A stretch of 64,000 bases of DNA from Nitrospira lenta (lineage in GTDB: Bacteria > Nitrospirota > Nitrospiria > Nitrospirales > Nitrospiraceae). Made by a program: the position numbers and the translations under genes. The DNA lies in assembly GCF_900403705.1 (NCBI RefSeq), contig NZ_OUNR01000012.1, positions 248,001 through 312,000 of the forward strand, in the 5' to 3' direction. Positions 1 through 64,000 of this stretch are shown one piece after another (the first letter of the stretch is position 1; each line of letters opens with the position of its first letter). Below the pieces are notes generated by a model. The model did no database searches and was not told where the DNA came from. It saw only the letters and a list, made by a program, of their open reading frames with translations.

Positions 1-1
1 G

Positions 2-58
2 GCGCTCAAAGACCATGTGGCGAAGCCATCCACTGATCAGAAGGAGGCCCAGCCATGA
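2..58 (+). CDS. C-terminal tail of an upstream gene (partial, possibly TnsC-like)
   Basis: An open frame enters from the left edge and ends at a TGA at 56-58 that overlaps the ATG at 55. Only 18 residues are visible, ending in DQKEAQP. The position directly before the TnsD/TniQ genes is where a Tn7-like tnsC would end, but the residues themselves identify nothing. A similar tail of the same length ends at 371-373, just before the first TniQ gene, which supports this being real coding sequence. Confidence 0.35.
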   Translation, partial: ALKDHVAKPSTDQKEAQP

Positions 59-207
59 TGATCGGATGTGTGCGGCAGGGGACGGCTATTGCTGTCGTGG
101 AAGCGGATGGCGCCTCGCTCGGTGAGCACTGCAAAGCCAATGACCAAGTCAGCGGAAGTCACAGTCCATTGTCATCACCCAGGAAGAAGATGCCAGCACA
201 AGATTAA
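55..207 (+). CDS. Short ORF, possibly a decayed tniQ start
   Basis: The 50-codon frame starts at an ATG with a strong AAGGAGG six bases upstream (42-48) and overlaps the preceding stop. The product begins MMIGCV and has no recognisable domain. The first intact TniQ gene begins MMVTCI after a similar upstream tail. This may therefore be the start of a duplicated and decayed tniQ copy rather than a working small gene. I am not sure it is translated. Confidence 0.3.
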   Translation: MMIGCVRQGTAIAVVEADGASLGEHCKANDQVSGSHSPLSSPRKKMPAQD

Positions 208-313
208 GAGATCGCCGAAACGGCGCAGATCCGCACGAAAGCCGCCCCAGTCCTGCCGTGGGCATCTTCAACGGTTAATCACTGAAGGGTCGGCGAAGGG
301 CGTACCGCCGACT

Positions 314-373
314 GAAGCGCTCAACAAGCATCTTGCCAGACCTGAAAATATGCCGGAGGAAACACAGCCATGA
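314..373 (+). pseudogene. Second copy of the upstream gene tail
   Basis: This frame encodes a tail ending PEETQP and stops at 371-373, overlapping the ATG of the TniQ gene. Aligned without gaps to the tail at 2-58, both give AL..H.A.P......E.QP followed by the same ATGATG; about 33 of 54 coding bases match. The sequence between them (59-313) carries no convincing gene. I read this as a partial duplication that left a gene tail in front of each tniQ start. Confidence 0.4.
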
Positions 374-2304
374 TGGTGACCTGTATCCCGTTCCCATACG
401 AGGAAGAGACAGTGATGAGCCTCTGTGCTCGGTACGCCGAGAGAATGCCGTATAAAACAATCAGACAGGTGATGATAGAGCTGTTCGGAGTTCATGTAGG
501 TACGCTTCATCCGACTATGCCACGGCATCTCCATCGGTTCATGAGCGTTCTACCACCGGGGCATGGGCTGAGCATCGAGACGATCATAAGAAACCACACA
601 CTCCTTGAACTGTACTGCTTCTTTGCGCATGACGGTTGGCAGGAGAGGACCACCCAACTAATGAGCGAAGAACTCGCCCTTTATCCAAGCCGTTTAATAG
701 AGTCAAGTTACGCTTCTGGGAAAGTACCATTACTTCGGTATTGCCCCATCTGCAGCCGGATAGATCGAACAAAGCGGGGAGAGACCTACTGGCGACGGTT
801 ACATCAAGCGCCAGGGTGCTTGGTGTGTCCTGTCCACTGTGTGTTTCTCGAGGAGACCTCAGCCCGTGCCATGCTGCTGCGGCGTGAAGAAGCGTGGAGC
901 CTCAATAGTCATACACTAGCCGACAACCCGCGAGTGCTAGACACGAATCAGAAAGATCATCACATACTGCTCCGACTAGCTAAGGACATGGAATGGTTGT
1001 TAGGGCATCCGGAGATGCTAGTCAGTCACGACACAGTAAAAACTGCATACGGCACAATTTTGGGAAAAGCCGGCTTCGTGACTCGCACCGGGCACTTTCA
1101 GGCTACAGCACTAGTAGAGAAAGCCCAGCAGTACTTCTCTCCCACGCTCCTATCATTGATCGGCGTGCCCATCAAAAACTTGGTTAATGGGATCCGAGGG
1201 CTGTTTAAAACAGATGAAGGACGACGCAGACCGGATCTCATCCGGCATCTCCTTGTACTTCAGCTGTTAGACCGATCCGTAGAAGAGTTCTTCAGCATGA
1301 AGCCGGTTTATAAATCTTCTAAGCTCGACGAGATCTATTCGCACGTTGCTGAACAGCGTGAAAATGAACTGAAAGGTCCTTGGCGATGTCCCAATCGAGC
1401 CGCTGGGCATTATGCCAAAATGGTCGTTAAGAAACGCAGAAAAGAGCGAAAGTGGGGCGATCGATGGGTCTTCAGCTGTAAGTGCGGTATGGTGTATCGG
1501 GCTACCCATCCTGATGGTCCAGGTCGTGTCTACAGCCGGCATATTGTTCATCATGGTGCTACATGGGACTCGAAGTTGCGCCAATTATGGGAGGAGCGGA
1601 CTTTATCGCTAGTCGCGATTGCAAAGCAGCTCGGCGTCGATAGGGGGCATCTCAGACATGAGGCCCAGCGCTTACAACTGTCCCTACCAAGGAGCGTGGC
1701 GCCGCAAGGGGGAATCACGAGCTTTCCCCCTCCTAGAAGGCGACGCCGTGCGCCAAATTTAGCCTTTCATCGAAAGGTGTTCTTAACCCTTCTTCAGCAG
1801 CATCACGGAAAACCAAGATCTTTCCTTTCAAGAGAAGCGCCCCCAAGCTATGCCGCGTTATGGAGGCACGACCGGCCTTGGATGACAACACATTTACCGC
1901 CAAAACTCATGAAGCGACCCAGCCAACAGAAGAGAGATTGGCCTCTGATAGATCGCACCTGGGAGGGGCGTATTAAAGAGGCATACGCCAAGCTTGTCGG
2001 CGAGGGGATGCTGAAGCGGATTACGACAACCAGACTGTACCATGAAGCGGGACTGCGTCGTATTCCCCAAAAGCATAGGATACATGTTCCGAGCACAATG
2101 GCTGTCTTGGCTCAGCTATCGGAGAAGCGCGAGGGCAATGCGATCCGTCGCATTCAGTGGGCTGTACGGGTTGCGGGAGAATCCGGAGGTGTCTGTGTAC
2201 TTAATAATATGACGACATGGCAAGAGCTGCGAATGTCATATAAGACTTGGAAGCTGCCGGTAGTGCAACAAGTCGTCAAACAACTTCAGACCAATGCCTT
2301 CTAA
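370..2304 (+). CDS. tniQ: TnsD/TniQ-family transposition target selector (first copy)
   Basis: TniQ/TnsD proteins bind target DNA and recruit the Tn7-like transposition machinery to an attachment site. The 644-residue product opens with an N-terminal TniQ pattern (FPYEEETVMSLCARYAERM). A zinc-finger set follows: CPIC near residue 125 and CPVH near 154, in the usual setting LRYCPIC...GETYWRRLHQ. A second metal site shows near 360-390 (C-x6-H then CKCG), as in full-length TnsD rather than short TniQ. A GGAGG 12 bases upstream fits the start, though ATG at 373 is an alternative. The next TniQ-type gene overlaps its end by 11 bases, so the two are probably co-translated. GC and codon use are less GC-rich than in the chromosomal half of the window. 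Confidence 0.85.
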   Translation: MMVTCIPFPYEEETVMSLCARYAERMPYKTIRQVMIELFGVHVGTLHPTMPRHLHRFMSVLPPGHGLSIETIIRNHTLLELYCFFAHDGWQERTTQLMSEELALYPSRLIESSYASGKVPLLRYCPICSRIDRTKRGETYWRRLHQAPGCLVCPVHCVFLEETSARAMLLRREEAWSLNSHTLADNPRVLDTNQKDHHILLRLAKDMEWLLGHPEMLVSHDTVKTAYGTILGKAGFVTRTGHFQATALVEKAQQYFSPTLLSLIGVPIKNLVNGIRGLFKTDEGRRRPDLIRHLLVLQLLDRSVEEFFSMKPVYKSSKLDEIYSHVAEQRENELKGPWRCPNRAAGHYAKMVVKKRRKERKWGDRWVFSCKCGMVYRATHPDGPGRVYSRHIVHHGATWDSKLRQLWEERTLSLVAIAKQLGVDRGHLRHEAQRLQLSLPRSVAPQGGITSFPPPRRRRRAPNLAFHRKVFLTLLQQHHGKPRSFLSREAPPSYAALWRHDRPWMTTHLPPKLMKRPSQQKRDWPLIDRTWEGRIKEAYAKLVGEGMLKRITTTRLYHEAGLRRIPQKHRIHVPSTMAVLAQLSEKREGNAIRRIQWAVRVAGESGGVCVLNNMTTWQELRMSYKTWKLPVVQQVVKQLQTNAF

Positions 2305-4192
2305 GCTTGATGCCCTGATGGGTAGCTTTCCTCGTCCCTATCGGGAAGAACTTTGGATGAGTGTATGGGAGCGCTACAGAGCTATGATGCGATTGCATCA
2401 CGGTCTGAGTTGTAAAATCTTTGGATCACGCATCGCAAGCCTGCTCGGATCAGTCGCTGACCTTCACGAGATCGTTCATTTCATGCCACCGGGTTACTGT
2501 ATGACTGCTGACGATCTTCTGAAAGGGCATACCTTGTACCCATGCTATGTGCCGTTCGTCAGTCCACGAGTCCGACAGCAATTAGAGAAGCTGCGACATG
2601 GGCGTGCAGCATTCTCTAGCTTATTCATAGGCCGCCGCAATACCATCGCTATGCCAGAATTCCTGCGGTATTGTCCGACTTGTGTTAAAGAGGATCGAGA
2701 AAGTCTTGGTGAAACCTACTGGCAGCGTCTTCCGCAGGTCCCTGGAGTGGAAGTGTGTCCCAAGCATGAGGTTTGGTTTGAGAACAGCTTAGTTCCGAGG
2801 ACCGGGGGACATGAATTCATTACCGCGGAATCAGCCATTCCTACGGCCATTCCACGCCCTCTCAAGCTATATACGCTAGGAAGAGATTCCCGTGTGGCCG
2901 TGGCGAAGGACGTCCAGTGGCTTCTCCAGCATGGAAGCGTGGCCGCTCACTTTACCTATTCCGAGAAATACCGTTTTCTCATGGCGGAACGAGGATGGGG
3001 CACGTATCGCAAACGCCTTACCTGGCATCCATTTTGGTCCGCCTTTTCACAGATGCATCCGATAAGCTGGCTCCGAAGCCTGGAAGGCCATGGGAAGCCG
3101 CTCAGTACGGGACGAGGCATTCGGGCTCTCCTTTCGGCTCACGAGCGAGCGCTACCGCCTGTGTTTCATCTCTTGTTGATTCATTTTCTGGGCTTGACAG
3201 TTGAAGAGTTTCTACTGGCGCCTGACCGTCCCGATTGGTTTGGAACCAGTCCCTGGCCGTGTCTCAATCCGGTCGCGCCACATGTCAACCACCGTGCGGT
3301 GGTCCAGCATGAGGTGCGAACGCGTCGGCAGGATGGCCGGCCGATCGGAACCTTTCTCTGCGGGTGTGGCTTCAGCTATTCCCGCGTAGGGCCTGATTGG
3401 GGGCCTCTGGCAGCGTATCAATATGACCGTGTGGAAGCCTACGGGCTGTATTGGGAGTGGGTGCTTCGGAAAGGCTGGCAAGATCGGCGTGTGAGCCGTC
3501 AAGAACTCGCAACCCGCCTCGGCATTTCGAGCGTGACACTGTGGCAGGAAGCGCGTCGCCTCGGGTTGCTGCCCCTGTCGAGGTCTTCGCGAAAGCCTGG
3601 CCGTCAACTGCAGCAGGGGAGAGGGTCTGTCACAGAACGTGAGCGCCGGCGAACCCAGTGGGAGCAATTGGCACAACGACATCGCCGGACCATGAGTCAG
3701 GAGCGGCGTTGCCGTCGGCTCTACGCCTGGTTGTTTCGATGGGACCAGGCCTGGCTCGAGACTAAGCGGAGAACCACACGTGCACGTGGCTTCACACGGA
3801 CATGGGCTCCTCGGCTTGATTGGGCGATACGAGATCGACAGCTTGCCGCGGCGATCACGAAGACCGGGATCCAGATCAAGGGGGAGCAGGGGATTCCCCA
3901 GTGGATCAGTACTCATCGGCTCGTGACGGCCTCGGGTCATGGCCGATGGATCGTTCTTAATCTTGGCCGGCTCCCAAAGACGCGGCAGGCCATCCAGTCT
4001 GCGGTGGAGTCTCGCGAGGCGTTTCGGGTGAGGCGAGAGACCTGGAGGATTCAGCACGGTGCATTGGCCAAAGGGGTGTCAGTGGGAAACCCGACCAATC
4101 CACGGTCAGGCGAGCTGTTTCAGCGGATTCACGGAGAGGCGGTCCGCGATGGGCAACAGGGTCTGTTTGGAGCAGAGGGAGGGGGCTGGTGA
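2294..4192 (+). CDS. tniQ: TnsD/TniQ-family transposition target selector (second copy)
   Basis: This 632-residue protein has the same layout as its upstream neighbour. It starts FPRPYREELWMSVWERY, has CPTC near residue 127 and CPKH near 154 within RYCPTC...GETYWQRLPQ, and a second zinc site near 335-365 ending in CGCGFSYSR. The C-terminal 150 residues (WAPRLDW...QWIS.HRL...) are repeated in the gene at 4531-5172. Two full-length selectors side by side suggest one for a fixed chromosomal attachment site and one for another target class; that division of labour is inference. The start overlaps the previous gene and has only a weak ribosome-binding site. A later ATG at 2318 is possible. Confidence 0.83.
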   Translation: MPSKLDALMGSFPRPYREELWMSVWERYRAMMRLHHGLSCKIFGSRIASLLGSVADLHEIVHFMPPGYCMTADDLLKGHTLYPCYVPFVSPRVRQQLEKLRHGRAAFSSLFIGRRNTIAMPEFLRYCPTCVKEDRESLGETYWQRLPQVPGVEVCPKHEVWFENSLVPRTGGHEFITAESAIPTAIPRPLKLYTLGRDSRVAVAKDVQWLLQHGSVAAHFTYSEKYRFLMAERGWGTYRKRLTWHPFWSAFSQMHPISWLRSLEGHGKPLSTGRGIRALLSAHERALPPVFHLLLIHFLGLTVEEFLLAPDRPDWFGTSPWPCLNPVAPHVNHRAVVQHEVRTRRQDGRPIGTFLCGCGFSYSRVGPDWGPLAAYQYDRVEAYGLYWEWVLRKGWQDRRVSRQELATRLGISSVTLWQEARRLGLLPLSRSSRKPGRQLQQGRGSVTERERRRTQWEQLAQRHRRTMSQERRCRRLYAWLFRWDQAWLETKRRTTRARGFTRTWAPRLDWAIRDRQLAAAITKTGIQIKGEQGIPQWISTHRLVTASGHGRWIVLNLGRLPKTRQAIQSAVESREAFRVRRETWRIQHGALAKGVSVGNPTNPRSGELFQRIHGEAVRDGQQGLFGAEGGGW

Positions 4193-4237
4193 AAAGACTG
4201 GCCAGAAAACCGTGCGCGTTTTTCTAGGAGGCAGCCG

Positions 4238-4519
4238 ATGACGGGTCCGACACCCTGCGGGTATGGCTGTGGTGCGGTGCTCCCGGTTGGGACGAATCGC
4301 GGGAAGCCGCGCCGCTTTCTCACCGAGTCCCACCGGCGTCGGTGGTGGTCCCAGGCTCGCCATCAGGGCGCCGTCCGTCTGCGAGCCAGGGCCCCTCGGC
4401 CATCCCGACAACCGAGAGAGCGATGGATCAATTTCCTCGCCCTTGCTCCATTCGATCGGCGACGACTGTTGGAAGTCTTGCTGGCTCAGGGGGAACGAGT
4501 GACGACCACAAACCCGTAG
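4238..4519 (+). CDS. Small cysteine-containing basic protein
   Basis: The 93-residue frame starts 6 bases after a perfect AGGAGG (4226-4231), the best ribosome-binding site in this part of the element. The product begins MTGPTPCGYGCG, then a basic stretch ending SHRRRWW, and is rich in arginine. CGYGCG followed by a basic, aromatic stretch resembles half of a small zinc finger, but only two cysteines are present. A second, shortened copy of the same start lies at 5224-5277. Function unknown; its place between a TnsD gene and the partial TnsD duplicate suggests a transposon accessory gene. Confidence 0.55.
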   Translation: MTGPTPCGYGCGAVLPVGTNRGKPRRFLTESHRRRWWSQARHQGAVRLRARAPRPSRQPRERWINFLALAPFDRRRLLEVLLAQGERVTTTNP

Positions 4520-4530
4520 TATAGAGGAGC

Positions 4531-5172
4531 ATGATGAACAGGGCAGACCCAAAGACCGTCTCCGTGCGGATCTCGATCACTGGGGCTCAGAAGGACAAGT
4601 TGCAACGCCGGATTAGCCATGGAGGGACCGGGACGCTCTCCAGTGAAATCGGTCGAGCGATTGATCAGTATCATGCTGGTCCCAAACAGGTCGAACAAGC
4701 TTTTCTCAGGGAGCTGAAGAACGCGAAACCGAAGGACTGTGAGCAAAAGCGGGTGCAGTGGCAACAGCTTGCCCAGCGTGGATTGCGAGAGATCGGGGGG
4801 ACTCGGGACTGGGCTCCGCGTCTGGACTGGTCTGCTCGTGATCGCCAGGTGGCTGGGGCAATTACTCGGACGGCCGCACAGTTGAACGCGCATCAAGGCC
4901 CACCGCAGTGGATCAGTCGACATCGGCTCATCACTCACTCGGGCTATGCTCGATGGATAGCACCCTATTTGGATCGGCTTCCGCAGACACGCCAGGCAAT
5001 CCAGACGGCAGTAGAAACACGCCAGGCTTTTCAACTGAGGCGAGCGGCCTGGTATGAGGGGAGGGAAAAAGAGGTAGCCGGTAAGGCGGCTGAGTCATGG
5101 TCACGACATCCCCCGGTGCCATCAGCGTGTGGGCAACAGGGGCTCTTTGATGCAAGCGAAGGGGGTTGGTGA
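4531..5172 (+). CDS. Chimera: ribbon-helix-helix-like N-terminus joined to TnsD C-terminal region
   Basis: The 213-residue product has two parts. Residues 1-55 (KTVSVRISITGAQKDKL...TLSSEIGRAIDQY) have the length and pattern of a ribbon-helix-helix DNA-binding domain. Residues 70-213 align with the last 170 residues of the TnsD-type protein ending at 4192: shared WAPRLDW, RDRQ.A.AIT, QWIS.HRL, LP.TRQAIQ.AVE.R.AF and a C-terminus QQGLF...GGW. About 45 residues of the parent around its YAWLFRWDQAW segment are missing. A GAGGAG precedes the ATG at 4531. It may modulate target selection by sharing the DNA-binding tail of TnsD; that is inference. Confidence 0.6.
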   Translation: MMNRADPKTVSVRISITGAQKDKLQRRISHGGTGTLSSEIGRAIDQYHAGPKQVEQAFLRELKNAKPKDCEQKRVQWQQLAQRGLREIGGTRDWAPRLDWSARDRQVAGAITRTAAQLNAHQGPPQWISRHRLITHSGYARWIAPYLDRLPQTRQAIQTAVETRQAFQLRRAAWYEGREKEVAGKAAESWSRHPPVPSACGQQGLFDASEGGW

Positions 5173-5223
5173 CAAATCCGGAGACAAAACCGTGCCCGTT
5201 TTCTGGAGGACATCCGTCTTCGT

Positions 5224-5277
5224 ATGATAGAGCCGAGACTCTGTAGATGCGGCTGTGGGGGCTCTGCTGCCGGTTAG
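5224..5277 (+). pseudogene. Truncated second copy of the small cysteine protein gene
   Basis: After a GGAGGA and an ATG at 5224 the frame reads 17 residues (MIEPRLCRCGCGGSAAG) and stops. It corresponds to the start of the intact gene at 4238 (TPCGYGCGAVLPVG), and the matching DNA continues after the stop. It is a decayed by-product of the tandem duplication. Confidence 0.6.
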
Positions 5278-5455
5278 GACGGAGCACGGGAAGCCACGCC
5301 GTTCTTTACCGCGTGAGCCACGGCGCTGTGAGTGGCGGGTGAAAAGTCATGTATAGGACATGATCACTGAATGGACGATGAGGGTGTTGATACCGAGCCC
5401 ACTGTGATGGCGGGTGTGAAAAAATTCTGGGCCGGCTCATGAGAGGAGAGACGAA

Positions 5456-5914
5456 ATGACCCTGGGTCCTATGCAGGCATATAGCCAAGCCGTCCACAAG
5501 TATAGTGGGCGCAAAAAGCTCACGAACAAGGCCATGCTCCACTGGCTCGAGGTTGTGTTGCCCACATTGCCGCCTCGGACGCAGCAAATATTCGTCGATG
5601 AGCTTTTCTTTCTTACCACAGGGTTGCCGCCGATGTACGCCGACTCGGAGCCCACTAAGACAAGGAAATCTGCCGAGAAACCCGCGGGAAAGCGGAAAAC
5701 CGTCAAGAGGAGCGCACAAGCAACACAAGACGCGTTTTATATTCAGCAGGAGGCAGTTGAGGCATTTGGAACAGAGTCCAAAGCGAATGTCTGGCTCACG
5801 CGACCTAACTCTCGCCTCAAGAACAAGACTCCACTTTTCCTACTTGGGACCAAAGCCGGTAATGCGCGCGTACAGAACCTTCTCAAACAGATTGAACACG
5901 AAAAGCAAAGTTAA
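5456..5914 (+). CDS. Orphan Xre/MbcA/ParS-type antitoxin-like protein (DUF2384)
   Basis: The last 55 residues of this 152-residue protein follow the DUF2384 toxin-binding pattern: EAFGTESKANVWLTRPN..L...TPL.LL.T..GN..V...L..IEH. Known members neutralise RES- or COOH-type toxins that attack NAD or tRNA. The N-terminal 60 residues are helical-looking but do not read as a clear Xre HTH, and residues 60-85 are a lysine/arginine-rich linker. No RES-domain toxin follows: a hairpin and more than 400 bases of non-coding DNA come next. A GAGGAGAG sits just before the ATG. It may be an orphan antitoxin or a regulator. Confidence 0.6.
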   Translation: MTLGPMQAYSQAVHKYSGRKKLTNKAMLHWLEVVLPTLPPRTQQIFVDELFFLTTGLPPMYADSEPTKTRKSAEKPAGKRKTVKRSAQATQDAFYIQQEAVEAFGTESKANVWLTRPNSRLKNKTPLFLLGTKAGNARVQNLLKQIEHEKQS

Positions 5915-6350
5915 CGTGTGCCAAGGGGATCGGTTTGCCCGTTCCCAGAATCGTGCTTCGCACTTCTATACTCGGTGAGCAGGTCATGTACTCGAACTGG
6001 GTCTGGCCTTAGTGATTTAAGGCCATTTATCACGAAGTGAAATATGGAAATGAGTTGGTTTTCAGGTCTTACGAGGAAGGTTTCATGTCCCGCTAGATAG
6101 GGGTGCGTATTTCATGTTTCTTGACCGGTCAATTCGGGTAAATGACGGGGCTTAGTAATGGTCTATTTGAAAATTCTCTAGTCGAGTCCCGGCCACAAAC
6201 AGCTCGCCATCTGATCTTCATCTCTACGATTTCGCAATTTAACTAGCTGGCTCGGACTACCGTTCCCCTTTGCCGCGCTCGTGTTTCCCTGACAGTTATA
6301 CGAAACTAATCCTCTTCGGTAAGACCTCGGGTAACCCAGGAGGGCAAATC
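5915..6350. other. Intergenic stretch with one hairpin
   Basis: These 436 bases hold no convincing gene and are more AT-rich than their flanks. The only structure I can support is the perfect hairpin at 6004-6025. The ribosome-binding site of the next gene lies at its right edge (AGGAGGG, 6338-6344). Confidence 0.6.
6004..6030 (+). terminator. Candidate rho-independent terminator
   Basis: TGGCCTTA (6004-6011) and TAAGGCCA (6018-6025) form a perfect 8-bp stem with a 6-base loop, followed by TTTAT. It lies 90 bases after the antitoxin-like gene and before a long non-coding stretch. The T-tract is short, so termination may be partial. Confidence 0.45.
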
Positions 6351-7484
6351 ATGTTTGGAGAGCATTCTAAGGGGGCCCAAGTATCTCGCGAAGCGCTGTA
6401 CGACCAAGTCTGGGCCACACCGATGACCAAGGTGGCCAAGGAGTATGGGATTTCAGACGTGGCGCTCGCGAAGATCTGCAAGAAACTGAATGTTCCCTAC
6501 CCAGGGCGCGGCTACTGGCGGAGAAAAGAGACGGGCAAAACTGTTAAGCAAACGGCCCTCCCTCCTAGCCAAGATCCCAGCAAACAGCAGGTAACGATCC
6601 ATCGAACCATTCGGGCTGAGATGACGTTTTCTGAGGACGTTGCTCAGAGGATCGCTGCTGAACAAGCGCCTGGACAGACCATCGAGGTGCCTGAACGCCT
6701 CGGCAAGACCCACCGGCTGATTAGCGGCCAACTCACCACCTGGCGATCTGCCTCTGTCGATGAGTATGGCGCCATTCAATCCGGCACGCTCCGGCAACTC
6801 AACATTCGGGTCAGTCCTCAAGCCCTCTCCCGTGCACTCAGAATCATGAATACGCTCTTCTGCGCATTGGAAACCCGCGGGTATCCAGTTGGCAACCAGG
6901 AGGGGTATAGGAAGACACTTGGGGTCCGAATCAATGATGAGCCTGTCGAGTTTGGTCTCGAAGAGAAATTTCAGCGGATTGAACTCCCGCAGGATCCGAA
7001 ACGTCGGTCGAGTCCTTGGAGCTATCCTCGACACGAATATCGATATGTGGCGACGGGTATCCTCACCCTGAAGATCAATGAATGGGTGGATGGGGTGCAA
7101 AAGTCTTGGAGTGATGGGAAGACTGCGCGGCTGGAAACTACCCTCAATAACTTTCTCGTCGGCCTGTTGAAGGTTGCTGAAGCTCTCAAAGCCAGACGTC
7201 TCAAACAAGAGGAAGAAGCACGACTTCGGCAGGAAGCTCAGCGGCGCCGTGAGGAAGAAGAGCAACGACAACAAGAAAAGCAACGTAGACGGCAGGCTCT
7301 GTTCAACGAAGCGGAGAGCTGGGCGAAAGCTCAACAACTTCGTACCTACCTCGCCGCGGTGAAAGAAGCAGTGGTTACGAAACATGGAACGATCCAACCG
7401 GGCAGCGAAGCAGACCAATGGTTCAGCTGGGCTTATCAGCAAGCAGACGCCCTTGATCCGCTCCGATCTCCAAAATCCACCTGA
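6351..7484 (+). CDS. Conserved HTH/coiled-coil protein of unknown function
   Basis: The 377-residue product starts MFGEHSKGAQ after a good AGGAGGG; an upstream in-frame ATG at 6270 has no such site. Residues 13-60 (SREALYDQVWATPMTKVAKEYGISDVALAKICKKLNVPYPGRGYW) are a helix-turn-helix-like module that I recognise from hypothetical proteins scattered in accessory regions. The middle is mixed alpha/beta. Residues 270-330 are a long charged coiled coil (EEEARLRQEAQRRREEEEQRQQ). It may bind DNA through the N-terminus, but no enzymatic motif is visible. It runs the same way as the WYL regulator 64 bases downstream and may share its transcript. Confidence 0.7.
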   Translation: MFGEHSKGAQVSREALYDQVWATPMTKVAKEYGISDVALAKICKKLNVPYPGRGYWRRKETGKTVKQTALPPSQDPSKQQVTIHRTIRAEMTFSEDVAQRIAAEQAPGQTIEVPERLGKTHRLISGQLTTWRSASVDEYGAIQSGTLRQLNIRVSPQALSRALRIMNTLFCALETRGYPVGNQEGYRKTLGVRINDEPVEFGLEEKFQRIELPQDPKRRSSPWSYPRHEYRYVATGILTLKINEWVDGVQKSWSDGKTARLETTLNNFLVGLLKVAEALKARRLKQEEEARLRQEAQRRREEEEQRQQEKQRRRQALFNEAESWAKAQQLRTYLAAVKEAVVTKHGTIQPGSEADQWFSWAYQQADALDPLRSPKST

Positions 7485-7548
7485 AAGCAGGGATGTTCTA
7501 GATGGTCAGATTGTGGCATGGTACGAGCCCAGCGTTTGAAGGAGAACC

Positions 7549-8532
7549 ATGCCACGAAATGATCAGGTCACCAGGCAATGGCATCTGTTGCAACGCCTGG
7601 GTGTTGCACGGAACGGACTAACTCTTGCCGAGTTGGTTGAGGCGATCCCTGCCGATTTGACGCGCCATCCTCGAACGGTCCGCCGTGATCTCGCCGCTCT
7701 CGAAGCCTCGCATTTTCCGCTCCTGATCGAGCGTGTCGATGGCGAAGTCCGCTGGCGTCTCCTGGACGGATTCAAAAACATTCCAGCCCTTCGTCTCTCA
7801 CCGACGGAATTGATGGCCCTGGCTTTCAGCCGCCGTCTGTTAAGCCCGCTCCAAGGCACCTTGATTCAGACTTCTTTAAACTCAGCGTTGACCAAGATTT
7901 CCGCGGCCATTCCGGCTGGAGCCACCGAGTATCTCCAACGCTTGGACCAATGGTTCTCCGTTGGTCTGGGGCCGCACAAGAACTACAGGCATCATCGGGA
8001 GACGATCGATATCCTGTCGCAGGCCATCGCTCATCGGCACACCGTCCAGATGCGGTATTTCTCCGCCGGTCGCAATGCGACTACCAGACGGGAAGTGGAC
8101 CCCTATCGCTTGCGCTATGTGGACGGCGGTCTTTATCTGATTGCCTATTGCCACTGGCGGAAAGACGTGCGGATGTTCGCGGTCGAGCGGATCAAAGCTC
8201 TCACCCCCACCGACCATCCCTATCAAATGCCGTTGCACTTCGATCTTGAGGCCTACGTAGAAGACGCGCTTGTCGTCATGCGGGGCGAGCGAATTACGGT
8301 CGAGCTGAAGTTCGACAAAGGCACCGCCGCCTGGGTAAAGGACCGGACCTGGCATCCCAGCCAGCAAGTGACGCCGCTCAAGACCGGTCAGCTCCTCATG
8401 ACGCTCCAAGTGGCCGACACCCGCGAGTTGCTTGGCTGGATCCTCAGCTTCGGGAGCGGCGTGCAGGTCCTCAAGCCCGAGCGGCTGCAGCAAGCCGTGA
8501 AAGACGAAGCGACGAAACTCCTCGCTCAATAG
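7549..8532 (+). CDS. WYL-domain transcriptional regulator
   Basis: The 327-residue protein has an N-terminal winged helix (residues 5-65, with HPRTVRRDLAALE as the recognition part) and a WYL domain (about 150-230). The WYL domain includes AIAHRHTVQMRYFSAGR, DPYRLRYVDGGLYLIAYCHWR and a C-terminal extension. WYL proteins sense nucleotides or nucleic acid ends and often repress defence operons; BrxR and CapW are examples. Two near-identical palindromes (8532-8548 and 8634-8650) sit directly after this gene and before the VWA gene, so it probably controls the downstream operon and perhaps BREX. GAAGGAG precedes the ATG. Confidence 0.88.
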   Translation: MPRNDQVTRQWHLLQRLGVARNGLTLAELVEAIPADLTRHPRTVRRDLAALEASHFPLLIERVDGEVRWRLLDGFKNIPALRLSPTELMALAFSRRLLSPLQGTLIQTSLNSALTKISAAIPAGATEYLQRLDQWFSVGLGPHKNYRHHRETIDILSQAIAHRHTVQMRYFSAGRNATTRREVDPYRLRYVDGGLYLIAYCHWRKDVRMFAVERIKALTPTDHPYQMPLHFDLEAYVEDALVVMRGERITVELKFDKGTAAWVKDRTWHPSQQVTPLKTGQLLMTLQVADTRELLGWILSFGSGVQVLKPERLQQAVKDEATKLLAQ

Positions 8533-8548
8533 TGACCTCGGATGTCAC
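8532..8548. promoter_or_regulatory. Candidate WYL-regulator operator, site 1
   Basis: GTGACCTCGGATGTCAC is a hyphenated palindrome with perfect GTGAC/GTCAC arms around 7 bases. Fourteen of its 17 positions match a second site 102 bases downstream. It overlaps the last base of the WYL gene stop codon and lies in the only sizeable gap before the VWA operon. Binding by the WYL protein is inferred from position. Confidence 0.5.
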
Positions 8549-8633
8549 CATTGCCTGACCGGCTGAAGGCCGTCGGCGTGCAAAACTCCTTGAAAACCAA
8601 GCTCAGAGCGTCAATCTACCTACGATCTGCGGA

Positions 8634-8650
8634 GTGACCTGCGCTGTCAC
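8634..8650. promoter_or_regulatory. Candidate WYL-regulator operator, site 2
   Basis: GTGACCTGCGCTGTCAC repeats the arms and the inner CT...T of site 1. Only the central four bases differ. It lies 55 bases before the VWA start codon, where a repressor could block transcription of the operon. Confidence 0.5.
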
Positions 8651-8704
8651 GCTCCTCGAATAGGATGGGGCTTCGCGCCACCTAATCAGAAGGAGGTTTC
8701 CACC

Positions 8705-9394
8705 ATGGACAAGCCGGTGCCCCAACAGCCGAATCACGCAGCCCAACCGCTCTACGTCACCCTCATTCTCGATGAAAGCGGCTCCATGCAATCGTGCAAA
8801 GGCGCGGCCCTCGCCGGGTTTAATCAGTATCTCGCCACCCTCAAGCGGGAACCGGTCGAGACGCGCTTCACCCTCACGCTTTTCAATGCCAGCAAGACCG
8901 ACGTGCGCTACCGGGCTGTGCCGGTGTCAGCCGTGCAGGACCTGGATGTGGAAACCTATCGCCCACAGGACGGTACGCCGCTCTACGACGCTATCGGGCA
9001 CACCTTGTCTCTGGCCAGACAGGAAGCGCCGGCTGAGGCCAAGAAACTCTGCGTCATTCTCACCGACGGGGAGGAGAATGCGTCGCAGGAATACACCAGG
9101 AAGCAGGTGTTCAACCTTATCAAGGGTTATGAGAAACAGGGCTGGACATTTCTCTATCTCGGCGCCGATCACGACGTCTGGGCCGCTGGCCGCGATCTCG
9201 GTATTGCGGGAGACGGACTGATCTCCTTCTGCCGCAGTACGGTCGATCACACCTTCGATCAACTGAGCGAGGCCACCGCCCGCTACCGCCGCGACGACGG
9301 GCAACCGGCAGCCGATGCGTTTAGGCCCAACGAGACGCCGCCCTCGCCGGCACCGTCGTCCGGTGACCAGGATCAGCCGTCGTGGCTGAACTGA
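8705..9394 (+). CDS. Cytoplasmic von Willebrand factor A (VWA) domain protein
   Basis: The 229-residue protein is almost entirely one VWA domain. The metal-binding MIDAS motif is D23-E-S25-G-S27 in LILDESGSM. A conserved threonine lies in PQDGTPLYDAI and an aspartate in ILTDGEEN. There is no signal peptide, so it works in the cytosol, probably as a metal-dependent protein-interaction module. The last 35 residues are a proline-rich tail. AGAAGGAGG stands 8 bases before the ATG. It heads a run of five closely spaced genes (VWA, two short exported proteins, phosphatase, another exported protein) behind the palindromic operators. Partner unknown. Confidence 0.8.
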   Translation: MDKPVPQQPNHAAQPLYVTLILDESGSMQSCKGAALAGFNQYLATLKREPVETRFTLTLFNASKTDVRYRAVPVSAVQDLDVETYRPQDGTPLYDAIGHTLSLARQEAPAEAKKLCVILTDGEENASQEYTRKQVFNLIKGYEKQGWTFLYLGADHDVWAAGRDLGIAGDGLISFCRSTVDHTFDQLSEATARYRRDDGQPAADAFRPNETPPSPAPSSGDQDQPSWLN

Positions 9395-9414
9395 CCGGGA
9401 GAAAGGAGATCGCC

Positions 9415-9846
9415 ATGAAGACCCTCGGCTCTCTGATCGTCGTCCTGCTCTGGATGCCGGCTTCGCTCCAGGCGGAAGACCTCGGGAACCTCAGTGCGAA
9501 CCCCTTTGACCAGGACTCCACGTCCAACCCCTTCGGGGCCGGCAGTCCTTTCAAGCCCGACGGGGTGAACAATCCCTTCAGCCCCTACGGCAGTCCCTTC
9601 AGCAACCGTTCGGTGACCAATCCTTTCGCCACAGATGCGCCCAAACTCTATGATCAGCAGGGAAATTATCGCGGCAAGCTGAGCGCCAATCCATTCGATG
9701 CAGACTCGACGAGCAACCAGTTCGGCCGCTACGGCTCGCCCTTTTCACCCGACTCGCTCAACAACCAATTTGGCGCGGGGAATCCGTTCAGGCCCGATTC
9801 GCCGAATAATCCCTATGGGCAAGGATGGAGAATCGAAGGCAAATAG
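9415..9846 (+). CDS. Short exported protein with NPF/GSPF repeats
   Basis: I start it at 9415 because GAAAGGAGAT lies just upstream and the product then opens with a clear signal peptide (MKTLGSLIVVLLWMPASLQA, cut before EDL). The mature part of about 123 residues has no cysteine. It is a low-complexity repeat: LSANPFD.DSTSN.FG..SPF.PD..NN.F occurs twice, and many shorter NPF, GSPF and NNPF units end in NNPYGQGW. Such repeats suggest an extended or surface-associated protein. It sits 20 bases after the VWA gene. No function is known to me. Confidence 0.7.
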   Translation: MKTLGSLIVVLLWMPASLQAEDLGNLSANPFDQDSTSNPFGAGSPFKPDGVNNPFSPYGSPFSNRSVTNPFATDAPKLYDQQGNYRGKLSANPFDADSTSNQFGRYGSPFSPDSLNNQFGAGNPFRPDSPNNPYGQGWRIEGK

Positions 9847-9869
9847 AAACAGACCACATCGGAGGTCCC

Positions 9870-10094
9870 ATGAAACACTTTATCTTTGGCATCCTCATCG
9901 GCAGCGCTATTACGGGTACGGCAGTAGGGGCAGGGAACTTGTACGACTCAAAAGGCAACGTGCAAGCGCCTCGTGGAAGCGTCCAGCAATACGATTACTT
10001 TCGCCAGCGGCAGCAGTGGTTGGATGTCGAAAATATGCGCAAGCAGATGGATCAACAGGAATTGAATCGCAAATCCGGTAAGCATCCCTGTTGA
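9870..10094 (+). CDS. Very short exported or membrane protein
   Basis: The 74-residue product begins after GGAGG with MKHFIFGILIGSAITGTAVGA, a signal peptide or single membrane anchor. Residues 22-74 are polar and charged with glutamine-rich helices (QQYDYFRQRQQW, MRKQMDQQELNRK). It lies between the NPF-repeat protein and the phosphatase in one transcription unit. Nothing in the sequence identifies a function. Confidence 0.6.
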   Translation: MKHFIFGILIGSAITGTAVGAGNLYDSKGNVQAPRGSVQQYDYFRQRQQWLDVENMRKQMDQQELNRKSGKHPC

Positions 10095-10148
10095 ACAATG
10101 AACCGGTGGCCGCGAGTCGAGACGGTTTTTTAGAAAGGACAATGTGCC

Positions 10149-10628
10149 ATGCTCATTACGGAATTGCCATTCGGGCAGCCTGGGCGGATTTTGCGAAGCC
10201 CGATGCCGTTTGGAAAATACGACCCGGAGGGCGTGATCTATGAAGCCTACCGGAATCATCACGTTTCAGTGATCGTGCTCCTGGCCGAAGACCGGGAGTG
10301 TCAGGCAAAGGCACACAGAGACCTGAGGGCGCTCTATATCCGGGACGGCTTCACGGTCGTACATCTTCCGATCGTGGACTTCGGCATTCCGGACGCGCAG
10401 GCGCTTCGCGTCGCTCTCGACGCCACTGTGAGCGAAGCGCAAGATGGTCGCCACCTGGCCATCCATTGCTCGGCCGGCATCGGAAGGACCGGACTCTTCG
10501 CCGCATGTTTGGCGAGAAGGCTGCTCAATCTGCCGGGTGAGTTGGCCATCGAGTGGGTCAGGCGACACATCGCGGGTGCGGTCGAGACGCCGCAGCAGAG
10601 GGACTTCGTCACAAGGATCAGCATCTAG
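10149..10628 (+). CDS. Dual-specificity/tyrosine-type protein phosphatase
   Basis: The P-loop signature HCSAGIGRTG puts the nucleophile at C107 and the phosphate-binding arginine at R113. The preceding PIVDFGIPD segment supplies the usual general-acid aspartate region near residue 75. The protein has 159 residues, no signal peptide and no extra domain. It probably removes phosphate from proteins or a small phosphorylated metabolite in the cytosol. It is the fourth gene of the VWA-headed operon, so a phospho-switch acting on a partner there is plausible but unproven. The start follows AGAAAGGACA. Confidence 0.78.
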   Translation: MLITELPFGQPGRILRSPMPFGKYDPEGVIYEAYRNHHVSVIVLLAEDRECQAKAHRDLRALYIRDGFTVVHLPIVDFGIPDAQALRVALDATVSEAQDGRHLAIHCSAGIGRTGLFAACLARRLLNLPGELAIEWVRRHIAGAVETPQQRDFVTRISI

Positions 10629-10734
10629 CTTGTGATGGCAGATCGGCGGGACTCTCGAAAGGGGAATGTTTTCTAAATCTGAAGAAGAGTATTGTGATGC
10701 GAATGGTGCGCAGGTCAATAAGAAGGAACCCGCT

Positions 10735-11088
10735 ATGTTCTCGATGAATATCAGCCTTCTGATACTTGTTCTCTTGCTGCCACTTGCCACAGTTCACGCG
10801 CAAGGCAATCGTTCCCGCGAGAGTTCTCCGCCGAAATCCCTGGATCCCATGAACCGCCCGATGGATGAATTGGGCGTAACCGGCAAGGACGACACTCTGT
10901 GCAGCGATCGCTGGTACTCGTGCACGACTTACGATCGTCAGCAGTTCGATCAGAAATATCCCGGCCGCCCGCTCAATGAACTGCTCCGCTACGGCGAACC
11001 GAACTGGCCCGATCGCGATGGTCAGCGAGGAGGCAGCGGCACATTTCACGATTCTTTGGACTACCGTGACAGGCAGGGCAAAGAGTGA
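10735..11088 (+). CDS. Short exported protein with one cysteine pair
   Basis: The start at 10735 (after AGAAGGAA) gives a signal peptide, MFSMNISLLILVLLLPLATVHA, and a mature domain of about 95 residues. It holds two cysteines in DTLCSDRWYSCTTY, likely a disulphide once exported, and a hydrophilic tail (NWPDRDGQRGG). An in-frame ATG at 10666 lacks a signal and a good ribosome-binding site. It is the last of the three small exported proteins in this operon. Unknown function. Confidence 0.6.
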   Translation: MFSMNISLLILVLLLPLATVHAQGNRSRESSPPKSLDPMNRPMDELGVTGKDDTLCSDRWYSCTTYDRQQFDQKYPGRPLNELLRYGEPNWPDRDGQRGGSGTFHDSLDYRDRQGKE

Positions 11089-11144
11089 CCGCTAAAACTA
11101 TCTCGACCTACCGTCTCGTGCCGGATCAGACAGAAGAGGGTTGA

Positions 11145-14100
11145 ATGAAACGGACTTCAGGACAACTGTTGTACTCGCCGAGCGATCTTGTTCGCTATCT
11201 GGCCTCGCCGTTCTCGTCCTGGATGGACCGGTACTGCCTGGAGAATCCCGGTGCGGTAACGCCGGATGAGGCCACGGAGGATGAACAACTGATCGCCCAA
11301 ACCGGCGAAGAGCACGAACGGGCGGTGCTTGATGACCTCAAGTCGTCGGATGCCGCCTTAATCGAGATTTCCAGGAACGATCCCGCCGGTGCCCGGGAGC
11401 AGACGTTGTCCGCCATCAGTGCGAAGACTCCCATTCTCTATCAGGCAGCGCTGGAAAGCGGGTCATTCGCCGGGTTTGCCGACTTTTTGATGCTGGATGA
11501 TTCCGGACGCTATCAGGTGTGGGACACGAAGCTGGCTCGCTCGCCCAAGCCCTATTATGCCGTTCAGCTCTGCTGCTATTCAGAAATGTTGGCCGATGCG
11601 ACCGGTGCCCCGATGCCGGAGAAATTCGGGATCATTCTTGGCACCAAGGAGCGGGTTGAGTTCCGGGTCGAAGACTTTATTCATTACTACCGCCACCTCA
11701 AGGCGAGTTTTCTTGCCATGCAGGACGGCTTCACCGGGAAAATGGCCGATTGCCCTGAGCCACTTCCACGGGCTGATCATGGCCGGTGGACATCCCATGC
11801 GGAGAAATTGTTCAACGGGCAGGACCACCTCGTCCTGGTTGCCGGAATCACGGTCGGCCAGATCAAGAAGCTCAAGCGGGCGGGGATCACCACGGTGGGG
11901 GACCTCGCCGCAGCGTCAGGCAAAACAGTTCCCAAACTCGACAAGGACTCAATGGAGAAGCTCGTCGCGCAGGCGCGCCTCCAACGCCAGACGCGCATCG
12001 ACCGGGTAGCCAAGCCCGAGGCTCCACCGCGCTTCGAGATCTTGCCTCAAGCCGGAACGAACGGCGAACCGGTAGGTCTTGCGGCATTGCCCCCCGATCA
12101 CCCGGCAGATGTCTTTTTCGACATGGAGGGATACCCCCTGGTTCCTGGTGGATTGGAATATTTGTTCGGGGTCTGCACGCGCAAAGGTCAGCCAGGGTCG
12201 TGGGACTTTACGGACTGGTGGGCACACGACCGTAATGAAGAGAAGTGCGCATTCGAAGGCTTTGTGGACTGGGTATTCAAGCGATGGAAGACGAATCCGG
12301 GCATGCACATCTACCATTACGCTGCTTATGAGGTTGGCGCAGTGAGGCGGTTGAGCACCTACCATGACACCCGCCAGGACGAGGTGGATGAGTTGCTCCG
12401 GAACGAGGTGTTTGTAGATCTCTATCAGGTTGTCCGCCACGGTCTACGTATCGGGGAGGACAGTTATTCTATCAAGTCAGTGGAGCGGCTCTACCGACCG
12501 AAGCGCACGACAGAGGTCGCTACCGCCGCTGACTCGATCGTGCAGTACGCCCGCTGGATCGAGAGCAGGCAGCCAGGAGATTGGAGCAAGAGCCCCATTC
12601 TAAAGGGTATCCGTGACTACAACGAGGACGACTGCAAATCCACGGCGGAGCTACTGCAATGGCTGAGGAAGGTCGCGGGTGAATACAAGATTGCTGCGGT
12701 CCATTCGGCTTCTGTATCAGCGCCAGCAACGCCACCGCAGCAGTTGCCGCCTGAGATCGTCGCTCGACTGGATACCGCGGCGAAGCTCCGTAAGGGGGAG
12801 GACGCGGTTTCGGTGGCGCTCGCTAACTTGATCGATTTTCATCGGCGGGAAGAAAAGCCCATGTGGTGGCGAATGTTCGACCGTGCGGCTGCCACTTCAG
12901 ACGTGCTCCGTGACGATCCTGCTTGTATCGATGGCGTGCAAGCCGTGGGATCCCCGATGCCCGACAAACAATCGCTGGTGCAAGCCTACCGATTCGATCC
13001 ATCGCAGGAGTGCAAACTTGCAGCCAGTGATAAGTCCAGAGTGATGTTCACGCACAACTTGGAGGCAAAGCTCACACTATCAGCGTTGGATATCTCTGCT
13101 GGTAATCTGGAACTCAAGATAGGCAAGAAGGGGCTGAACGAGAAGCTTGCAGGCACGTTCCCGTCGGGAGGGTCACTGCTTCCCGACGAATATGTCTCTG
13201 CGAAGACTATTCAGGATGCGCTGGCTGATGTGGCCACGCGACACTTGTCGAACCAGCTCCATCCCTCGGTGGCCGCACTCTTCAACCGTCAGCCACCCGC
13301 GATGTTGTTGAAAAAAGCCGATGAATCCACGACCCAGGCCGCCATCCGGGTTGCTGGTTCAATGTCCGGCGGGTGCCTGGTTATCCAAGGGCCTCCCGGT
13401 ACGGGCAAGACGTTTACCGCCTCGCAGGTCATTTTGTCCCTTCTCATTGCCGGAAAGAAGATCGGCGTCGCATCCAATAGTCATAAGGCAGTGGTGAATC
13501 TTCTCATGGCCTGCGGCGACGCAGCACGAGAAACCGGCAGGAGTTTGCAGGGAATCAAGGTTGGAGGGGAGGCGGAAGGCCCGTTGTTTTCTTCTAACCT
13601 GAGTCTCAAATACGTCAAAGATACAGGTGAGGCGCGTGGGGCATACACAGAAGGCATCGTGGGGGGAACGGCCTGGCTCTTCACTCGGCCCGAGTGGGAA
13701 GGTGTGCTCGACTTCCTGTTCATCGATGAAGCCGGACAGGTTTCTCTCGCCAATGCAGTCGCTATGGCGCGATGTGCCAAGAATCTTGTGCTCCTTGGCG
13801 ATCAAATGCAGCTCGAACAGCCTATTCAGGGCTCGCATCCCGGTGATGCCGGACTCTCTGTGCTGCAATTTGCCCTGAAGGATACCGTCGCCAGCCTGCC
13901 CGATGCGCCTCTGTTCCATGCGGTGGTGCCTCCGGAGTACGGCCTGTTCCTGGGCGAGTCCCGCCGGATGCACCCATCCGTCTGCCGATTCATCTCTGAA
14001 AGTAGCTACGAGAAACGACTGGTGTCCCATCCAGACTGTGCCAGGCAGAAGATCGTAGCCCCACTTGGCGCAACCGATCTCATCACGAGCGAAAACGGGA

Positions 14101-14558
14101 TCGTTTTCAGCGGGGTCGAGCATGATGGAAATATTCAGCAGAGCGACGAGGAAGTTGAACGGGTCAAGGCGGTTTACGATGAGCTCTGCGGGCGTCTCTA
14201 TACGGCCAAGGATGGCTCCACGAAGCCCTTGGCACTGGAAGACTTTCTCTTTATTGCGCCCTACAACGCTCAGGTGCGCGCCCTACAAGCCGCTCTTCCC
14301 CAAGGCGCCCGCGTCGGAAGTGTCGACAAGTTTCAAGGACAGGAGGCCTCGGTTTGCATCCTGTCCCTCTGCTCCAGCTACGGGGAATATGGTTCGCGGG
14401 GGCTGGCCTTCATTCTGGATCGCAACCGGGTGAATGTCGCCATCTCCCGTGCCCAATGTCTGGCAGTGGTAGTGGCCGACCCCCGGATTGCTCGCGCTAC
14501 TCCAGGTTCTCTGGATGAAATGATGTTACTCAATCTGTTTTGCAAAGTAGTCGACTAA
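11145..14558 (+). CDS. TM0106-family RecB-like nuclease fused to a UPF1/DNA2-like helicase
   Basis: The 1137-residue protein has three parts. Residues 60-150 hold a PD-(D/E)xK nuclease core: GFADF near 110, VWDTKLA near 125, and AVQLCCYSEML. Residues 310-500 hold an RNase H-like exonuclease domain (DVFFDMEGYP, HIYHYAAYEVGAV, YNEDDCKSTAEL). Residues 730-1137 hold an SF1 helicase with Walker A GPPGTGKT near 750, Walker B FIDEAGQ near 860, GESRRMHP, VDKFQGQE and NVAISRA. Such enzymes degrade or unwind DNA and are frequent in defence islands. It sits 56 bases after the small exported protein and 184 bases before brxA, all on the same strand. Confidence 0.87.
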   Translation: MKRTSGQLLYSPSDLVRYLASPFSSWMDRYCLENPGAVTPDEATEDEQLIAQTGEEHERAVLDDLKSSDAALIEISRNDPAGAREQTLSAISAKTPILYQAALESGSFAGFADFLMLDDSGRYQVWDTKLARSPKPYYAVQLCCYSEMLADATGAPMPEKFGIILGTKERVEFRVEDFIHYYRHLKASFLAMQDGFTGKMADCPEPLPRADHGRWTSHAEKLFNGQDHLVLVAGITVGQIKKLKRAGITTVGDLAAASGKTVPKLDKDSMEKLVAQARLQRQTRIDRVAKPEAPPRFEILPQAGTNGEPVGLAALPPDHPADVFFDMEGYPLVPGGLEYLFGVCTRKGQPGSWDFTDWWAHDRNEEKCAFEGFVDWVFKRWKTNPGMHIYHYAAYEVGAVRRLSTYHDTRQDEVDELLRNEVFVDLYQVVRHGLRIGEDSYSIKSVERLYRPKRTTEVATAADSIVQYARWIESRQPGDWSKSPILKGIRDYNEDDCKSTAELLQWLRKVAGEYKIAAVHSASVSAPATPPQQLPPEIVARLDTAAKLRKGEDAVSVALANLIDFHRREEKPMWWRMFDRAAATSDVLRDDPACIDGVQAVGSPMPDKQSLVQAYRFDPSQECKLAASDKSRVMFTHNLEAKLTLSALDISAGNLELKIGKKGLNEKLAGTFPSGGSLLPDEYVSAKTIQDALADVATRHLSNQLHPSVAALFNRQPPAMLLKKADESTTQAAIRVAGSMSGGCLVIQGPPGTGKTFTASQVILSLLIAGKKIGVASNSHKAVVNLLMACGDAARETGRSLQGIKVGGEAEGPLFSSNLSLKYVKDTGEARGAYTEGIVGGTAWLFTRPEWEGVLDFLFIDEAGQVSLANAVAMARCAKNLVLLGDQMQLEQPIQGSHPGDAGLSVLQFALKDTVASLPDAPLFHAVVPPEYGLFLGESRRMHPSVCRFISESSYEKRLVSHPDCARQKIVAPLGATDLITSENGIVFSGVEHDGNIQQSDEEVERVKAVYDELCGRLYTAKDGSTKPLALEDFLFIAPYNAQVRALQAALPQGARVGSVDKFQGQEASVCILSLCSSYGEYGSRGLAFILDRNRVNVAISRAQCLAVVVADPRIARATPGSLDEMMLLNLFCKVVD

Positions 14559-14742
14559 TTACCGTGTAGTCGTGTGCAAGGCGGGTTCGGATCAAGCGGG
14601 GATAAATTCGAAAGGAGCCTGCAGGGGGAGTGAAAGGTCTGAGTCCCTAACAGCATCTATTACAGCGCCGCCCCCTCCTTAGTCTGGATGATTTCCCCCT
14701 CAAAAAGGGTTATTCTCGGCAAACTTTTGTGGAGAGTTTGGA

Positions 14743-15357
14743 GTGCTCGTTATTACACAACCAGTTAGGCATTATGGCGCTGAGCTGACAGCTGGAGCAT
14801 TAAAAGTTCCAGAGAGCCGGATTATTGCTGATCTGCTTCTCCGAGGCGTCGCGCCAGAAGAATGGCATGAGACTCTTTATAAGCAGAATGCACTCCAAAC
14901 CCGTAATCTTGAGACAGCGAGGCGAATAGGGAGACTGATCCGTCAGCGGCTGGAGTTAATGAATGCCGACCTCTGGCGGCTCGTTCGTGATGGATCAAAG
15001 ACCGTGGCTACGCACGCGTGTCTCGCCGCCGCCATTAAGCACAGTGCCTTGCTCGGAGACTTCTTAGATTTGGTCGTCAGGGAACAATACCGCCTCTTCG
15101 CCTCAAAACTCTCGCCAACTCTCTGGGAAGAGTATCTGAATGACTGTCGAGGCCGTGACTCTATGATGCCGCTCTGGAACGACTCGACGAGGAGACGCTT
15201 GCGGTCGTCAGTGTACCAAGCACTTGCGCAGGCAGGATTTCTGGACAGCACACGAACGCTACGGCTTCAACCAGTCCATATTGCCTCCGAAGTGCTTGGC
15301 TATTTGCGGAACCAACGTGAAGAGTATGTGCTGCGTTGCATTCAGGTGTCTCCGTGA
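14743..15357 (+). CDS. brxA: BREX protein BrxA (DUF1819)
   Basis: The 204-residue protein matches BrxA in length and sequence character (LTAGALKVPESRIIADLLLRG, then DFLDLVVREQYRLF). BrxA is the first protein of type I BREX, a small helical protein reported to bind DNA; its exact role is unsettled. The start is a GTG with GGAG eight bases before it, preceded by the longest gap in this stretch, so the BREX promoter probably lies in 14559-14742. Its stop overlaps the start of brxB in GTGA. Confidence 0.88.
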   Translation: MLVITQPVRHYGAELTAGALKVPESRIIADLLLRGVAPEEWHETLYKQNALQTRNLETARRIGRLIRQRLELMNADLWRLVRDGSKTVATHACLAAAIKHSALLGDFLDLVVREQYRLFASKLSPTLWEEYLNDCRGRDSMMPLWNDSTRRRLRSSVYQALAQAGFLDSTRTLRLQPVHIASEVLGYLRNQREEYVLRCIQVSP

Positions 15358-15968
15358 GTGATCTGCTGACCGATCGGCTTAACAAGATTCTTCCGCGGAT
15401 CATCTCCGATGACTTCCTGAGCGGCAGCGGCATCGGGAACGAGATATCTTTCTACATCTTCGACTATCCGCCCGAAGAGGAACTCCGAGTACGAACTCAC
15501 CTTCGTTTCTTAGTAGACCACATTCCCAAACAAAAACCAGAGCTTCGTTTCACACACATCAACCTGTTCGATCTAGTGTTGGATCACCTCAAGCAACGGA
15601 AACTGCTTGAGAAGGCACTTCAGATACAACGGGAGAAGGGTGACGAAGCGCTCAAGGCGGCGTTGGCTGGCCCCCTCCATCCTGAGAAGCTAGCATCGAT
15701 CTTTTGTGAAGTGGCTAGGCCGGATCAGAACAAACTTGTCCTGGTGTCAGGTGTTGGAAGCGTGTATCCGCTGCTCCGAACCAGCGGCTTGCTCAGCAAT
15801 CTGCAGAATGTGATGGGACCCATTCCTCTCGTGCTCTTTTATCCAGGAAAGTACGATCAACTGACCCTCAGACTGTTTGGGAAGCTGAGCCTGTCCGCAC
15901 ACGTTGACGGTGTAGCAAAAAGCAAGAAGCCGGAACATTATTACCGCGCCTTCAGATTAGTGCCCTAA
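15354..15968 (+). CDS. brxB: BREX protein BrxB (DUF1788)
   Basis: The 204-residue product has the BrxB/DUF1788 signature: a beta-rich core with GNEISFYIFDYPPEEELRV and LVLVSGVGSVYPLLR...LL..L....GP.PLVLFYPG. I use the GTG at 15354 because it overlaps the brxA stop by 4 bases, the usual coupling in this operon; an upstream TTG is less likely. BrxB is required for BREX defence and is thought to belong to the multi-protein complex with BrxC and PglZ. Confidence 0.88.
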   Translation: MSDLLTDRLNKILPRIISDDFLSGSGIGNEISFYIFDYPPEEELRVRTHLRFLVDHIPKQKPELRFTHINLFDLVLDHLKQRKLLEKALQIQREKGDEALKAALAGPLHPEKLASIFCEVARPDQNKLVLVSGVGSVYPLLRTSGLLSNLQNVMGPIPLVLFYPGKYDQLTLRLFGKLSLSAHVDGVAKSKKPEHYYRAFRLVP

Positions 15969-15980
15969 CAGAGGCTGACT

Positions 15981-18900
15981 ATGAACATTCAGAATCTCTT
16001 CGAGCGAGACCTGTTTCGCTCCATCAATGGAGTCGTCAAGGCGGATCAGTTGGACGAATCGTCCGTCTGGCAGGAGTTGGACGAATTCGTTGTAACAAGA
16101 GAGCTTGATCAGCATCTCCGCCGCTTTTTCTCGACATATGGTGACGCGATCAAGCATCCCCAAGATCCCGATGTCGCAGGGAAGATTGGCGTGTGGGTGT
16201 CAGGCTTCTTCGGCTCCGGTAAATCACACTTTATTAAGGTTCTGTCCTACCTCTTGCAGAACAAGACCCATACGCATCAGGGACAGAGCAAGCGGGCGGT
16301 CGAGTTCTTCGAGAGCAAGATCAAAGATGCCATGTTGTTTGGTGACATCAAGCGAGCGGTCGCCTCGAATACCGATGTCATCCTGTTCAACATTGACAGC
16401 AAGGCCGACCACCGTATTGGGCGCGATGCCATTCTTGCCGTGTTCCTCAAGGTCTTGAACGAGATGCAAGGCTATTGCGGTGATCATCCTCAGATCGCAC
16501 ACCTGGAACGTCATCTGGAAGGGAGAGGCAAGCTCGCACAGTTCCACGACGCCTTTCGCAAGGCGACGGGTAGCGAGTGGACGGCAGACCGTGATGCATA
16601 CCATTTTCACCGGGACGAAATCGTAAAGGCGCTCGGCGAAACGCTCAAGATGAGCAAAGAGTCGGCGGAGAAGTGGGTCGATGGGGCGGAAGGCAGTTTT
16701 GCCTTAACCGTCGAAAACCTCTGTAAATGGGTCAAGGAGTATCTGGACTCGAAAGGGGAAGAGCATCGTCTTATTTTCCTGGTCGATGAAGTGGGGCAGT
16801 TCATCGGGACAGATTCCCACCTGATGCTCAACCTTCAGACCATCACAGAAGAGCTGGGAACCATCTGTAAGGGCCGGGCATGGGTGGTCGTCACTTCCCA
16901 AGAAGATATCGATGCTGTGCTGGGTGAAATGAAACAGAGCAAGGCCAACGACTTCTCGAAGATTCAGGGACGCTTCCGGACGCGCCTCTCGCTCTCAAGT
17001 GCCAACGTTGATGAAGTGATCCAGTCTCGCCTCCTGGCCAAACGCGAGGAGGTGAAAAGCGACCTGCAGGAAGTCTTCCGCAAAAAAGGAGACATCCTCA
17101 AGAATCAGCTCACGTTCACCAATTGCGGAATGACCTTCAAGAACATCAAGGATGGCGAGGATTTCGTCCAGAACTATCCATTCGTGCCGTATCAGTTTCA
17201 GCTCGTCCAAAAGATTTTTGAGGCGATCCGAAGAGCGGGGGCCACCGGTCTCCACCTATCCCGTGGCGAACGATCGATCCTCGATGCGTTTCAGTCGGCT
17301 GGCAAGCAGGTTGCCCTCGAAGAGGTCGGCATCCTGGTCCCGCTCTATCGGTTCTACCCTTCGATCGAAAGCTTTCTTGATACCGTCGTCAAGAAGACCA
17401 TCGATCAAGCCAAGGACAATCCGAGTCTGGAGCATCCGTTCGATATTAGTCTTCTGCAGGTATTGTTTCTCATTCGCTATGTCGAGGAGATCAAGGGGAA
17501 CGTCGATAACCTGGTGACCCTGTGCATCACCGAAATTGATGCCGACCGACTGGCGCTTCGTCGCAAGATCGAAGGGAGCCTCCAGCGTCTCGAAAAGGAA
17601 ACGCTCATTAATCGAAGTGGTGATGTGTATTTCTTCCTGACCAACGAAGAACGGGACATCAATCGGGAGATCAAGAATGTCGAACTCAGTAGTGGCGAGG
17701 AAGCCAAGCTCCTTGGAGAACTCATTTACAACGATGTCTTGAAAGAACAGAGAAAGCATCGCCATGCCGAGAACAAGATGGATTTTGCCTTCAATCGCTT
17801 CTGCGATTTGCTTCCGGTTGGAAATCGTCTCGACGGCGTATTGCAGCTCTCGGTTATTACGCCGCTGAATGATGAATACGGGTTGTACGACAATGCCAAA
17901 TGCCTTCTGGACAGCTCAACCGAAGGCGGCAGTATTCTGGTCCGCTTGGGCAATGACGAGACTCTGGGCCGCGAGCTCCGGACATACCTCCAGACCGAGA
18001 AGTATGTTCGCCATAAGAATGATGGCACACTTCCAGAGTCGGCGAAGCGTATTCTCCGCGACCTATCCGGAAACAACCAAGACCGCCGAGCCCGTCTAGT
18101 CACACTCTTAGGCGAGATGTTCGCCGGAGCCGACTTCTATGCTGCCGGCCAGCCCTTGAAGCTGAAAGCCTCCACGCCATTGGCCGCACTTGACGAATCA
18201 CTGGGGTATCTCGTCAAGAATACCTTCAATAAGATGGGGTACCTGAAGCGGCTGTCTCAGGAGCCATTAAAGGAAATTCAGGCCATCATTCGGAGTAACG
18301 ACATCGGTCAGCAGACGCTGATCATGGCAACCGAGGAGGGCAACAAGCAGGCGATAGAAGACCTACGCCATTATGTCGCCCTGATGTCAGGCAATAATAA
18401 GCAGATCGTGCTCCAGGACATGATCGACAAGCGGTACTCGCTACGTCCATATGGGTGGCCGGAAGACGAAGTGGTGATGCTGATTGCCCGTCTCGTGGTG
18501 CTGGGCGAAATCAGTCTCATGATGGATGGGACGCTAATCCCGCTCGATAAGGCCTACGACGCCATCACGACCCCTGCGAAACGTCGAAAGATCGTGATCC
18601 TCAAGCGGCAAACCACCGACCCAAAGGCTATTCAAGACGCCCGTACGCTGGGGAAAGAATTGTTTCATGAGATGGGGCCTGATGGCGAGGATGCTCTGTT
18701 TGCCTTTCTGCAAAACAAGCTCAAGAGTTGGCAGTCATCCTTGATGAGCTACAGGCCGTTGGCGGAGACCGGCGATTACCCCGGTAGAGACCACATCGCA
18801 GATGGCCTCCTAGCTGTAAAAAAGCTGCTCGCTTCCGATAACAGCTATAAGTTCATCCAGCAACTCAACGAACAGAAGAATGAACTTCTTGATTTCGCCG

Positions 18901-19562
18901 ATCACTTTACCAATCTCGAACAGTTCTACGAACACCAAAAGCCCACGTGGGAAAGGCTACGGAAGGCGTATGGCCGTTTTCAGCGAAATCGCCTTGAGCT
19001 TGAGAGGGATGCGCAGGCCGGAGTGGCGCTCAAACGGATGCAGCAAATCCTGAACGCATCGAGTCCTTATAGCCTGATCAAAGAGACCGAGGGGCTCATT
19101 GCCACAGTCAGTACCGTTAATAGCGCCCTCGTGGCTGCAGCTCGCCAGCAGGCTCTTGCCAAGATTGACGTGCATCTCGTCACAGTCACCAGGGATATTG
19201 AGGCAGCCAAGGGAGACGCAGGACTTCGCGTTGCCTGCATGAGGCCACTCGAAGAACTTAAGGGCGCAGTCCAGTCTGAAGAGAGTCTGGCTCACATCAC
19301 ACAAATAGAGACGGAGGCTCTGAAAGAATTCGATCTTGCAACCTATCGGATAGAAGAATCTGTTCGGAAAGCCACAGAGCAGCCCAAGGAAAAAGGAGAG
19401 CAGCCCAAGCCTATACTCAAAAAGAAACGGGTAGTGGAGCCAGCCAAGCTGGTCGCATCTCCCTATTTGGAAACGCAGGCGGATGTCGAAGCATTTCTTA
19501 AGACGCTGCGATCGGAGTTGGAGCAGGCACTCACTAAGGACGAACGCATCGAGATCCGCTGA
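15981..19562 (+). CDS. brxC: BREX P-loop ATPase BrxC
   Basis: The 1193-residue ATPase carries Walker A GFFGSGKS at residues 75-82 and Walker B LIFLVDEVGQFIG near 262-272, both typical of BrxC/PglY. The C-terminal half is long and helical with coiled-coil segments, and a lysine-rich linker (KEKGEQPKPILKKKR) precedes the last 50 residues. BrxC is essential for type I BREX and probably powers assembly or remodelling of the complex on DNA. It starts 12 bases after brxB. Confidence 0.9.
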   Translation: MNIQNLFERDLFRSINGVVKADQLDESSVWQELDEFVVTRELDQHLRRFFSTYGDAIKHPQDPDVAGKIGVWVSGFFGSGKSHFIKVLSYLLQNKTHTHQGQSKRAVEFFESKIKDAMLFGDIKRAVASNTDVILFNIDSKADHRIGRDAILAVFLKVLNEMQGYCGDHPQIAHLERHLEGRGKLAQFHDAFRKATGSEWTADRDAYHFHRDEIVKALGETLKMSKESAEKWVDGAEGSFALTVENLCKWVKEYLDSKGEEHRLIFLVDEVGQFIGTDSHLMLNLQTITEELGTICKGRAWVVVTSQEDIDAVLGEMKQSKANDFSKIQGRFRTRLSLSSANVDEVIQSRLLAKREEVKSDLQEVFRKKGDILKNQLTFTNCGMTFKNIKDGEDFVQNYPFVPYQFQLVQKIFEAIRRAGATGLHLSRGERSILDAFQSAGKQVALEEVGILVPLYRFYPSIESFLDTVVKKTIDQAKDNPSLEHPFDISLLQVLFLIRYVEEIKGNVDNLVTLCITEIDADRLALRRKIEGSLQRLEKETLINRSGDVYFFLTNEERDINREIKNVELSSGEEAKLLGELIYNDVLKEQRKHRHAENKMDFAFNRFCDLLPVGNRLDGVLQLSVITPLNDEYGLYDNAKCLLDSSTEGGSILVRLGNDETLGRELRTYLQTEKYVRHKNDGTLPESAKRILRDLSGNNQDRRARLVTLLGEMFAGADFYAAGQPLKLKASTPLAALDESLGYLVKNTFNKMGYLKRLSQEPLKEIQAIIRSNDIGQQTLIMATEEGNKQAIEDLRHYVALMSGNNKQIVLQDMIDKRYSLRPYGWPEDEVVMLIARLVVLGEISLMMDGTLIPLDKAYDAITTPAKRRKIVILKRQTTDPKAIQDARTLGKELFHEMGPDGEDALFAFLQNKLKSWQSSLMSYRPLAETGDYPGRDHIADGLLAVKKLLASDNSYKFIQQLNEQKNELLDFADHFTNLEQFYEHQKPTWERLRKAYGRFQRNRLELERDAQAGVALKRMQQILNASSPYSLIKETEGLIATVSTVNSALVAAARQQALAKIDVHLVTVTRDIEAAKGDAGLRVACMRPLEELKGAVQSEESLAHITQIETEALKEFDLATYRIEESVRKATEQPKEKGEQPKPILKKKRVVEPAKLVASPYLETQADVEAFLKTLRSELEQALTKDERIEIR

Positions 19563-19585
19563 GAAGAGAATATGAGATTGGCAAT

Positions 19586-22500
19586 ATGAACCGCACCAAG
19601 CTCAAGACCTACGCCCCGCAAGCGCGCCGGGATTTCATTCAGGCCGTGACAGACCGCGCTGCCTTCTATGGCCTGACTGATAAGAAGATCGAACCCATCA
19701 CCGAGAACGGCGATGTGGCCATCATCGGAGGCCGCGCTTTTCCTCGCGCTATTGCGAGCAAACGCAAGGCCTTGGAAGAACGGATTGCCGAATACGGCTT
19801 CTGGCAGACCATGGATGCGATTGCCTATACCTGGTTTAACCGCCTGGTTGCCATCCGGTACATGGAATTACATGGCTATCTTGACCACGGCTACCGGGTA
19901 CTGAGCCATCCCGACGCGTCGAAGTCGATCCCTGAGATTCTGGAACAAGCCGAGCATCTTGATCTGCCAGGGTTGGACAAGCACAAGGTTATTGAGCTGA
20001 AACTGGAAGGCAGCAAAGAAGCCGAGCTGTACCGGATGCTGCTGCTTGCTCAGTGCAACGCCCTGTATACGGCGATGCCGTTTCTCTTTGAGTGGATCGG
20101 CGACGAAACGGAACTCCTCCTGCCCGATAACCTGCTCCACACCGACTCGCTGATCCGAAAGCTTGTCACTGATATCGATGAGGAAGACTGGCAGGAGGTC
20201 GAGATCATCGGCTGGCTCTACCAGTTCTACATCTCTGAGCGCAAAGACGAAGTGATGGCCCGCAAGAGCGCCGTGCCAACGGAGGACATCCCTGCCGTTA
20301 CCCAGCTCTTCACCCCGCACTGGATCGTCCGCTACCTCGTTGAGAACTCCCTCGGCCGCCTCTGGCTGCTGAACCGCCCCGGCTCCCGGCTCCGTGAGCA
20401 CATGCCCTACTACATTGAGGGCGAAGCCGAGACCGACTTTCTGAAGATCACCAAGCCCGAGGACATCCGCCTACTGGATCCTGCCTGCGGAAGCGGGCAC
20501 ATGCTCACCTATGCCTTCGACCTGCTCTTCCGTATCTACGAGGAAGAAGGCTACGTACCCAGTGAGATCCCCGTGCTTATCCTGAAGCACAATGTCTACG
20601 GCCTGGAGATCTGCCCCCGCGCGGCGCAGCTCGCCGAGCTGGCCCTCGTCTTCAAGGCTCGCGCTAAAACGCACCGCTTCTTCCAACCCGGCACTCTTGT
20701 TCAGCCCCGCATTCTTGCCTTGCAAAACATTCACTTCGACGAAGGCGAACTCCGCGACTACATCGCAGCGCTCGACCTCGGCAATCTCTTCAATGAGCCC
20801 ATGCTGCGGCTTCTCCATCAATTCGAGGAGGCCACCACCTTTGGTTCGCTCATTCAGCCCTGCCTCGACGAACAAAACATCACCTTCGCCCGTTCTGCCA
20901 TCGAGGCTAAAGACCTCGGTGGACAACTCTTTCTCCGCGAGACTCACGGGAAAGTCCTTCGAGTCCTCGAACAGGCGGAGATGCTCTGCGAGCGGTATCA
21001 CGTCGTCGTCGCAAATCCACCGTATATGGGATGGAAGGGTTTGAATGAAGTCCTGAAGAAATTCGCTAAAGAAAACTTCGCTGATTATAGGGAAGACTTG
21101 TTTTCTATGTTCGTTGAACGATCTTTGGGCCTGAATTTAAATGGTGGGATTATTGGGCTTATGACGCCTTTTACTTGGATGTTTCTTGGATCATTCGAGA
21201 AGCTCCGTAATCGCCTCCTTGAATCGTGTGTAATTACAAGTCTCGTGCGTCCGGAGTTGCACGCTTTCTTTGACTCAGCGTTTGTCTCAATCTGCGCTTT
21301 CACTTTGAAGCGTGGATGCCAAATGGATCAGAAGGGGAGCTTTATTGATCTGTCCCCTTTTTACGGAGCAGACGAGCAACCCCCAAAAGCGCTCGAAGCA
21401 ATCCGAAACCCCGCCTGCGGATGGCTCTACAAAGCCGCCGCCGCAGACTTCAGAAGCATTCCTACTAGCCCAATCGCCTATTCTCTTTCTGCGAAGATTA
21501 GACATCTTTTCTCTGAACACCCAACTCTGGGAGACAGCTTCACAGCACGCCAGGGTCTCGCAACGACACACAACGCACGCTTCGTCCGGCTGTGGCATGA
21601 AGTTAACCTTTTGAGCATCGGCTTCAGCTTGAATTCACGCGCAGAAACAGAATCAGGTGAGTACCGTTGGTTCCCTTACAACAAAGGTGGTGGATTCAGA
21701 AAATGGTGGGGCAATCAGACCTTCGTCGTTAACTGGCAAAACAACGGAGAAGCGATCAAGAGGGCCATCGTAGATAAGTATACGTATCTCAAAGGAAATC
21801 CGAATTTTGTGGCTAAGAATCAAGAGTTCTACTTCCGGCCTTCCGTTTCCTTCTCAAAAATAGGTGTTGGCTTCCCCGCATTTCGATACTTCCCTGCCGG
21901 TTTCATATTCGATGTAGCCGGAAGCTCGATTTTCTCCTCGAAGAGGGCCGAAGAATTCCAGTTGCTGTCGTTCTGCAATACTAAAATCGCCCGAGCTGTG
22001 TTGGCTGCTCTCGCTCCAACATTGAATATTGAGATTCAGCAAATTAACAACCTTCCTATTGCACTGCGAGAAAGCTGGGAAAGGCTGGATGCAGTTGTCG
22101 AGATCCTGCTCAATGAAGCGCGGATGGACTGGAATAACTTCGAAACCTCATGGGATTTCCGCGACCTGCCGTTGCTGCGGGCAGGGACGAAAGGCGTGAC
22201 GCTGGCTGTGAGTTGGGAGGCGTGGCGCGACAACTGCGCCACCTCCATCCGTCGAATGCAGGAGCTGGAGACGGAGAACAACCGGCTATGGATTGACGCC
22301 TACGGCATGCAAGATGAGTTAACTCCTGAGGTGCCTGAGAGCGAAATCACCCTCGCCCGCGCTGACCAAAAGAAGGACGTCGCAGCCTTCCTTTCCTATG
22401 CCGTTGGCTGCATGATGGGCCGCTATTCGCTAGACAAGCCAGGCCTCATTCTCGCTAACGTGGGCGATTCCCTGGCCGAATATCTGGCGAAGGTCGGTCA

Positions 22501-23119
22501 GCCGTTCGACATGCTCACATTCGCTCCCGACGGGGACGGCATCATACCCGTGCTCGATGGCGAGTGGTTCGAGGACGATATCGCAGTCCGCACCGAAGAT
22601 TTTCTTCGGGGCACGTTCGGCGAGGCCACGCTAGAGGCTAATCTGCACTTCATCGAGGAATCGCTCGGCAAGAATCTGCGCAAATACTTTCTGGCCGATT
22701 TCTACAAGGACCACCTCCAGACCTACAAGAAGCGTCCGATCTATTGGCTCTTCTCCAGCGGCAAGGAGCGAGCGTTCCAATGCTTGGTCTATTTGCACCG
22801 GTACCAGGACGGCACTCTGGCCCGTATGCGCACGGAATATGTCATCCCTTTACAAGGCAAGCTGGCCGCTCGTATTGAACAACTGGCTTCTGACACCCAG
22901 AAGGCAGCTTCCACTTCCCAACGTAAGACACTGGAAAAGGAACGAGACAAGCTTCTGAAGCACCAAACTGAACTCCGGGTATTTGACGAGAAGCTGCGGC
23001 ACTATGCCGATCAGCGGATCACGTTGGATCTCGACGACGGGGTGAAGGTCAACTACGGGAAGTTCGGCGATCTCCTCGCCGAGGTCAAAGCTGTGGCTGG
23101 CGGAACGGACGAGGATTGA
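19586..23119 (+). CDS. pglX: BREX adenine-specific DNA methyltransferase PglX
   Basis: PglX transfers methyl groups from S-adenosylmethionine to adenine in the BREX site and marks host DNA as self. The 1177-residue protein shows motif I DPACGSGHML near residue 297 and catalytic motif IV NPPY near 477. Long N- and C-terminal regions are expected to read the site, and the C-terminus ends in a coiled coil. The reading frame is intact with no homopolymer tract suggesting phase variation. Codons 500-840 are visibly more AT-rich than the rest, matching the target-recognition part that often recombines between strains; that is inference. The stop is coupled to pglZ by TGATG. Confidence 0.92.
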   Translation: MNRTKLKTYAPQARRDFIQAVTDRAAFYGLTDKKIEPITENGDVAIIGGRAFPRAIASKRKALEERIAEYGFWQTMDAIAYTWFNRLVAIRYMELHGYLDHGYRVLSHPDASKSIPEILEQAEHLDLPGLDKHKVIELKLEGSKEAELYRMLLLAQCNALYTAMPFLFEWIGDETELLLPDNLLHTDSLIRKLVTDIDEEDWQEVEIIGWLYQFYISERKDEVMARKSAVPTEDIPAVTQLFTPHWIVRYLVENSLGRLWLLNRPGSRLREHMPYYIEGEAETDFLKITKPEDIRLLDPACGSGHMLTYAFDLLFRIYEEEGYVPSEIPVLILKHNVYGLEICPRAAQLAELALVFKARAKTHRFFQPGTLVQPRILALQNIHFDEGELRDYIAALDLGNLFNEPMLRLLHQFEEATTFGSLIQPCLDEQNITFARSAIEAKDLGGQLFLRETHGKVLRVLEQAEMLCERYHVVVANPPYMGWKGLNEVLKKFAKENFADYREDLFSMFVERSLGLNLNGGIIGLMTPFTWMFLGSFEKLRNRLLESCVITSLVRPELHAFFDSAFVSICAFTLKRGCQMDQKGSFIDLSPFYGADEQPPKALEAIRNPACGWLYKAAAADFRSIPTSPIAYSLSAKIRHLFSEHPTLGDSFTARQGLATTHNARFVRLWHEVNLLSIGFSLNSRAETESGEYRWFPYNKGGGFRKWWGNQTFVVNWQNNGEAIKRAIVDKYTYLKGNPNFVAKNQEFYFRPSVSFSKIGVGFPAFRYFPAGFIFDVAGSSIFSSKRAEEFQLLSFCNTKIARAVLAALAPTLNIEIQQINNLPIALRESWERLDAVVEILLNEARMDWNNFETSWDFRDLPLLRAGTKGVTLAVSWEAWRDNCATSIRRMQELETENNRLWIDAYGMQDELTPEVPESEITLARADQKKDVAAFLSYAVGCMMGRYSLDKPGLILANVGDSLAEYLAKVGQPFDMLTFAPDGDGIIPVLDGEWFEDDIAVRTEDFLRGTFGEATLEANLHFIEESLGKNLRKYFLADFYKDHLQTYKKRPIYWLFSSGKERAFQCLVYLHRYQDGTLARMRTEYVIPLQGKLAARIEQLASDTQKAASTSQRKTLEKERDKLLKHQTELRVFDEKLRHYADQRITLDLDDGVKVNYGKFGDLLAEVKAVAGGTDED

Positions 23120-25749
23120 TGGACACTCGTCAAATTCACGACACTCTCAACCGCATGTATAAGGAAGAGGGTGCCAGGATTGTCTTCTGGAACGACCCCG
23201 ACAAAGAGTTCCAGACTATTCTGCCTGCGCTGAACCTCAACGGGGTGAACATCATCCAGCTCAACGAACTAGGTGCGCTCGAAGTGAAGATTCGCGTGGA
23301 GCGGGAGGACCCCATAGGGCGGTATCTTCTCTATTCCCCCAGTGAGGAACCTGATTACGAGAACGATTGGCTTCTCGATGTTCGTCTCTACAGCCGCAAC
23401 TTCAGGGCCGATCGCGCTTCGATTCTTCTCAATGAGCTTGGCTTGAAGAACCTCCACCTTCGTCAGCATTTAGCTGACCGGCGAAAGTTTTTTGACAACA
23501 AAGAACGGCTCCAGAAGCTGAAGAGCTTGGTTGAGCCTAATGATATAGCCAGCGACCTGGACCGAAAAATGATCGCCACGGTCGTGAAGGCAGAGCAGCC
23601 GGAATGGTTCAACATCGTCCGTACGCTCTACCATGCCTATACTGACAACGGCGATGAGATTGACTTGCAGACGGAACCGGCCACTTGGGAGCAGATCGAG
23701 AAGTTTGAGTTAGACCAGCCTTTCTGGGAGATGGCCAAGACCACGTTCGGCTATTCCGAAGAGACTCCGACACTTAAGAATCTTCTCCTCAGACTCTTCG
23801 TGACCGACTATATGCATCATCTGAAGGCCACTCCGCCAAGTGCGCTTCTGCATTTGATTCTCCCGACACAGGGTCGGTCGAATGCCGTCGTCTGCCTTGG
23901 GCAATGGCGCGACAGCAGCAGCAAAGGCAGTAGTTATGACCGACTCTCCGAGGAAGTGGCGGCCCTGATTCACGTAGAAGATTACTTGCTCGGCTTGGAG
24001 ATCACAGATTTGCTCGATGTGATGACGTTCCTTGTGGTGGAACGGGGGATTGCCAGCCGTCTGCGTGAGCGTGTGCATCAGACGGCGGACATGATCAACC
24101 CCGATGAAGTGCGATCAATCGCAACCCGCAGGCAAGCTGGACACTGGGCCTCGCTCATGGTGAACGGTTCCCTGGTGGTTCCGCGTAAGGCGCTTCATGC
24201 TGTGTATGACGCGCTGGTTGCCGCCGCTGATTCTTTTGCCCTGAGGAACCAGCATCGGGATGGATTCGCCTTTCCCAATGCGACGGCTCTCTATCGGGCT
24301 TACGAGGGAGAGTTATTCCGATTTGACCAGCTGTATCGCCATTTCTGCGAGGCCGCTGATCATGCGGAGGCACAAGGCTGGAACATTCTGAAGCCATTGC
24401 GGGAGCTGATCGAGGATTGCTATACGAATTGGTATGTGCCGACGCTTGCATTAGCCTGGGGACAATTTCTTGCTCCCCAAGGCACTGCCCAACTTCTTAG
24501 CACGTGGCAGCTCGACCAGATTCCCAACCAGCAGGAGTTCTTCAATCGTCAGGTGCGTCCTCGCCTGGAGGAAGCGGAGAACCGGAAGGTGTATGTCATC
24601 ATCAGTGATGCGTTCCGTTACGAGGCGGCCCAGGAGCTCACGCAAGAGCTCAATGGCACATACCGCTTTGAAGCGACGTTGGCTTCGCAGCTTGGTGTCT
24701 TGCCCTCATACACCGCCCTTGGGATGGCGAGCTTGCTGCCCTACAACACGCTAGCGTTTAAGCCAAATGGAGACGTCTTGGTCGATGGGAAGTCCACCTC
24801 CTCAACCGAACTGCGAGGGGAAGTCCTAGAATCGGTTGAGGGGATGGCCTGCAAAGCCAGCGAGTTGGTGGCGATGAAGAAGGAGCAAGGCCGTGAACTT
24901 GTGAGTGGGAAACGGGTTGTCTACATTTACCACGACACTGTCGATGCGATTGGTGATAAAGCTGCGACAGAGGAGAAGACATTTGACGCGGTACGAACCG
25001 CGATCGATGAACTGACTTCACTAGTGGCCTATGTTATCAACAGCCTGAATGGCAACCATGTGGTCATTACGGCGGATCACGGGTTCCTTTTCACAGAATC
25101 TTCGCCCGGTGAACCCGAAAAGAGCAAACTGGATCAGATGCCAAACGGGACCGTGCGAGCCAAAAAGCGTTATGTAATAGGGCACAACCTCCCTGATCAT
25201 GAGTCCGTGTGGCATGGCAAAACCGCAGTCACTGCTGGTGCGGAAGGTGGAATGGAATTCTGGATTCCCAAGGCCGCCAATCGTTTTCACTTCACTGGCG
25301 GTGCTCGTTTCGTGCACGGGGGAGCCATGTTGCAAGAAATTGTCGTGCCGGTAATCACGGTCAAACACAAGAAAGATAAGTCCACTCGCGAAGACACCAA
25401 GGTCAAGTCCGTAACCGTGCATGTGTTGGGAGCCAGCCACAAAGTCACAACGAACCGTCATCGCTTCGAACTGATCCAAGCGGAGCCAGTGAGCGAACGG
25501 GTGAAGCCGATAACGCTGAAGGTGGCGATCTACGAGGGAGATCACGCCGTCACGAATGTCGAGACCGTGACGTTTGATAGCACCTCAGATAAGATGGATG
25601 ACCGTAAGAAGTGGATTCACGTAGTGCTGCAAGATCATCAGTATCACAAGAATACCGCATATCGGCTCGTCCTTCGGGATGCCGACACTGGAATTGAGCA
25701 ACAGAGTGTACCGGTGACTATTGATAGGGTGTTTGCCGATGACTTCTGA
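23119..25749 (+). CDS. pglZ: BREX alkaline-phosphatase-superfamily protein PglZ
   Basis: The 876-residue protein has the PglZ core in its second half. VYVIISDAFRYEAAQEL near residue 491 carries the first metal aspartate, and VVITADHGFLFTE near 648 carries the DHG metal ligands. The N-terminal region (IVFWNDPDKEFQ) is the usual start of PglZ. PglZ is present in nearly all BREX types; it is a metal-dependent hydrolase-like protein whose substrate in BREX is not settled. I prefer ATG 23119, coupled to the pglX stop, over a TTG one codon earlier. Confidence 0.91.
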   Translation: MDTRQIHDTLNRMYKEEGARIVFWNDPDKEFQTILPALNLNGVNIIQLNELGALEVKIRVEREDPIGRYLLYSPSEEPDYENDWLLDVRLYSRNFRADRASILLNELGLKNLHLRQHLADRRKFFDNKERLQKLKSLVEPNDIASDLDRKMIATVVKAEQPEWFNIVRTLYHAYTDNGDEIDLQTEPATWEQIEKFELDQPFWEMAKTTFGYSEETPTLKNLLLRLFVTDYMHHLKATPPSALLHLILPTQGRSNAVVCLGQWRDSSSKGSSYDRLSEEVAALIHVEDYLLGLEITDLLDVMTFLVVERGIASRLRERVHQTADMINPDEVRSIATRRQAGHWASLMVNGSLVVPRKALHAVYDALVAAADSFALRNQHRDGFAFPNATALYRAYEGELFRFDQLYRHFCEAADHAEAQGWNILKPLRELIEDCYTNWYVPTLALAWGQFLAPQGTAQLLSTWQLDQIPNQQEFFNRQVRPRLEEAENRKVYVIISDAFRYEAAQELTQELNGTYRFEATLASQLGVLPSYTALGMASLLPYNTLAFKPNGDVLVDGKSTSSTELRGEVLESVEGMACKASELVAMKKEQGRELVSGKRVVYIYHDTVDAIGDKAATEEKTFDAVRTAIDELTSLVAYVINSLNGNHVVITADHGFLFTESSPGEPEKSKLDQMPNGTVRAKKRYVIGHNLPDHESVWHGKTAVTAGAEGGMEFWIPKAANRFHFTGGARFVHGGAMLQEIVVPVITVKHKKDKSTREDTKVKSVTVHVLGASHKVTTNRHRFELIQAEPVSERVKPITLKVAIYEGDHAVTNVETVTFDSTSDKMDDRKKWIHVVLQDHQYHKNTAYRLVLRDADTGIEQQSVPVTIDRVFADDF

Positions 25750-27787
25750 CAACAACGCGATCGATACCAGCCTCGACGATCTCCTCAATCGGCATTTCGC
25801 CGGCAAGGTCGTTCGCAAAGATCTGACCAAGTTGGTCAAAGAGGGGGCGAATGTCCCCGTATACGTGTTGGAGTACCTCCTGGGCACCTACTGTGCATCC
25901 ACCGATGAGACCATCATCAAAGAAGGACTCGTTACGGTAAAGAATATTCTGGCCGAGAACTATGTGCGTCCCGATGAAGCGGAGAAGGTCAAGTCCATCA
26001 TTCGTGAGCGTGGAAGTCTCAAAGTCATCGACAAGATAACTGTGACGCTGAATGAAAAACGAGACGTCTATGAAGCCCTACTCGCGAATCTTGGTGTGAA
26101 AGGGGTTGAGGTCAGCACCAGCTACGTCAAAAAGTTTGAGAAGCTGCTCGTGGGAGGCATCTGGTGCATTGTGACCCTGCAGTATTTCTATGAGGAGAAC
26201 CAGAAGGGCTCACCGTTCGTCATTCAGGACTTGAAGCCGATCCAGATGCCGAACATGGATATGGAGGAGCTCTTTCAAGGGCGGCGGGCGTTCACAGAAG
26301 AACAGTGGATTGACGTCTTGTTGCGGTCAACGGGTATGGAGCCAACGAACTTCAGCGAACGCGTGAAGTGGCACTTGTTGGCCCGCATGATCCCTTTGGT
26401 GGAGAATAACTACAACCTCTGCGAACTCGGGCCACGAGGAACCGGCAAGAGTCATATCTACAAGGAAATCAGTCCCAATAGCATTCTTGTCTCTGGTGGC
26501 CAAACGACCGTCGCGAATCTGTTCTACAACATGGCGCGACGGACCGTTGGACTCGTCGGCGTCTGGGATGTCGTGGCATTTGATGAGGTCGCTGGGATTA
26601 CCTTTAAAGAAAAAGATGGTGTCCAGATCATGAAGGATTACATGGCCTCAGGATCCTTCTCTCGTGGACGGGATGCCATCAATGCCTACGCTTCTATGGT
26701 GTTTGTCGGGAACATCAATCAGTCCGTGGACACATTGGTCAAGACCAGTCATCTCCTGGCCCCCTTCCCCGATGACATGATCGACAGCGCCTTCTTTGAC
26801 CGGTTCCATGCCTATGTCCCAGGCTGGGAAATTCCCAAGATGCGGCCGGAATTCTTCACCAACCAGTACGGCATGATCGTGGATTACCTCGCCGAATGGA
26901 TGCGCGAGATGCGCAAGCGAACATTTGGCGATGCCATCAGCAAGTATTTCAAGCTGGGTAGAGATCTCAATCAACGAGATACGATCGCTGTTAAGCACAC
27001 CGTCTCAGGGCTCTTGAAGCTGCTGTATCCCAATGAAGAATACAACAAGGACGCCGTTCGTCGATGCCTAGAATATGCCTTAGAAACACGGCGGCGGGTA
27101 AAGGAGCAGCTGAAGAAGATCGGCGGAATGGAATTCTTCGATGTGCATTTTAGCTACATCGACCTGGAAACGCTGCAAGAGAAATTTATCAGTGTGCCCG
27201 AACAGGGCGGAGGCACACTGATCCCAGATGGTCCGATGAGTCCAGGAGCGTTACACACCGTCGCCACTGGGAGCGGTGGTCACTTAGGGTTGTATCGACT
27301 GGAAACTCAGGTGACGGCGGGAAATGGGGCGCTGAAGACTTCCGGCCTGGGATCGAACAGTGGAGCGAAAGAAGCCATCAAAGTCGGTTTCGACTTCTTT
27401 AGAGCGAATGCCTCGCGTGTCAGCGCCTCAATTAAAGCCGGTGACCATGACTATCACCTTCACATTGTGGAGCTGCACAATACCGGCCCCACCAATGCAT
27501 TGACCCTCGCTGCATTTGTTGCGCTGTGTTCGGCAGTCTTTGGAAAGCCCATCCAATCTCAGATGGTTGTCCTCGGTAGCATGAGCCTTGGTGGCAATGT
27601 GATTCCGGTTGAAAATCTGGCTGAGTCTCTTCAGATGGCCTTCGACTCCGGGGCGAAGCGCATCCTGCTCCCCATGGCCAGTGTGCGTGATATACCGACG
27701 ATTCCCGGCGAGCTATTCGCTAAATTCCAGACAAGCTTCTACGCAGACCCCACGGATGCCGTGTTTAAGGCATTGGGAGTCGAATGA
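25739..27787 (+). CDS. brxL: BREX Lon-like AAA+ protein BrxL
   Basis: The 682-residue protein has an AAA+ module with Walker A GPRGTGKSH near residue 230 and Walker B VVAFDEVAG near 279, then a Lon-protease-like C-terminal domain (about 530-680). In Lon the catalytic serine lies in GPSAG; here the equivalent reads GPTNALTLAA. The lysine position of GGLKEKLLAA reads ENLAESLQMA, so the Ser-Lys pair appears absent. This fits a DNA-acting machine rather than a protease. The ATG at 25739 overlaps the pglZ end by 11 bases. BrxL is the last of the six type I BREX genes. Confidence 0.9.
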   Translation: MTSDNNAIDTSLDDLLNRHFAGKVVRKDLTKLVKEGANVPVYVLEYLLGTYCASTDETIIKEGLVTVKNILAENYVRPDEAEKVKSIIRERGSLKVIDKITVTLNEKRDVYEALLANLGVKGVEVSTSYVKKFEKLLVGGIWCIVTLQYFYEENQKGSPFVIQDLKPIQMPNMDMEELFQGRRAFTEEQWIDVLLRSTGMEPTNFSERVKWHLLARMIPLVENNYNLCELGPRGTGKSHIYKEISPNSILVSGGQTTVANLFYNMARRTVGLVGVWDVVAFDEVAGITFKEKDGVQIMKDYMASGSFSRGRDAINAYASMVFVGNINQSVDTLVKTSHLLAPFPDDMIDSAFFDRFHAYVPGWEIPKMRPEFFTNQYGMIVDYLAEWMREMRKRTFGDAISKYFKLGRDLNQRDTIAVKHTVSGLLKLLYPNEEYNKDAVRRCLEYALETRRRVKEQLKKIGGMEFFDVHFSYIDLETLQEKFISVPEQGGGTLIPDGPMSPGALHTVATGSGGHLGLYRLETQVTAGNGALKTSGLGSNSGAKEAIKVGFDFFRANASRVSASIKAGDHDYHLHIVELHNTGPTNALTLAAFVALCSAVFGKPIQSQMVVLGSMSLGGNVIPVENLAESLQMAFDSGAKRILLPMASVRDIPTIPGELFAKFQTSFYADPTDAVFKALGVE

Positions 27788-27826
27788 AATGGCACTGTCT
27801 CATAGATTCTGAGTGACGAGGCTTGT

Positions 27827-28288
27827 ATGAGCTTGGGGGAAATCTTTGATTCATTGCGGTCTGACGATCTAGTGGGGAAGTTTAAGAAGGAACTCGTAGA
27901 TGCCGGAGTGAAGATAGCTGAAGACCGTGTCGCGAAATATTTTGCTGCGGAAAAAGAGATCGCACTGCTTTTGCTTGCCCATGAGTCCAATTTGGAAAAG
28001 GGCTGGTGGGGAATCCATCAAGACATAGTGGCCCGGGTTATTAACTCCGAACCAGTAAAAACCAATCATCTTGGATGGGGGGCCATCCTTCTCCATAAAT
28101 CATGCCGACGAGGGTATTGGATCCCAGGAGACGACTTATTTCAGTTGAAGACTCTTCGCTTAGTGACGCTGGGTAATGAAGGACAGTATCACTTCAATCA
28201 AGACAACCTCGATAAAGCGCCAGGTATCGCCAAACAGTTTTTCAGCATTAAGACTTTCCTGCTTCAAAGCGGTCTGCAGAAGAATTAG
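27827..28288 (+). CDS. Uncharacterised protein after BREX
   Basis: The 153-residue protein has no motif I recognise. It starts with a charged amphipathic helix (EIFDSLRSDDLVGKFKKELVDAG) and has a tryptophan-containing centre (KGWWGIHQ, HLGWGAILLHKSC). It ends with a helix and has no signal peptide or membrane segment. Its start lies 40 bases after brxL, with GAGG (27819-27822) only four bases before the ATG, and its GC is lower than that of the brx genes. It may be an accessory cargo gene co-transcribed with BREX or with the dGTPase-like gene that follows. Confidence 0.6.
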   Translation: MSLGEIFDSLRSDDLVGKFKKELVDAGVKIAEDRVAKYFAAEKEIALLLLAHESNLEKGWWGIHQDIVARVINSEPVKTNHLGWGAILLHKSCRRGYWIPGDDLFQLKTLRLVTLGNEGQYHFNQDNLDKAPGIAKQFFSIKTFLLQSGLQKN

Positions 28289-28320
28289 ATACGGAAGAAG
28301 TACAAAAGGTTTTCCGCGTA

Positions 28321-29706
28321 ATGAGAGGGCGCAGCTGTATGGTTTCTAAAATGACATGGGGACAATTGCTCTCTCCCGCTAGGCAGGGTCGGCCCACTGG
28401 ACAGGATGTCACGATTGGGAGGTCTGTCTTCCAGCGAGACTTTGATCGCATTGTGTATTCATCTGCATTCCGAAGGCTTCAAGATAAAGCTCAGGTCTTC
28501 CCTTTGGCAAAGAGTGATTTTGTTCGAACCCGACTGACTCATAGCCTTGAGGTGTCATGCGTTGGACGGTCTCTTGGGACAGAACTTGGCATACGACTTG
28601 AGGCTCAACGGTGTCTGCCAGATGGTATATCGCCAGGTGATATCGGAAGCATAGTCGCCGCCGCCTGTTTGGCTCACGATATAGGGAATCCTCCCTTTGG
28701 GCATACGGGCGAATCAGCAATAGCTGAGTGGTTTTCTAATACCGAATCTGGCCAAGCTGCTATTAACGATTTAACCCCTGCTGAGAAATCTGACTTTACA
28801 AAGTTTGAAGGTAATGCCCAGGGATTCCGGATATTAACGCGGTTGCAGAGCGCTCATAATCCTGGACTGCAGTTGACGTCGGCCACATTAGCTGCCTTTA
28901 CCAAATATCCAAGAGGATCCTATTTGCGGGGTGGCTCCCTCAATGGAGTCAGTTGGAAGAAGCACGGCTTCTTTGATGCTGACAAGAGATGCTTTGGCGA
29001 CATTGCTGAGGCCGTTGGATTGACGAAGCGGCTTGATGACGAAGCGGTATGGGTTAGGCATCCCCTAGCCTATCTCGTCGAAGCTGCGGATGATATCTGC
29101 TACCGAGTAAATGATCTTGAAGATGGTTGTCGATTAAAGCATGTGTCAGTCGAGCAAGGGAAAGATCTTCTACTTGCCATCTTCGATGCAGGTGACGCTC
29201 CGACTAAATGGAGAGAGATAGACACCGAAGAAGACCAAATTGGTTATCTTCGCGCCAAAGCGATCGGTTATCTCATTGATCAATCGGTAACATGCTTTGA
29301 GAAACATTCGGAACGAATCCTCAATGGTCAGTTGGATACAAGTCTTGTTGATTGTATTCCGAGCGCGGAACCACTTGATCGCATCATAAAGATTTCGAAG
29401 GAGAAAATTTACAAGGCTCGAGAAGTCCTGGAAATCGAGGCAGCAGGTTTTCAAGTGCTTGGAGGTTTGTTAGACGCCTTCTTAGGCGCTACGAATGACG
29501 TTTCGAGAAAAGGCCTTAAACAGGCTTCTGTAAGAAGCCAAATTGTCTTCCATCTTCTTCCAGCACAGTTTCGTGAGGCCCCCGGTACCCCGCCAGATCA
29601 GTATCTCAGGATACTGAAAGTCACGGATTTTATATCTGGCATGACAGACTCGTTTGCAGTCTCTCTCTTCAAGCAGCTGACCGGAATCTCGCTTCCAACA
29701 GGATAG
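28321..29706 (+). CDS. dgt: dGTPase-like HD-domain dNTP triphosphohydrolase
   Basis: Family members split dNTPs into nucleoside and triphosphate. The 461-residue protein shows the metal-binding histidine-aspartate set H74 (RLTHSLEV) and H119-D120 (AHDIGNPPFGHTGE, with H128), in the order seen in Dgt. Its opening (FQRDFDRIVYSSAFRRLQDKAQVFPL) is also characteristic. Phage defence by dNTP depletion through dGTPases is established, so in this setting a defence role is as likely as housekeeping. Start choice is uncertain: ATGs at 28339 and 28351 also fit, and none has a strong ribosome-binding site. It runs 33 bases after the unknown gene. Confidence 0.82.
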   Translation: MRGRSCMVSKMTWGQLLSPARQGRPTGQDVTIGRSVFQRDFDRIVYSSAFRRLQDKAQVFPLAKSDFVRTRLTHSLEVSCVGRSLGTELGIRLEAQRCLPDGISPGDIGSIVAAACLAHDIGNPPFGHTGESAIAEWFSNTESGQAAINDLTPAEKSDFTKFEGNAQGFRILTRLQSAHNPGLQLTSATLAAFTKYPRGSYLRGGSLNGVSWKKHGFFDADKRCFGDIAEAVGLTKRLDDEAVWVRHPLAYLVEAADDICYRVNDLEDGCRLKHVSVEQGKDLLLAIFDAGDAPTKWREIDTEEDQIGYLRAKAIGYLIDQSVTCFEKHSERILNGQLDTSLVDCIPSAEPLDRIIKISKEKIYKAREVLEIEAAGFQVLGGLLDAFLGATNDVSRKGLKQASVRSQIVFHLLPAQFREAPGTPPDQYLRILKVTDFISGMTDSFAVSLFKQLTGISLPTG

Positions 29707-29713
29707 GAAAGGT

Positions 29714-29893
29714 ATGTCTCACACAGTGCCGAAGCGAGTATACGACTTGTTAAAGGCAAATATAGGAAAGGACTATTGTGACGATTGCATTGCGGTAAAG
29801 GTCCCGAGGACTTCGGAGGGCTCGATCAATCGACATCAAGCTCATCAGGCAACGTTAGCTTTTAAGGTCAGGTCTAAATCTCTCCCGATATAA
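29714..29893 (+). pseudogene. Truncated gene: N-terminal piece of a CDDC-type protein
   Basis: A frame of 59 codons starts 8 bases after the dGTPase-like gene behind AGGAAAGG and reads MSHTVPKRVYDLLKAN, then YCDDCIA. The pattern xVYDLLKxNxGxxYCDDCIA followed by a basic Q-x-x-HQAT stretch is one I associate with the start of longer hypothetical or nuclease-associated proteins having a small zinc-binding N-terminus. Here it stops after 59 residues, directly against a flavoprotein pseudogene, so I read it as cut off by recombination. Confidence 0.5.
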
Positions 29894-29969
29894 GTAACTC
29901 CCATTCAGGACCATAGTATGAACCGTTGCCGAATTGTTCCGTTGAGGTGTGGCACACGTGCAACCGTCG

Positions 29970-31194
29970 ATGGTTGATGTATGTATTGTCGGGGCTGGAG
30001 CGGCGGGCTTCGCCACGGGTATCTTCGCAGCGGAAGGGGCGGCGCTCGCGGGTCTTCCCCTGCAGGTGGCCATCTTGGATGGAGCCAAATCAGTTGGCGC
30101 GAAGATTCTCGTCTCAGGAGGTGGCCGCTGCAACGTTACTCATGACGAAGTCTCACCAAACGACTTCTTCGGCAATCGCCGCATTTTCCGTGAAGGACAC
30201 CATTGCATGGTTTGCTTCAATGGGGGTCGAACTCAAATGCGAAGAAACCGGCAAGCTCTTTCCCGTGACTGACAAAGCCCGAACGGTCCTCACCGCGCTC
30301 GTCACCCGTTGTCATGACCTCGGTATCCGCATTCAACCGGACCATCGGGTGAGCAGTCTTGAAACATCCCCTGAAGGGGGTTTTATCTTGCAGCACAGTC
30401 AGGGGACCCTTCACGCCAAGCGGGTAATACTGGCAACGGGTGGCCGGTCGATTCCCAAATCGGGAAGCGATGGAGTTGGCTATGAGCTGGCGCGCGGGCT
30501 GGGGCATCAGGTGACGAGAACGGTGCCGGCGCTGGTCCCACTTGTGCTGAACGACCGCATGTTCCACAAGACCCTCTCCGGCCTCTCTCAGGAGGTCGAA
30601 TTAACGACGATGGTAAAGGGGCTGAAAGTCGATCAACGAACTGGCAGCTTACTCTGGACCCATTTTGGCATCAGTGGTCCGGTGGTGATGGATGCCAGCC
30701 GGTTCTGGTGCCTGGCTCGTGCGCAGCACGACCCCGTGGTGGTCAATTGCAACTTTGTCCCAGGTCATAGCCAGGAAGCTGTTCGGGAATGGTTCTTAGC
30801 GGAGTCGCTGGCCCATCCTCGTCGCACCCTGGTTAAGACACTCGCGCAGCGGTTTCCTCAGCGATTCGCCGAATCGTTCTGTCAGTATGCAGGGTGCGAT
30901 GGTCAGACGGCGAGCGCACAGCTTCCACGGAAAGACAGAGATCATCTCGTCGCCCTGCTGACGAAGTTTCCCTTGCCCATCGCGCAGGATCGTGGTTGGA
31001 ACTATGCTGAAGTCACGGCCGGTGGAATTCCCCTGGAAGAAGTGAACTTTCGGACGATGGAGTCAAAGCTAGTCCCTGGGCTCTATCTTGTCGGGGAGCT
31101 CCTCGATTGCGATGGCCGCATCGGGGGCTTCAATTTTCAATGGGCCTGGACGACGGGCCGGCTGGCTGGATTGGCGCGCGGGCTGCCGATTTAG
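29970..31194 (+). pseudogene. yhiN: yhiN/baiN-family flavoprotein pseudogene (frameshift)
   Basis: The N-terminal FAD-binding part (VDVCIVGAGAAGFATGIF, LVSGGGRCNVTH, DFFGNRRI) is in one frame up to about 30190. The rest (TIAWFASMGVELK to the end) continues in another. Compared with the intact paralogue at 34848-36107, 25 bases stand here where 48 are expected, a 23-base deletion that breaks the frame. The remainder is well conserved (GGRSIPKSGSDG, HFGISGPVVMDASRFW, NYAEVTAGG, GRIGGFNFQWAW), so decay is recent. It lies inside the transposon, about 0.9 kb from its end. Confidence 0.85.
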
Positions 31195-31955
31195 GACAGA
31201 ATTGCGGACAGGTCTGTCAAAAGAAAGCTCCGAAGAGTCACATCTTCCAACGTCATGGGTACTCGCGCACCGGGTATCCTAAATGCCTGCCTTGAGAGGC
31301 TGAATCGAGAAGTAAAGGTCCCGAGCTCGCGCACACCCCGAGGCACGTACTTTCTTTTCCATGTGGAGCAGGGTGCTTCCCTGACGCCGATCTGTCGGCC
31401 CAAATCGCTGATCATGGAACCCCTCTTCCCCAAAAAAAGTATCCGTATCTGCGTCACAGTTTCCACTTAGCCCACAAATATCCGATCCGAGGTCAGGACA
31501 GCCTAGTCAACGACTTCGTGATGTCGAAGGACGTGCGTTCGAAGGACCAGATCAGCGGCGCAGCGACATCACGTGGGTGATAATGCAGAGGGTATTTATG
31601 AGCCGTTCCATCGGCTTCGTCATGGAGGGCATTACACAGTGAGGGCTCGAATCCCATCGAGTGGAAATCGAGTTGAGGGTCCATGGGAGATTGAGGTTGT
31701 TGGACCCGTACCAGATGAGATGTAAGTTTTCGAGGTCCAGATTGCCCCCTGCGTTGGCAAGTGGCGGTGGGGCCTCCCATTGCCGAGATCGCGCCTCCGG
31801 TCGGGGAGAGCGAGCGGGCGGCGTCCAGACGTACGCTCTCCTATCAAGAACGCAGCTGCAAAGGCGCATGTCTAGGGCGTATTCCCTCAATCGCCCAGGC
31901 GTCCGCATCTAGTCGTAGGCTAAAGCGGGAGCCGCCTACGGGGAAGTACGAGCCT
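31195..31955. other. Long stretch without genes next to the transposon end
   Basis: About 760 bases follow the flavoprotein pseudogene. Several frames of 60-120 codons overlap here on both strands, but none has a ribosome-binding site, a domain or sensible composition. It is probably decayed cargo DNA between the last gene and the transposon end. Confidence 0.6.
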
Positions 31956-31975
31956 CAGTTCACAACTTTATTACC
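31956..31975 (-). repeat. TnsB-like site, innermost copy
   Basis: The plus strand reads CAGTTCACAACTTTATTACC. It matches the outermost copy (32079-32098) at 18 of 20 positions, 123 bases away in the same orientation. Confidence 0.7.
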
Positions 31976-32010
31976 AAGCCGGGGTCTGCCACTGAAATTT
32001 GCGGATTTCC

Positions 32011-32030
32011 CAGTTTCAAACTTTATGCTC
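32011..32030 (-). repeat. TnsB-like site, middle copy
   Basis: The plus strand reads CAGTTTCAAACTTTATGCTC, matching the innermost copy at 14 of 20 positions and sharing the CAGTT and AACTTTAT blocks. It sits 55 bases from the inner and 68 bases from the outer copy. Confidence 0.65.
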
Positions 32031-32078
32031 CATTTCGAGCAAGGGGCTGTATGAGAAATCAACGGGTTAGGGGGCGGC

Positions 32079-32098
32079 CAGTTCACAACTTTCTCACC
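32079..32098 (-). repeat. TnsB-like site, terminal copy
   Basis: The plus strand reads CAGTTCACAACTTTCTCACC, followed by GCTAACA, the complement of the proposed terminus. The distance from the TGT terminus to the site is the same as in Tn7 ends. Confidence 0.75.
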
Positions 32099-32186
32099 GC
32101 TAACAAACTTTTTTCGACCCAACTATGGCGATCGCAGAGAGTTTTTGTGAAAGCATCTATCGGGATGAATCGCCAAGAGTTGATCA

Positions 32187-32202
32187 ATCAATAATTATTG
32201 AT
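32187..32202. promoter_or_regulatory. ArsR operator upstream of arsR
   Basis: ATCAATAATTATTGAT is a perfect 16-base palindrome with the ATCAA-N6-TTGAT pattern of ArsR/SmtB operators. It ends 2 bases before the possible arsR start at 32205, so repressor bound here would block its own transcription. Confidence 0.75.
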
Positions 32203-32204
32203 GT

Positions 32205-32531
32205 ATGGTGTCCGCGATGTCCACGAAGCAACGAATCAAAGCAGCTGTCCTCTTTCATGCTTTGTCCGATCAGACGCGGCTGGAGATTCTCAACAGGCTC
32301 AAGCAAGGAGAGCAATGTGTTTGCGAATTGACGGACGCGCTCCAGACTGGGCAGTCCAGGCTGTCGTTTCATCTCAGAGTACTCAAGGAGGCGGGCTTCA
32401 TTCGCGACCGTCCGGAAGGGCGGTGGATGTATTACTCGCTGAATAGCGAAGGATTGGAAGATCTTGAAGACTTCGTTGGCGAACTCAAAAAAGCCACTGC
32501 GATGCCTGGTTCATCGAAGAAATGCGAGTAG
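32205..32531 (+). CDS. arsR: Arsenical-responsive repressor ArsR
   Basis: The 108-residue winged-helix protein has the ArsR pattern: FHALSDQTRLEILNRLKQGEQCVCELTDALQ, recognition helix SRLSFHLRVLKEAGFIRDRPEGRWMYYSL. The CVC in the alpha-3 helix is the usual arsenite-binding pair, so arsenite would release it from DNA. The exact start is open: 32205 abuts the operator palindrome, and ATG 32217 (MSTKQRIK) may be the real one. Neither has a clear ribosome-binding site. It heads the ars operon directly outside the transposon end. Confidence 0.9.
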   Translation: MVSAMSTKQRIKAAVLFHALSDQTRLEILNRLKQGEQCVCELTDALQTGQSRLSFHLRVLKEAGFIRDRPEGRWMYYSLNSEGLEDLEDFVGELKKATAMPGSSKKCE

Positions 32532-32551
32532 CGTATTTTTTGATCTTATGT

Positions 32552-32567
32552 ATCAATATTTTTTGAT
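32552..32567. promoter_or_regulatory. Second ArsR operator, upstream of acr3
   Basis: ATCAATATTTTTTGAT keeps the ATCAA-N6-TTGAT half-sites of the first operator. It lies in the 57-base gap between arsR and the acr3 start, so ArsR may control the transporter from an internal promoter as well. Confidence 0.6.
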
Positions 32568-32588
32568 GCTATGAAGGGTGTTACGCGG

Positions 32589-33701
32589 ATGGCCCATGTT
32601 ATGAATCCTGCGTCTCCAGTCTTGGTTTCCTCGGAGAAACGACTGAACATCTTTGAGCGTTATCTGACCGTCTGGGTTGGACTCTGCATTCTTACTGGAG
32701 TCCTTGTCGGGAAGGCATTCCCATCTTTGGTGAACATGTTCCGGAGTTGGGAACTCGGGAAGGGAAGCCATATCAACCTTCCCATCGCTGTCCTCATCTG
32801 GCTCATGATTATTCCCATGATGATGAAAGTCGATCTCACGGCTTTGCGAAACGTCGGTCGCCGGCCGCAAGGGCTCTTCGTCACGCTTGTCGTCAATTGG
32901 CTCGTTAAGCCCTTCTCCATGGCGTTCTTTGCGTGGCTGTTCTTTCGGTTCGTGTTCGGGGGCTGGATGACGCCGACGGAAGCCGATCAATACATCGCCG
33001 GCTGTATCATCTTGGCCGCCGCGCCCTGCACCGCCATGGTCTTCGTCTGGAGCTATTTGACCGACGGCGATGCGGCCTACACCTTGGTTCAGGTGACCGT
33101 CAACGACCTGATTATGCTGCTCCTGTTTGCTCCAATCATCGGGTTCTTGGTGAGCGGGACATCTTCGCTGACCGTTCCGTTTAGCATCCTGATGTACTCC
33201 GTGGTGGCTTTTATTGTGATCCCGCTGGCTACGGGGACCTTGGTTCGGACGTGGCTGATCGCCCGCTATGGAAAACATTGGTTCGAACAAGATTTTCTGC
33301 CGCGCTTTGGCCCGGTGACGATCGTAGCGCTGCTCTTGACGCTTGTATGTATCTTTGCGTTTCAAGCTGACAATATTCTGGCCAAACCCTGGCACGTCGC
33401 CTTGATTGCCATTCCAATCCTTTGCCAGGTCTATATGAATGCGTCTCTGACCTATGGGCTGATGCGGTGGTTACGAGTTCCGTATGCGGTGGCGGCGCCT
33501 GGGGCCCTCATCGGAGCGAGCAATTTCTTCGAGTTGGCGGTGGCGACGGCCATCGCCTTATTCGGACCTGAATCGGGCGCGGCGTTGGCGACCGTGGTAG
33601 GCGTACTGGTCGAAGTGCCGGTCATGCTGTCTGTCTGCCAGGTTTGCAACCGCACGCGGCACTGGTTTCCGGAAGAGCTGGTTGAACGAGGGACTGCCTG
33701 A
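32589..33701 (+). CDS. acr3: Arsenite efflux transporter ACR3
   Basis: The 370-residue membrane protein has about ten hydrophobic segments and the ACR3 signature GCIILAAAPCTAMVFVWSYLTDGD, including the conserved cysteine that takes part in arsenite binding. It exports arsenite by the proton gradient. I start it at 32589 because AAGGG lies ten bases before; an ATG at 32571 is just 3 bases past the operator and lacks a ribosome-binding site. It is the second gene of the ars operon. Confidence 0.92.
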   Translation: MAHVMNPASPVLVSSEKRLNIFERYLTVWVGLCILTGVLVGKAFPSLVNMFRSWELGKGSHINLPIAVLIWLMIIPMMMKVDLTALRNVGRRPQGLFVTLVVNWLVKPFSMAFFAWLFFRFVFGGWMTPTEADQYIAGCIILAAAPCTAMVFVWSYLTDGDAAYTLVQVTVNDLIMLLLFAPIIGFLVSGTSSLTVPFSILMYSVVAFIVIPLATGTLVRTWLIARYGKHWFEQDFLPRFGPVTIVALLLTLVCIFAFQADNILAKPWHVALIAIPILCQVYMNASLTYGLMRWLRVPYAVAAPGALIGASNFFELAVATAIALFGPESGAALATVVGVLVEVPVMLSVCQVCNRTRHWFPEELVERGTA

Positions 33702-33739
33702 ATATCGTGGCGTCGGCTGCACGTCGAGAGGAGAAGACT

Positions 33740-34207
33740 ATGAAACGTTTTCATATCCATATCGGAGTCGACAGCCTCGATGAGGCGATCCGTTTCTACA
33801 GCAGTTTGTTTGGCGCGGTTCCAGTGAAGACCAAGCCGGATTATGCGAAGTGGATGCTCGACGACCCGTGCGTCAACTTTGCAATTTCTACCCGCGCGAA
33901 CAAGAAGGGCGTTGATCATCTCGGTATCCAGGTCGAGGAGGAGAGTGAACTGAATGAGTTGCGCAGCCGTCTTGAGAGGGCGGATATGACGGTCCTGGAG
34001 GAGGGGGCTACGACCTGCTGCTACGCGCGATCGGATAAATCCTGGGTCCAAGATCCGGCCGGTATTCCCTGGGAAACCTATCGTACGATGGAGGATGCCC
34101 ATCTTTTTTCGGAAAGCGCAGGCGATACTGACGGGGCTTGCTGTGTTCCTGACATGCCGGCGCAGCTCATCAGTCTGAAGTCCTCAAGCAGCAAGGGAGG
34201 GCGTTGA
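33740..34207 (+). CDS. arsI: ArsI/CadI-type VOC metalloenzyme
   Basis: The 155-residue glyoxalase-fold protein has candidate metal ligands H5 (FHIHIG), H60 (GVDHLGIQ) and E112 (PWETY). The vicinal cysteines C93-C94 lie in TTCCYARSDKSWVQDP. These features are shared by ArsI, which splits carbon-arsenic bonds of methylated arsenic, and by the CadI group. The 25-residue tail carries a third cysteine pair (GACCVPD). GAGAGGAG precedes the ATG. Position between acr3 and arsC supports a role in arsenic handling; organoarsenical lyase activity is inferred. Confidence 0.8.
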   Translation: MKRFHIHIGVDSLDEAIRFYSSLFGAVPVKTKPDYAKWMLDDPCVNFAISTRANKKGVDHLGIQVEEESELNELRSRLERADMTVLEEGATTCCYARSDKSWVQDPAGIPWETYRTMEDAHLFSESAGDTDGACCVPDMPAQLISLKSSSSKGGR

Positions 34208-34212
34208 ATCTC

Positions 34213-34668
34213 ATGCCGACAGACCCTACCAAGGTGCTCATTCTCTGTACCGGCAACTCGTGCCGCTCGATCATGGCCGAGGCCCTCTTGAATGAACTGG
34301 GGCAGGGACGGTTCCAAGCCTGGAGTGCCGGGAGCTTTCCAACGGGGTATGTACATCCGCGATCTCTAGAAACACTCAGGCGCCATGGCATTGATCCCGG
34401 CCAGCCCTACAGCAAATCCTGGAACGAGTTTACCGCTCACCCCCTGGATCTTGTTATTACGGTCTGTGATCAGGCTGCCGGCGAGACCTGTCCTATCTTT
34501 CCCGGCCAACCGACCAAGCTCCATTGGAGCACGCCCGATCCTGCCAAGGTGCTGGGGAACGAAGCAGACACGCAAGCGGCGTTCGACCGTGTGTTCTACT
34601 TCCTCAAAGAGCGGGTAGAACAGTTGGTTGCGACTTCCGAGCATCCAGGAAACCTCCAGAGTCGATAA
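34213..34668 (+). CDS. arsC: Arsenate reductase ArsC, phosphatase-like family
   Basis: The 151-residue protein belongs to the low-molecular-weight-phosphatase type of arsenate reductase. The signature is C12-TGNSC-R18 in LILCTGNSCRSIMAEALL, and a catalytic aspartate lies in WSTPDP. A redox cysteine pair is plausible at VCDQAAGETCP. It reduces arsenate to arsenite, which ACR3 then exports. GGGAGG lies 11 bases before ATG 34213; a TTG at 34204 overlapping the previous stop is the alternative. It is the last gene of the ars operon. Confidence 0.9.
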   Translation: MPTDPTKVLILCTGNSCRSIMAEALLNELGQGRFQAWSAGSFPTGYVHPRSLETLRRHGIDPGQPYSKSWNEFTAHPLDLVITVCDQAAGETCPIFPGQPTKLHWSTPDPAKVLGNEADTQAAFDRVFYFLKERVEQLVATSEHPGNLQSR

Positions 34669-34847
34669 CGTGCAGGGTAGGGATTTGATGGCTACGGCCC
34701 GGTGAGATTTCTCGATAGGGTCTTCTGTCGATTGCTCGACCGGTGTCGTCAATCCTGTTAGAGTTGCCGTGCGCGGCGCGTCCCCTGTGGCATTCAACGG
34801 CTCTGACGGTCTCCAATATTTTCATGTCCGGTCCAGGAATGAATTCG

Positions 34848-36107
34848 ATGGCCACGGCCGATATTGTCATCATCGGTGCGGGTGCCGCCGGCCTCGCCGC
34901 CGCGATTTTTTCCGGAGAAGCAGCCGGACCTTCAGACACACGATCCATTGTTCTCCTCGATGGGGCCAAGACGATCGGCGCAAAAATTCTTGTGTCCGGC
35001 GGGGGCCGCTGCAATGTCACGCATGAGGTCGTGGCGCCGACCGACTTCTTCGGCAATCGCCGTATTATCAAGAACGTGCTCGCGGCATGGCCGGTTGAAT
35101 CGGCGATCACGTGGTTTGCCTCGATGGGTGTTGAACTCAAGCGAGAAGAGACCGGTAAGTTGTTTCCCGTCACGAATACGTCACGAACCGTACTGAACGC
35201 GCTTGTTGAGCGCTGTCGCGAACTAGGCGTGGCTATTCTTCCAGACCATCGAGTGGCCAAGATCGACCGCCTTCCTGATTCGGGGGCGGGATTTGTCGTC
35301 CACCATAGTCATGGAGCTGTGACGGCGAGTCGGGTGATTCTGGCCACCGGAGGCCGATCGATCCCCAAGTCGGGGAGCGATGGGTTTGGCTATGAGCTGG
35401 CCAGGAGTCTGGGGCACCAAGTCACGCCGACGGTTCCGGCGCTTGTGCCGCTCGTGCTGGATGACCGCATGTTTCACAAGCATCTCTCCGGTCTCTCGCA
35501 GGAGGTCGAACTCACCACGGTTGTGAAGGGGAAGATGGTCGATGCGCGGATCGGCAGTTTGCTCTGGACGCATTTCGGGATCAGCGGGCCCGTCGTGATG
35601 GATGCCAGCCGGTTCTGGTGTGTGGCACAGGAGCAGGGCGAATCGGCCGAGGTCTTCGGTAATTTTTGGCCTGGGCAGAATCAGGAGCAGGTACGGCAGT
35701 GGTTTATGGAGCAGACGAGAGAGCATCCCCGTCGTTCTCTCGGGAAGACACTTGCCCAGCGGCTACCGCAGCGATTCACCGACTTTCTCATTCAGCATGC
35801 CGGTTGCGATAGCCAGGCGGCCATTGCGCAACTACCGAAAAATGATCGGGACCATCTCCTGTCTCTTCAGACGAAGTTTCTGTTCCCTATCGTACAGGAC
35901 CGGGGCTGGAACTATGCAGAGGTGACCGCCGGCGGGGTGCCGTTGGAAGAAGTAAATTTTCGCACGATGGAATCGAAGCTGGTGCCAGGTCTCTATCTGG
36001 TTGGAGAAATTCTCGATTGCGATGGGCGTATCGGCGGGTTCAATTTTCAATGGGCCTGGGCCACGGGACATCTCGCCGGGCAAGCGGTCCGGCGGCCACA
36101 GGTCTAG
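34848..36107 (+). CDS. yhiN: YhiN/BaiN-family FAD-dependent oxidoreductase (intact copy)
   Basis: The 419-residue flavoprotein has the dinucleotide-binding motif VIIGAGAAGLAAA at the N-terminus, LVSGGGRCNVTH near 55 and a C-terminal FAD-contacting block (YAEVTAGGVPLEEVNFRTMES, GRIGGFNFQWAWATG). Family members are predicted NAD(P)/FAD oxidoreductases; the E. coli gene is yhiN and gut relatives act in bile-acid dehydroxylation, so the substrate here is unknown. I chose ATG 34848 because AGGA lies at the right distance; in-frame ATGs at 34824 and 34839 remain possible. It is the working counterpart of the pseudogene at 29970. Confidence 0.85.
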   Translation: MATADIVIIGAGAAGLAAAIFSGEAAGPSDTRSIVLLDGAKTIGAKILVSGGGRCNVTHEVVAPTDFFGNRRIIKNVLAAWPVESAITWFASMGVELKREETGKLFPVTNTSRTVLNALVERCRELGVAILPDHRVAKIDRLPDSGAGFVVHHSHGAVTASRVILATGGRSIPKSGSDGFGYELARSLGHQVTPTVPALVPLVLDDRMFHKHLSGLSQEVELTTVVKGKMVDARIGSLLWTHFGISGPVVMDASRFWCVAQEQGESAEVFGNFWPGQNQEQVRQWFMEQTREHPRRSLGKTLAQRLPQRFTDFLIQHAGCDSQAAIAQLPKNDRDHLLSLQTKFLFPIVQDRGWNYAEVTAGGVPLEEVNFRTMESKLVPGLYLVGEILDCDGRIGGFNFQWAWATGHLAGQAVRRPQV

Positions 36108-36108
36108 G

Positions 36109-36151
36109 AGACCGCTGGCACCGAAGCAAGCCGCTATGCGTGACGCGGTCT
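36109..36151. terminator. Possible bidirectional terminator between convergent genes
   Basis: AGACCGC (36109-36115) and GCGGTCT (36145-36151) form a 7-bp stem in the 72-base gap between the flavoprotein gene and the convergent TPR gene. The loop is long (29 bases) and the T-tract weak, so the call is tentative. Confidence 0.3.
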
Positions 36152-36179
36152 GTTTGGAGTTGTAACAGGGGTGATATCG

Positions 36180-37100
36180 TTAGGGTGTAGTCGCAGCCGG
36201 AGCGGGAACCGGTAGGGGCACGTCGCTCGCGGGATTGGCAGGAGGCGGCAGTTCCGCAGCGGAGGCAGGCTCCGTATGTTCTACGGACGCCGGTGTCGCG
36301 TTGTCTGCTTGGGACGGAAGGTGTTCGTGCCTCGTCGCCTGCTCGGACGATTTCGTCGTGGGGACGAGGGGCTTCGCCTGTTGTGCCCTGAGAACCTCCT
36401 GCGCGGTGGTGCTTTCCAACTTCTCAAGCAGAGCTGTGAGATTGGAATCATGGTGGATTCGTGTTCTGGCCCGCTTCAGATGCGGGCCGGCATCCAGAGG
36501 CCGCCCCTTGTCTATCAGCAGTTCAGCGAGCGCCAGATGCGGAAACGGATCTTCCGGTACGACCTGGATCACCCCTTCGAGAAATTGCGGCGTGAGGGAT
36601 GGATGCCGGAGTCCCCAATATGCTTGCGTGAGATTTAAGAGGGCAGTTGGATTGCGCGGCGCCAAGGCGGCCGCTCGTTTGAAATCCTTGACGGAGACCT
36701 CGATCCCGCCGTTCTTTTCCTGTTGAACCCCAAGGTTGTTCCACAGTGCCGCCATGTAGGCTTTGTCACGGGGTGTGGGGCGCAGCGCCTTGCCGAGCGC
36801 ACGCAGTGCCGACTCTACGTCAGCGTATTCATTTCGATCAAGGGCGTCCCTAATTTTCTGGAGGGCAGGGCTCGGAGCCTCGCCGAATTCGATGAGCCGG
36901 GCCCGAGGGATGTCTTGCGGCGGAGCTGGCTCAACCAGGGCCGGAGGAAAATTGGGCGTGGCATCGAGCGTCGTCGCGGGCAACGAGGTTGGTGTGGGCA
37001 CCGATAGTGGCGCGGGTTGGGCCCAGAGGTGGTAGAAGACAAACGCTCCTAGCAGCACAGCCAGGATCCACAAGGTGGATGAAATATCGCGACGGTACAC
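36180..37100 (-). CDS. Membrane-anchored TPR protein
   Basis: The 306-residue protein has one N-terminal membrane segment (STLWILAVLLGAFVFYHLWA), then a proline-rich linker. Three or so tetratricopeptide repeats cover about 85-220 (YMAALWNNLGVQQEKNGG, PTALLNLTQAYWGL, PHLALAELLIDKGRPLDA). The last 80 residues are low-complexity proline/alanine. The TPR part should face the periplasm and mediate protein contacts. It is transcribed away from the PilZ gene across a 248-base gap that must hold both promoters. Confidence 0.75.
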   Translation of the reverse strand: MYRRDISSTLWILAVLLGAFVFYHLWAQPAPLSVPTPTSLPATTLDATPNFPPALVEPAPPQDIPRARLIEFGEAPSPALQKIRDALDRNEYADVESALRALGKALRPTPRDKAYMAALWNNLGVQQEKNGGIEVSVKDFKRAAALAPRNPTALLNLTQAYWGLRHPSLTPQFLEGVIQVVPEDPFPHLALAELLIDKGRPLDAGPHLKRARTRIHHDSNLTALLEKLESTTAQEVLRAQQAKPLVPTTKSSEQATRHEHLPSQADNATPASVEHTEPASAAELPPPANPASDVPLPVPAPAATTP

Positions 37101-37348
37101 AAGCCCTCCTTAGCACTCCTGCGATATTTGCACGGGGTATGGAATCGTCCAAGAATATTTACGATTGTTGAAGTGTCTCGCCTCGTAAAGATTGAGAGCG
37201 GGCATCGGGTGCGAGACGGAGGAGCGGCGGTCGGCGCATGAACAAGCTGCTGAACTTGGTATTCAGCTTGACTGACGGCCAAACACATTTATAGTGAGTT
37301 GTGGGCAAATGTGTTTGTAGAACAGAGTTGTAAGGGGACTGGTTCAGC

Positions 37349-37873
37349 ATGCCGCATCAGCTTACATGTCCACAATGCCAGAAGGGCACGGTCTTACGAT
37401 CGCTCCCTCGGTCGCCGCGGGAACATGTCGCGTCATGGATTTGGATTTCGCCTTTCCACTGCCAGGAGTGCAGTTATCGGTTCTTGGCGTGCCGGATCGG
37501 GCTTGTTGAGCCGAAGCATGCCATCGATCGCCGCGAGCATCTCCGGATTCCGGTCCGGCTGTTTCTCTCTTTTTCAGGAGGTAAGGTTCGGGGCGAAGGG
37601 ATTGTGATGGACCTGTCGATGGGCGGCTGTATCATCAAGAGCGACGCACAGGTTCACATCGACGATATCTTCTACCTCGAAATTGCGATCTCGGATCAGG
37701 AATCTCCGATCGAAGTGGCGGCGATGGTCCGATCGATCAGTTCCCGAGGCATTGCCTTCAAATTTCTGCGGAAGGCGCAGGACAACAAGCAACTGCTCGC
37801 CTTCATTCAATCCAACGCCGGGACGACCTCGACGGTGTTGTCCAAAGCGGTGGCCTCTGCGGCCGCCCGCTAG
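37349..37873 (+). CDS. PilZ-domain protein with N-terminal zinc ribbon
   Basis: The 174-residue protein has two modules. Residues 7-45 hold CPQC and, about 30 residues later, CQEC, a zinc-ribbon arrangement. Residues 58-150 form a PilZ domain with the cyclic-di-GMP-binding DRREHLRIPV and MDLSMGGC (RxxxR then D/NxSxxG). It therefore probably senses cyclic-di-GMP in the cytosol. No neighbouring gene shows which process it controls. Confidence 0.8.
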   Translation: MPHQLTCPQCQKGTVLRSLPRSPREHVASWIWISPFHCQECSYRFLACRIGLVEPKHAIDRREHLRIPVRLFLSFSGGKVRGEGIVMDLSMGGCIIKSDAQVHIDDIFYLEIAISDQESPIEVAAMVRSISSRGIAFKFLRKAQDNKQLLAFIQSNAGTTSTVLSKAVASAAAR

Positions 37874-37929
37874 CGAATTTCTCCCGCGCACACGTATTCA
37901 ACGGAATCCTGAGACCGGGCGTGCCTGCT

Positions 37930-38235
37930 CTAGGTCGGCGTTTCCCAAGCCGAGGGGAGCGGGTGTTCGTCGAGCAAGCGGGTGTGTTCGGTGAGATCGT
38001 AGGGCTCGACGATCAGGTCGCCTCGATCCATCGGTTCCCCGCACATCGGCGAGCAGAGAAAATCGACAAGAGCCTGGGCCTTCATCTCCGTGGAGAACCG
38101 GCAGAGACCATATTCCGGCATTCCAGAGGACGGGTGCCAGAAGGCTAACTCGATCGCGCTGCCTTGATAAATGCCCAGCGAGCGGTGTCGCACTTGAAAC
38201 CCGCCCGGTAGATGAGACGACGACTCCAGCGACAT
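37930..38235 (-). CDS. Small uncharacterised protein
   Basis: The 101-residue product has no signal or membrane segment. Starting at ATG 38235 places AAGAGG seven bases upstream; a GTG at 38253 is also in frame. The core (GIYQGSAIELAFWHPSSGMPEYGLCRFSTEMKAQ) is predicted mixed alpha/beta, with a C-terminal acidic part. It is divergent from lemA and ends 56 bases from the convergent PilZ gene. Function unknown. Confidence 0.55.
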   Translation of the reverse strand: MSLESSSHLPGGFQVRHRSLGIYQGSAIELAFWHPSSGMPEYGLCRFSTEMKAQALVDFLCSPMCGEPMDRGDLIVEPYDLTEHTRLLDEHPLPSAWETPT

Positions 38236-38289
38236 TGAGACCTCTTGACTCACATATCTTAATGACTATCGCCATGGTAGCATGATCCT

Positions 38290-38308
38290 CGGACTGGACT
38301 ACAGTCCG
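38290..38308. other. Inverted repeat in the gap before lemA
   Basis: CGGACTG and CAGTCCG form perfect 7-base arms around GACTA, 26 bases before the lemA start codon. It could be an operator or an RNA hairpin in the lemA leader; there is no T-tract, so it is not a typical terminator. Confidence 0.35.
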
Positions 38309-38334
38309 GACTGAGTCGTGTAAAGGAGGAGTGT

Positions 38335-38940
38335 ATGAGACGTGCATCTGCGATGAATCTGGCCGCCGGCCTCGTGATCCTGTTCGCAGGCTTGATGTCG
38401 GGCTGCGGCTATAACGATCTCCAGGGGGTGGACGAAGATACCAAAGCGGCCTGGAGCGAGGTCATCAATCAGTATCAACGCCGGGCCGATCTGATCCCCA
38501 ACTTGGTCGCCACGGTGAAGGGCTATGCCGAGCATGAAAAGGAGACGCTGGAAGGTGTCGTGCAGGCACGGGCCCAGGCAACCGGTATCCAGGTTACACC
38601 GGAGACGCTGAAGGATCCGGCCGCCTTTGAACAGTTCCAGAAGGCTCAGGCCGGACTCACCACCGCGCTGGGGCGGCTCATTGCCGTCGCCGAGAACTAT
38701 CCGAACTTGAAAGCCGATCAAAGTTTCCGAGATTTGCAGAGCCAGCTGGAGGGAACGGAGAACCGCATTACCGTCGCGCGCAAGCGCTATATCGATCGGG
38801 TGGCGGAGTACAACAAAATGGTCCGCTTTTTCCCGACCAACTTAACGGCGAAGTTCCTTCTCCATATGGAAGAGAAGCCGAACTTCACTGTGGCGGACGA
38901 AAAGGCTGTGGCCAAGCCGCCAGAGGTGAAGTTTAACTGA
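38335..38940 (+). CDS. lemA: LemA-family lipoprotein
   Basis: The 201-residue protein starts with a lipoprotein signal (lipobox LMSGC near residue 23). It has the LemA pattern: YNDLQGVDEDTKAAWSEVINQYQRRADLIPNLVATVKGYAEHE, then LIAVAENYPNLKADQSFRDLQ and NRITVARKRYID..AEYN. LemA proteins are helical, membrane-attached and usually encoded with TPM-domain proteins, as here. Function is not established. AAAGGAGGAG lies right before the ATG. Confidence 0.9.
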   Translation: MRRASAMNLAAGLVILFAGLMSGCGYNDLQGVDEDTKAAWSEVINQYQRRADLIPNLVATVKGYAEHEKETLEGVVQARAQATGIQVTPETLKDPAAFEQFQKAQAGLTTALGRLIAVAENYPNLKADQSFRDLQSQLEGTENRITVARKRYIDRVAEYNKMVRFFPTNLTAKFLLHMEEKPNFTVADEKAVAKPPEVKFN

Positions 38941-38954
38941 ACCCGATCAACGCG

Positions 38955-39845
38955 ATGCCTCTCATCAACATGAGCCGTGTCTGGCGCAAGCCGGCGCGGC
39001 TCTTTGTCTTTCTTGCGATGCTCCTGACCCCGGGTTTGGCCTGGCCGCTCGATGTGCCGCCGCTGACCGGGCGCGTGATGGATCTGGCGCATGCCTTATC
39101 GGCCAGTGATGTCGATCGGCTGACGGCTGATCTCCAGGCGCACGAGACGAGCAGTGGCAATCAAGTGGTGGTGCTTACGCTGCCGTCGCTCGAAGGCGAA
39201 CCGCTCGAACCGTTTGCCCACCGCGTCGCCACCACGTGGAAGCTCGGTCAGAAGGGAACGGACAACGGGGCGTTGCTGCTGGTGGCGTTGAAGGAGCGCA
39301 GAGTCCGAATCGAAGTGGGCTATGGTCTTGAAGGGACCTTGACGGATGCCAAATCGGCACAGATTATTCGCAACGAGATTGTTCCGCGGTTCCGTTCCGG
39401 AGATTTGCCGGGTGGGATTGTCGCTGGGGTCGCCGCGATTCTGAAGACCATTGAAGGGACCTATCAGGCGCCGGAGAGGCCGGCGGTGTCTGCAGGCGGC
39501 GGGGACACCGTCGGTCAGATTCTGATGGCCCTGATTGTCGGCGTCGTCTTTGGCTTGGCCTTCTCAAATGTGAATCGTCTGGTCGGCGCTCTGGCCGGCG
39601 CGGGACTCTCTGTGTGGTTGTCCCCTTGGCTGATCCCGGCTATCGTCACGGGCGTGGTCACCTTGCTGCTTGTGGTGGTGTTCGGTAGTGCGATGTCGGG
39701 CCGGCGGGGTTATGGTGTTGATGATTGGACCTCGTACAGCAGTCGAGGCGGGGGCTGGGGCGGTGGCTCGTTCGGGGGTGGGGGCGGAGGATTCAGCGGC
39801 GGGGGTGGAGATTTCGGGGGAGGAGGCGCGAGTGGCGACTGGTAA
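38955..39845 (+). CDS. TPM-domain membrane protein (YgcG-like)
   Basis: The 296-residue protein has a signal peptide, a TPM (TLP18.3/Psb32/MOLO-1) domain (about 35-165; GRVMDLAHALSASDVDRL, SSGNQVVVLTLPSLEG, IEVGYGLEGTLTDA), two membrane segments around 180-240 and a glycine-rich tail with GGGSFGGGGGGF runs. This is the standard partner of LemA in many bacteria. TPM proteins are linked to membrane-protein turnover and stress. It is 14 bases after lemA, and its last codons contain the ribosome-binding site and start of the next gene. Confidence 0.88.
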   Translation: MPLINMSRVWRKPARLFVFLAMLLTPGLAWPLDVPPLTGRVMDLAHALSASDVDRLTADLQAHETSSGNQVVVLTLPSLEGEPLEPFAHRVATTWKLGQKGTDNGALLLVALKERRVRIEVGYGLEGTLTDAKSAQIIRNEIVPRFRSGDLPGGIVAGVAAILKTIEGTYQAPERPAVSAGGGDTVGQILMALIVGVVFGLAFSNVNRLVGALAGAGLSVWLSPWLIPAIVTGVVTLLLVVVFGSAMSGRRGYGVDDWTSYSSRGGGWGGGSFGGGGGGFSGGGGDFGGGGASGDW

Positions 39846-40506
39846 AGCGGCGGCGTTGTCGGACGCAGATCGAGAGCGAATCCGGCGGGCGGTCCATGCC
39901 GCTGAACAGCAGACCAGCGCGGAGATTGTGCCGATGATTGTCGCGCGCTCCGGTCTCTATCGCGACGCTCGACATTGGGCGGGGCTGATCACCGCGCTCA
40001 CCATGTTGGCCGCGCTGTTGGCCGTCGAGGTTTCCTGGCTTCCCTGGGGATGGCCTACCTCGAATGCGGCGTGGCTGGTTCTTGCCGTCATGCTCGCCTA
40101 TGCGGGTGGGAGCTGGAGTGGAACGTTGCCGCCGGTCATCCGCCTGCTGACCGCACCGGCTCGCTTGCGGCACAAGGTCGCGTTACGAGCCGAACGGGCC
40201 TTTGCCCAGCATGCGATCGCACAGACGCGGGAGCGGACGGGTGTGCTGATCATGCTGTCGATGTTAGAGCGGCAGATCTATGTGCTGCCGGATCGCTCGT
40301 TAGCGGGATTGGTGTCGGCAGAACGGTGGAAGCAGGTGGTGCAAGCCGCCGTCGAGCGCCTGCGGGGCGACGACATCGTCGAAGGACTGACAGAGGCCAT
40401 TGCCGCCTGCGGAGCGGCGCTGGCCGATGCGTGTCCTGCGCGACCTGGCGACAACCCCAACGAATTGCCGGACCAGGTTATCGACGAACGGCAATCGTTC
40501 CTGTGA
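39832..40506 (+). CDS. Second TPM-domain membrane protein
   Basis: I start this at GTG 39832, behind GGAGGAGG and overlapping the previous gene by 14 bases, which gives 224 residues without the glycine-coded extension. Residues 8-45 (SDADRERIRRAVHAAEQQTSAEIVPMI) and 110-190 (TRERTGVLIMLSMLERQIYVLPDRSL) are the TPM halves. Two membrane helices lie between them. It is the third member of the lemA/TPM/TPM set and likely works in the same membrane complex. Confidence 0.8.
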   Translation: MATGKAAALSDADRERIRRAVHAAEQQTSAEIVPMIVARSGLYRDARHWAGLITALTMLAALLAVEVSWLPWGWPTSNAAWLVLAVMLAYAGGSWSGTLPPVIRLLTAPARLRHKVALRAERAFAQHAIAQTRERTGVLIMLSMLERQIYVLPDRSLAGLVSAERWKQVVQAAVERLRGDDIVEGLTEAIAACGAALADACPARPGDNPNELPDQVIDERQSFL

Positions 40507-40543
40507 TAGACGCCTCGCCGTTGTTCCGCTAGAATCCGCATCC

Positions 40544-42160
40544 ATGTCCGAGTCACGCGCACCTTCTACCGCCGTACCCCCTGCGACAAGCGATCAACGG
40601 TCAGTGGTGAAAGCCGCCGGCATCATCGGCATCGGCACCTTCGCCAGCCGGATTCTCGGATTTATCCGGGACATGGTCATGGCCGGCCTCTTCGGCGCGA
40701 CGGCGGCGGCGGATGCCTTTTATGTCGCGTTCCGGGTTCCCAGTCTGTTGCGCGAGCTGTTCGCCGAAGGCTCCATGTCGGCGGCCTTCATTCCCGTGTT
40801 CACCGAATATCACCAAGAGAAAACCAAGCGCGAAGCCTGGGAATTGGCCAGTGCCGTCTTCACGACGCTCCTGACGATCGTGACAGGGACCGTGCTTGTC
40901 GGGATTGCCGTGACGCCTGTCATCGTGTGGTATCTCGCGCCGGGCTTTCATGACAATCCGGCCAAGCTCACGCTGGCGATTGTCCTCTCCCGCGTGATGT
41001 TTCCCTATTTGCTGTTTATCAGTCTTGCGGCGTTAGCGATGGGGATCCTGAATTCGCTGCGGGCGTTTGCGGCCCCCGCGTTCTCGCCGCTGTTTCTGAA
41101 CGTGTTCATGATCGGATGCGCGCTGTTTCTGTCGCCGCATCTGCCGGAGCCGATTGTCGGTGTGGCCATCGGGGTGGTTGCGGGCGGCGCGGCGCAGTTT
41201 GCGATGCAACTGCCGGGATTGGCTCGCCGGGGGTTTCTGTTCGGCTGGCGGTTCGACCCGGGGCATCCCGGTGTCAGGCGGATCGGCCGTTTGATGGTTC
41301 CCTCGCTTCTGGGCCTGTCGGTGACGCAAATCAATCTGACCGTGAGCACGATTCTCGCCTCGTTCTATGTAGGGGGCCCCACCTATCTGTTTTACGGGAT
41401 GCGGCTGATCCAGTTTCCACTCGGCATCTTTGGCGTGGCCCTGGCGACGGCGATTCTTCCGACCCTCTCTGCCCAGGCTGCGCGGGGTGCGATGGACGAA
41501 TTACGGACGACGTTCGGATTTGGGTTGCGGATGATTCTCTTCATTATCCTGCCGGCGATGGCCGGCTTGATCCTGTTACGCACCCCGATCGTGCATTTGT
41601 TTTTTGAGCATGGGACGTTCACGGCCCAGGATACGACGGAGACGGCGCTGGCTGTGTTGTGTTATGCCGTCGGCCTCTGGGCATTTGGCGGGGTGCGAAT
41701 CATTGTGGCGGCATTTTATTCCATGCAGGATACGACGCTTCCTGCGATTTCTGCTGCGGTGGCCGTGGCGGCGAATATCCTGCTCTCGCTGGTGCTGATG
41801 CCGATGCTTGGCGCGGCCGGTTTGGCGTTGGCGACGGCACTCGCGGCCATGATAAACGGCAGTATCTTGATCGTCGTCTTGAATCGCCGGCTGGGCGGCG
41901 TGGAGTGGGGATCCGTGGGGCGATCGTCCATCAGAGTCGTGCTCGCGTGTCTCCCGTTGATCGCGATCTGTTTCTGGGCCGCGAGCGCCTCGCTCTGGAC
42001 GCATCCCGGTGAGTGGATTGAAAAGTCGGTGTTGCTGACCGTTGCGATCGGAGGCAGCGTGGGAGGCTATCTGGGCGTTCATGTCCTGTTGAAATCCGAC
42101 GAATTGGATGTGGTGTGGGGCATGGTCCGAAGAAAACTCGGTCGAGTAGCCGGCCGGTAA
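40544..42160 (+). CDS. murJ: Lipid II flippase MurJ
   Basis: The 538-residue protein has about 14 membrane helices and MurJ signatures: SRILGFIRDMVMAGLFGATAAADAFYVAFRVPSLLRELFAEGSMSAAFIPVF at the N-terminus and a second half with YSMQDTTLPA. It flips the peptidoglycan precursor lipid II across the inner membrane. ATG 40544 begins directly before the conserved domain; a longer frame would reach back into the upstream gene. It ends two bases before the next start. Confidence 0.93.
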   Translation: MSESRAPSTAVPPATSDQRSVVKAAGIIGIGTFASRILGFIRDMVMAGLFGATAAADAFYVAFRVPSLLRELFAEGSMSAAFIPVFTEYHQEKTKREAWELASAVFTTLLTIVTGTVLVGIAVTPVIVWYLAPGFHDNPAKLTLAIVLSRVMFPYLLFISLAALAMGILNSLRAFAAPAFSPLFLNVFMIGCALFLSPHLPEPIVGVAIGVVAGGAAQFAMQLPGLARRGFLFGWRFDPGHPGVRRIGRLMVPSLLGLSVTQINLTVSTILASFYVGGPTYLFYGMRLIQFPLGIFGVALATAILPTLSAQAARGAMDELRTTFGFGLRMILFIILPAMAGLILLRTPIVHLFFEHGTFTAQDTTETALAVLCYAVGLWAFGGVRIIVAAFYSMQDTTLPAISAAVAVAANILLSLVLMPMLGAAGLALATALAAMINGSILIVVLNRRLGGVEWGSVGRSSIRVVLACLPLIAICFWAASASLWTHPGEWIEKSVLLTVAIGGSVGGYLGVHVLLKSDELDVVWGMVRRKLGRVAGR

Positions 42161-42162
42161 GG

Positions 42163-42693
42163 ATGCGCATGCGACGAGCGATCTTGTTCAAATCACAGTG
42201 GGGCTGGATGGGGATTGCTGAAACCGGCAAAGGGGTCGACGGTATCGCGTTGCCGCAGACCTCGAAGCAGCGGGCGATCGCCGTTCTCCTTGAGCAGGCT
42301 CCCGATGCGCTGGTCATGGAACCGTCTCTACAACTGGATAGAGCGCAGGCGCAGTTGCTGGACTATCTTGCGGGTACACGGCGGACCTTTGATGTGCCAT
42401 TGGACCTCTCGCGAGGCACCGCGTTTCAACGACAGGTGTGGCGGGCACTCTTGCGGGTCCCCTACGGCAAGCTCCGGTCCTATCAATGGGTCGCGCTCCG
42501 CGTCGGAGGCCGGCAATATGCCCGTGCAGTCGGCAATGCGGTAGGAGCGAACCCATTGCCTATTCTCGTTCCGTGCCATCGCATTGTGGCCCACGATGCG
42601 ACGTTGGGTGGGTTCTCCGGCGGATTGCCGACCAAACGCAAGCTCCTGACCCTTGAAGGCACGCTGACCCAACTGCAGCGGGGGCGGACCTGA
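42163..42693 (+). CDS. ogt: Methylated-DNA--protein-cysteine methyltransferase
   Basis: The 176-residue protein has the suicide-enzyme active site PCHRIV with the acceptor C138. The preceding helix-turn-helix region is typical (FQRQVWRALLRVPYGKLRSYQWVA...ARAVGNAVGANPLPILVPCHR). It removes alkyl groups from O6-guanine in DNA. The N-terminal domain is short. ATG 42163 is two bases after the murJ stop, and 42169 is a possible alternative. Confidence 0.9.
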   Translation: MRMRRAILFKSQWGWMGIAETGKGVDGIALPQTSKQRAIAVLLEQAPDALVMEPSLQLDRAQAQLLDYLAGTRRTFDVPLDLSRGTAFQRQVWRALLRVPYGKLRSYQWVALRVGGRQYARAVGNAVGANPLPILVPCHRIVAHDATLGGFSGGLPTKRKLLTLEGTLTQLQRGRT

Positions 42694-42696
42694 TCG

Positions 42697-43149
42697 ATGA
42701 AGGCGATATTGCAGCGGGTCACCAGCGCGTCGGTTGAGGTGGGCGGGACGGTGGTCGGGCAGATCGGAACGGGATTGCTGGTGTTCGTCGGTGTGGCCAA
42801 AGGCGATGAGGAAACGGATTGCCGTTATCTCGTTGAGAAGCTCCGTACGTTCCGGATCTTTTCTGATGCGCAGGGGAAGATGAACCGGTCGCTAGTAGAC
42901 ATCGGAGGCTCAGTCCTACTGGTCTCGCAATTTACATTGCTAGGCTCTACGACCAACGGCCGCCGCCCTAGTTTTGAAGAGGCCGCGTCTCCGGCAGAAG
43001 CCAAGCGCTTGTATGAGCAAGTGGCTGTCGATCTGCGGGCAGCAGGTACTCCGGTGGAAACCGGACGGTTCGCCGCGCACATGCGGGTGCGATTGGAGAA
43101 TGACGGGCCGGTGACCTTTGTGCTGGATAGCCGTGAGAAACTTTCTTGA
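42697..43149 (+). CDS. dtd: D-aminoacyl-tRNA deacylase
   Basis: The 150-residue length is exact for Dtd. The active-site motifs SQFTLLG and NGRRPSFEEAA, and the Gly-cisPro motif GPVTF near the C-terminus, are present. The enzyme hydrolyses D-amino acids (and glycine) mischarged on tRNA. It starts 3 bases after the ogt stop, in a compact operon with murJ and ogt. Confidence 0.94.
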   Translation: MKAILQRVTSASVEVGGTVVGQIGTGLLVFVGVAKGDEETDCRYLVEKLRTFRIFSDAQGKMNRSLVDIGGSVLLVSQFTLLGSTTNGRRPSFEEAASPAEAKRLYEQVAVDLRAAGTPVETGRFAAHMRVRLENDGPVTFVLDSREKLS

Positions 43150-43265
43150 TGACGCACCCTCAAGTCTGTTAAAGCGAAACCGATAGAACAGGCAGAACGC
43201 GATCCGGGAACACCGACTCTGCTATACTGAAGGCATGCGTCTTTAGATTACTCAAGGAGGTGGAG

Positions 43266-43832
43266 ATGGGGACGGCGGTTCCTCCACAACATCCTCTCCG
43301 ACAGCTCTTCGGAGCGCTGACCGAGCGGAGTTTCACCGAACGCCTCGGATGGCCCGACAGCAACGTGGCCGGGTACGTATCCAATCTCCTCGTCGATTTC
43401 ACGCACACGGATAATCTGTATAAAATTCGCACCAGCCAGGATCAGCCGGCCGACACGGTGGTGGATCTGTTATTCGAGTCCGAAGTCATGCTGGATGCCC
43501 AATCGTTCGAACGCGAGCGAGAGGTGCATCGGCATATCGGGGACTTTACCCTGTTTATGGCCGGACTGTTTCCCGAATATTTGCGGCGGCTGAAAACGGC
43601 CGGGTTGATCTATCACAAGGATTTTCTCGTGGACTATATGAAGACCGGCAAGCGCTCGTACGGGATCGTCGCCGAATTCGGCGATCATGGGGCTGAGATC
43701 GACCCTCCCCTGTTCCGAAAGCTCTCCGATAATTTTGAACTCTGTGTGACCGGGCTGGGGTTTGTCCGGTCCGATCTCGAGCGCATGAGCGACCCCGGTT
43801 ATCAGCGCGTGAAGGGCTTGCTGCTCAATTGA
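43266..43832 (+). CDS. Conserved protein of unknown function
   Basis: The 188-residue protein starts at ATG 43266, five bases after a perfect AAGGAGG. It is mainly helical and soluble, with recognisable blocks FTERLGWPDSNVAGYVSNLLVDFTH and HIGDFTLFMAGLFPEYLRRL. No catalytic motif is evident. Its stop overlaps the TTG start of the next gene, so the two are likely co-translated with the peptidase. Confidence 0.65.
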   Translation: MGTAVPPQHPLRQLFGALTERSFTERLGWPDSNVAGYVSNLLVDFTHTDNLYKIRTSQDQPADTVVDLLFESEVMLDAQSFEREREVHRHIGDFTLFMAGLFPEYLRRLKTAGLIYHKDFLVDYMKTGKRSYGIVAEFGDHGAEIDPPLFRKLSDNFELCVTGLGFVRSDLERMSDPGYQRVKGLLLN

Positions 43833-44764
43833 AATCTTCCCGCCCCGTTCTCCTGGTCCATGGAGGCGCCGGCCTTCGGCGCATGACCGCGGCTCAGGCC
43901 GGCTGTCTCACCGCAGCGTTAGAAATCGGTTACCATCTGTTGGATCGTGGTGCGCCGGCGCTGACCGTTGTCGAGCAGGCGATCTGCGTGTTGGAGCAGA
44001 GCGGACTGTTCAACGCAGGCCGAGGTTCCCATGTGCAGCTCGACGGAGTGCGACGCATGGATGCGTCGATTATGGAAGGACAGGGTCTGCAGGCCGGGGC
44101 GGTTGCGTCGGTCGAAGGCATTGTCCATCCGATTTCAGCCGCGCGATTGGTGATGGAGCAGACGACGCACGTCATGCTCGTCGGGAAACCGGCGTCGGCG
44201 TTTGCCCGGCATTGCGGGTTGGAACGGCAGCTCCGTCGACCCTCCGGTCACGCCGCGCGACAAACGACGATGACGAAGACCTGGTCTCCGAAAACGTTGG
44301 AACTCTACCGGGCGATGATGGCGGGCGGATCGACGTTGCGGAAGCGAGCCGGGAAGGAGACCGTCGGCGCAGTGGCACTCGACCAAGCCGGGACGGTCGC
44401 GGCCGGTGCGTCCACCGGGGGTATTGATCTGATGTTGCCGGGGCGTGTCGGCGATACCCCGATTATCGGCTGCGGCGTCTATGCCGACAACGAAAGCGGG
44501 GCGGTGTCGATGACTGGGTTGGGCGAGGGGATCATCCGCATTGCGGTGGCAAAAGAAATCTGCGATCGCCTGGCCCAGGGCGAGCGTCCGGCTTCAGCGG
44601 CGACACAGGTGCTGAAGAAGTTGGTCCGACGCATCAACGGTGCCGCCGGCTCTCTCGTGCTGGCTCCGGACGGCCGATTCGCCATTACCCATGTCACCCC
44701 GCGCATGGCCGCCGGCTGGTGGGATGGGAAGCGACGCCCCCTGGTGAAGGACAGCTTCCGATGA
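43829..44764 (+). CDS. Isoaspartyl peptidase / L-asparaginase family Ntn hydrolase
   Basis: The 311-residue protein is synthesised as a precursor that cleaves itself before the nucleophile T178 in GKETVGAVALD. The family also shows VHGGAG at the N-terminus, NAGRGSHVQLDG and GASTGGI..MLPGRVGDTPIIGCGVYADN. It hydrolyses isoaspartyl dipeptides or asparagine. The TTG start overlaps the upstream stop in TTGA. The gene overlaps the VOC gene after it in ATGA. Confidence 0.9.
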   Translation: MKSSRPVLLVHGGAGLRRMTAAQAGCLTAALEIGYHLLDRGAPALTVVEQAICVLEQSGLFNAGRGSHVQLDGVRRMDASIMEGQGLQAGAVASVEGIVHPISAARLVMEQTTHVMLVGKPASAFARHCGLERQLRRPSGHAARQTTMTKTWSPKTLELYRAMMAGGSTLRKRAGKETVGAVALDQAGTVAAGASTGGIDLMLPGRVGDTPIIGCGVYADNESGAVSMTGLGEGIIRIAVAKEICDRLAQGERPASAATQVLKKLVRRINGAAGSLVLAPDGRFAITHVTPRMAAGWWDGKRRPLVKDSFR

Positions 44765-45192
44765 GCCGCAGCCTTTTTCATCTCGCGTTTCCCGTTCACG
44801 ACCTTGTCGCCACCAAACAGTTTTATGTCGAGGGGCTGGGCTGTACCCTCGGGCGCGAATCGGCGAACGCCATTACCTTAGGGTTGGCCGGGAACCAGCT
44901 GATCGGACATCTGGAGCCGGACGAGACTCCGGTGCAGCAAGGGGTTTATCCACGCCACTTTGGACTGGTCTTTCTTGAGCAAGCAGACTGGGAGGCCGTG
45001 GCCGAACGAGCCCGGCAGCAGGGGCTTCGGTTCTATCAACAGCCGCGCGTACGATTTCCCGGCACGCGCATCGAGCATCGCACCTTCTTTCTTGAAGACC
45101 CCTCACGCAATCTGCTCGAATTCAAACAGTACACGCATGAGTCTGCAATCTTCGGCGAGCGCGAAGTCCCTGCCGTTGGCGATTCTGAGTAA
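44761..45192 (+). CDS. VOC-family (glyoxalase-like) protein
   Basis: The 143-residue protein follows the vicinal-oxygen-chelate fold: LFHLAFPVHDLVATKQFYVEGLGC at the start, HFGLVF in the middle, FFLEDPSRNLLEFKQY at the end. Candidate metal ligands are the histidines in these blocks and the final glutamate. The substrate cannot be told from sequence. It is coupled by overlap to the peptidase. Confidence 0.82.
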   Translation: MSRSLFHLAFPVHDLVATKQFYVEGLGCTLGRESANAITLGLAGNQLIGHLEPDETPVQQGVYPRHFGLVFLEQADWEAVAERARQQGLRFYQQPRVRFPGTRIEHRTFFLEDPSRNLLEFKQYTHESAIFGEREVPAVGDSE

Positions 45193-45226
45193 CGGTCGTC
45201 TTTGCCGGATCGGTCTCCGTCTCGCG

Positions 45227-45961
45227 TCAGTGCGCCGGAGCAGAGGTGGGGATCCTGTTCATGCCTTTCATGATGCGCTGATGCCGCTTGCTCAAGAAGG
45301 CCGTCTTCCGGAGCGGGTCGTAGCGGCGTGGAGATGGCAGAATGGCTGCCAGCCATGCCGCCTCCTCAGCGGAGAGATCCTGGGCTGATTTCCCAAAGTG
45401 ATGGCGTGCCGCCGCCTCGGCGCCGTAAACCCCGTTTCCCCATTCCGCGACATTGAGATAGAGTTCGAGGATGCGCTCCTTGGTCAGATGATGCTCCAGT
45501 GACCTGGTGATCAGTGCTTCGCGGGCTTTCCGAAAAAGCGAGCGCTCGGCCGACAGATACAGGTTCTTCGCGAGTTGCTGCGTGATCGTGCTGCCGCCCC
45601 GTTTCAGTTCTCCGGCTTCAAGATTGTGGATGGCGGCGTCCTTGATCCCCTCCCAGTCAAATCCTTCGTGAATGAAAAACGACGCATCTTCCGCCGCGAC
45701 GGCCGCATGTTGCAGATGGCGGGAGATGCGGGTGAGGGGAACCCAGGTCCACTGGCGCGGGGCAGGATGCCGCTGACTCTGGGCTAAGACCTGCCGATGT
45801 TCCATCAACGCGGTCGGGCCTGGATTGGTTTTGGCCAGGAGCGCCACATCCGGCAACGTCAACAGCCAGGTCAAGGCGAGGAGTCCCAGCGGGAGGCCGA
45901 GGAGTAAGGCCGTCCAGAGCAGCGCCCTGGCGATGGTCCGTTGTTTTTTGGCTTTGGGCAT
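45227..45961 (-). CDS. mtgA: Monofunctional peptidoglycan glycosyltransferase MtgA
   Basis: The 244-residue protein has an N-terminal membrane anchor (ALLWTALLLGLPLGLLALTWLL) and a GT51 domain. The catalytic glutamate is E91 in VAAEDASFFIHEGFDW. GGSTITQQLAKNLYLSAERSLFRK and ERILELYLNVAEWGNGVYG complete the family signature. It polymerises lipid II into glycan strands at the membrane. It is encoded opposite to its left and right neighbours, so it has its own promoter. Confidence 0.93.
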   Translation of the reverse strand: MPKAKKQRTIARALLWTALLLGLPLGLLALTWLLTLPDVALLAKTNPGPTALMEHRQVLAQSQRHPAPRQWTWVPLTRISRHLQHAAVAAEDASFFIHEGFDWEGIKDAAIHNLEAGELKRGGSTITQQLAKNLYLSAERSLFRKAREALITRSLEHHLTKERILELYLNVAEWGNGVYGAEAAARHHFGKSAQDLSAEEAAWLAAILPSPRRYDPLRKTAFLSKRHQRIMKGMNRIPTSAPAH

Positions 45962-46042
45962 AAGAAGAGGATGTTACTCGCCCGTCATTCTGCTACTGTG
46001 TAGCGGTTCATGACGGGTAAGTCACGGAGTTGCGGTATCACT

Positions 46043-46645
46043 ATGAAAATTCTTTCCTCTGAGTTTATCAAAAGTTGCGCATCGGCAGAACAATTTCCTC
46101 AAGGGGAGTTGCTGGAGATTGCCGTTGCGGGACGATCGAACGTCGGGAAGTCCTCGTTGATTAATTCTCTGCTCAACCGGAGAGGGCTTGCCAAAGTCAG
46201 CCGAACGCCTGGTAAAACGAGAGCGGTGAACCTCTTTCAGATTGCCACCTCAGATCCGGGGCTGGCGAAATTTTATCTGGTGGATCTTCCGGGCTACGGA
46301 TTTGCGAAGGTCTCGAAGTCCATTCGTGCGGAGTGGGGGCCGCTGATCGAATCCTACGTGGCGGAGCAGCCGTCATTGATCGCCGTCGTCTTATTGGTGG
46401 AATGCCGGGTCGTGACGGAACAGGATCGTCAGACGGTGGCCTGGTTGCAATCCATCGGACGTGAGCCGGTCATTGTGGCGACCAAGGTGGACAAGCTCAA
46501 GCCGAGTGAACGGGTACGGACGCTCCGTCAAACTCACCGTGACCTCGGATTGCCGGAAGGGCAACAGCTCATTCCCTATTCAGTCGTGACCGGGGAGGGG
46601 CGGGATCATCTTTGGGGCGTCTTGCGGGATCTTGTCAAAACTTAA
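46043..46645 (+). CDS. engB: Ribosome-assembly GTPase EngB/YsxC
   Basis: The 200-residue GTPase shows G1 GRSNVGKSS, G2 SRTPGKTRAVN, G3 DLPGYG and G4 TKVDK, the full EngB set. It acts in large-subunit assembly and is usually essential. I use ATG 46043, although no strong ribosome-binding site precedes it; an in-frame ATG at 46010 adds 11 residues. Its last 11 bases overlap the convergent foldase gene. Confidence 0.93.
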   Translation: MKILSSEFIKSCASAEQFPQGELLEIAVAGRSNVGKSSLINSLLNRRGLAKVSRTPGKTRAVNLFQIATSDPGLAKFYLVDLPGYGFAKVSKSIRAEWGPLIESYVAEQPSLIAVVLLVECRVVTEQDRQTVAWLQSIGREPVIVATKVDKLKPSERVRTLRQTHRDLGLPEGQQLIPYSVVTGEGRDHLWGVLRDLVKT

Positions 46646-47600
46646 TTTCGATGTACGCCTTGTTTTTTAAATTCACCAGCCAGGATTGGAAGACGTCCTC
46701 GCTTTTTTGCTGAAACACCAGCGCCTGAATTTCGAACTTCACTTCATCGAACGGACGGAATTGTTTCGGCGTCCGGTCATCGACTCGAACGATATGATAG
46801 CCCTCGGAGGTTTCGATGATCTCTGAGATCCCTCCCGGCACCAGCGGCGCAATCGCGCGCTCAATGGTTGGGAGGAGTTCTCCCTGCCGGACCAGCCCGA
46901 GCCGGCCGCCGCGCGAGGCGTTCGGCCCGTCTGAATAGCGCAACGCGGCATCCTCAAATTTTTCACCCTGTTTCAATTCCGTCATCACGATCCGCGCTTT
47001 CTCCAGCGCTTCCGCGGTGCCGTCGGCCGAGCGGGGCTGAATCAAGATCTGGCTCAGGGTGTATTCTTCGGGGAGCGCGAAGCGCGTCTGGTGTTCCTTG
47101 TAGTACCGCTTCATCTCTGCGTCTCCGACCATGACGCCGCTCCGCACTTCCCGGTCGACGACTTTGAGAAGCGTGAGCTGATCGCGGATGTTCCTCAGGC
47201 TGAGCGGATCCTTCTCATTGATCTTCTCGCCCTGCTGCTTCATCTGCTGGAGAGCTTGCTTCACTTCATGATCCGAGACATCGACGCTCTTGGCTTTGGC
47301 CTCCTGCAGTTGCAGCCGCCGCTCGATCATTTTCGTCAGCGCCATGTATTCGGCCGTCTTCAGCCGTTGGCTCAATTCGTCGCCGTGATATTGCTGGCGA
47401 ATGCGCTCTTGTTCGGGGGCCAGCTCGCGTTTGACGTCGGATTGCAGGATGAGGTCGGTATTCACCACCGCCACAATGCGGTCCTCCAGCTGAGTGGCGG
47501 AGAAGGCCGAGGGAGCCGGTCTGAACCAGAGCAGAGCGAACAGCAGTCCGAACGTGACAGGGACGATTGTGCGGGAAACCGGATTCAGATGCACGGGCAC
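46635..47600 (-). CDS. SurA-like periplasmic peptidyl-prolyl isomerase
   Basis: The frame is open far upstream, but a signal peptide (TIVPVTFGLLFALLWFRPAPSAFS) is reached only from a GTG start at 47600 or 47594, where GAGGAG sits upstream. The mature protein of about 290 residues has a SurA-type N-terminal chaperone region (LEDRIVAVVNTDLILQSDV). One parvulin domain covers about 175-275 (EEYTLSQILI, KFEDAALRYSDGPNASRGGRLG, SEGYHIVRV). It should help outer-membrane proteins fold. It lies downstream of a related lipoprotein. Confidence 0.85.
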   Translation of the reverse strand: MPVHLNPVSRTIVPVTFGLLFALLWFRPAPSAFSATQLEDRIVAVVNTDLILQSDVKRELAPEQERIRQQYHGDELSQRLKTAEYMALTKMIERRLQLQEAKAKSVDVSDHEVKQALQQMKQQGEKINEKDPLSLRNIRDQLTLLKVVDREVRSGVMVGDAEMKRYYKEHQTRFALPEEYTLSQILIQPRSADGTAEALEKARIVMTELKQGEKFEDAALRYSDGPNASRGGRLGLVRQGELLPTIERAIAPLVPGGISEIIETSEGYHIVRVDDRTPKQFRPFDEVKFEIQALVFQQKSEDVFQSWLVNLKNKAYIEIKF

Positions 47601-47682
47601 GATGCTCCTCGGTGAGTGCGGGGCAGACCAGCGGGGATTGTACACGAAATGAAGGGGTCTTGAGGAGACGGAAGCGTGGGCC

Positions 47683-48552
47683 CTAGGGTTTTCCGATGTC
47701 TTCGGTGATATAGCGGGAGGCGTCGGCCAGGCGGACGGTCGCCTTGGTGCGGATATCCGCAATCACTTCTTCAAACTGTTTCCGGCGTTTGTCCGCCAGC
47801 AATTCCTGGCGCAGCCGCTCCCGGGTCGCGAGATCCGCCTGGATGGTTTCTTTTTCCAGCGGACTGACCTTGACGAGATAGTAGCCCGCGTCGGTCTTGA
47901 CGGGTTCACTGATTACGCCGTGCCTGAGCGTTTGGACAATGGCATCGACATCGGGATTGAGGAGGCCTTTCCGATAGGGGCCGAGGTCGCCGCCTTTGGC
48001 TTTGGTCTTGTCGTCGAGGGAATAGCGTTGCGCGAACTTGGCGAAATCGCCGCCGGCTTCGATCTGTTTTTTCAAATCTTTGGCCGCCGGATAATTATTC
48101 AGCAACATCTGCGAGACTTGGACTTTGAGCGGGGCCAGCAGCTGGTGGGCGTGCTTTTCGTAGTAGGCGTCTAACTCGGCCTGGGAGAGCTCGACTTTGG
48201 CTTTCAGGCGATCTTTCAGCAGTTCGTCCAGTACGAGTTGTTCTTTATAGCGTTGCGCGCGGTCGCGGATAGAATCGTTTTGATCCAGTCCTTGACGGCG
48301 GGCTTCCTGCATCAGCAGTTCGCGAGTGATCAACTCATCGAGAAACCGTCGCTTGCCGCCGTCCTTATCGTACTTGCCCCGGGTGGCTTCGGACAGTTCG
48401 TTCCAGCGCACATCAAACTCATATTGCGTGATCGCACGGCCATTGACGAGGGCCAGAACCGGCTCTTCCTGCGGCGGGGTGCAGCCGGGGAGGATCCACA
48501 GGGATCCGGAAAGCAGAGCGGCGAGGGCGAGTGAGGAGCGAAAATTATGCAT
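47683..48552 (-). CDS. Parvulin-domain foldase lipoprotein (PrsA/PpiD-like)
   Basis: Starting at ATG 48552 gives a lipoprotein signal with lipobox LPGC (cysteine near residue 23). It is followed by a SurA/PrsA-like N-terminal region (VNGRAITQYEFDVRWNE) and a parvulin domain (about 140-245; VSQMLLNNYPAAKD, FAKFAQRYSLDDKTKAKGGDLG, DAGYYLVKV). The protein has 289 residues. It is an anchored folding helper. It is 83 bases upstream of the SurA-like gene and 43 bases after mfd on the same strand, so all three may be one transcript. Confidence 0.85.
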   Translation of the reverse strand: MHNFRSSLALAALLSGSLWILPGCTPPQEEPVLALVNGRAITQYEFDVRWNELSEATRGKYDKDGGKRRFLDELITRELLMQEARRQGLDQNDSIRDRAQRYKEQLVLDELLKDRLKAKVELSQAELDAYYEKHAHQLLAPLKVQVSQMLLNNYPAAKDLKKQIEAGGDFAKFAQRYSLDDKTKAKGGDLGPYRKGLLNPDVDAIVQTLRHGVISEPVKTDAGYYLVKVSPLEKETIQADLATRERLRQELLADKRRKQFEEVIADIRTKATVRLADASRYITEDIGKP

Positions 48553-48595
48553 GGACGAGGTTCTATTTCCAATCAGTACGAGTGCGCGGTGCGGT

Positions 48596-52069
<3,474 letters not shown>

Positions 52070-52072
52070 GGA

Positions 52073-52555
52073 TTAAGCTGAGACTGAGCGAATACGGTGA
52101 ATCAATGCCGTTGTAGAGAAACCGGGGACCAGGGGAATGGTTCGGACCAGGCCTCCGCGCGCTTCCACAACGTCCCGTCCGATGATGCGATCCAGCGACC
52201 AGTCACCGCCTTTGACCAGCACATCCGGTTGAACCATCGTAATGAGCGCCTTGGGATCGGATTCGGAAAATACCACAACGAAATCGACACATTCCAACGC
52301 CGCGAGGACCTCCGCCCGTTGGGCGTCGGGCACAATCGGCCGGTCCGGCGCTTTGTGTAAGCTCCGAACGGACTCATCGCTGTTGACCCCTACCACCAGG
52401 AGGTCCCCCAGGGCTTTGGCCGCCTGTAGGTAGCGGGTATGGCCGATATGCATGAGATCAAAACAGCCGTTGGTGAACACGATACGGGAACCGCCGGCTC
52501 GCAGAGTTTGGAGTTGGTCAACCAATTGTTCTTTGGTCACAATCTTAGATGGCAT
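52073..52555 (-). CDS. rfaE2: D-glycero-beta-D-manno-heptose 1-phosphate adenylyltransferase
   Basis: The 160-residue nucleotidyltransferase has the signature TNGCFDLMHIGHTRYL (HxGH) and VKGGDW..DRIIGRDVVEARGG. This is the stand-alone C-terminal domain of HldE. It makes ADP-heptose for lipopolysaccharide inner core. gmhA, an earlier step of the same pathway, lies at 61455 in this window. The gene opens the transcript with mfd. Confidence 0.93.
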   Translation of the reverse strand: MPSKIVTKEQLVDQLQTLRAGGSRIVFTNGCFDLMHIGHTRYLQAAKALGDLLVVGVNSDESVRSLHKAPDRPIVPDAQRAEVLAALECVDFVVVFSESDPKALITMVQPDVLVKGGDWSLDRIIGRDVVEARGGLVRTIPLVPGFSTTALIHRIRSVSA

Positions 52556-52723
52556 CGCCTGCCATCATACCTGTCGCGTCAGCCGATGGGAAGCAGGACT
52601 ATCGGATACATGGATTTTCTGCTGAATTCCTTAAGTTCGTGAAAGAACGACCCGATACAGACGCTAACCGGGAGCAGGGGAGATCCCTGCGCGGGGCATC
52701 GGAACGGGTTCAAGAGGCAAGGA

Positions 52724-55700
52724 ATGTCGGCCAGCGATCACAGGCTTTCGTTCGGTACCGGACGCAATATCTTCAAGCACGGCTATCAGGTCACCCTGAT
52801 CGGGGTCATCACGGTCGCGACGCTCGTGTCGGTGGTTGTGGGGGTGACCTGGCTGGAGCGACGAACCGTGGCGGCATCTGGAGAAACGGTGTCGATCATG
52901 GCGGCGGAAGTGGCCGACAAACTTGATCTCCTGCTGAAAGAACGGATCGGCGATGCGCAGTTTCTTTCGGAGTCGCTGGCGATCAGCGGCGGAACGTCGG
53001 TTGCACGACACCATATTTTGACGACCTTCCATCAAGCCTATCCGCAATATCTTTGGATCGGAGTCGCTGATCCGGATGGCCATATGACCGAAACCACGGA
53101 CCTTCAGGCGCGCCGGCTCAATGTCCGTGCCAGCCATTGGTTTCAGGCGGTGCGACAGCGGCACGCCGGGTTCTACATCGGGGATATCGCACCAGACGAA
53201 GTCAGTCACGGCGCAGAGACGGTTTCCTTCTCGGCTCCGATCGTGGATCATCGGGTTGATGTCGAGCGCCAATCGATTCGCGGGGTGGTGACGACGCGGG
53301 TGAGCGCTGAACAGTTGGAGAAACTCGTGACCGAGGCGATTGGTCCGTTCCAACGGCGGACATCGTTCTTTCACACGGTCGAATACAAAGTCCTCCGGGA
53401 AGACGGCGTGGTGTTCATTGATTCGGATGTCTCCCGCAGTGGGCAGGTCAACCTGGTACGGAGGAACCTTCCCTCGGTTCGGCTCGCGGCGTCGGGTGAG
53501 TCAGGCTACGTTGAGGAGGAGCATCTAGTCCGCCACGTACCGGTGCTGACCGGCTATGCCCGCCTGCGACGGCACGATGGTGATGTGGAGAGCCCCAAGT
53601 GGACGGTGCTCTTGCGGGTGGATCGAGCGGAGGTGGTGGCGCCGGTCCATCGGTTTTTTTGGACCGTGGGCGCGGCGGCGGTGTTGATTGTAGGGCCTCT
53701 CATCGGCTGGTTGGTCTATATCACCCGCCGTGCTCAAGTCGAGTGGCAGGATGCTCAGGAGGAGCGCGCGCGTGCGCGCGCGAACGAGCACTGGCTGCAG
53801 ACCATTCTTGAAGTGGAGCCGGAAGGCGTCTTAGTCACCGACCGCGATCGGCGGGTGCTCCAAATCAATCCTGCCGGCTGCGCGCTCTTCGACGCCGCGT
53901 TCCCCGAGGAAATATTGGGGCGGGATATCGCGCAATGGGTGCATGAGGACGATCGCCGCGCATATGAGGATGCCCATGCCGCCGCCCTTCAGGGACGAGG
54001 GGTGTTGACCAGCGGGCGGCTGCTGGGATTGTCGGGGCAATCGCGCTGGTTTGAGATGACGTCGGTGTTGTTGCCCGGCGCTCAGGGCGCCAGTCCGTCG
54101 GTGCTGAGCGTCACGCGCGACATCACGGATCAGAAGTATGCGCAGCGTCGCCAAGCCCTCCAGCATGCGGTCGCGAAAGTCCTTGCCGAAGCGTCAACAG
54201 TCGAGCAGGCGATTCCCGAACTGCTGCGTGTCATCGGGTCGAGCCTCGAATGGCAGGTGGGCACATTTTGGCTGGTCCAGGAAAAGACGCGCCTGCTCCG
54301 CTGTACGCAGACATGGAGCGCGCAGCCCTCTCTTGTGGAAGAGTTTTTTGAGGCCAGCCGTCGCGAGACCTTTTCGTCCGATGTCGGATTTCCCGGCCGG
54401 TGCTGGGCGCGCGGCGAGCCGCTGTGGGAGCCGGATGTCTTGCGGGATCGCGCCTTTGTCCGCACGGCGGCTGCCTCGCTAAACGGGCTGCATGCCGGCT
54501 GCGTGTTTCCCGTCTGGCTGCGGGCCAGCGTGTTCGGCATCATGGAGTTCTTCAGCCGGGAGATCCATCCGCGCGACGCGGACCTCTTGCGGACGCTCGC
54601 GACGATCGGAGGCCAGATCGGGCTCTTTCTGGAACGGGCGGAGGTGGAAGCCGCGCTGCGAGAAACTGAGAGCCGGACGCGCCTCATCATCGATACGGCG
54701 CTGGATGCGATCGTCACGATGGATCCGGACGGGATCATCACGGAGTGGAATGCGCAAGCGGAGCTGCTCTTCGGCTGGCAGGCGCACGAAGCGATCGGCA
54801 AAGATCTTGCCGACACCATCATTCCCGCCGATCATCGGGATGCGCATCGAGCCGGGCTGGCACGGTATCTCAAGACGGGCCAGGTGAGCATTCTCGGGAG
54901 GCTGGTGGAAGTCCAGGCGTGCCATCGTGACGGGCGGATGTTTCCGGCCGAACTCTCTATCGCGCATTTGCGCCTGGATGACACGGTGGTGTTCAGCGCC
55001 TTCATCCGGGATATCTCTCAGCGCAAGGAATCGGAGCAAGCCCTGTCGTCCTATGCGCAGCAGTTGGAACGCAGCAATTACGACCTTGATGAAGCCTTGG
55101 GCCAGGCGCGCGCCGCTACTGAAGCCAAGTCCGCGTTTCTGGCGACGATGAGTCACGAGATCCGGACGCCGATGAACGGCGTCATCGGGATGACGGGGTT
55201 GCTGCTCGACACGGAGTTGACGGCGGAGCAACGGGAGTATGGCGAAGCCGTGCGGAGTTGCGGCGATCATCTGCTGACGATCATCAATGACATTCTGGAT
55301 TTCTCAAAGATCGAAGCGGGCAAGCTGAATCTCGAGATTATCGAGTTCGACCTGCGGCACGCCGTCGAGGATTCGCTGGACCTGCTTGCGGAACGGGCCT
55401 CATCCAAACAGTTGAATCTGGCGTGCCTCTTTCACGCCGACGTGCTCACGGCGTTGCGCGGCGATCCCGGACGAGTGCGCCAGGTGCTGACCAATCTGGT
55501 GGGGAACGCCATTAAGTTTACCGAGCAGGGAGATGTCGTCGTGCAGGTCCGGCTTGCTTCTCAGCAAGCCGGCGCGGTCTTCGTCCGGTTCGATGTCACG
55601 GACACCGGGATCGGCCTGTCGGAGGCCCAGCAGGCTCGGTTGTTCCAAGCGTTCAGTCAGGCCGATGGCTCCACGACGAGAAAATACGGAGGAACCGGAT

Positions 55701-57076
55701 TAGGGCTGGCGATTTGTAAACGCCTGGTCGAGCTGATGGGGGGAGAGATCGGCGTGGCCAGCCAGCCGGGAGCCGGCAGTACGTTCTGGTTCACTGCCCG
55801 CTTTGAACTGCAAGGCGCAGCGGGTGATCCGGTTGTGCCGGAAGCGCTCTCGGTGCGGGGGAAACGCGTGTTGATCGTCGACGACAAGCCGATCAATTGC
55901 CGGATTCTCGCCCTGCTCATGAAGAAATGGGAAGTGGAGTCCACGGTCATCAGCGACCATTCGGATGTCCTTCCGCATCTTCACGAACAAGCGCGCAGCG
56001 GCCTGTTCTATGACGCCGCCATCATCGATGCCGATCTGGCGAAGTCCGACGGACTGCAACTGGCGCAATCCGTGATTGCGACGAAAGGGGCGCTGCGTGT
56101 GATCCTGTTGACCTCGGTCGGAAGGCGAGGCGATGCGAAAGCGGCCAAGGCGATGGGGATCTCAGCCTATCTCACCAAGCCGATCAGAGAAAGCCAGCTC
56201 GTGCGCTGTCTGGCCATGGTGTCGGAGCAACCGGCTGTCTCGTCCGCCGGCGAGCGGATGCCGCCGAACCAAGAGTTGGTGACCCGGCACACGCTTGCCG
56301 AGGCCGTGACATCGTCGGGGATGAAGATTTTGCTCGCTGAAGACAACATCATCAATCAGAAGGTCGCCGTTCGGATGTTCGAGCGGCTGGGGCATCGCGT
56401 GGATGTCGTGGCCAACGGCCGTGAAGCGGTCGAGGCGCTCTCGCGTCTTGCGTATGACTTGGTGTTCATGGATTGCCAGATGCCGGAAATGGACGGCTTC
56501 GAAGCGGCCGCGGACATTCGCCGGCGCGAGGCCGGGGCTCGGCATACCATCGTCATTGCCATGACCGCGAACGCCATGCAGGGCGATCGGGAGCGCTGCC
56601 TGCGGGCCGGGATGGACGACTATGTGACGAAACCGATCACGACTGAATCGTTGGCGGCGGTGTTTGAGCGTTGGCGGCGGCCGGCTGTTCCAGTCCGTGT
56701 TCCGGAGGCGGCGCCGTATGAGGGGGCCACGATTGATCCGCTGGTATTCGACGGGCTCAGGGTGTTGAGCGATGAGGACGATCCAGGGTTTTTGACCAGA
56801 CTCGTGAGGCACTTCCTGGCCGACACGCCGGACAAGTTGGCGCTGTTAGGTACCGCCTGTCGCAAAGGGAGCGCCGAAGAGGTGCAACGGATCGCGCATA
56901 GTTTGAAGGGCAGCGCATCGAATCTGGGGGCGTTGGGCCTGGCGCGGCTTTGTGACCGCGTGGTGGCCGGGGCGGCTCAGGGGCTGGCGGTCGTTCCCGA
57001 ACTGCTGACCGAGTTGGAGTTGGAGTTTCATCGAGTCCGGGAACAGTTGGAGCGGGATCTCAGGGAGGCCGCGTAA
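52724..57076 (+). CDS. Hybrid sensor histidine kinase with PAS, GAF, two receivers and HPt
   Basis: The 1450-residue membrane protein has two transmembrane helices (about 22-42 and 311-331) flanking a periplasmic dCache-like sensor. The cytoplasmic part runs PAS (350-460), GAF (470-630), PAS (640-750), HisKA with H811 in [13 protein letters not shown], HATPase ([27 protein letters not shown]), a first receiver near 1049-1165 and a second with D1250 in [12 protein letters not shown]. An HPt domain has H1392 in [11 protein letters not shown]. The layout is a complete internal phosphorelay. The first receiver reads [12 protein letters not shown], so it may be a weaker acceptor. No output regulator is adjacent. 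Confidence 0.9.
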
Positions 57077-59757
57077 TGGCATTCTATCGGCAGTGGCACA
57101 CGGTGGCGTCGCAAGGTACGTTCGGCCTTGTCGTCGCCGTGATCGGCGCCGGCCTGTTGGGTCTGAGCGGGGTATGGATGGTCGAGCAGGAATTAGTGGC
57201 GCGGGGCGGCGAGAGTCTCGCACTGGGCGCAACGGAAGTGGCGGGCAAGCTGGATGCGATGCTCCGGGAGCGGGACGGAGACATCGAGCTATTGGCCACG
57301 GCCCCGCAAGTGCGCGGTTCCGATGCCGCCCGGATCGTTGAGCACTTGCGCGCGGTGCAGCGCGCCTACCCCGTGTACGCGCGTCTGGCCGTCGCGGACA
57401 GAACCGGCCGGGTCATCGCCTCCACCGACCAGGCCTGGATCGGGCGAGACGTTCGGGACGCGTCGTGGTTCCAAGCGGTGTGGCATATCCCCCGGGTGTA
57501 CGCTGAAACGGTCAAGAAGACGAGCCAGGCGATGGCACGCGGGCAATTGCAGAGTGTCGTGTTTTCTGCGCCGATTCATGGCGATCTCGGCGCGTTTCAC
57601 GGAGTCATCATGTCGGAGGTCGATGCGGGCCTGTGGAATCAGCTGGTGGAGGAGACGGTGAAGCAGTTCGCCTCCCAAACCCAGAACTTCGGAACCGTGC
57701 GGTATCGGATCTTGGATGCTGATGGGAATTTGCTGCTGACGCTTGATGACCGGGATAATTTGGCCATCAATCTGCGTGAACTGGGCCTGCCATCGGCCGT
57801 CAAAGTGGCCACGAGCCGTCCGGGGTATGTCGAAGAGACGCATCGCATCCGAAACGTTCCAGTGGTGACCGGGTATGCCCGAATGCAGGGTGTGCGTTCG
57901 CTCGCGACTTTGCAATGGGGCGTACTCGTTCGAGCCGATCGGGCCAATATGCTGGCCAGCATCCGGAACTTGCTGGCGAAGATTGTGCTGGTTGGCACTG
58001 CGGGATTTGTCCTCATGTTGGGGCCCATTGTGTGGGTGAAGCACAGTCAGCACCGTGAACAGGAGAAGGCGGCGCGGGCGCAACGCCTGTTGCGGGACCG
58101 TGACGCGCAGCTCGGCGCAGTGGTCACGCATGCCATTGACGGCATTATCAGCATCGATCAAGCCGGGTGTATTCTCTCGTTCAATCCTGCCGCCGAAAAA
58201 CTCTTCGGCTATTCCGCGGACGAGGCGATGGGACGCAATGTCAGCATGCTGATGCCGGAGCCGTATCGGTCCGAGCATGACGGATATCTCTCGGCGTTTC
58301 TCCACACGGGAGTGGCCAAGGTCATCGGTCAGGGCCGTGAAGTGGTCGGCCGACGGCGCGATGGATCGATCTTTCCCATGGATTTGGGGGTCAGCGAGAT
58401 GGAGCTCGATGGCCAGCGCTGCTTCACCGGCATTGTGCGGGATATCACGGCGCGGAAGGCCGCAGAGCGGAACGTTCAAGAGAGCGAGATGCGCCTTCGT
58501 GCGGTCATCAATGGCGCTATGGACGCGATCGTGACCATGGACGAGGCGGGTCGGATCTGCGGCTGGAATCCGAGAGCCGAGGAAGTTTTTGGATGGTCGG
58601 AGCGAGACGCGGTGGGGCGGGACCTGGCTGAGCTGATCGTGCCTCCGTCACTTCGTGAGGCGCATCGGGTGGGATTGGCCAACTATTTGGCGACGAATGC
58701 CGGACCGCGGCTGAATCAGCAAGTCGAAATCACCGCGATTCGGCGGACGGCGGAGGAGTTCCCGGTCGAGTTGTTCATAATCCCGGTCAAGCTGGAGCAC
58801 ACGGTGCTCTTCAGCGCGTTCATTCGGGACATCAGTGCGCGCAAGGCCATGTTGAAACAGCTTGAGGAAGGCGCCGTGTATTTTCGTATGTTGTCGGAGC
58901 TGCTGCCGCTGAGTTTGTTCGAACTGAACCACGAGGGGCAGTGCGTGTACCGCAACCGGGCGTTGGACCAGCTGTTGGAGCAGGGCGGAGTGTGGCCTGC
59001 CGGAGCCTCGCCGAACCTGTCCTGGCGGGAGTGGGTGTGCCACGAAGACCGGCGACAGATTGACGATGCTTGGGCGGGCTTGCGTGAGGGCATGGTTCCG
59101 ATCAGTGAAGAATGCCGGCTGGCCGCTGCCGGATCGGCCCTTTGTTGGGTGCAGGTATCCGTCTGGCCCCTGGAGACGGATCACGGGGTGCGGTATTTGG
59201 CAGTGATGGAAGACATTACCGATCGCAAGCGGACCGCCGCGCACACGATGCGCCTGCTTCGGCAGGGGCAGTTTGAATTGCGGACGGCGACGGAGGCCAA
59301 ACATCTGGCGGAGCTTCTGGCCTATGCATATCCGGACCCGTCGCGTACGCAATTGGGTTTGGTGGAGTTGCTGGTGAATGGCGTCGAGCATGGCAACCTG
59401 GGTATCTCCTATCAAGAAAAAACCGCGCTGCTGGAAGAAGGCCGCTTGGATGATGAAGTGGCACGGAGACTGGCGCTCCCTATCCACGCGTCGAAGCGCG
59501 TGCGGGTGGCAATGGACCGGAGCGAGAAGGAATTACGGATTTCTATCGTCGATGACGGAGAGGGATTTGACTGGGCGAAGTATCTGAACCTCGATCTGGC
59601 GAATCTGGTGGATTCTCACGGGCGTGGCATCGCGATATCCAAGAGTCTCAGCTTTGACCGGCTGGAATACCGGGGTTGTGGCAATCAGGTGGTTGCGTGG
59701 ACCCATCTGGATCACCCTGGCACTGACTCGGACGGGCGTTCCGAGCAAGCCGCCTAG
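57076..59757 (+). CDS. PAS-rich sensor with anti-sigma-type ATPase domain
   Basis: The 893-residue protein starts in the stop of the preceding kinase (TAATG). Its N-terminal membrane sensor is related to the neighbour's (ASHWFQAV there, ASWFQAVW here; RIRNVPVVTGYARM against [14 protein letters not shown]). Three PAS domains follow (about 345-720). The C-terminus (740-875) is a GHKL ATPase of RsbW type (LGLVELLVNGVEHGNLG, VDDGEGFDW, HGRGIAISKSL) with no HisKA and no phosphorylatable histidine. It may act on an anti-anti-sigma factor or be a kinase partner of its neighbour. Confidence 0.85.
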   Translation: MAFYRQWHTVASQGTFGLVVAVIGAGLLGLSGVWMVEQELVARGGESLALGATEVAGKLDAMLRERDGDIELLATAPQVRGSDAARIVEHLRAVQRAYPVYARLAVADRTGRVIASTDQAWIGRDVRDASWFQAVWHIPRVYAETVKKTSQAMARGQLQSVVFSAPIHGDLGAFHGVIMSEVDAGLWNQLVEETVKQFASQTQNFGTVRYRILDADGNLLLTLDDRDNLAINLRELGLPSAVKVATSRPGYVEETHRIRNVPVVTGYARMQGVRSLATLQWGVLVRADRANMLASIRNLLAKIVLVGTAGFVLMLGPIVWVKHSQHREQEKAARAQRLLRDRDAQLGAVVTHAIDGIISIDQAGCILSFNPAAEKLFGYSADEAMGRNVSMLMPEPYRSEHDGYLSAFLHTGVAKVIGQGREVVGRRRDGSIFPMDLGVSEMELDGQRCFTGIVRDITARKAAERNVQESEMRLRAVINGAMDAIVTMDEAGRICGWNPRAEEVFGWSERDAVGRDLAELIVPPSLREAHRVGLANYLATNAGPRLNQQVEITAIRRTAEEFPVELFIIPVKLEHTVLFSAFIRDISARKAMLKQLEEGAVYFRMLSELLPLSLFELNHEGQCVYRNRALDQLLEQGGVWPAGASPNLSWREWVCHEDRRQIDDAWAGLREGMVPISEECRLAAAGSALCWVQVSVWPLETDHGVRYLAVMEDITDRKRTAAHTMRLLRQGQFELRTATEAKHLAELLAYAYPDPSRTQLGLVELLVNGVEHGNLGISYQEKTALLEEGRLDDEVARRLALPIHASKRVRVAMDRSEKELRISIVDDGEGFDWAKYLNLDLANLVDSHGRGIAISKSLSFDRLEYRGCGNQVVAWTHLDHPGTDSDGRSEQAA

Positions 59758-60422
59758 CGAGTATCCGTGTGCGGTGCCAGTGGAGCTCCCCAACCCAGGG
59801 ATAATTGGCTCGGCATAGGCTGCAACTGTGCTGTGGGGCTATGAAGGGTCGGCGGAGGTGCGGCGACGGTGCGAGATAGGATCGGCAATTCCTGCAACGC
59901 TCCCCGGCAGGTTCCGCAGAGATGCCGTCGTGGCTGAATGGTCTTGCGCTGACGGCGATACACCCTTCCGCAATTCTTGCAGCGCCACGCAAACTGAGCC
60001 AGCGCCAGCACTTCTTTGTGCAGCGAGTGGTAGATCGTAATCGCGACCAGCCCGCTCCGGTTCATATCGGTCATTTTTCGGACAAAATCAGGGCCATGGT
60101 TCGGCTTCCGTTTCAGGATGTCGAATTGCCATTGATGAATCATTTCATGGGCTAAGGTATTGAGCAGTTCCTGCCCGGCGTAGGGGGTTCGTTCAGCCAA
60201 GCGTGCCATCAAGGGTTCGGACAAGCGTATCTCCCGCGTCGTCCGATTCGGCATCGCGTCATCGAATGCCCGCGGGCGCGGGCCGCCTCGGCTGACGAAC
60301 ATGCCGACCGACGAGGTGAGGCGGCGACTCCATACCACGGGGATCGGCGGCAGCAGCCCTTCAAAGTAGCGCTCGTTTAAGCGGCGCCACTCAGTCTGTA
60401 ATTGTTCAACAGAGAGCGTCAT
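59754..60422 (-). CDS. SprT-like zinc metallopeptidase-fold protein
   Basis: The 222-residue protein has the metal-binding helix H92-E93-M-I-H96 (TLAHEMIHQWQ) and, after a linker, a zinc ribbon CKNC...CGTC near 148-170. This is the arrangement of the bacterial SprT/Spartan-like family. Eukaryotic relatives cut DNA-protein crosslinks; the bacterial role is not settled. The last 35 residues are proline-rich and variable. It overlaps the end of the convergent sensor gene by 4 bases. Confidence 0.85.
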   Translation of the reverse strand: MTLSVEQLQTEWRRLNERYFEGLLPPIPVVWSRRLTSSVGMFVSRGGPRPRAFDDAMPNRTTREIRLSEPLMARLAERTPYAGQELLNTLAHEMIHQWQFDILKRKPNHGPDFVRKMTDMNRSGLVAITIYHSLHKEVLALAQFAWRCKNCGRVYRRQRKTIQPRRHLCGTCRGALQELPILSRTVAAPPPTLHSPTAQLQPMPSQLSLGWGAPLAPHTDTR

Positions 60423-60478
60423 GGCGATGCAGCTCCGTACGTTGCAGGTGGGCCGGTGACGAGTCCAGGAAACCGGTG

Positions 60479-61471
60479 CTAACGGATTTGCTCCAGCACC
60501 GCCGCGGCCAAGAGCGGGAGCATGATTTCATGGTGACCGGTCAGCGCATAGCCCTTGCCGCCTTTTTGAGTCGGGCGCCGTACCACATTGGTCAGGGGCC
60601 GATAGTGCGAGAGGAAATCCATATTCACCGTGGTGATCTTGGTCAGCGGATTGCCCAGATTGCGTCCTAACGAGACTGTTTTCAAAAACACTTCCGGCAG
60701 AATGACGGCCGACCCCACGTTCAGGTAGACCCCTCCTTCCATGCCGGCGACTACCGCGGCCAGCCGGCGAAAATCCAATAGAGAGGTGGCTCCGATGGCG
60801 GCGCCGTCTGCGGCCGGATGCATGTGAATGATATCCGTTCCAATGGCGACGTGCACGGTGACGGGAAGCCCCAGCTTTGCGCCGGTGGCGAGGATGCTGG
60901 TCGCGCGGTTGGGAAACTGACCTTGATAGCGATTGATGTAGTGCCCGACGGCCTCTCCGAGCCCCTGACCATGTTGTGCGCCCAGGGTGATGGCCTCGTT
61001 CAGGATGCGTCCGGTGTCTTCGGCCATGCCGAAGCGGCCTTCGTCGATCTCGGCGTCCACTTCTTCGGACGTGTGCCCCATGAGCGCCAGCTCGAAATCG
61101 TGGATGATGCCGGCTCCGTTCATGGCCACGGCCGTGATGATGCCGCGTTCCATGAGGTCGACGAGCAGCGGCGCGAGACCTACCTTGATCACATGGGCGC
61201 CGATACCGATGATGACCGGGCGTCGTTGGCGATGGGCCGTCGCGATGGCGGCCGCCACGGCGCGCACCGTTTTTACGGCGAGCAGATCGGGCAGCGATGC
61301 GAAGAATTGCTCGAACGAGCCTCCGCGGGTCCAGGGCCTGGCGAAGTCGGCGACCCGCACTTTACTGTGCCGCTTTTTTAGCGGATAGGTGGTCAGATCC
61401 GAGACATCGATCGGAGGAATCAACGGACGCGGGGGACGTTGCGGGGGAGTCCGGTTAGGACGCGGTGCCAA
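60479..61471 (-). CDS. Conserved protein, possibly deoxyhypusine-synthase-like fold
   Basis: The 330-residue protein is well conserved in character: PVIIGIGAHVIKVGLAPLLVDLMERGIITAVAMNGAGIIHDFELALMG, GRFGMAEDTG and AVILPEVFLKTVSLGRNLG. The Rossmann-like layout and GAGIIHDFE region remind me of deoxyhypusine-synthase-like proteins in bacteria, but I would not assign that reaction. It overlaps gmhA by 17 bases in the same operon, which suggests a role near sugar-phosphate or heptose metabolism. The first 20 residues are proline-rich and possibly not translated. Confidence 0.55.
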   Translation of the reverse strand: MAPRPNRTPPQRPPRPLIPPIDVSDLTTYPLKKRHSKVRVADFARPWTRGGSFEQFFASLPDLLAVKTVRAVAAAIATAHRQRRPVIIGIGAHVIKVGLAPLLVDLMERGIITAVAMNGAGIIHDFELALMGHTSEEVDAEIDEGRFGMAEDTGRILNEAITLGAQHGQGLGEAVGHYINRYQGQFPNRATSILATGAKLGLPVTVHVAIGTDIIHMHPAADGAAIGATSLLDFRRLAAVVAGMEGGVYLNVGSAVILPEVFLKTVSLGRNLGNPLTKITTVNMDFLSHYRPLTNVVRRPTQKGGKGYALTGHHEIMLPLLAAAVLEQIR

Positions 61472-62033
61472 GGAGTGTTTCCTCTACGAGTTCGCACAAG
61501 ACATGACCGAGCGTGATATGGCTTTCCTGGATGCGCGCCGTGACGGTCGAAGGGACGACGAACGCATGATCGACGAGGGGGGCGAGTTTGCCGCCGGTGC
61601 CGCCGGTCCAGGCCACGGTGATCAGGCCGCATTCGCGCGCGGCCGCGACGCCTTTCAACACGTTCGGCGAATTGCCGCTAGTGCTGATGCCGATGGCGAT
61701 ATCGCCCTTCTGGCCGTGGGCCCGCACCTGTCGGGCGAAGAGTTCGTCGAAGCCGTAGTCGTTGGCGATGCAGGTGATCGCGGCGATGTCCGTGGCGAGG
61801 GCGATGGCCGGCAACGGCGCGCGCTCGCGCTTGTAGCGGCCGACGAATTCCGCCGCGATATGCGCGGCGTCCGTGGCGCTGCCGCCATTGCCGAAGAGCA
61901 GGACTTTACGTCCTTCGCGAAACGCCGTCACCATCAGCGCGGTGACGTGAGCGATGCGGTCGGCGTGGTCGCGCGCAAATTGTTGTTTGACGGCCGCGCT
62001 ATCGGAGAAGGCCTTGAGGATCAAATCTTTCAT
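61455..62033 (-). CDS. gmhA: Sedoheptulose 7-phosphate isomerase
   Basis: The 192-residue SIS-domain protein has FGNGGSATDAAHIAAEFVGRYKRER, TCIANDYGFDELFARQV and GISTSGNSPNVLKG with a terminal helix TARIQESHITLGHVLCELVE, the GmhA pattern. It converts sedoheptulose 7-phosphate to heptose 7-phosphate, an early step in ADP-heptose synthesis, whose last transferase (rfaE2) is at 52073. It is upstream of and overlaps the previous gene. Confidence 0.92.
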   Translation of the reverse strand: MKDLILKAFSDSAAVKQQFARDHADRIAHVTALMVTAFREGRKVLLFGNGGSATDAAHIAAEFVGRYKRERAPLPAIALATDIAAITCIANDYGFDELFARQVRAHGQKGDIAIGISTSGNSPNVLKGVAAARECGLITVAWTGGTGGKLAPLVDHAFVVPSTVTARIQESHITLGHVLCELVEETLLGTAS

Positions 62034-62087
62034 CTGCCGGCGATTCTAGGCAAGCGCAGTGAGACTGTCAACGCAGGTCCTATGGCG

Positions 62088-63038
62088 CTATGCTTTCGGC
62101 GGCAGGGTCGGTGAGCCCTGCTTGATCGCGCTCATCGCCAGCGCGATCATGGAGCCCACGTCGGAGACGGTTGCCGGGAGAATGAGGGTGTTGGTGGTCT
62201 TGGCCAGCTCGCCGAATTTGGTGATGTATTGTTCCGCCACACGGAGCTGCACGGCTTCCTGACCGCCGGGCATTTGAATGGTCTCGGCCACCTTGCGGAG
62301 TCCTTCGGCGGTCGCTTGGGCGATCGCGAGAATGGCCGAGGCGGCGCCTTCGGCTTCATTGATCTGCTGCTGCTTCTTTGCTTCCGAGGCCTTGATGACT
62401 TGTTGCTTTTCACCCTCGGCTTGATTGATGGCGGCGTCGCGTTCGCCTTCCGAGGTGAGGATGACGGCGCGCTTTTCCCGCTCCGCTCGCATCTGCTTTT
62501 CCATCGCATTGAGCACGTCTTTCGGGGGCGTGATGTTCTTGATCTCGTAGCGCAGGACTTTGACGCCCCAGGGATCCGAGGCTTTGTCGAGCTCATTGAC
62601 GACTTGGATATTGATGTTGGTCCGTTCCTCGAACGTGCGATCAAGCTCGATTTTTCCGACCTCGCTTCGCAGGGTGGTTTGGGCCAGCTGGATCAAGGCG
62701 AATCCGTAATCGCTGATGCCATAGGAGGCACGCTGGGGATGCAAAACCTTGAGGTAGAGGATGCCGTCCACCGAGACCTGGACGTTATCGCGGGTGATGC
62801 AGACCTGCTCGGGGATATCGATCGCGGTTTCTTTGAGCGAATGTTTGTAACGGATGTTGTCGATGAAGGGCAGCAGGATGTGGAAGCCGGCATCCAGCGT
62901 CGCTGAATATTTGCCGAGACGCTCGACGACATAGGCGCTTTGTTGCGGGACGACGACGGCGGTTTTTGCGAAGACGTAGATGACGAACAGGGCCAACAAC
63001 AGGGTGACTAGAAATCCGCCGCTCATACCACCATCCAT
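62088..63038 (-). CDS. qmcA: SPFH/stomatin-family membrane protein
   Basis: The 316-residue protein has one N-terminal membrane helix (GFLVTLLLALFVIYVFAKTAVVV). An SPFH domain follows (QQSAYVVERLGKY, VQVSVDGILYLKV, RSEVGKIELDRTFEER) and then a long coiled coil with EAEGAASAILAIAQATAEGLRKVAE. Such proteins form large membrane-attached oligomers and often pair with NfeD, whose gene starts just upstream. It is transcribed after nfeD. Confidence 0.88.
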   Translation of the reverse strand: MDGGMSGGFLVTLLLALFVIYVFAKTAVVVPQQSAYVVERLGKYSATLDAGFHILLPFIDNIRYKHSLKETAIDIPEQVCITRDNVQVSVDGILYLKVLHPQRASYGISDYGFALIQLAQTTLRSEVGKIELDRTFEERTNINIQVVNELDKASDPWGVKVLRYEIKNITPPKDVLNAMEKQMRAEREKRAVILTSEGERDAAINQAEGEKQQVIKASEAKKQQQINEAEGAASAILAIAQATAEGLRKVAETIQMPGGQEAVQLRVAEQYITKFGELAKTTNTLILPATVSDVGSMIALAMSAIKQGSPTLPPKA

Positions 63039-63066
63039 AATGTTGTCCTCACGTGAAAGGTTCCTG

Positions 63067-63501
63067 TTACTCGCCGGTAATCAAGAGCGTCAGACCGTCT
63101 ATGCCGGTGACTTTGCTGCGTTGTCCCTTGAGCAACGGGGTCAGGGCGGCATTCTTCGCTGACCAGGTGGTGCCCCTGAGCTCGACTTTTCCGATGGCTC
63201 CGGCGGCCAGGGTGTCTACGGGTATGGCGATTTCGCCTATCATCGAATCAACGTCGGGGTGGTTCCCTTCCGCGGTATGGATACGCGCCAGCAGAGGGCC
63301 GCGAAACAGCAGTAATGAGGCGATGGCGATGCCGGAGAAGAGCAGCCATTGGACGGACTCTCCCGGGACGAGTTCCAGCCACGCGAGCGCTCCGACGACC
63401 AGGGCGGCGAGGCCGAAAAAGAGAATGTAGAATCCCCCGGGGGTCATCATCTCGGCGCCCAACAGGAGCAACCCGAGCAAGAGCCAGTACCACCAGATCA
63501 T
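63067..63501 (-). CDS. nfeD: NfeD-like membrane protein
   Basis: Beginning at ATG 63501 gives 144 residues with three hydrophobic segments (MIWWYWLLLGLLLLGAEMM, FYILFFGLAALVVGALAW, WLLFSGIAIASLLLF) and a C-terminal OB-fold domain (IGEIAIPVDTLAAGAIGKVELRGTTWSA). This is the short NfeD1b type that works with SPFH proteins. The frame is open farther upstream but without any membrane-compatible start. It lies 28 bases before the SPFH gene. Confidence 0.85.
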   Translation of the reverse strand: MIWWYWLLLGLLLLGAEMMTPGGFYILFFGLAALVVGALAWLELVPGESVQWLLFSGIAIASLLLFRGPLLARIHTAEGNHPDVDSMIGEIAIPVDTLAAGAIGKVELRGTTWSAKNAALTPLLKGQRSKVTGIDGLTLLITGE

Positions 63502-63650
63502 TGCAGAACCTCGTCTTGAGCGGTGAGCGAGCGCAGAGGCATGAGTAATGGAGGAAAGTCTAAGCCGGTTTCCAGAGACCGTCAAGCAGAACGGGCATGG
63601 CCTGACCGGGAATTGATCACCTCTCTGGCCGATGCTATAGTCCGCGCGCA

Positions 63651-64000
63651 ATGGCTCACGAACAACCCACGAAGGTGTTGCTGGTCGCGTTTACTGACGA
63701 TGCGGCGGCGACCGTCTATGCCATCAATCGGCTCCAGCCGGAGGCGCTCTGCTTTGTGTTGCCGGAGTCCGCGAAGGGGTTGGTGGAGTCGGCTGTTCAA
63801 CCGCACATTGAGCATATGCCCAGACGATGGGATTGGGTCACACTGGCCGATACGATCGATGTGGCTGCCTGCCACCGTGTGCTGGCCGGCGCGCTGCCGG
63901 ATTTGCTGAAGGCGTGGGATGTCCACTCGGGCGATCTGGTACTCGATCTCACCGGCGCCACTCCGGCCATGGCTGGTGCGCTGACGCTGGTGACCCTCCC
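63651..64000 (+). CDS. Partial gene with a CARF-like Rossmann motif
   Basis: An ATG at 63651 opens a frame that runs uninterrupted to the right edge (116 codons). The N-terminus is TKVLLVAFTDDAAATVYAINRLQPEALCFVLPE. Near residue 100 it reads DLVLDLTGATPAMAGALTL. The hydrophobic-DLTGxTxxM pattern resembles the nucleotide-binding loop of CARF-type domains (VDxTGGTKxM), which bind cyclic oligoadenylates. Only about a third of a typical protein is visible and no cas gene is in the window, so this is a guess about fold. It is divergent from nfeD across 149 bases. Confidence 0.5.
   Translation, partial: MAHEQPTKVLLVAFTDDAAATVYAINRLQPEALCFVLPESAKGLVESAVQPHIEHMPRRWDWVTLADTIDVAACHRVLAGALPDLLKAWDVHSGDLVLDLTGATPAMAGALTLVTL

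Follow-up and report, generated by a model that had tools for sequence, protein, structure and literature searches.

What are the five closely spaced genes that stand ahead of a nuclease-helicase gene and a BREX operon in Nitrospira lenta, and do they form a defence module in their own right? An earlier reading made from the sequence alone (hereafter, the sequence-only reading) had proposed them as a discrete new module. Comparison of the window, the 64-kb stretch of DNA analysed here, with 146 related genomes points to another answer: the region is very probably the shared leader of defence operons controlled by a WYL-type regulator, whose gene lies just upstream. The genes concerned are the following.

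7549..8532, forward strand: WYL-WCX transcriptional regulator, DriD/PafBC-like (Pfam WYL, 7.5e-23; WCX, 4.3e-19)
8705..9394, forward strand: VWA protein (Pfam VWA PF00092, 1.2e-5), MIDAS motif DESGS intact, without a signal peptide
9415..9846, forward strand: NPF, an Asn-Pro-Phe/Gly-Ser-Pro-Phe repeat protein, predicted to be exported (signal peptide by eye)
9870..10094, forward strand: S74, a small protein of 74 aa with an LYDSKGN motif, predicted to be exported (hydrophobic N-terminus by eye)
10149..10628, forward strand: DSP, a dual-specificity/tyrosine phosphatase (PF22785, 2.4e-12), HCX5R present (HCSAGIGRT)
10735..11088, forward strand: S3, a small protein with two cysteines, predicted to be exported (signal peptide by eye)
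11145..14558, forward strand: TM0106-family RecB-like nuclease-helicase (TIGR03491, 1.9e-60; PADLOC MkoA, 9.5e-36)
14743..27787, forward strand: BREX operon of six genes (BrxA, 5e-71; BrxB, 5e-60; BrxC; genes in the PglX and PglZ positions; BrxL)

The sequence-only reading described this arrangement correctly. All five open reading frames lie on the forward strand at the positions that it gave, with the MIDAS and CX5R motifs intact; they are tightly spaced, with consecutive gaps of 20, 23, 54, and 106 bp; and the nuclease-helicase and BREX genes that it named as neighbors are present. The order is regulator, five genes, TM0106 gene (the first large gene 3′ of the leader), and BREX. NPF, S74, and S3 have no Pfam match above the cut-off. 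By eye, the predicted signal peptides of NPF (MKTLGSLIVVLLWMPASLQA, followed by EDLG) and S3 (MFSMNISLLILVLLLPLATVHA, followed by QG) are of textbook type, and an alternative in-frame start for S3 is possible upstream, at 10666. DSP also matches the S. solfataricus phosphatase PTP (2i6i, 3.9e-10). Upstream of the WYL gene, a 376-aa protein (6354–7484) has weak HTH similarity only and no relative in any locus compared. Shortly 3′ of BREX lies a 461-aa HD-type dGTPase-like gene (28321–29706, by eye), possibly a further defence gene, and beyond the island there is an apparent arsenic resistance cluster (32205–34668; ArsR-like, Acr3-like, and ArsC-like, by eye).

Co-occurrence, the test set beforehand for a discrete five-gene module, went against it: a fixed five-gene system is ruled out, as the complete set is found in no other of the 146 genomes. 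Counting the genome of the window itself, relatives of NPF occur in 41 of these genomes, of S74 in 13, of VWA in 10, and of S3 in 4, and close relatives of DSP (at least 46% identity) in 6. The five genes recur in varying combinations, of which the best are WYL-VWA-S74-S3 in genome G002, where a 76% identical S3 relative lies beside VWA and S74, and WYL-NPF-S74-HD-NFGAH-DSP in G078; others are WYL-VWA-NPF (G051, G303) and VWA-NPF-S74 (G056). We found no homology to an envelope-stress operon. The part of the proposal that stands is that the genes are tied to defence and match no described system; they are not a system of their own. The sequence-only reading also set the 5′ boundary too far downstream, overlooking the WYL gene and the role of the region as a shared leader.

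The tie to defence extends to many systems. Copies of VWA and NPF, and of NPV, a further exported repeat protein, adjoin defence operons of many unrelated types, and many of these copies have a conserved operator pair. Behind the leader we found BREX, CRISPR types I-B, I-C, I-E, and I-G, restriction-modification (R-M) types I and III, Zorya, Hma/DISARM-like genes, and PD-(D/E)XK + UvrD pairs. For instance, a WYL-VWA-NPF leader is followed by type I-E CRISPR-Cas in G051; WYL-VWA and then NPV precede type I-G CRISPR in G052 and G003; VWA precedes type I R-M in G079; a DrmD-like helicase and a methylase follow VWA-NPF in G010; and VWA-NPF-S74 precedes a PD-(D/E)XK + UvrD pair in G056. In three loci from other genera of the family (L136, L140, L142), NPF lies directly before the same TM0106 gene, at 70–74% identity. 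Genome G057 carries WYL-NPF-S74-nuclease-UvrD before BREX, with another NPF at the BREX 3′ end. Its BREX genes (C2:119334-132384, L108/L109) are 92–98% identical to those of the window, apart from the gene in the PglX position (72%), a divergence that suggests a changed methylation specificity. Since CRISPR, R-M, and Zorya operons carry the same leader genes in front, we rule out a BREX-specific accessory set.

This association is stronger than expected from the genomic background. For each locus we took the closest ORF of ≥250 aa on the same strand, excluding cassette genes and accepting PADLOC matches at E ≤1e-5. It was a defence gene in 30 of 40 NPF/VWA loci, whereas 20 loci picked at random in the same genus or family gave one (Fisher 1.5e-7; 1.2e-5 when five weaker matches are dropped), in a comparison where the 40 loci share a family and are partly a hotspot, and control ORFs are shorter on average. 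The 30 matches leave out a TnpB in L144, and the sample leaves out L029, L031, L145, and L146, which were not scanned, and L138, which has no qualifying ORF. Two further observations concern the variety of these loci. An unrecognized leader set of NPF-S74 with HD-hydrolase-like and N-formylglutamate amidohydrolase-like genes precedes a cytosine methylase in L012/L069 (also L097). Four contigs from three or four Nitrospira genomes represent one chromosomal hotspot (L082, L084, L086, L089), where different defence systems lie beside a 3′-type NPF and are followed by the same flanking genes.

The element common to the 5′ loci lies between the regulator and the first leader gene.

8532..8548, forward strand: predicted operator O1, GTGACCTCGGATGTCAC, its first base being the last of the WYL stop codon
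8634..8650, forward strand: predicted operator O2, GTGACCTGCGCTGTCAC, 102 bp 3′ of O1 and at the expected −35 position
8661..8666, forward strand: predicted −10 element TAGGAT, 10 nt after O2, that is, starting at +11

The palindromic operators reported by the sequence-only reading are real: O1 and O2 are 17-bp palindromes and the only two GTGAC-N7-GTCAC sites in the 64 kb. O1 occupies the same place in related loci, and the two sites are 102–104 bp apart in 11 of 14 two-site loci. With loci aligned on O2, the motif TANNNT starts 11 nt past it in 14 of 19, compared with 0–2 at other offsets; O2 would therefore span about −39 to −23, centered on the −35 hexamer. A scan detected no consensus sigma-70 promoter at O2, as expected where the −35 is absent. 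A weight matrix derived from the leader operators scored at least 19 at 26 sites across 1.095 Mb of loci, some of these sites having been used to train it; each lies within a leader region or immediately behind one, and 160 kb of control loci had none. Between leader and defence genes, scanning revealed no excess of terminators or consensus promoters. A point against WYL control is that several loci keep the operators without an adjacent intact WYL gene (L024, L028, L076–L079; a WYL remnant persists in L136).

The operator can also be used to find defence genes. Searching the 146 genomes with the pattern TGACCYYVGATGTCAC, and with no cassette gene, returned 43 matches vs 1 for the reversed pattern. 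Of the 43, 13 lie in previously known loci, each of which has cassette genes; another was left out because its sequence was not retrieved, and we examined the other 29. WYL and/or NPV genes lie beside the operator at 18 of these 29 sites. Where downstream genes were scanned with PADLOC, 10 of 10 were defence genes (Cas3g, Cas3c, Cas3e, Cas8b, HsdM), including four at sites where no WYL or NPV gene is adjacent; seven of the 29 sites have neither such an adjacent gene nor a scanned defence gene. A partner operator lies about 100 bp away in eight of these independent loci, and TANNNT occurs at the same offset in 7 of 29 (0–1 elsewhere), a weaker signal than the 14 of 19 in leader loci.

The sequences thus establish a WYL-WCX gene and, after it, a pair of conserved operators and a −10 box whose geometry is fixed, with NPF or the distinct family NPV among the first genes past the promoter, and VWA, S74, S3, and the phosphatase as optional members. 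The explanation that we favor, and consider probable as a whole, is a WYL-switched leader that would join an envelope arm to intracellular immunity. A WYL activator of the DriD type would sense single-stranded DNA (ssDNA) or another signal of phage or DNA damage, bind O1 and O2, and recruit RNA polymerase to a promoter without a −35. Leader and defence genes, which share a strand and are separated by short gaps, would be switched on as one transcript. With less certainty, we infer that the exported proteins act in the envelope against further phage entry, in a superinfection-exclusion-like manner, and surface and intracellular immunity would come on together. VWA and the phosphatase would be intracellular accessories.

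The WYL protein is colinear over residues 3–318 with PDB chains 9pfq (2.9e-13) and 8tp8 (3.5e-13; phmmer), which are labeled only ‘WYL domain-containing’ and ‘DeoR-family’ in the match table and which we take to be DriD; its N-terminal HTH is seen only through this colinearity. No chain named BrxR was among its PDB matches. In Caulobacter, DriD is a WYL activator switched on by ssDNA, and at its promoters the ssDNA-bound protein covers a poor −35 at a fixed distance to the −10 (PMC12340889). Because O2 likewise replaces the −35 and the −10 offset is fixed, we favor DriD-like activation, and by this analogy the protein on balance would activate rather than repress. Against this, BrxR and CapW, which are better known among the WYL proteins linked to defence, repress by binding palindromes (PMC9122601, PMC9122589, PMC9122588); paired operators at a fixed spacing would also suit looping. 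The window protein could then be a BrxR/CapW-type repressor that holds O1 and O2, looping over 102 bp, until a phage signal arrives, with the rest of our explanation unchanged. We consider this unlikely: its closest solved full-length relatives are 9pfq and 8tp8 rather than any BrxR-named chain, and O2 stands in for the −35 with the −10 at a fixed offset, as with the DriD activator, whereas CapW sites overlap the −10 and repress (PMC9122588).

The exported proteins raise a separate question, namely whether they contribute to immunity at all. The NPF repeats are far above chance. NPF relatives share 42–87% identity (phage homologues 42–58%), and a Ka/Ks of ∼0.12 in both 5′-end and 3′-end copies, with Ks often >1, indicates that the protein is under purifying selection. 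A branch (92/81) separates all 13 NPFs in the 5′ position from the 3′-end copies. The tree is independent of defence type; neighboring leaves lead CRISPR I-E, type I R-M, PD-(D/E)XK-UvrD, and BREX, so the leader appears to have been kept while the defence system was swapped. An AlphaFold2 model from 16 sequences has a mean pLDDT of 91.8, rising to ∼97 across most of the mature protein, which begins and ends in strands and has two further short ones centrally, about an LYDQQGNYRG motif. Foldseek detected no convincing fold relative in PDB or BFVD (the VIA list in this comparison is one chain only); the modeled fold is possibly new, a lack of matches not being proof of novelty. We disbelieve a match to the phycobilisome linker 5y6p (E 0.005), which is NP-rich and of low complexity, and rejected S74 as an NPF relative, the two sharing only a 13-residue LYD..GN match (E 0.05).

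NPF is not confined to leaders. IMG/VR phage contigs carry relatives as single genes, whose neighbors encode an endolysin, a terminase, or a virion transglycosylase; NPF adjoins virion or lysis genes in L111, L113, and L117, and in the first two it runs opposite to the flanking genes. We found none in phage GenBank records, and two matches in plasmids, both from Cupriavidus (35%). NPF also lies at the 3′ end of defence operons without an operator (L072, L073, L080, L084) and outside defence loci in Alphaproteobacteria (L017–L019), and therefore its role would be independent of the regulator. Several truncated copies lie within a few kb in L021 and in L099, which suggests frequent recombination there. 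NPV (GFDERYERDYNIFNPVNKY...) is a second exported Asn-Pro-repeat family (L031, L033, L087, L101, L211–L229). In many CRISPR-Cas loci its gene comes first past the operator, and in L068 it follows a type I R-M operon opened by NPF. For the two families hhalign gives 95% and an E-value of 2.5e-8, and they may be homologous, but both are NP-rich repeats. The open-access literature yielded no published link of exported repeat proteins to defence islands.

Export, phage carriage, and company weakly suggest an envelope function for these proteins, and that they exclude phage there is a possibility that we hold with some doubt. More speculatively, NPF may belong to a generic exported immunity arm: an Asn-Pro-repeat protein, possibly of new fold and also used by phages, made among the first products of a damage-activated promoter and acting in the envelope with whichever intracellular system lies behind it. 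The small exported genes, above all NPF, could instead be passengers or recombination landmarks of defence islands with no immune role. NPF stands at both island ends in G057 and recurs at one hotspot with different systems (L082, L084, L086, L089), and the many truncated copies would fit a passenger or a recombination-prone gene. Such a gene would hardly show a Ka/Ks of ∼0.12 with a confident fold, homologues retained on phages, a leader position behind a conserved promoter, and replacement in the same place by NPV, and we judge this reading distinctly unlikely.

VWA and the phosphatase could also be a phospho-signaling pair that uses the exported peptides to detect an attack on the envelope and adjusts the nuclease-helicase or BREX. 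In favor of this, their motifs are intact, their genes are tightly spaced, and L151 and L152 have DSP relatives (46–48%) behind HsdR-like or DUF262 genes. Against it, no other genome examined has the two in one cassette, VWA frequently has no phosphatase after it (L022, L024, L028, L031, L033, L136), NPF and S74 occur without VWA (L069, L071), and no kinase or membrane sensor is encoded; we consider this reading very improbable. A vWA/kinase/phosphatase triad of the TerY-P type is ruled out, with no protein kinase among the genes of 7549–14558 and a phosphatase of the DSP/PTP rather than PP2C type. Both proteins have phage relatives (for VWA, phrog_7371, 1e-42).

A WYL-switched leader would have consequences beyond this locus. 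One operator sequence and promoter layout predict defence operons across Nitrospira and related bacteria, and searches with them can reveal operons not yet known. The layout suggests that CRISPR-Cas, R-M, BREX, and Zorya are under one switch of the DNA-damage type in ecologically important nitrifiers, and the shared front end suggests a cell-surface arm switched on together with intracellular immunity. It also raises the question of why intracellular immune operons so often have, at one end or the other, a gene for a small exported protein that is found on phages as well, which to our knowledge has not been asked before.

Several known systems resemble parts of this arrangement. Superinfection-exclusion morons are small exported single genes carried on phages near virion or lysis genes; NPF is likewise a phage-carried single gene, its export predicted by eye from the signal peptide, but it has no sequence or fold link to known exclusion proteins. 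As with BREX accessory genes (PMC12839542), the upstream genes are co-directional with BrxA, but here they also precede CRISPR, R-M, and Zorya and are not BREX-specific; the text of that BREX survey mentions neither TM0106 nor Nitrospira, and its vWA mentions concern MoxR-vWA systems. CapW and the kinase-substrate pair CapK/CapS are, like the WYL gene, portable regulators encoded 5′ of CBASS or diverse immune operons (PMC9122588, PMC13373217), but neither is described with exported proteins, and CapW has its operator on the −10 and its gene on the opposite strand (PMC9122588). BrxR, a WYL protein that regulates BREX and further defence islands (PMC9122601, PMC9122589), shares with the window protein the WYL and WCX domains, a gene placed before diverse defence systems, and palindromic operators. 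In the BrxR/CapW family, however, the operator lies 5′ of the regulator gene or on the −10, and in Acinetobacter the BrxR site lies across a predicted promoter whose boxes are canonical (PMC9122589), whereas both sites here lie at or beyond the 3′ end of the regulator gene (at its stop codon and over the −35) and are followed by a leader encoding exported proteins; the closest solved relatives, moreover, are the DriD/PafBC chains. DriD itself matches in its HTH-WYL-WCX layout, in similarity that is colinear over the full length, and in a site centered on a degenerate −35 at a constant distance from the −10. Its described targets are the DNA-damage genes didA, bapE, recJ, and dnaG (PMC12340889), whereas the window regulator precedes a defence operon, where a response to ssDNA would be by analogy. 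Regulators placed before immune operons are thus a known theme; what is new here is that unrelated defence operons have in common a portable leader, controlled by WYL and encoding exported repeat proteins, the exported component itself being possibly new.
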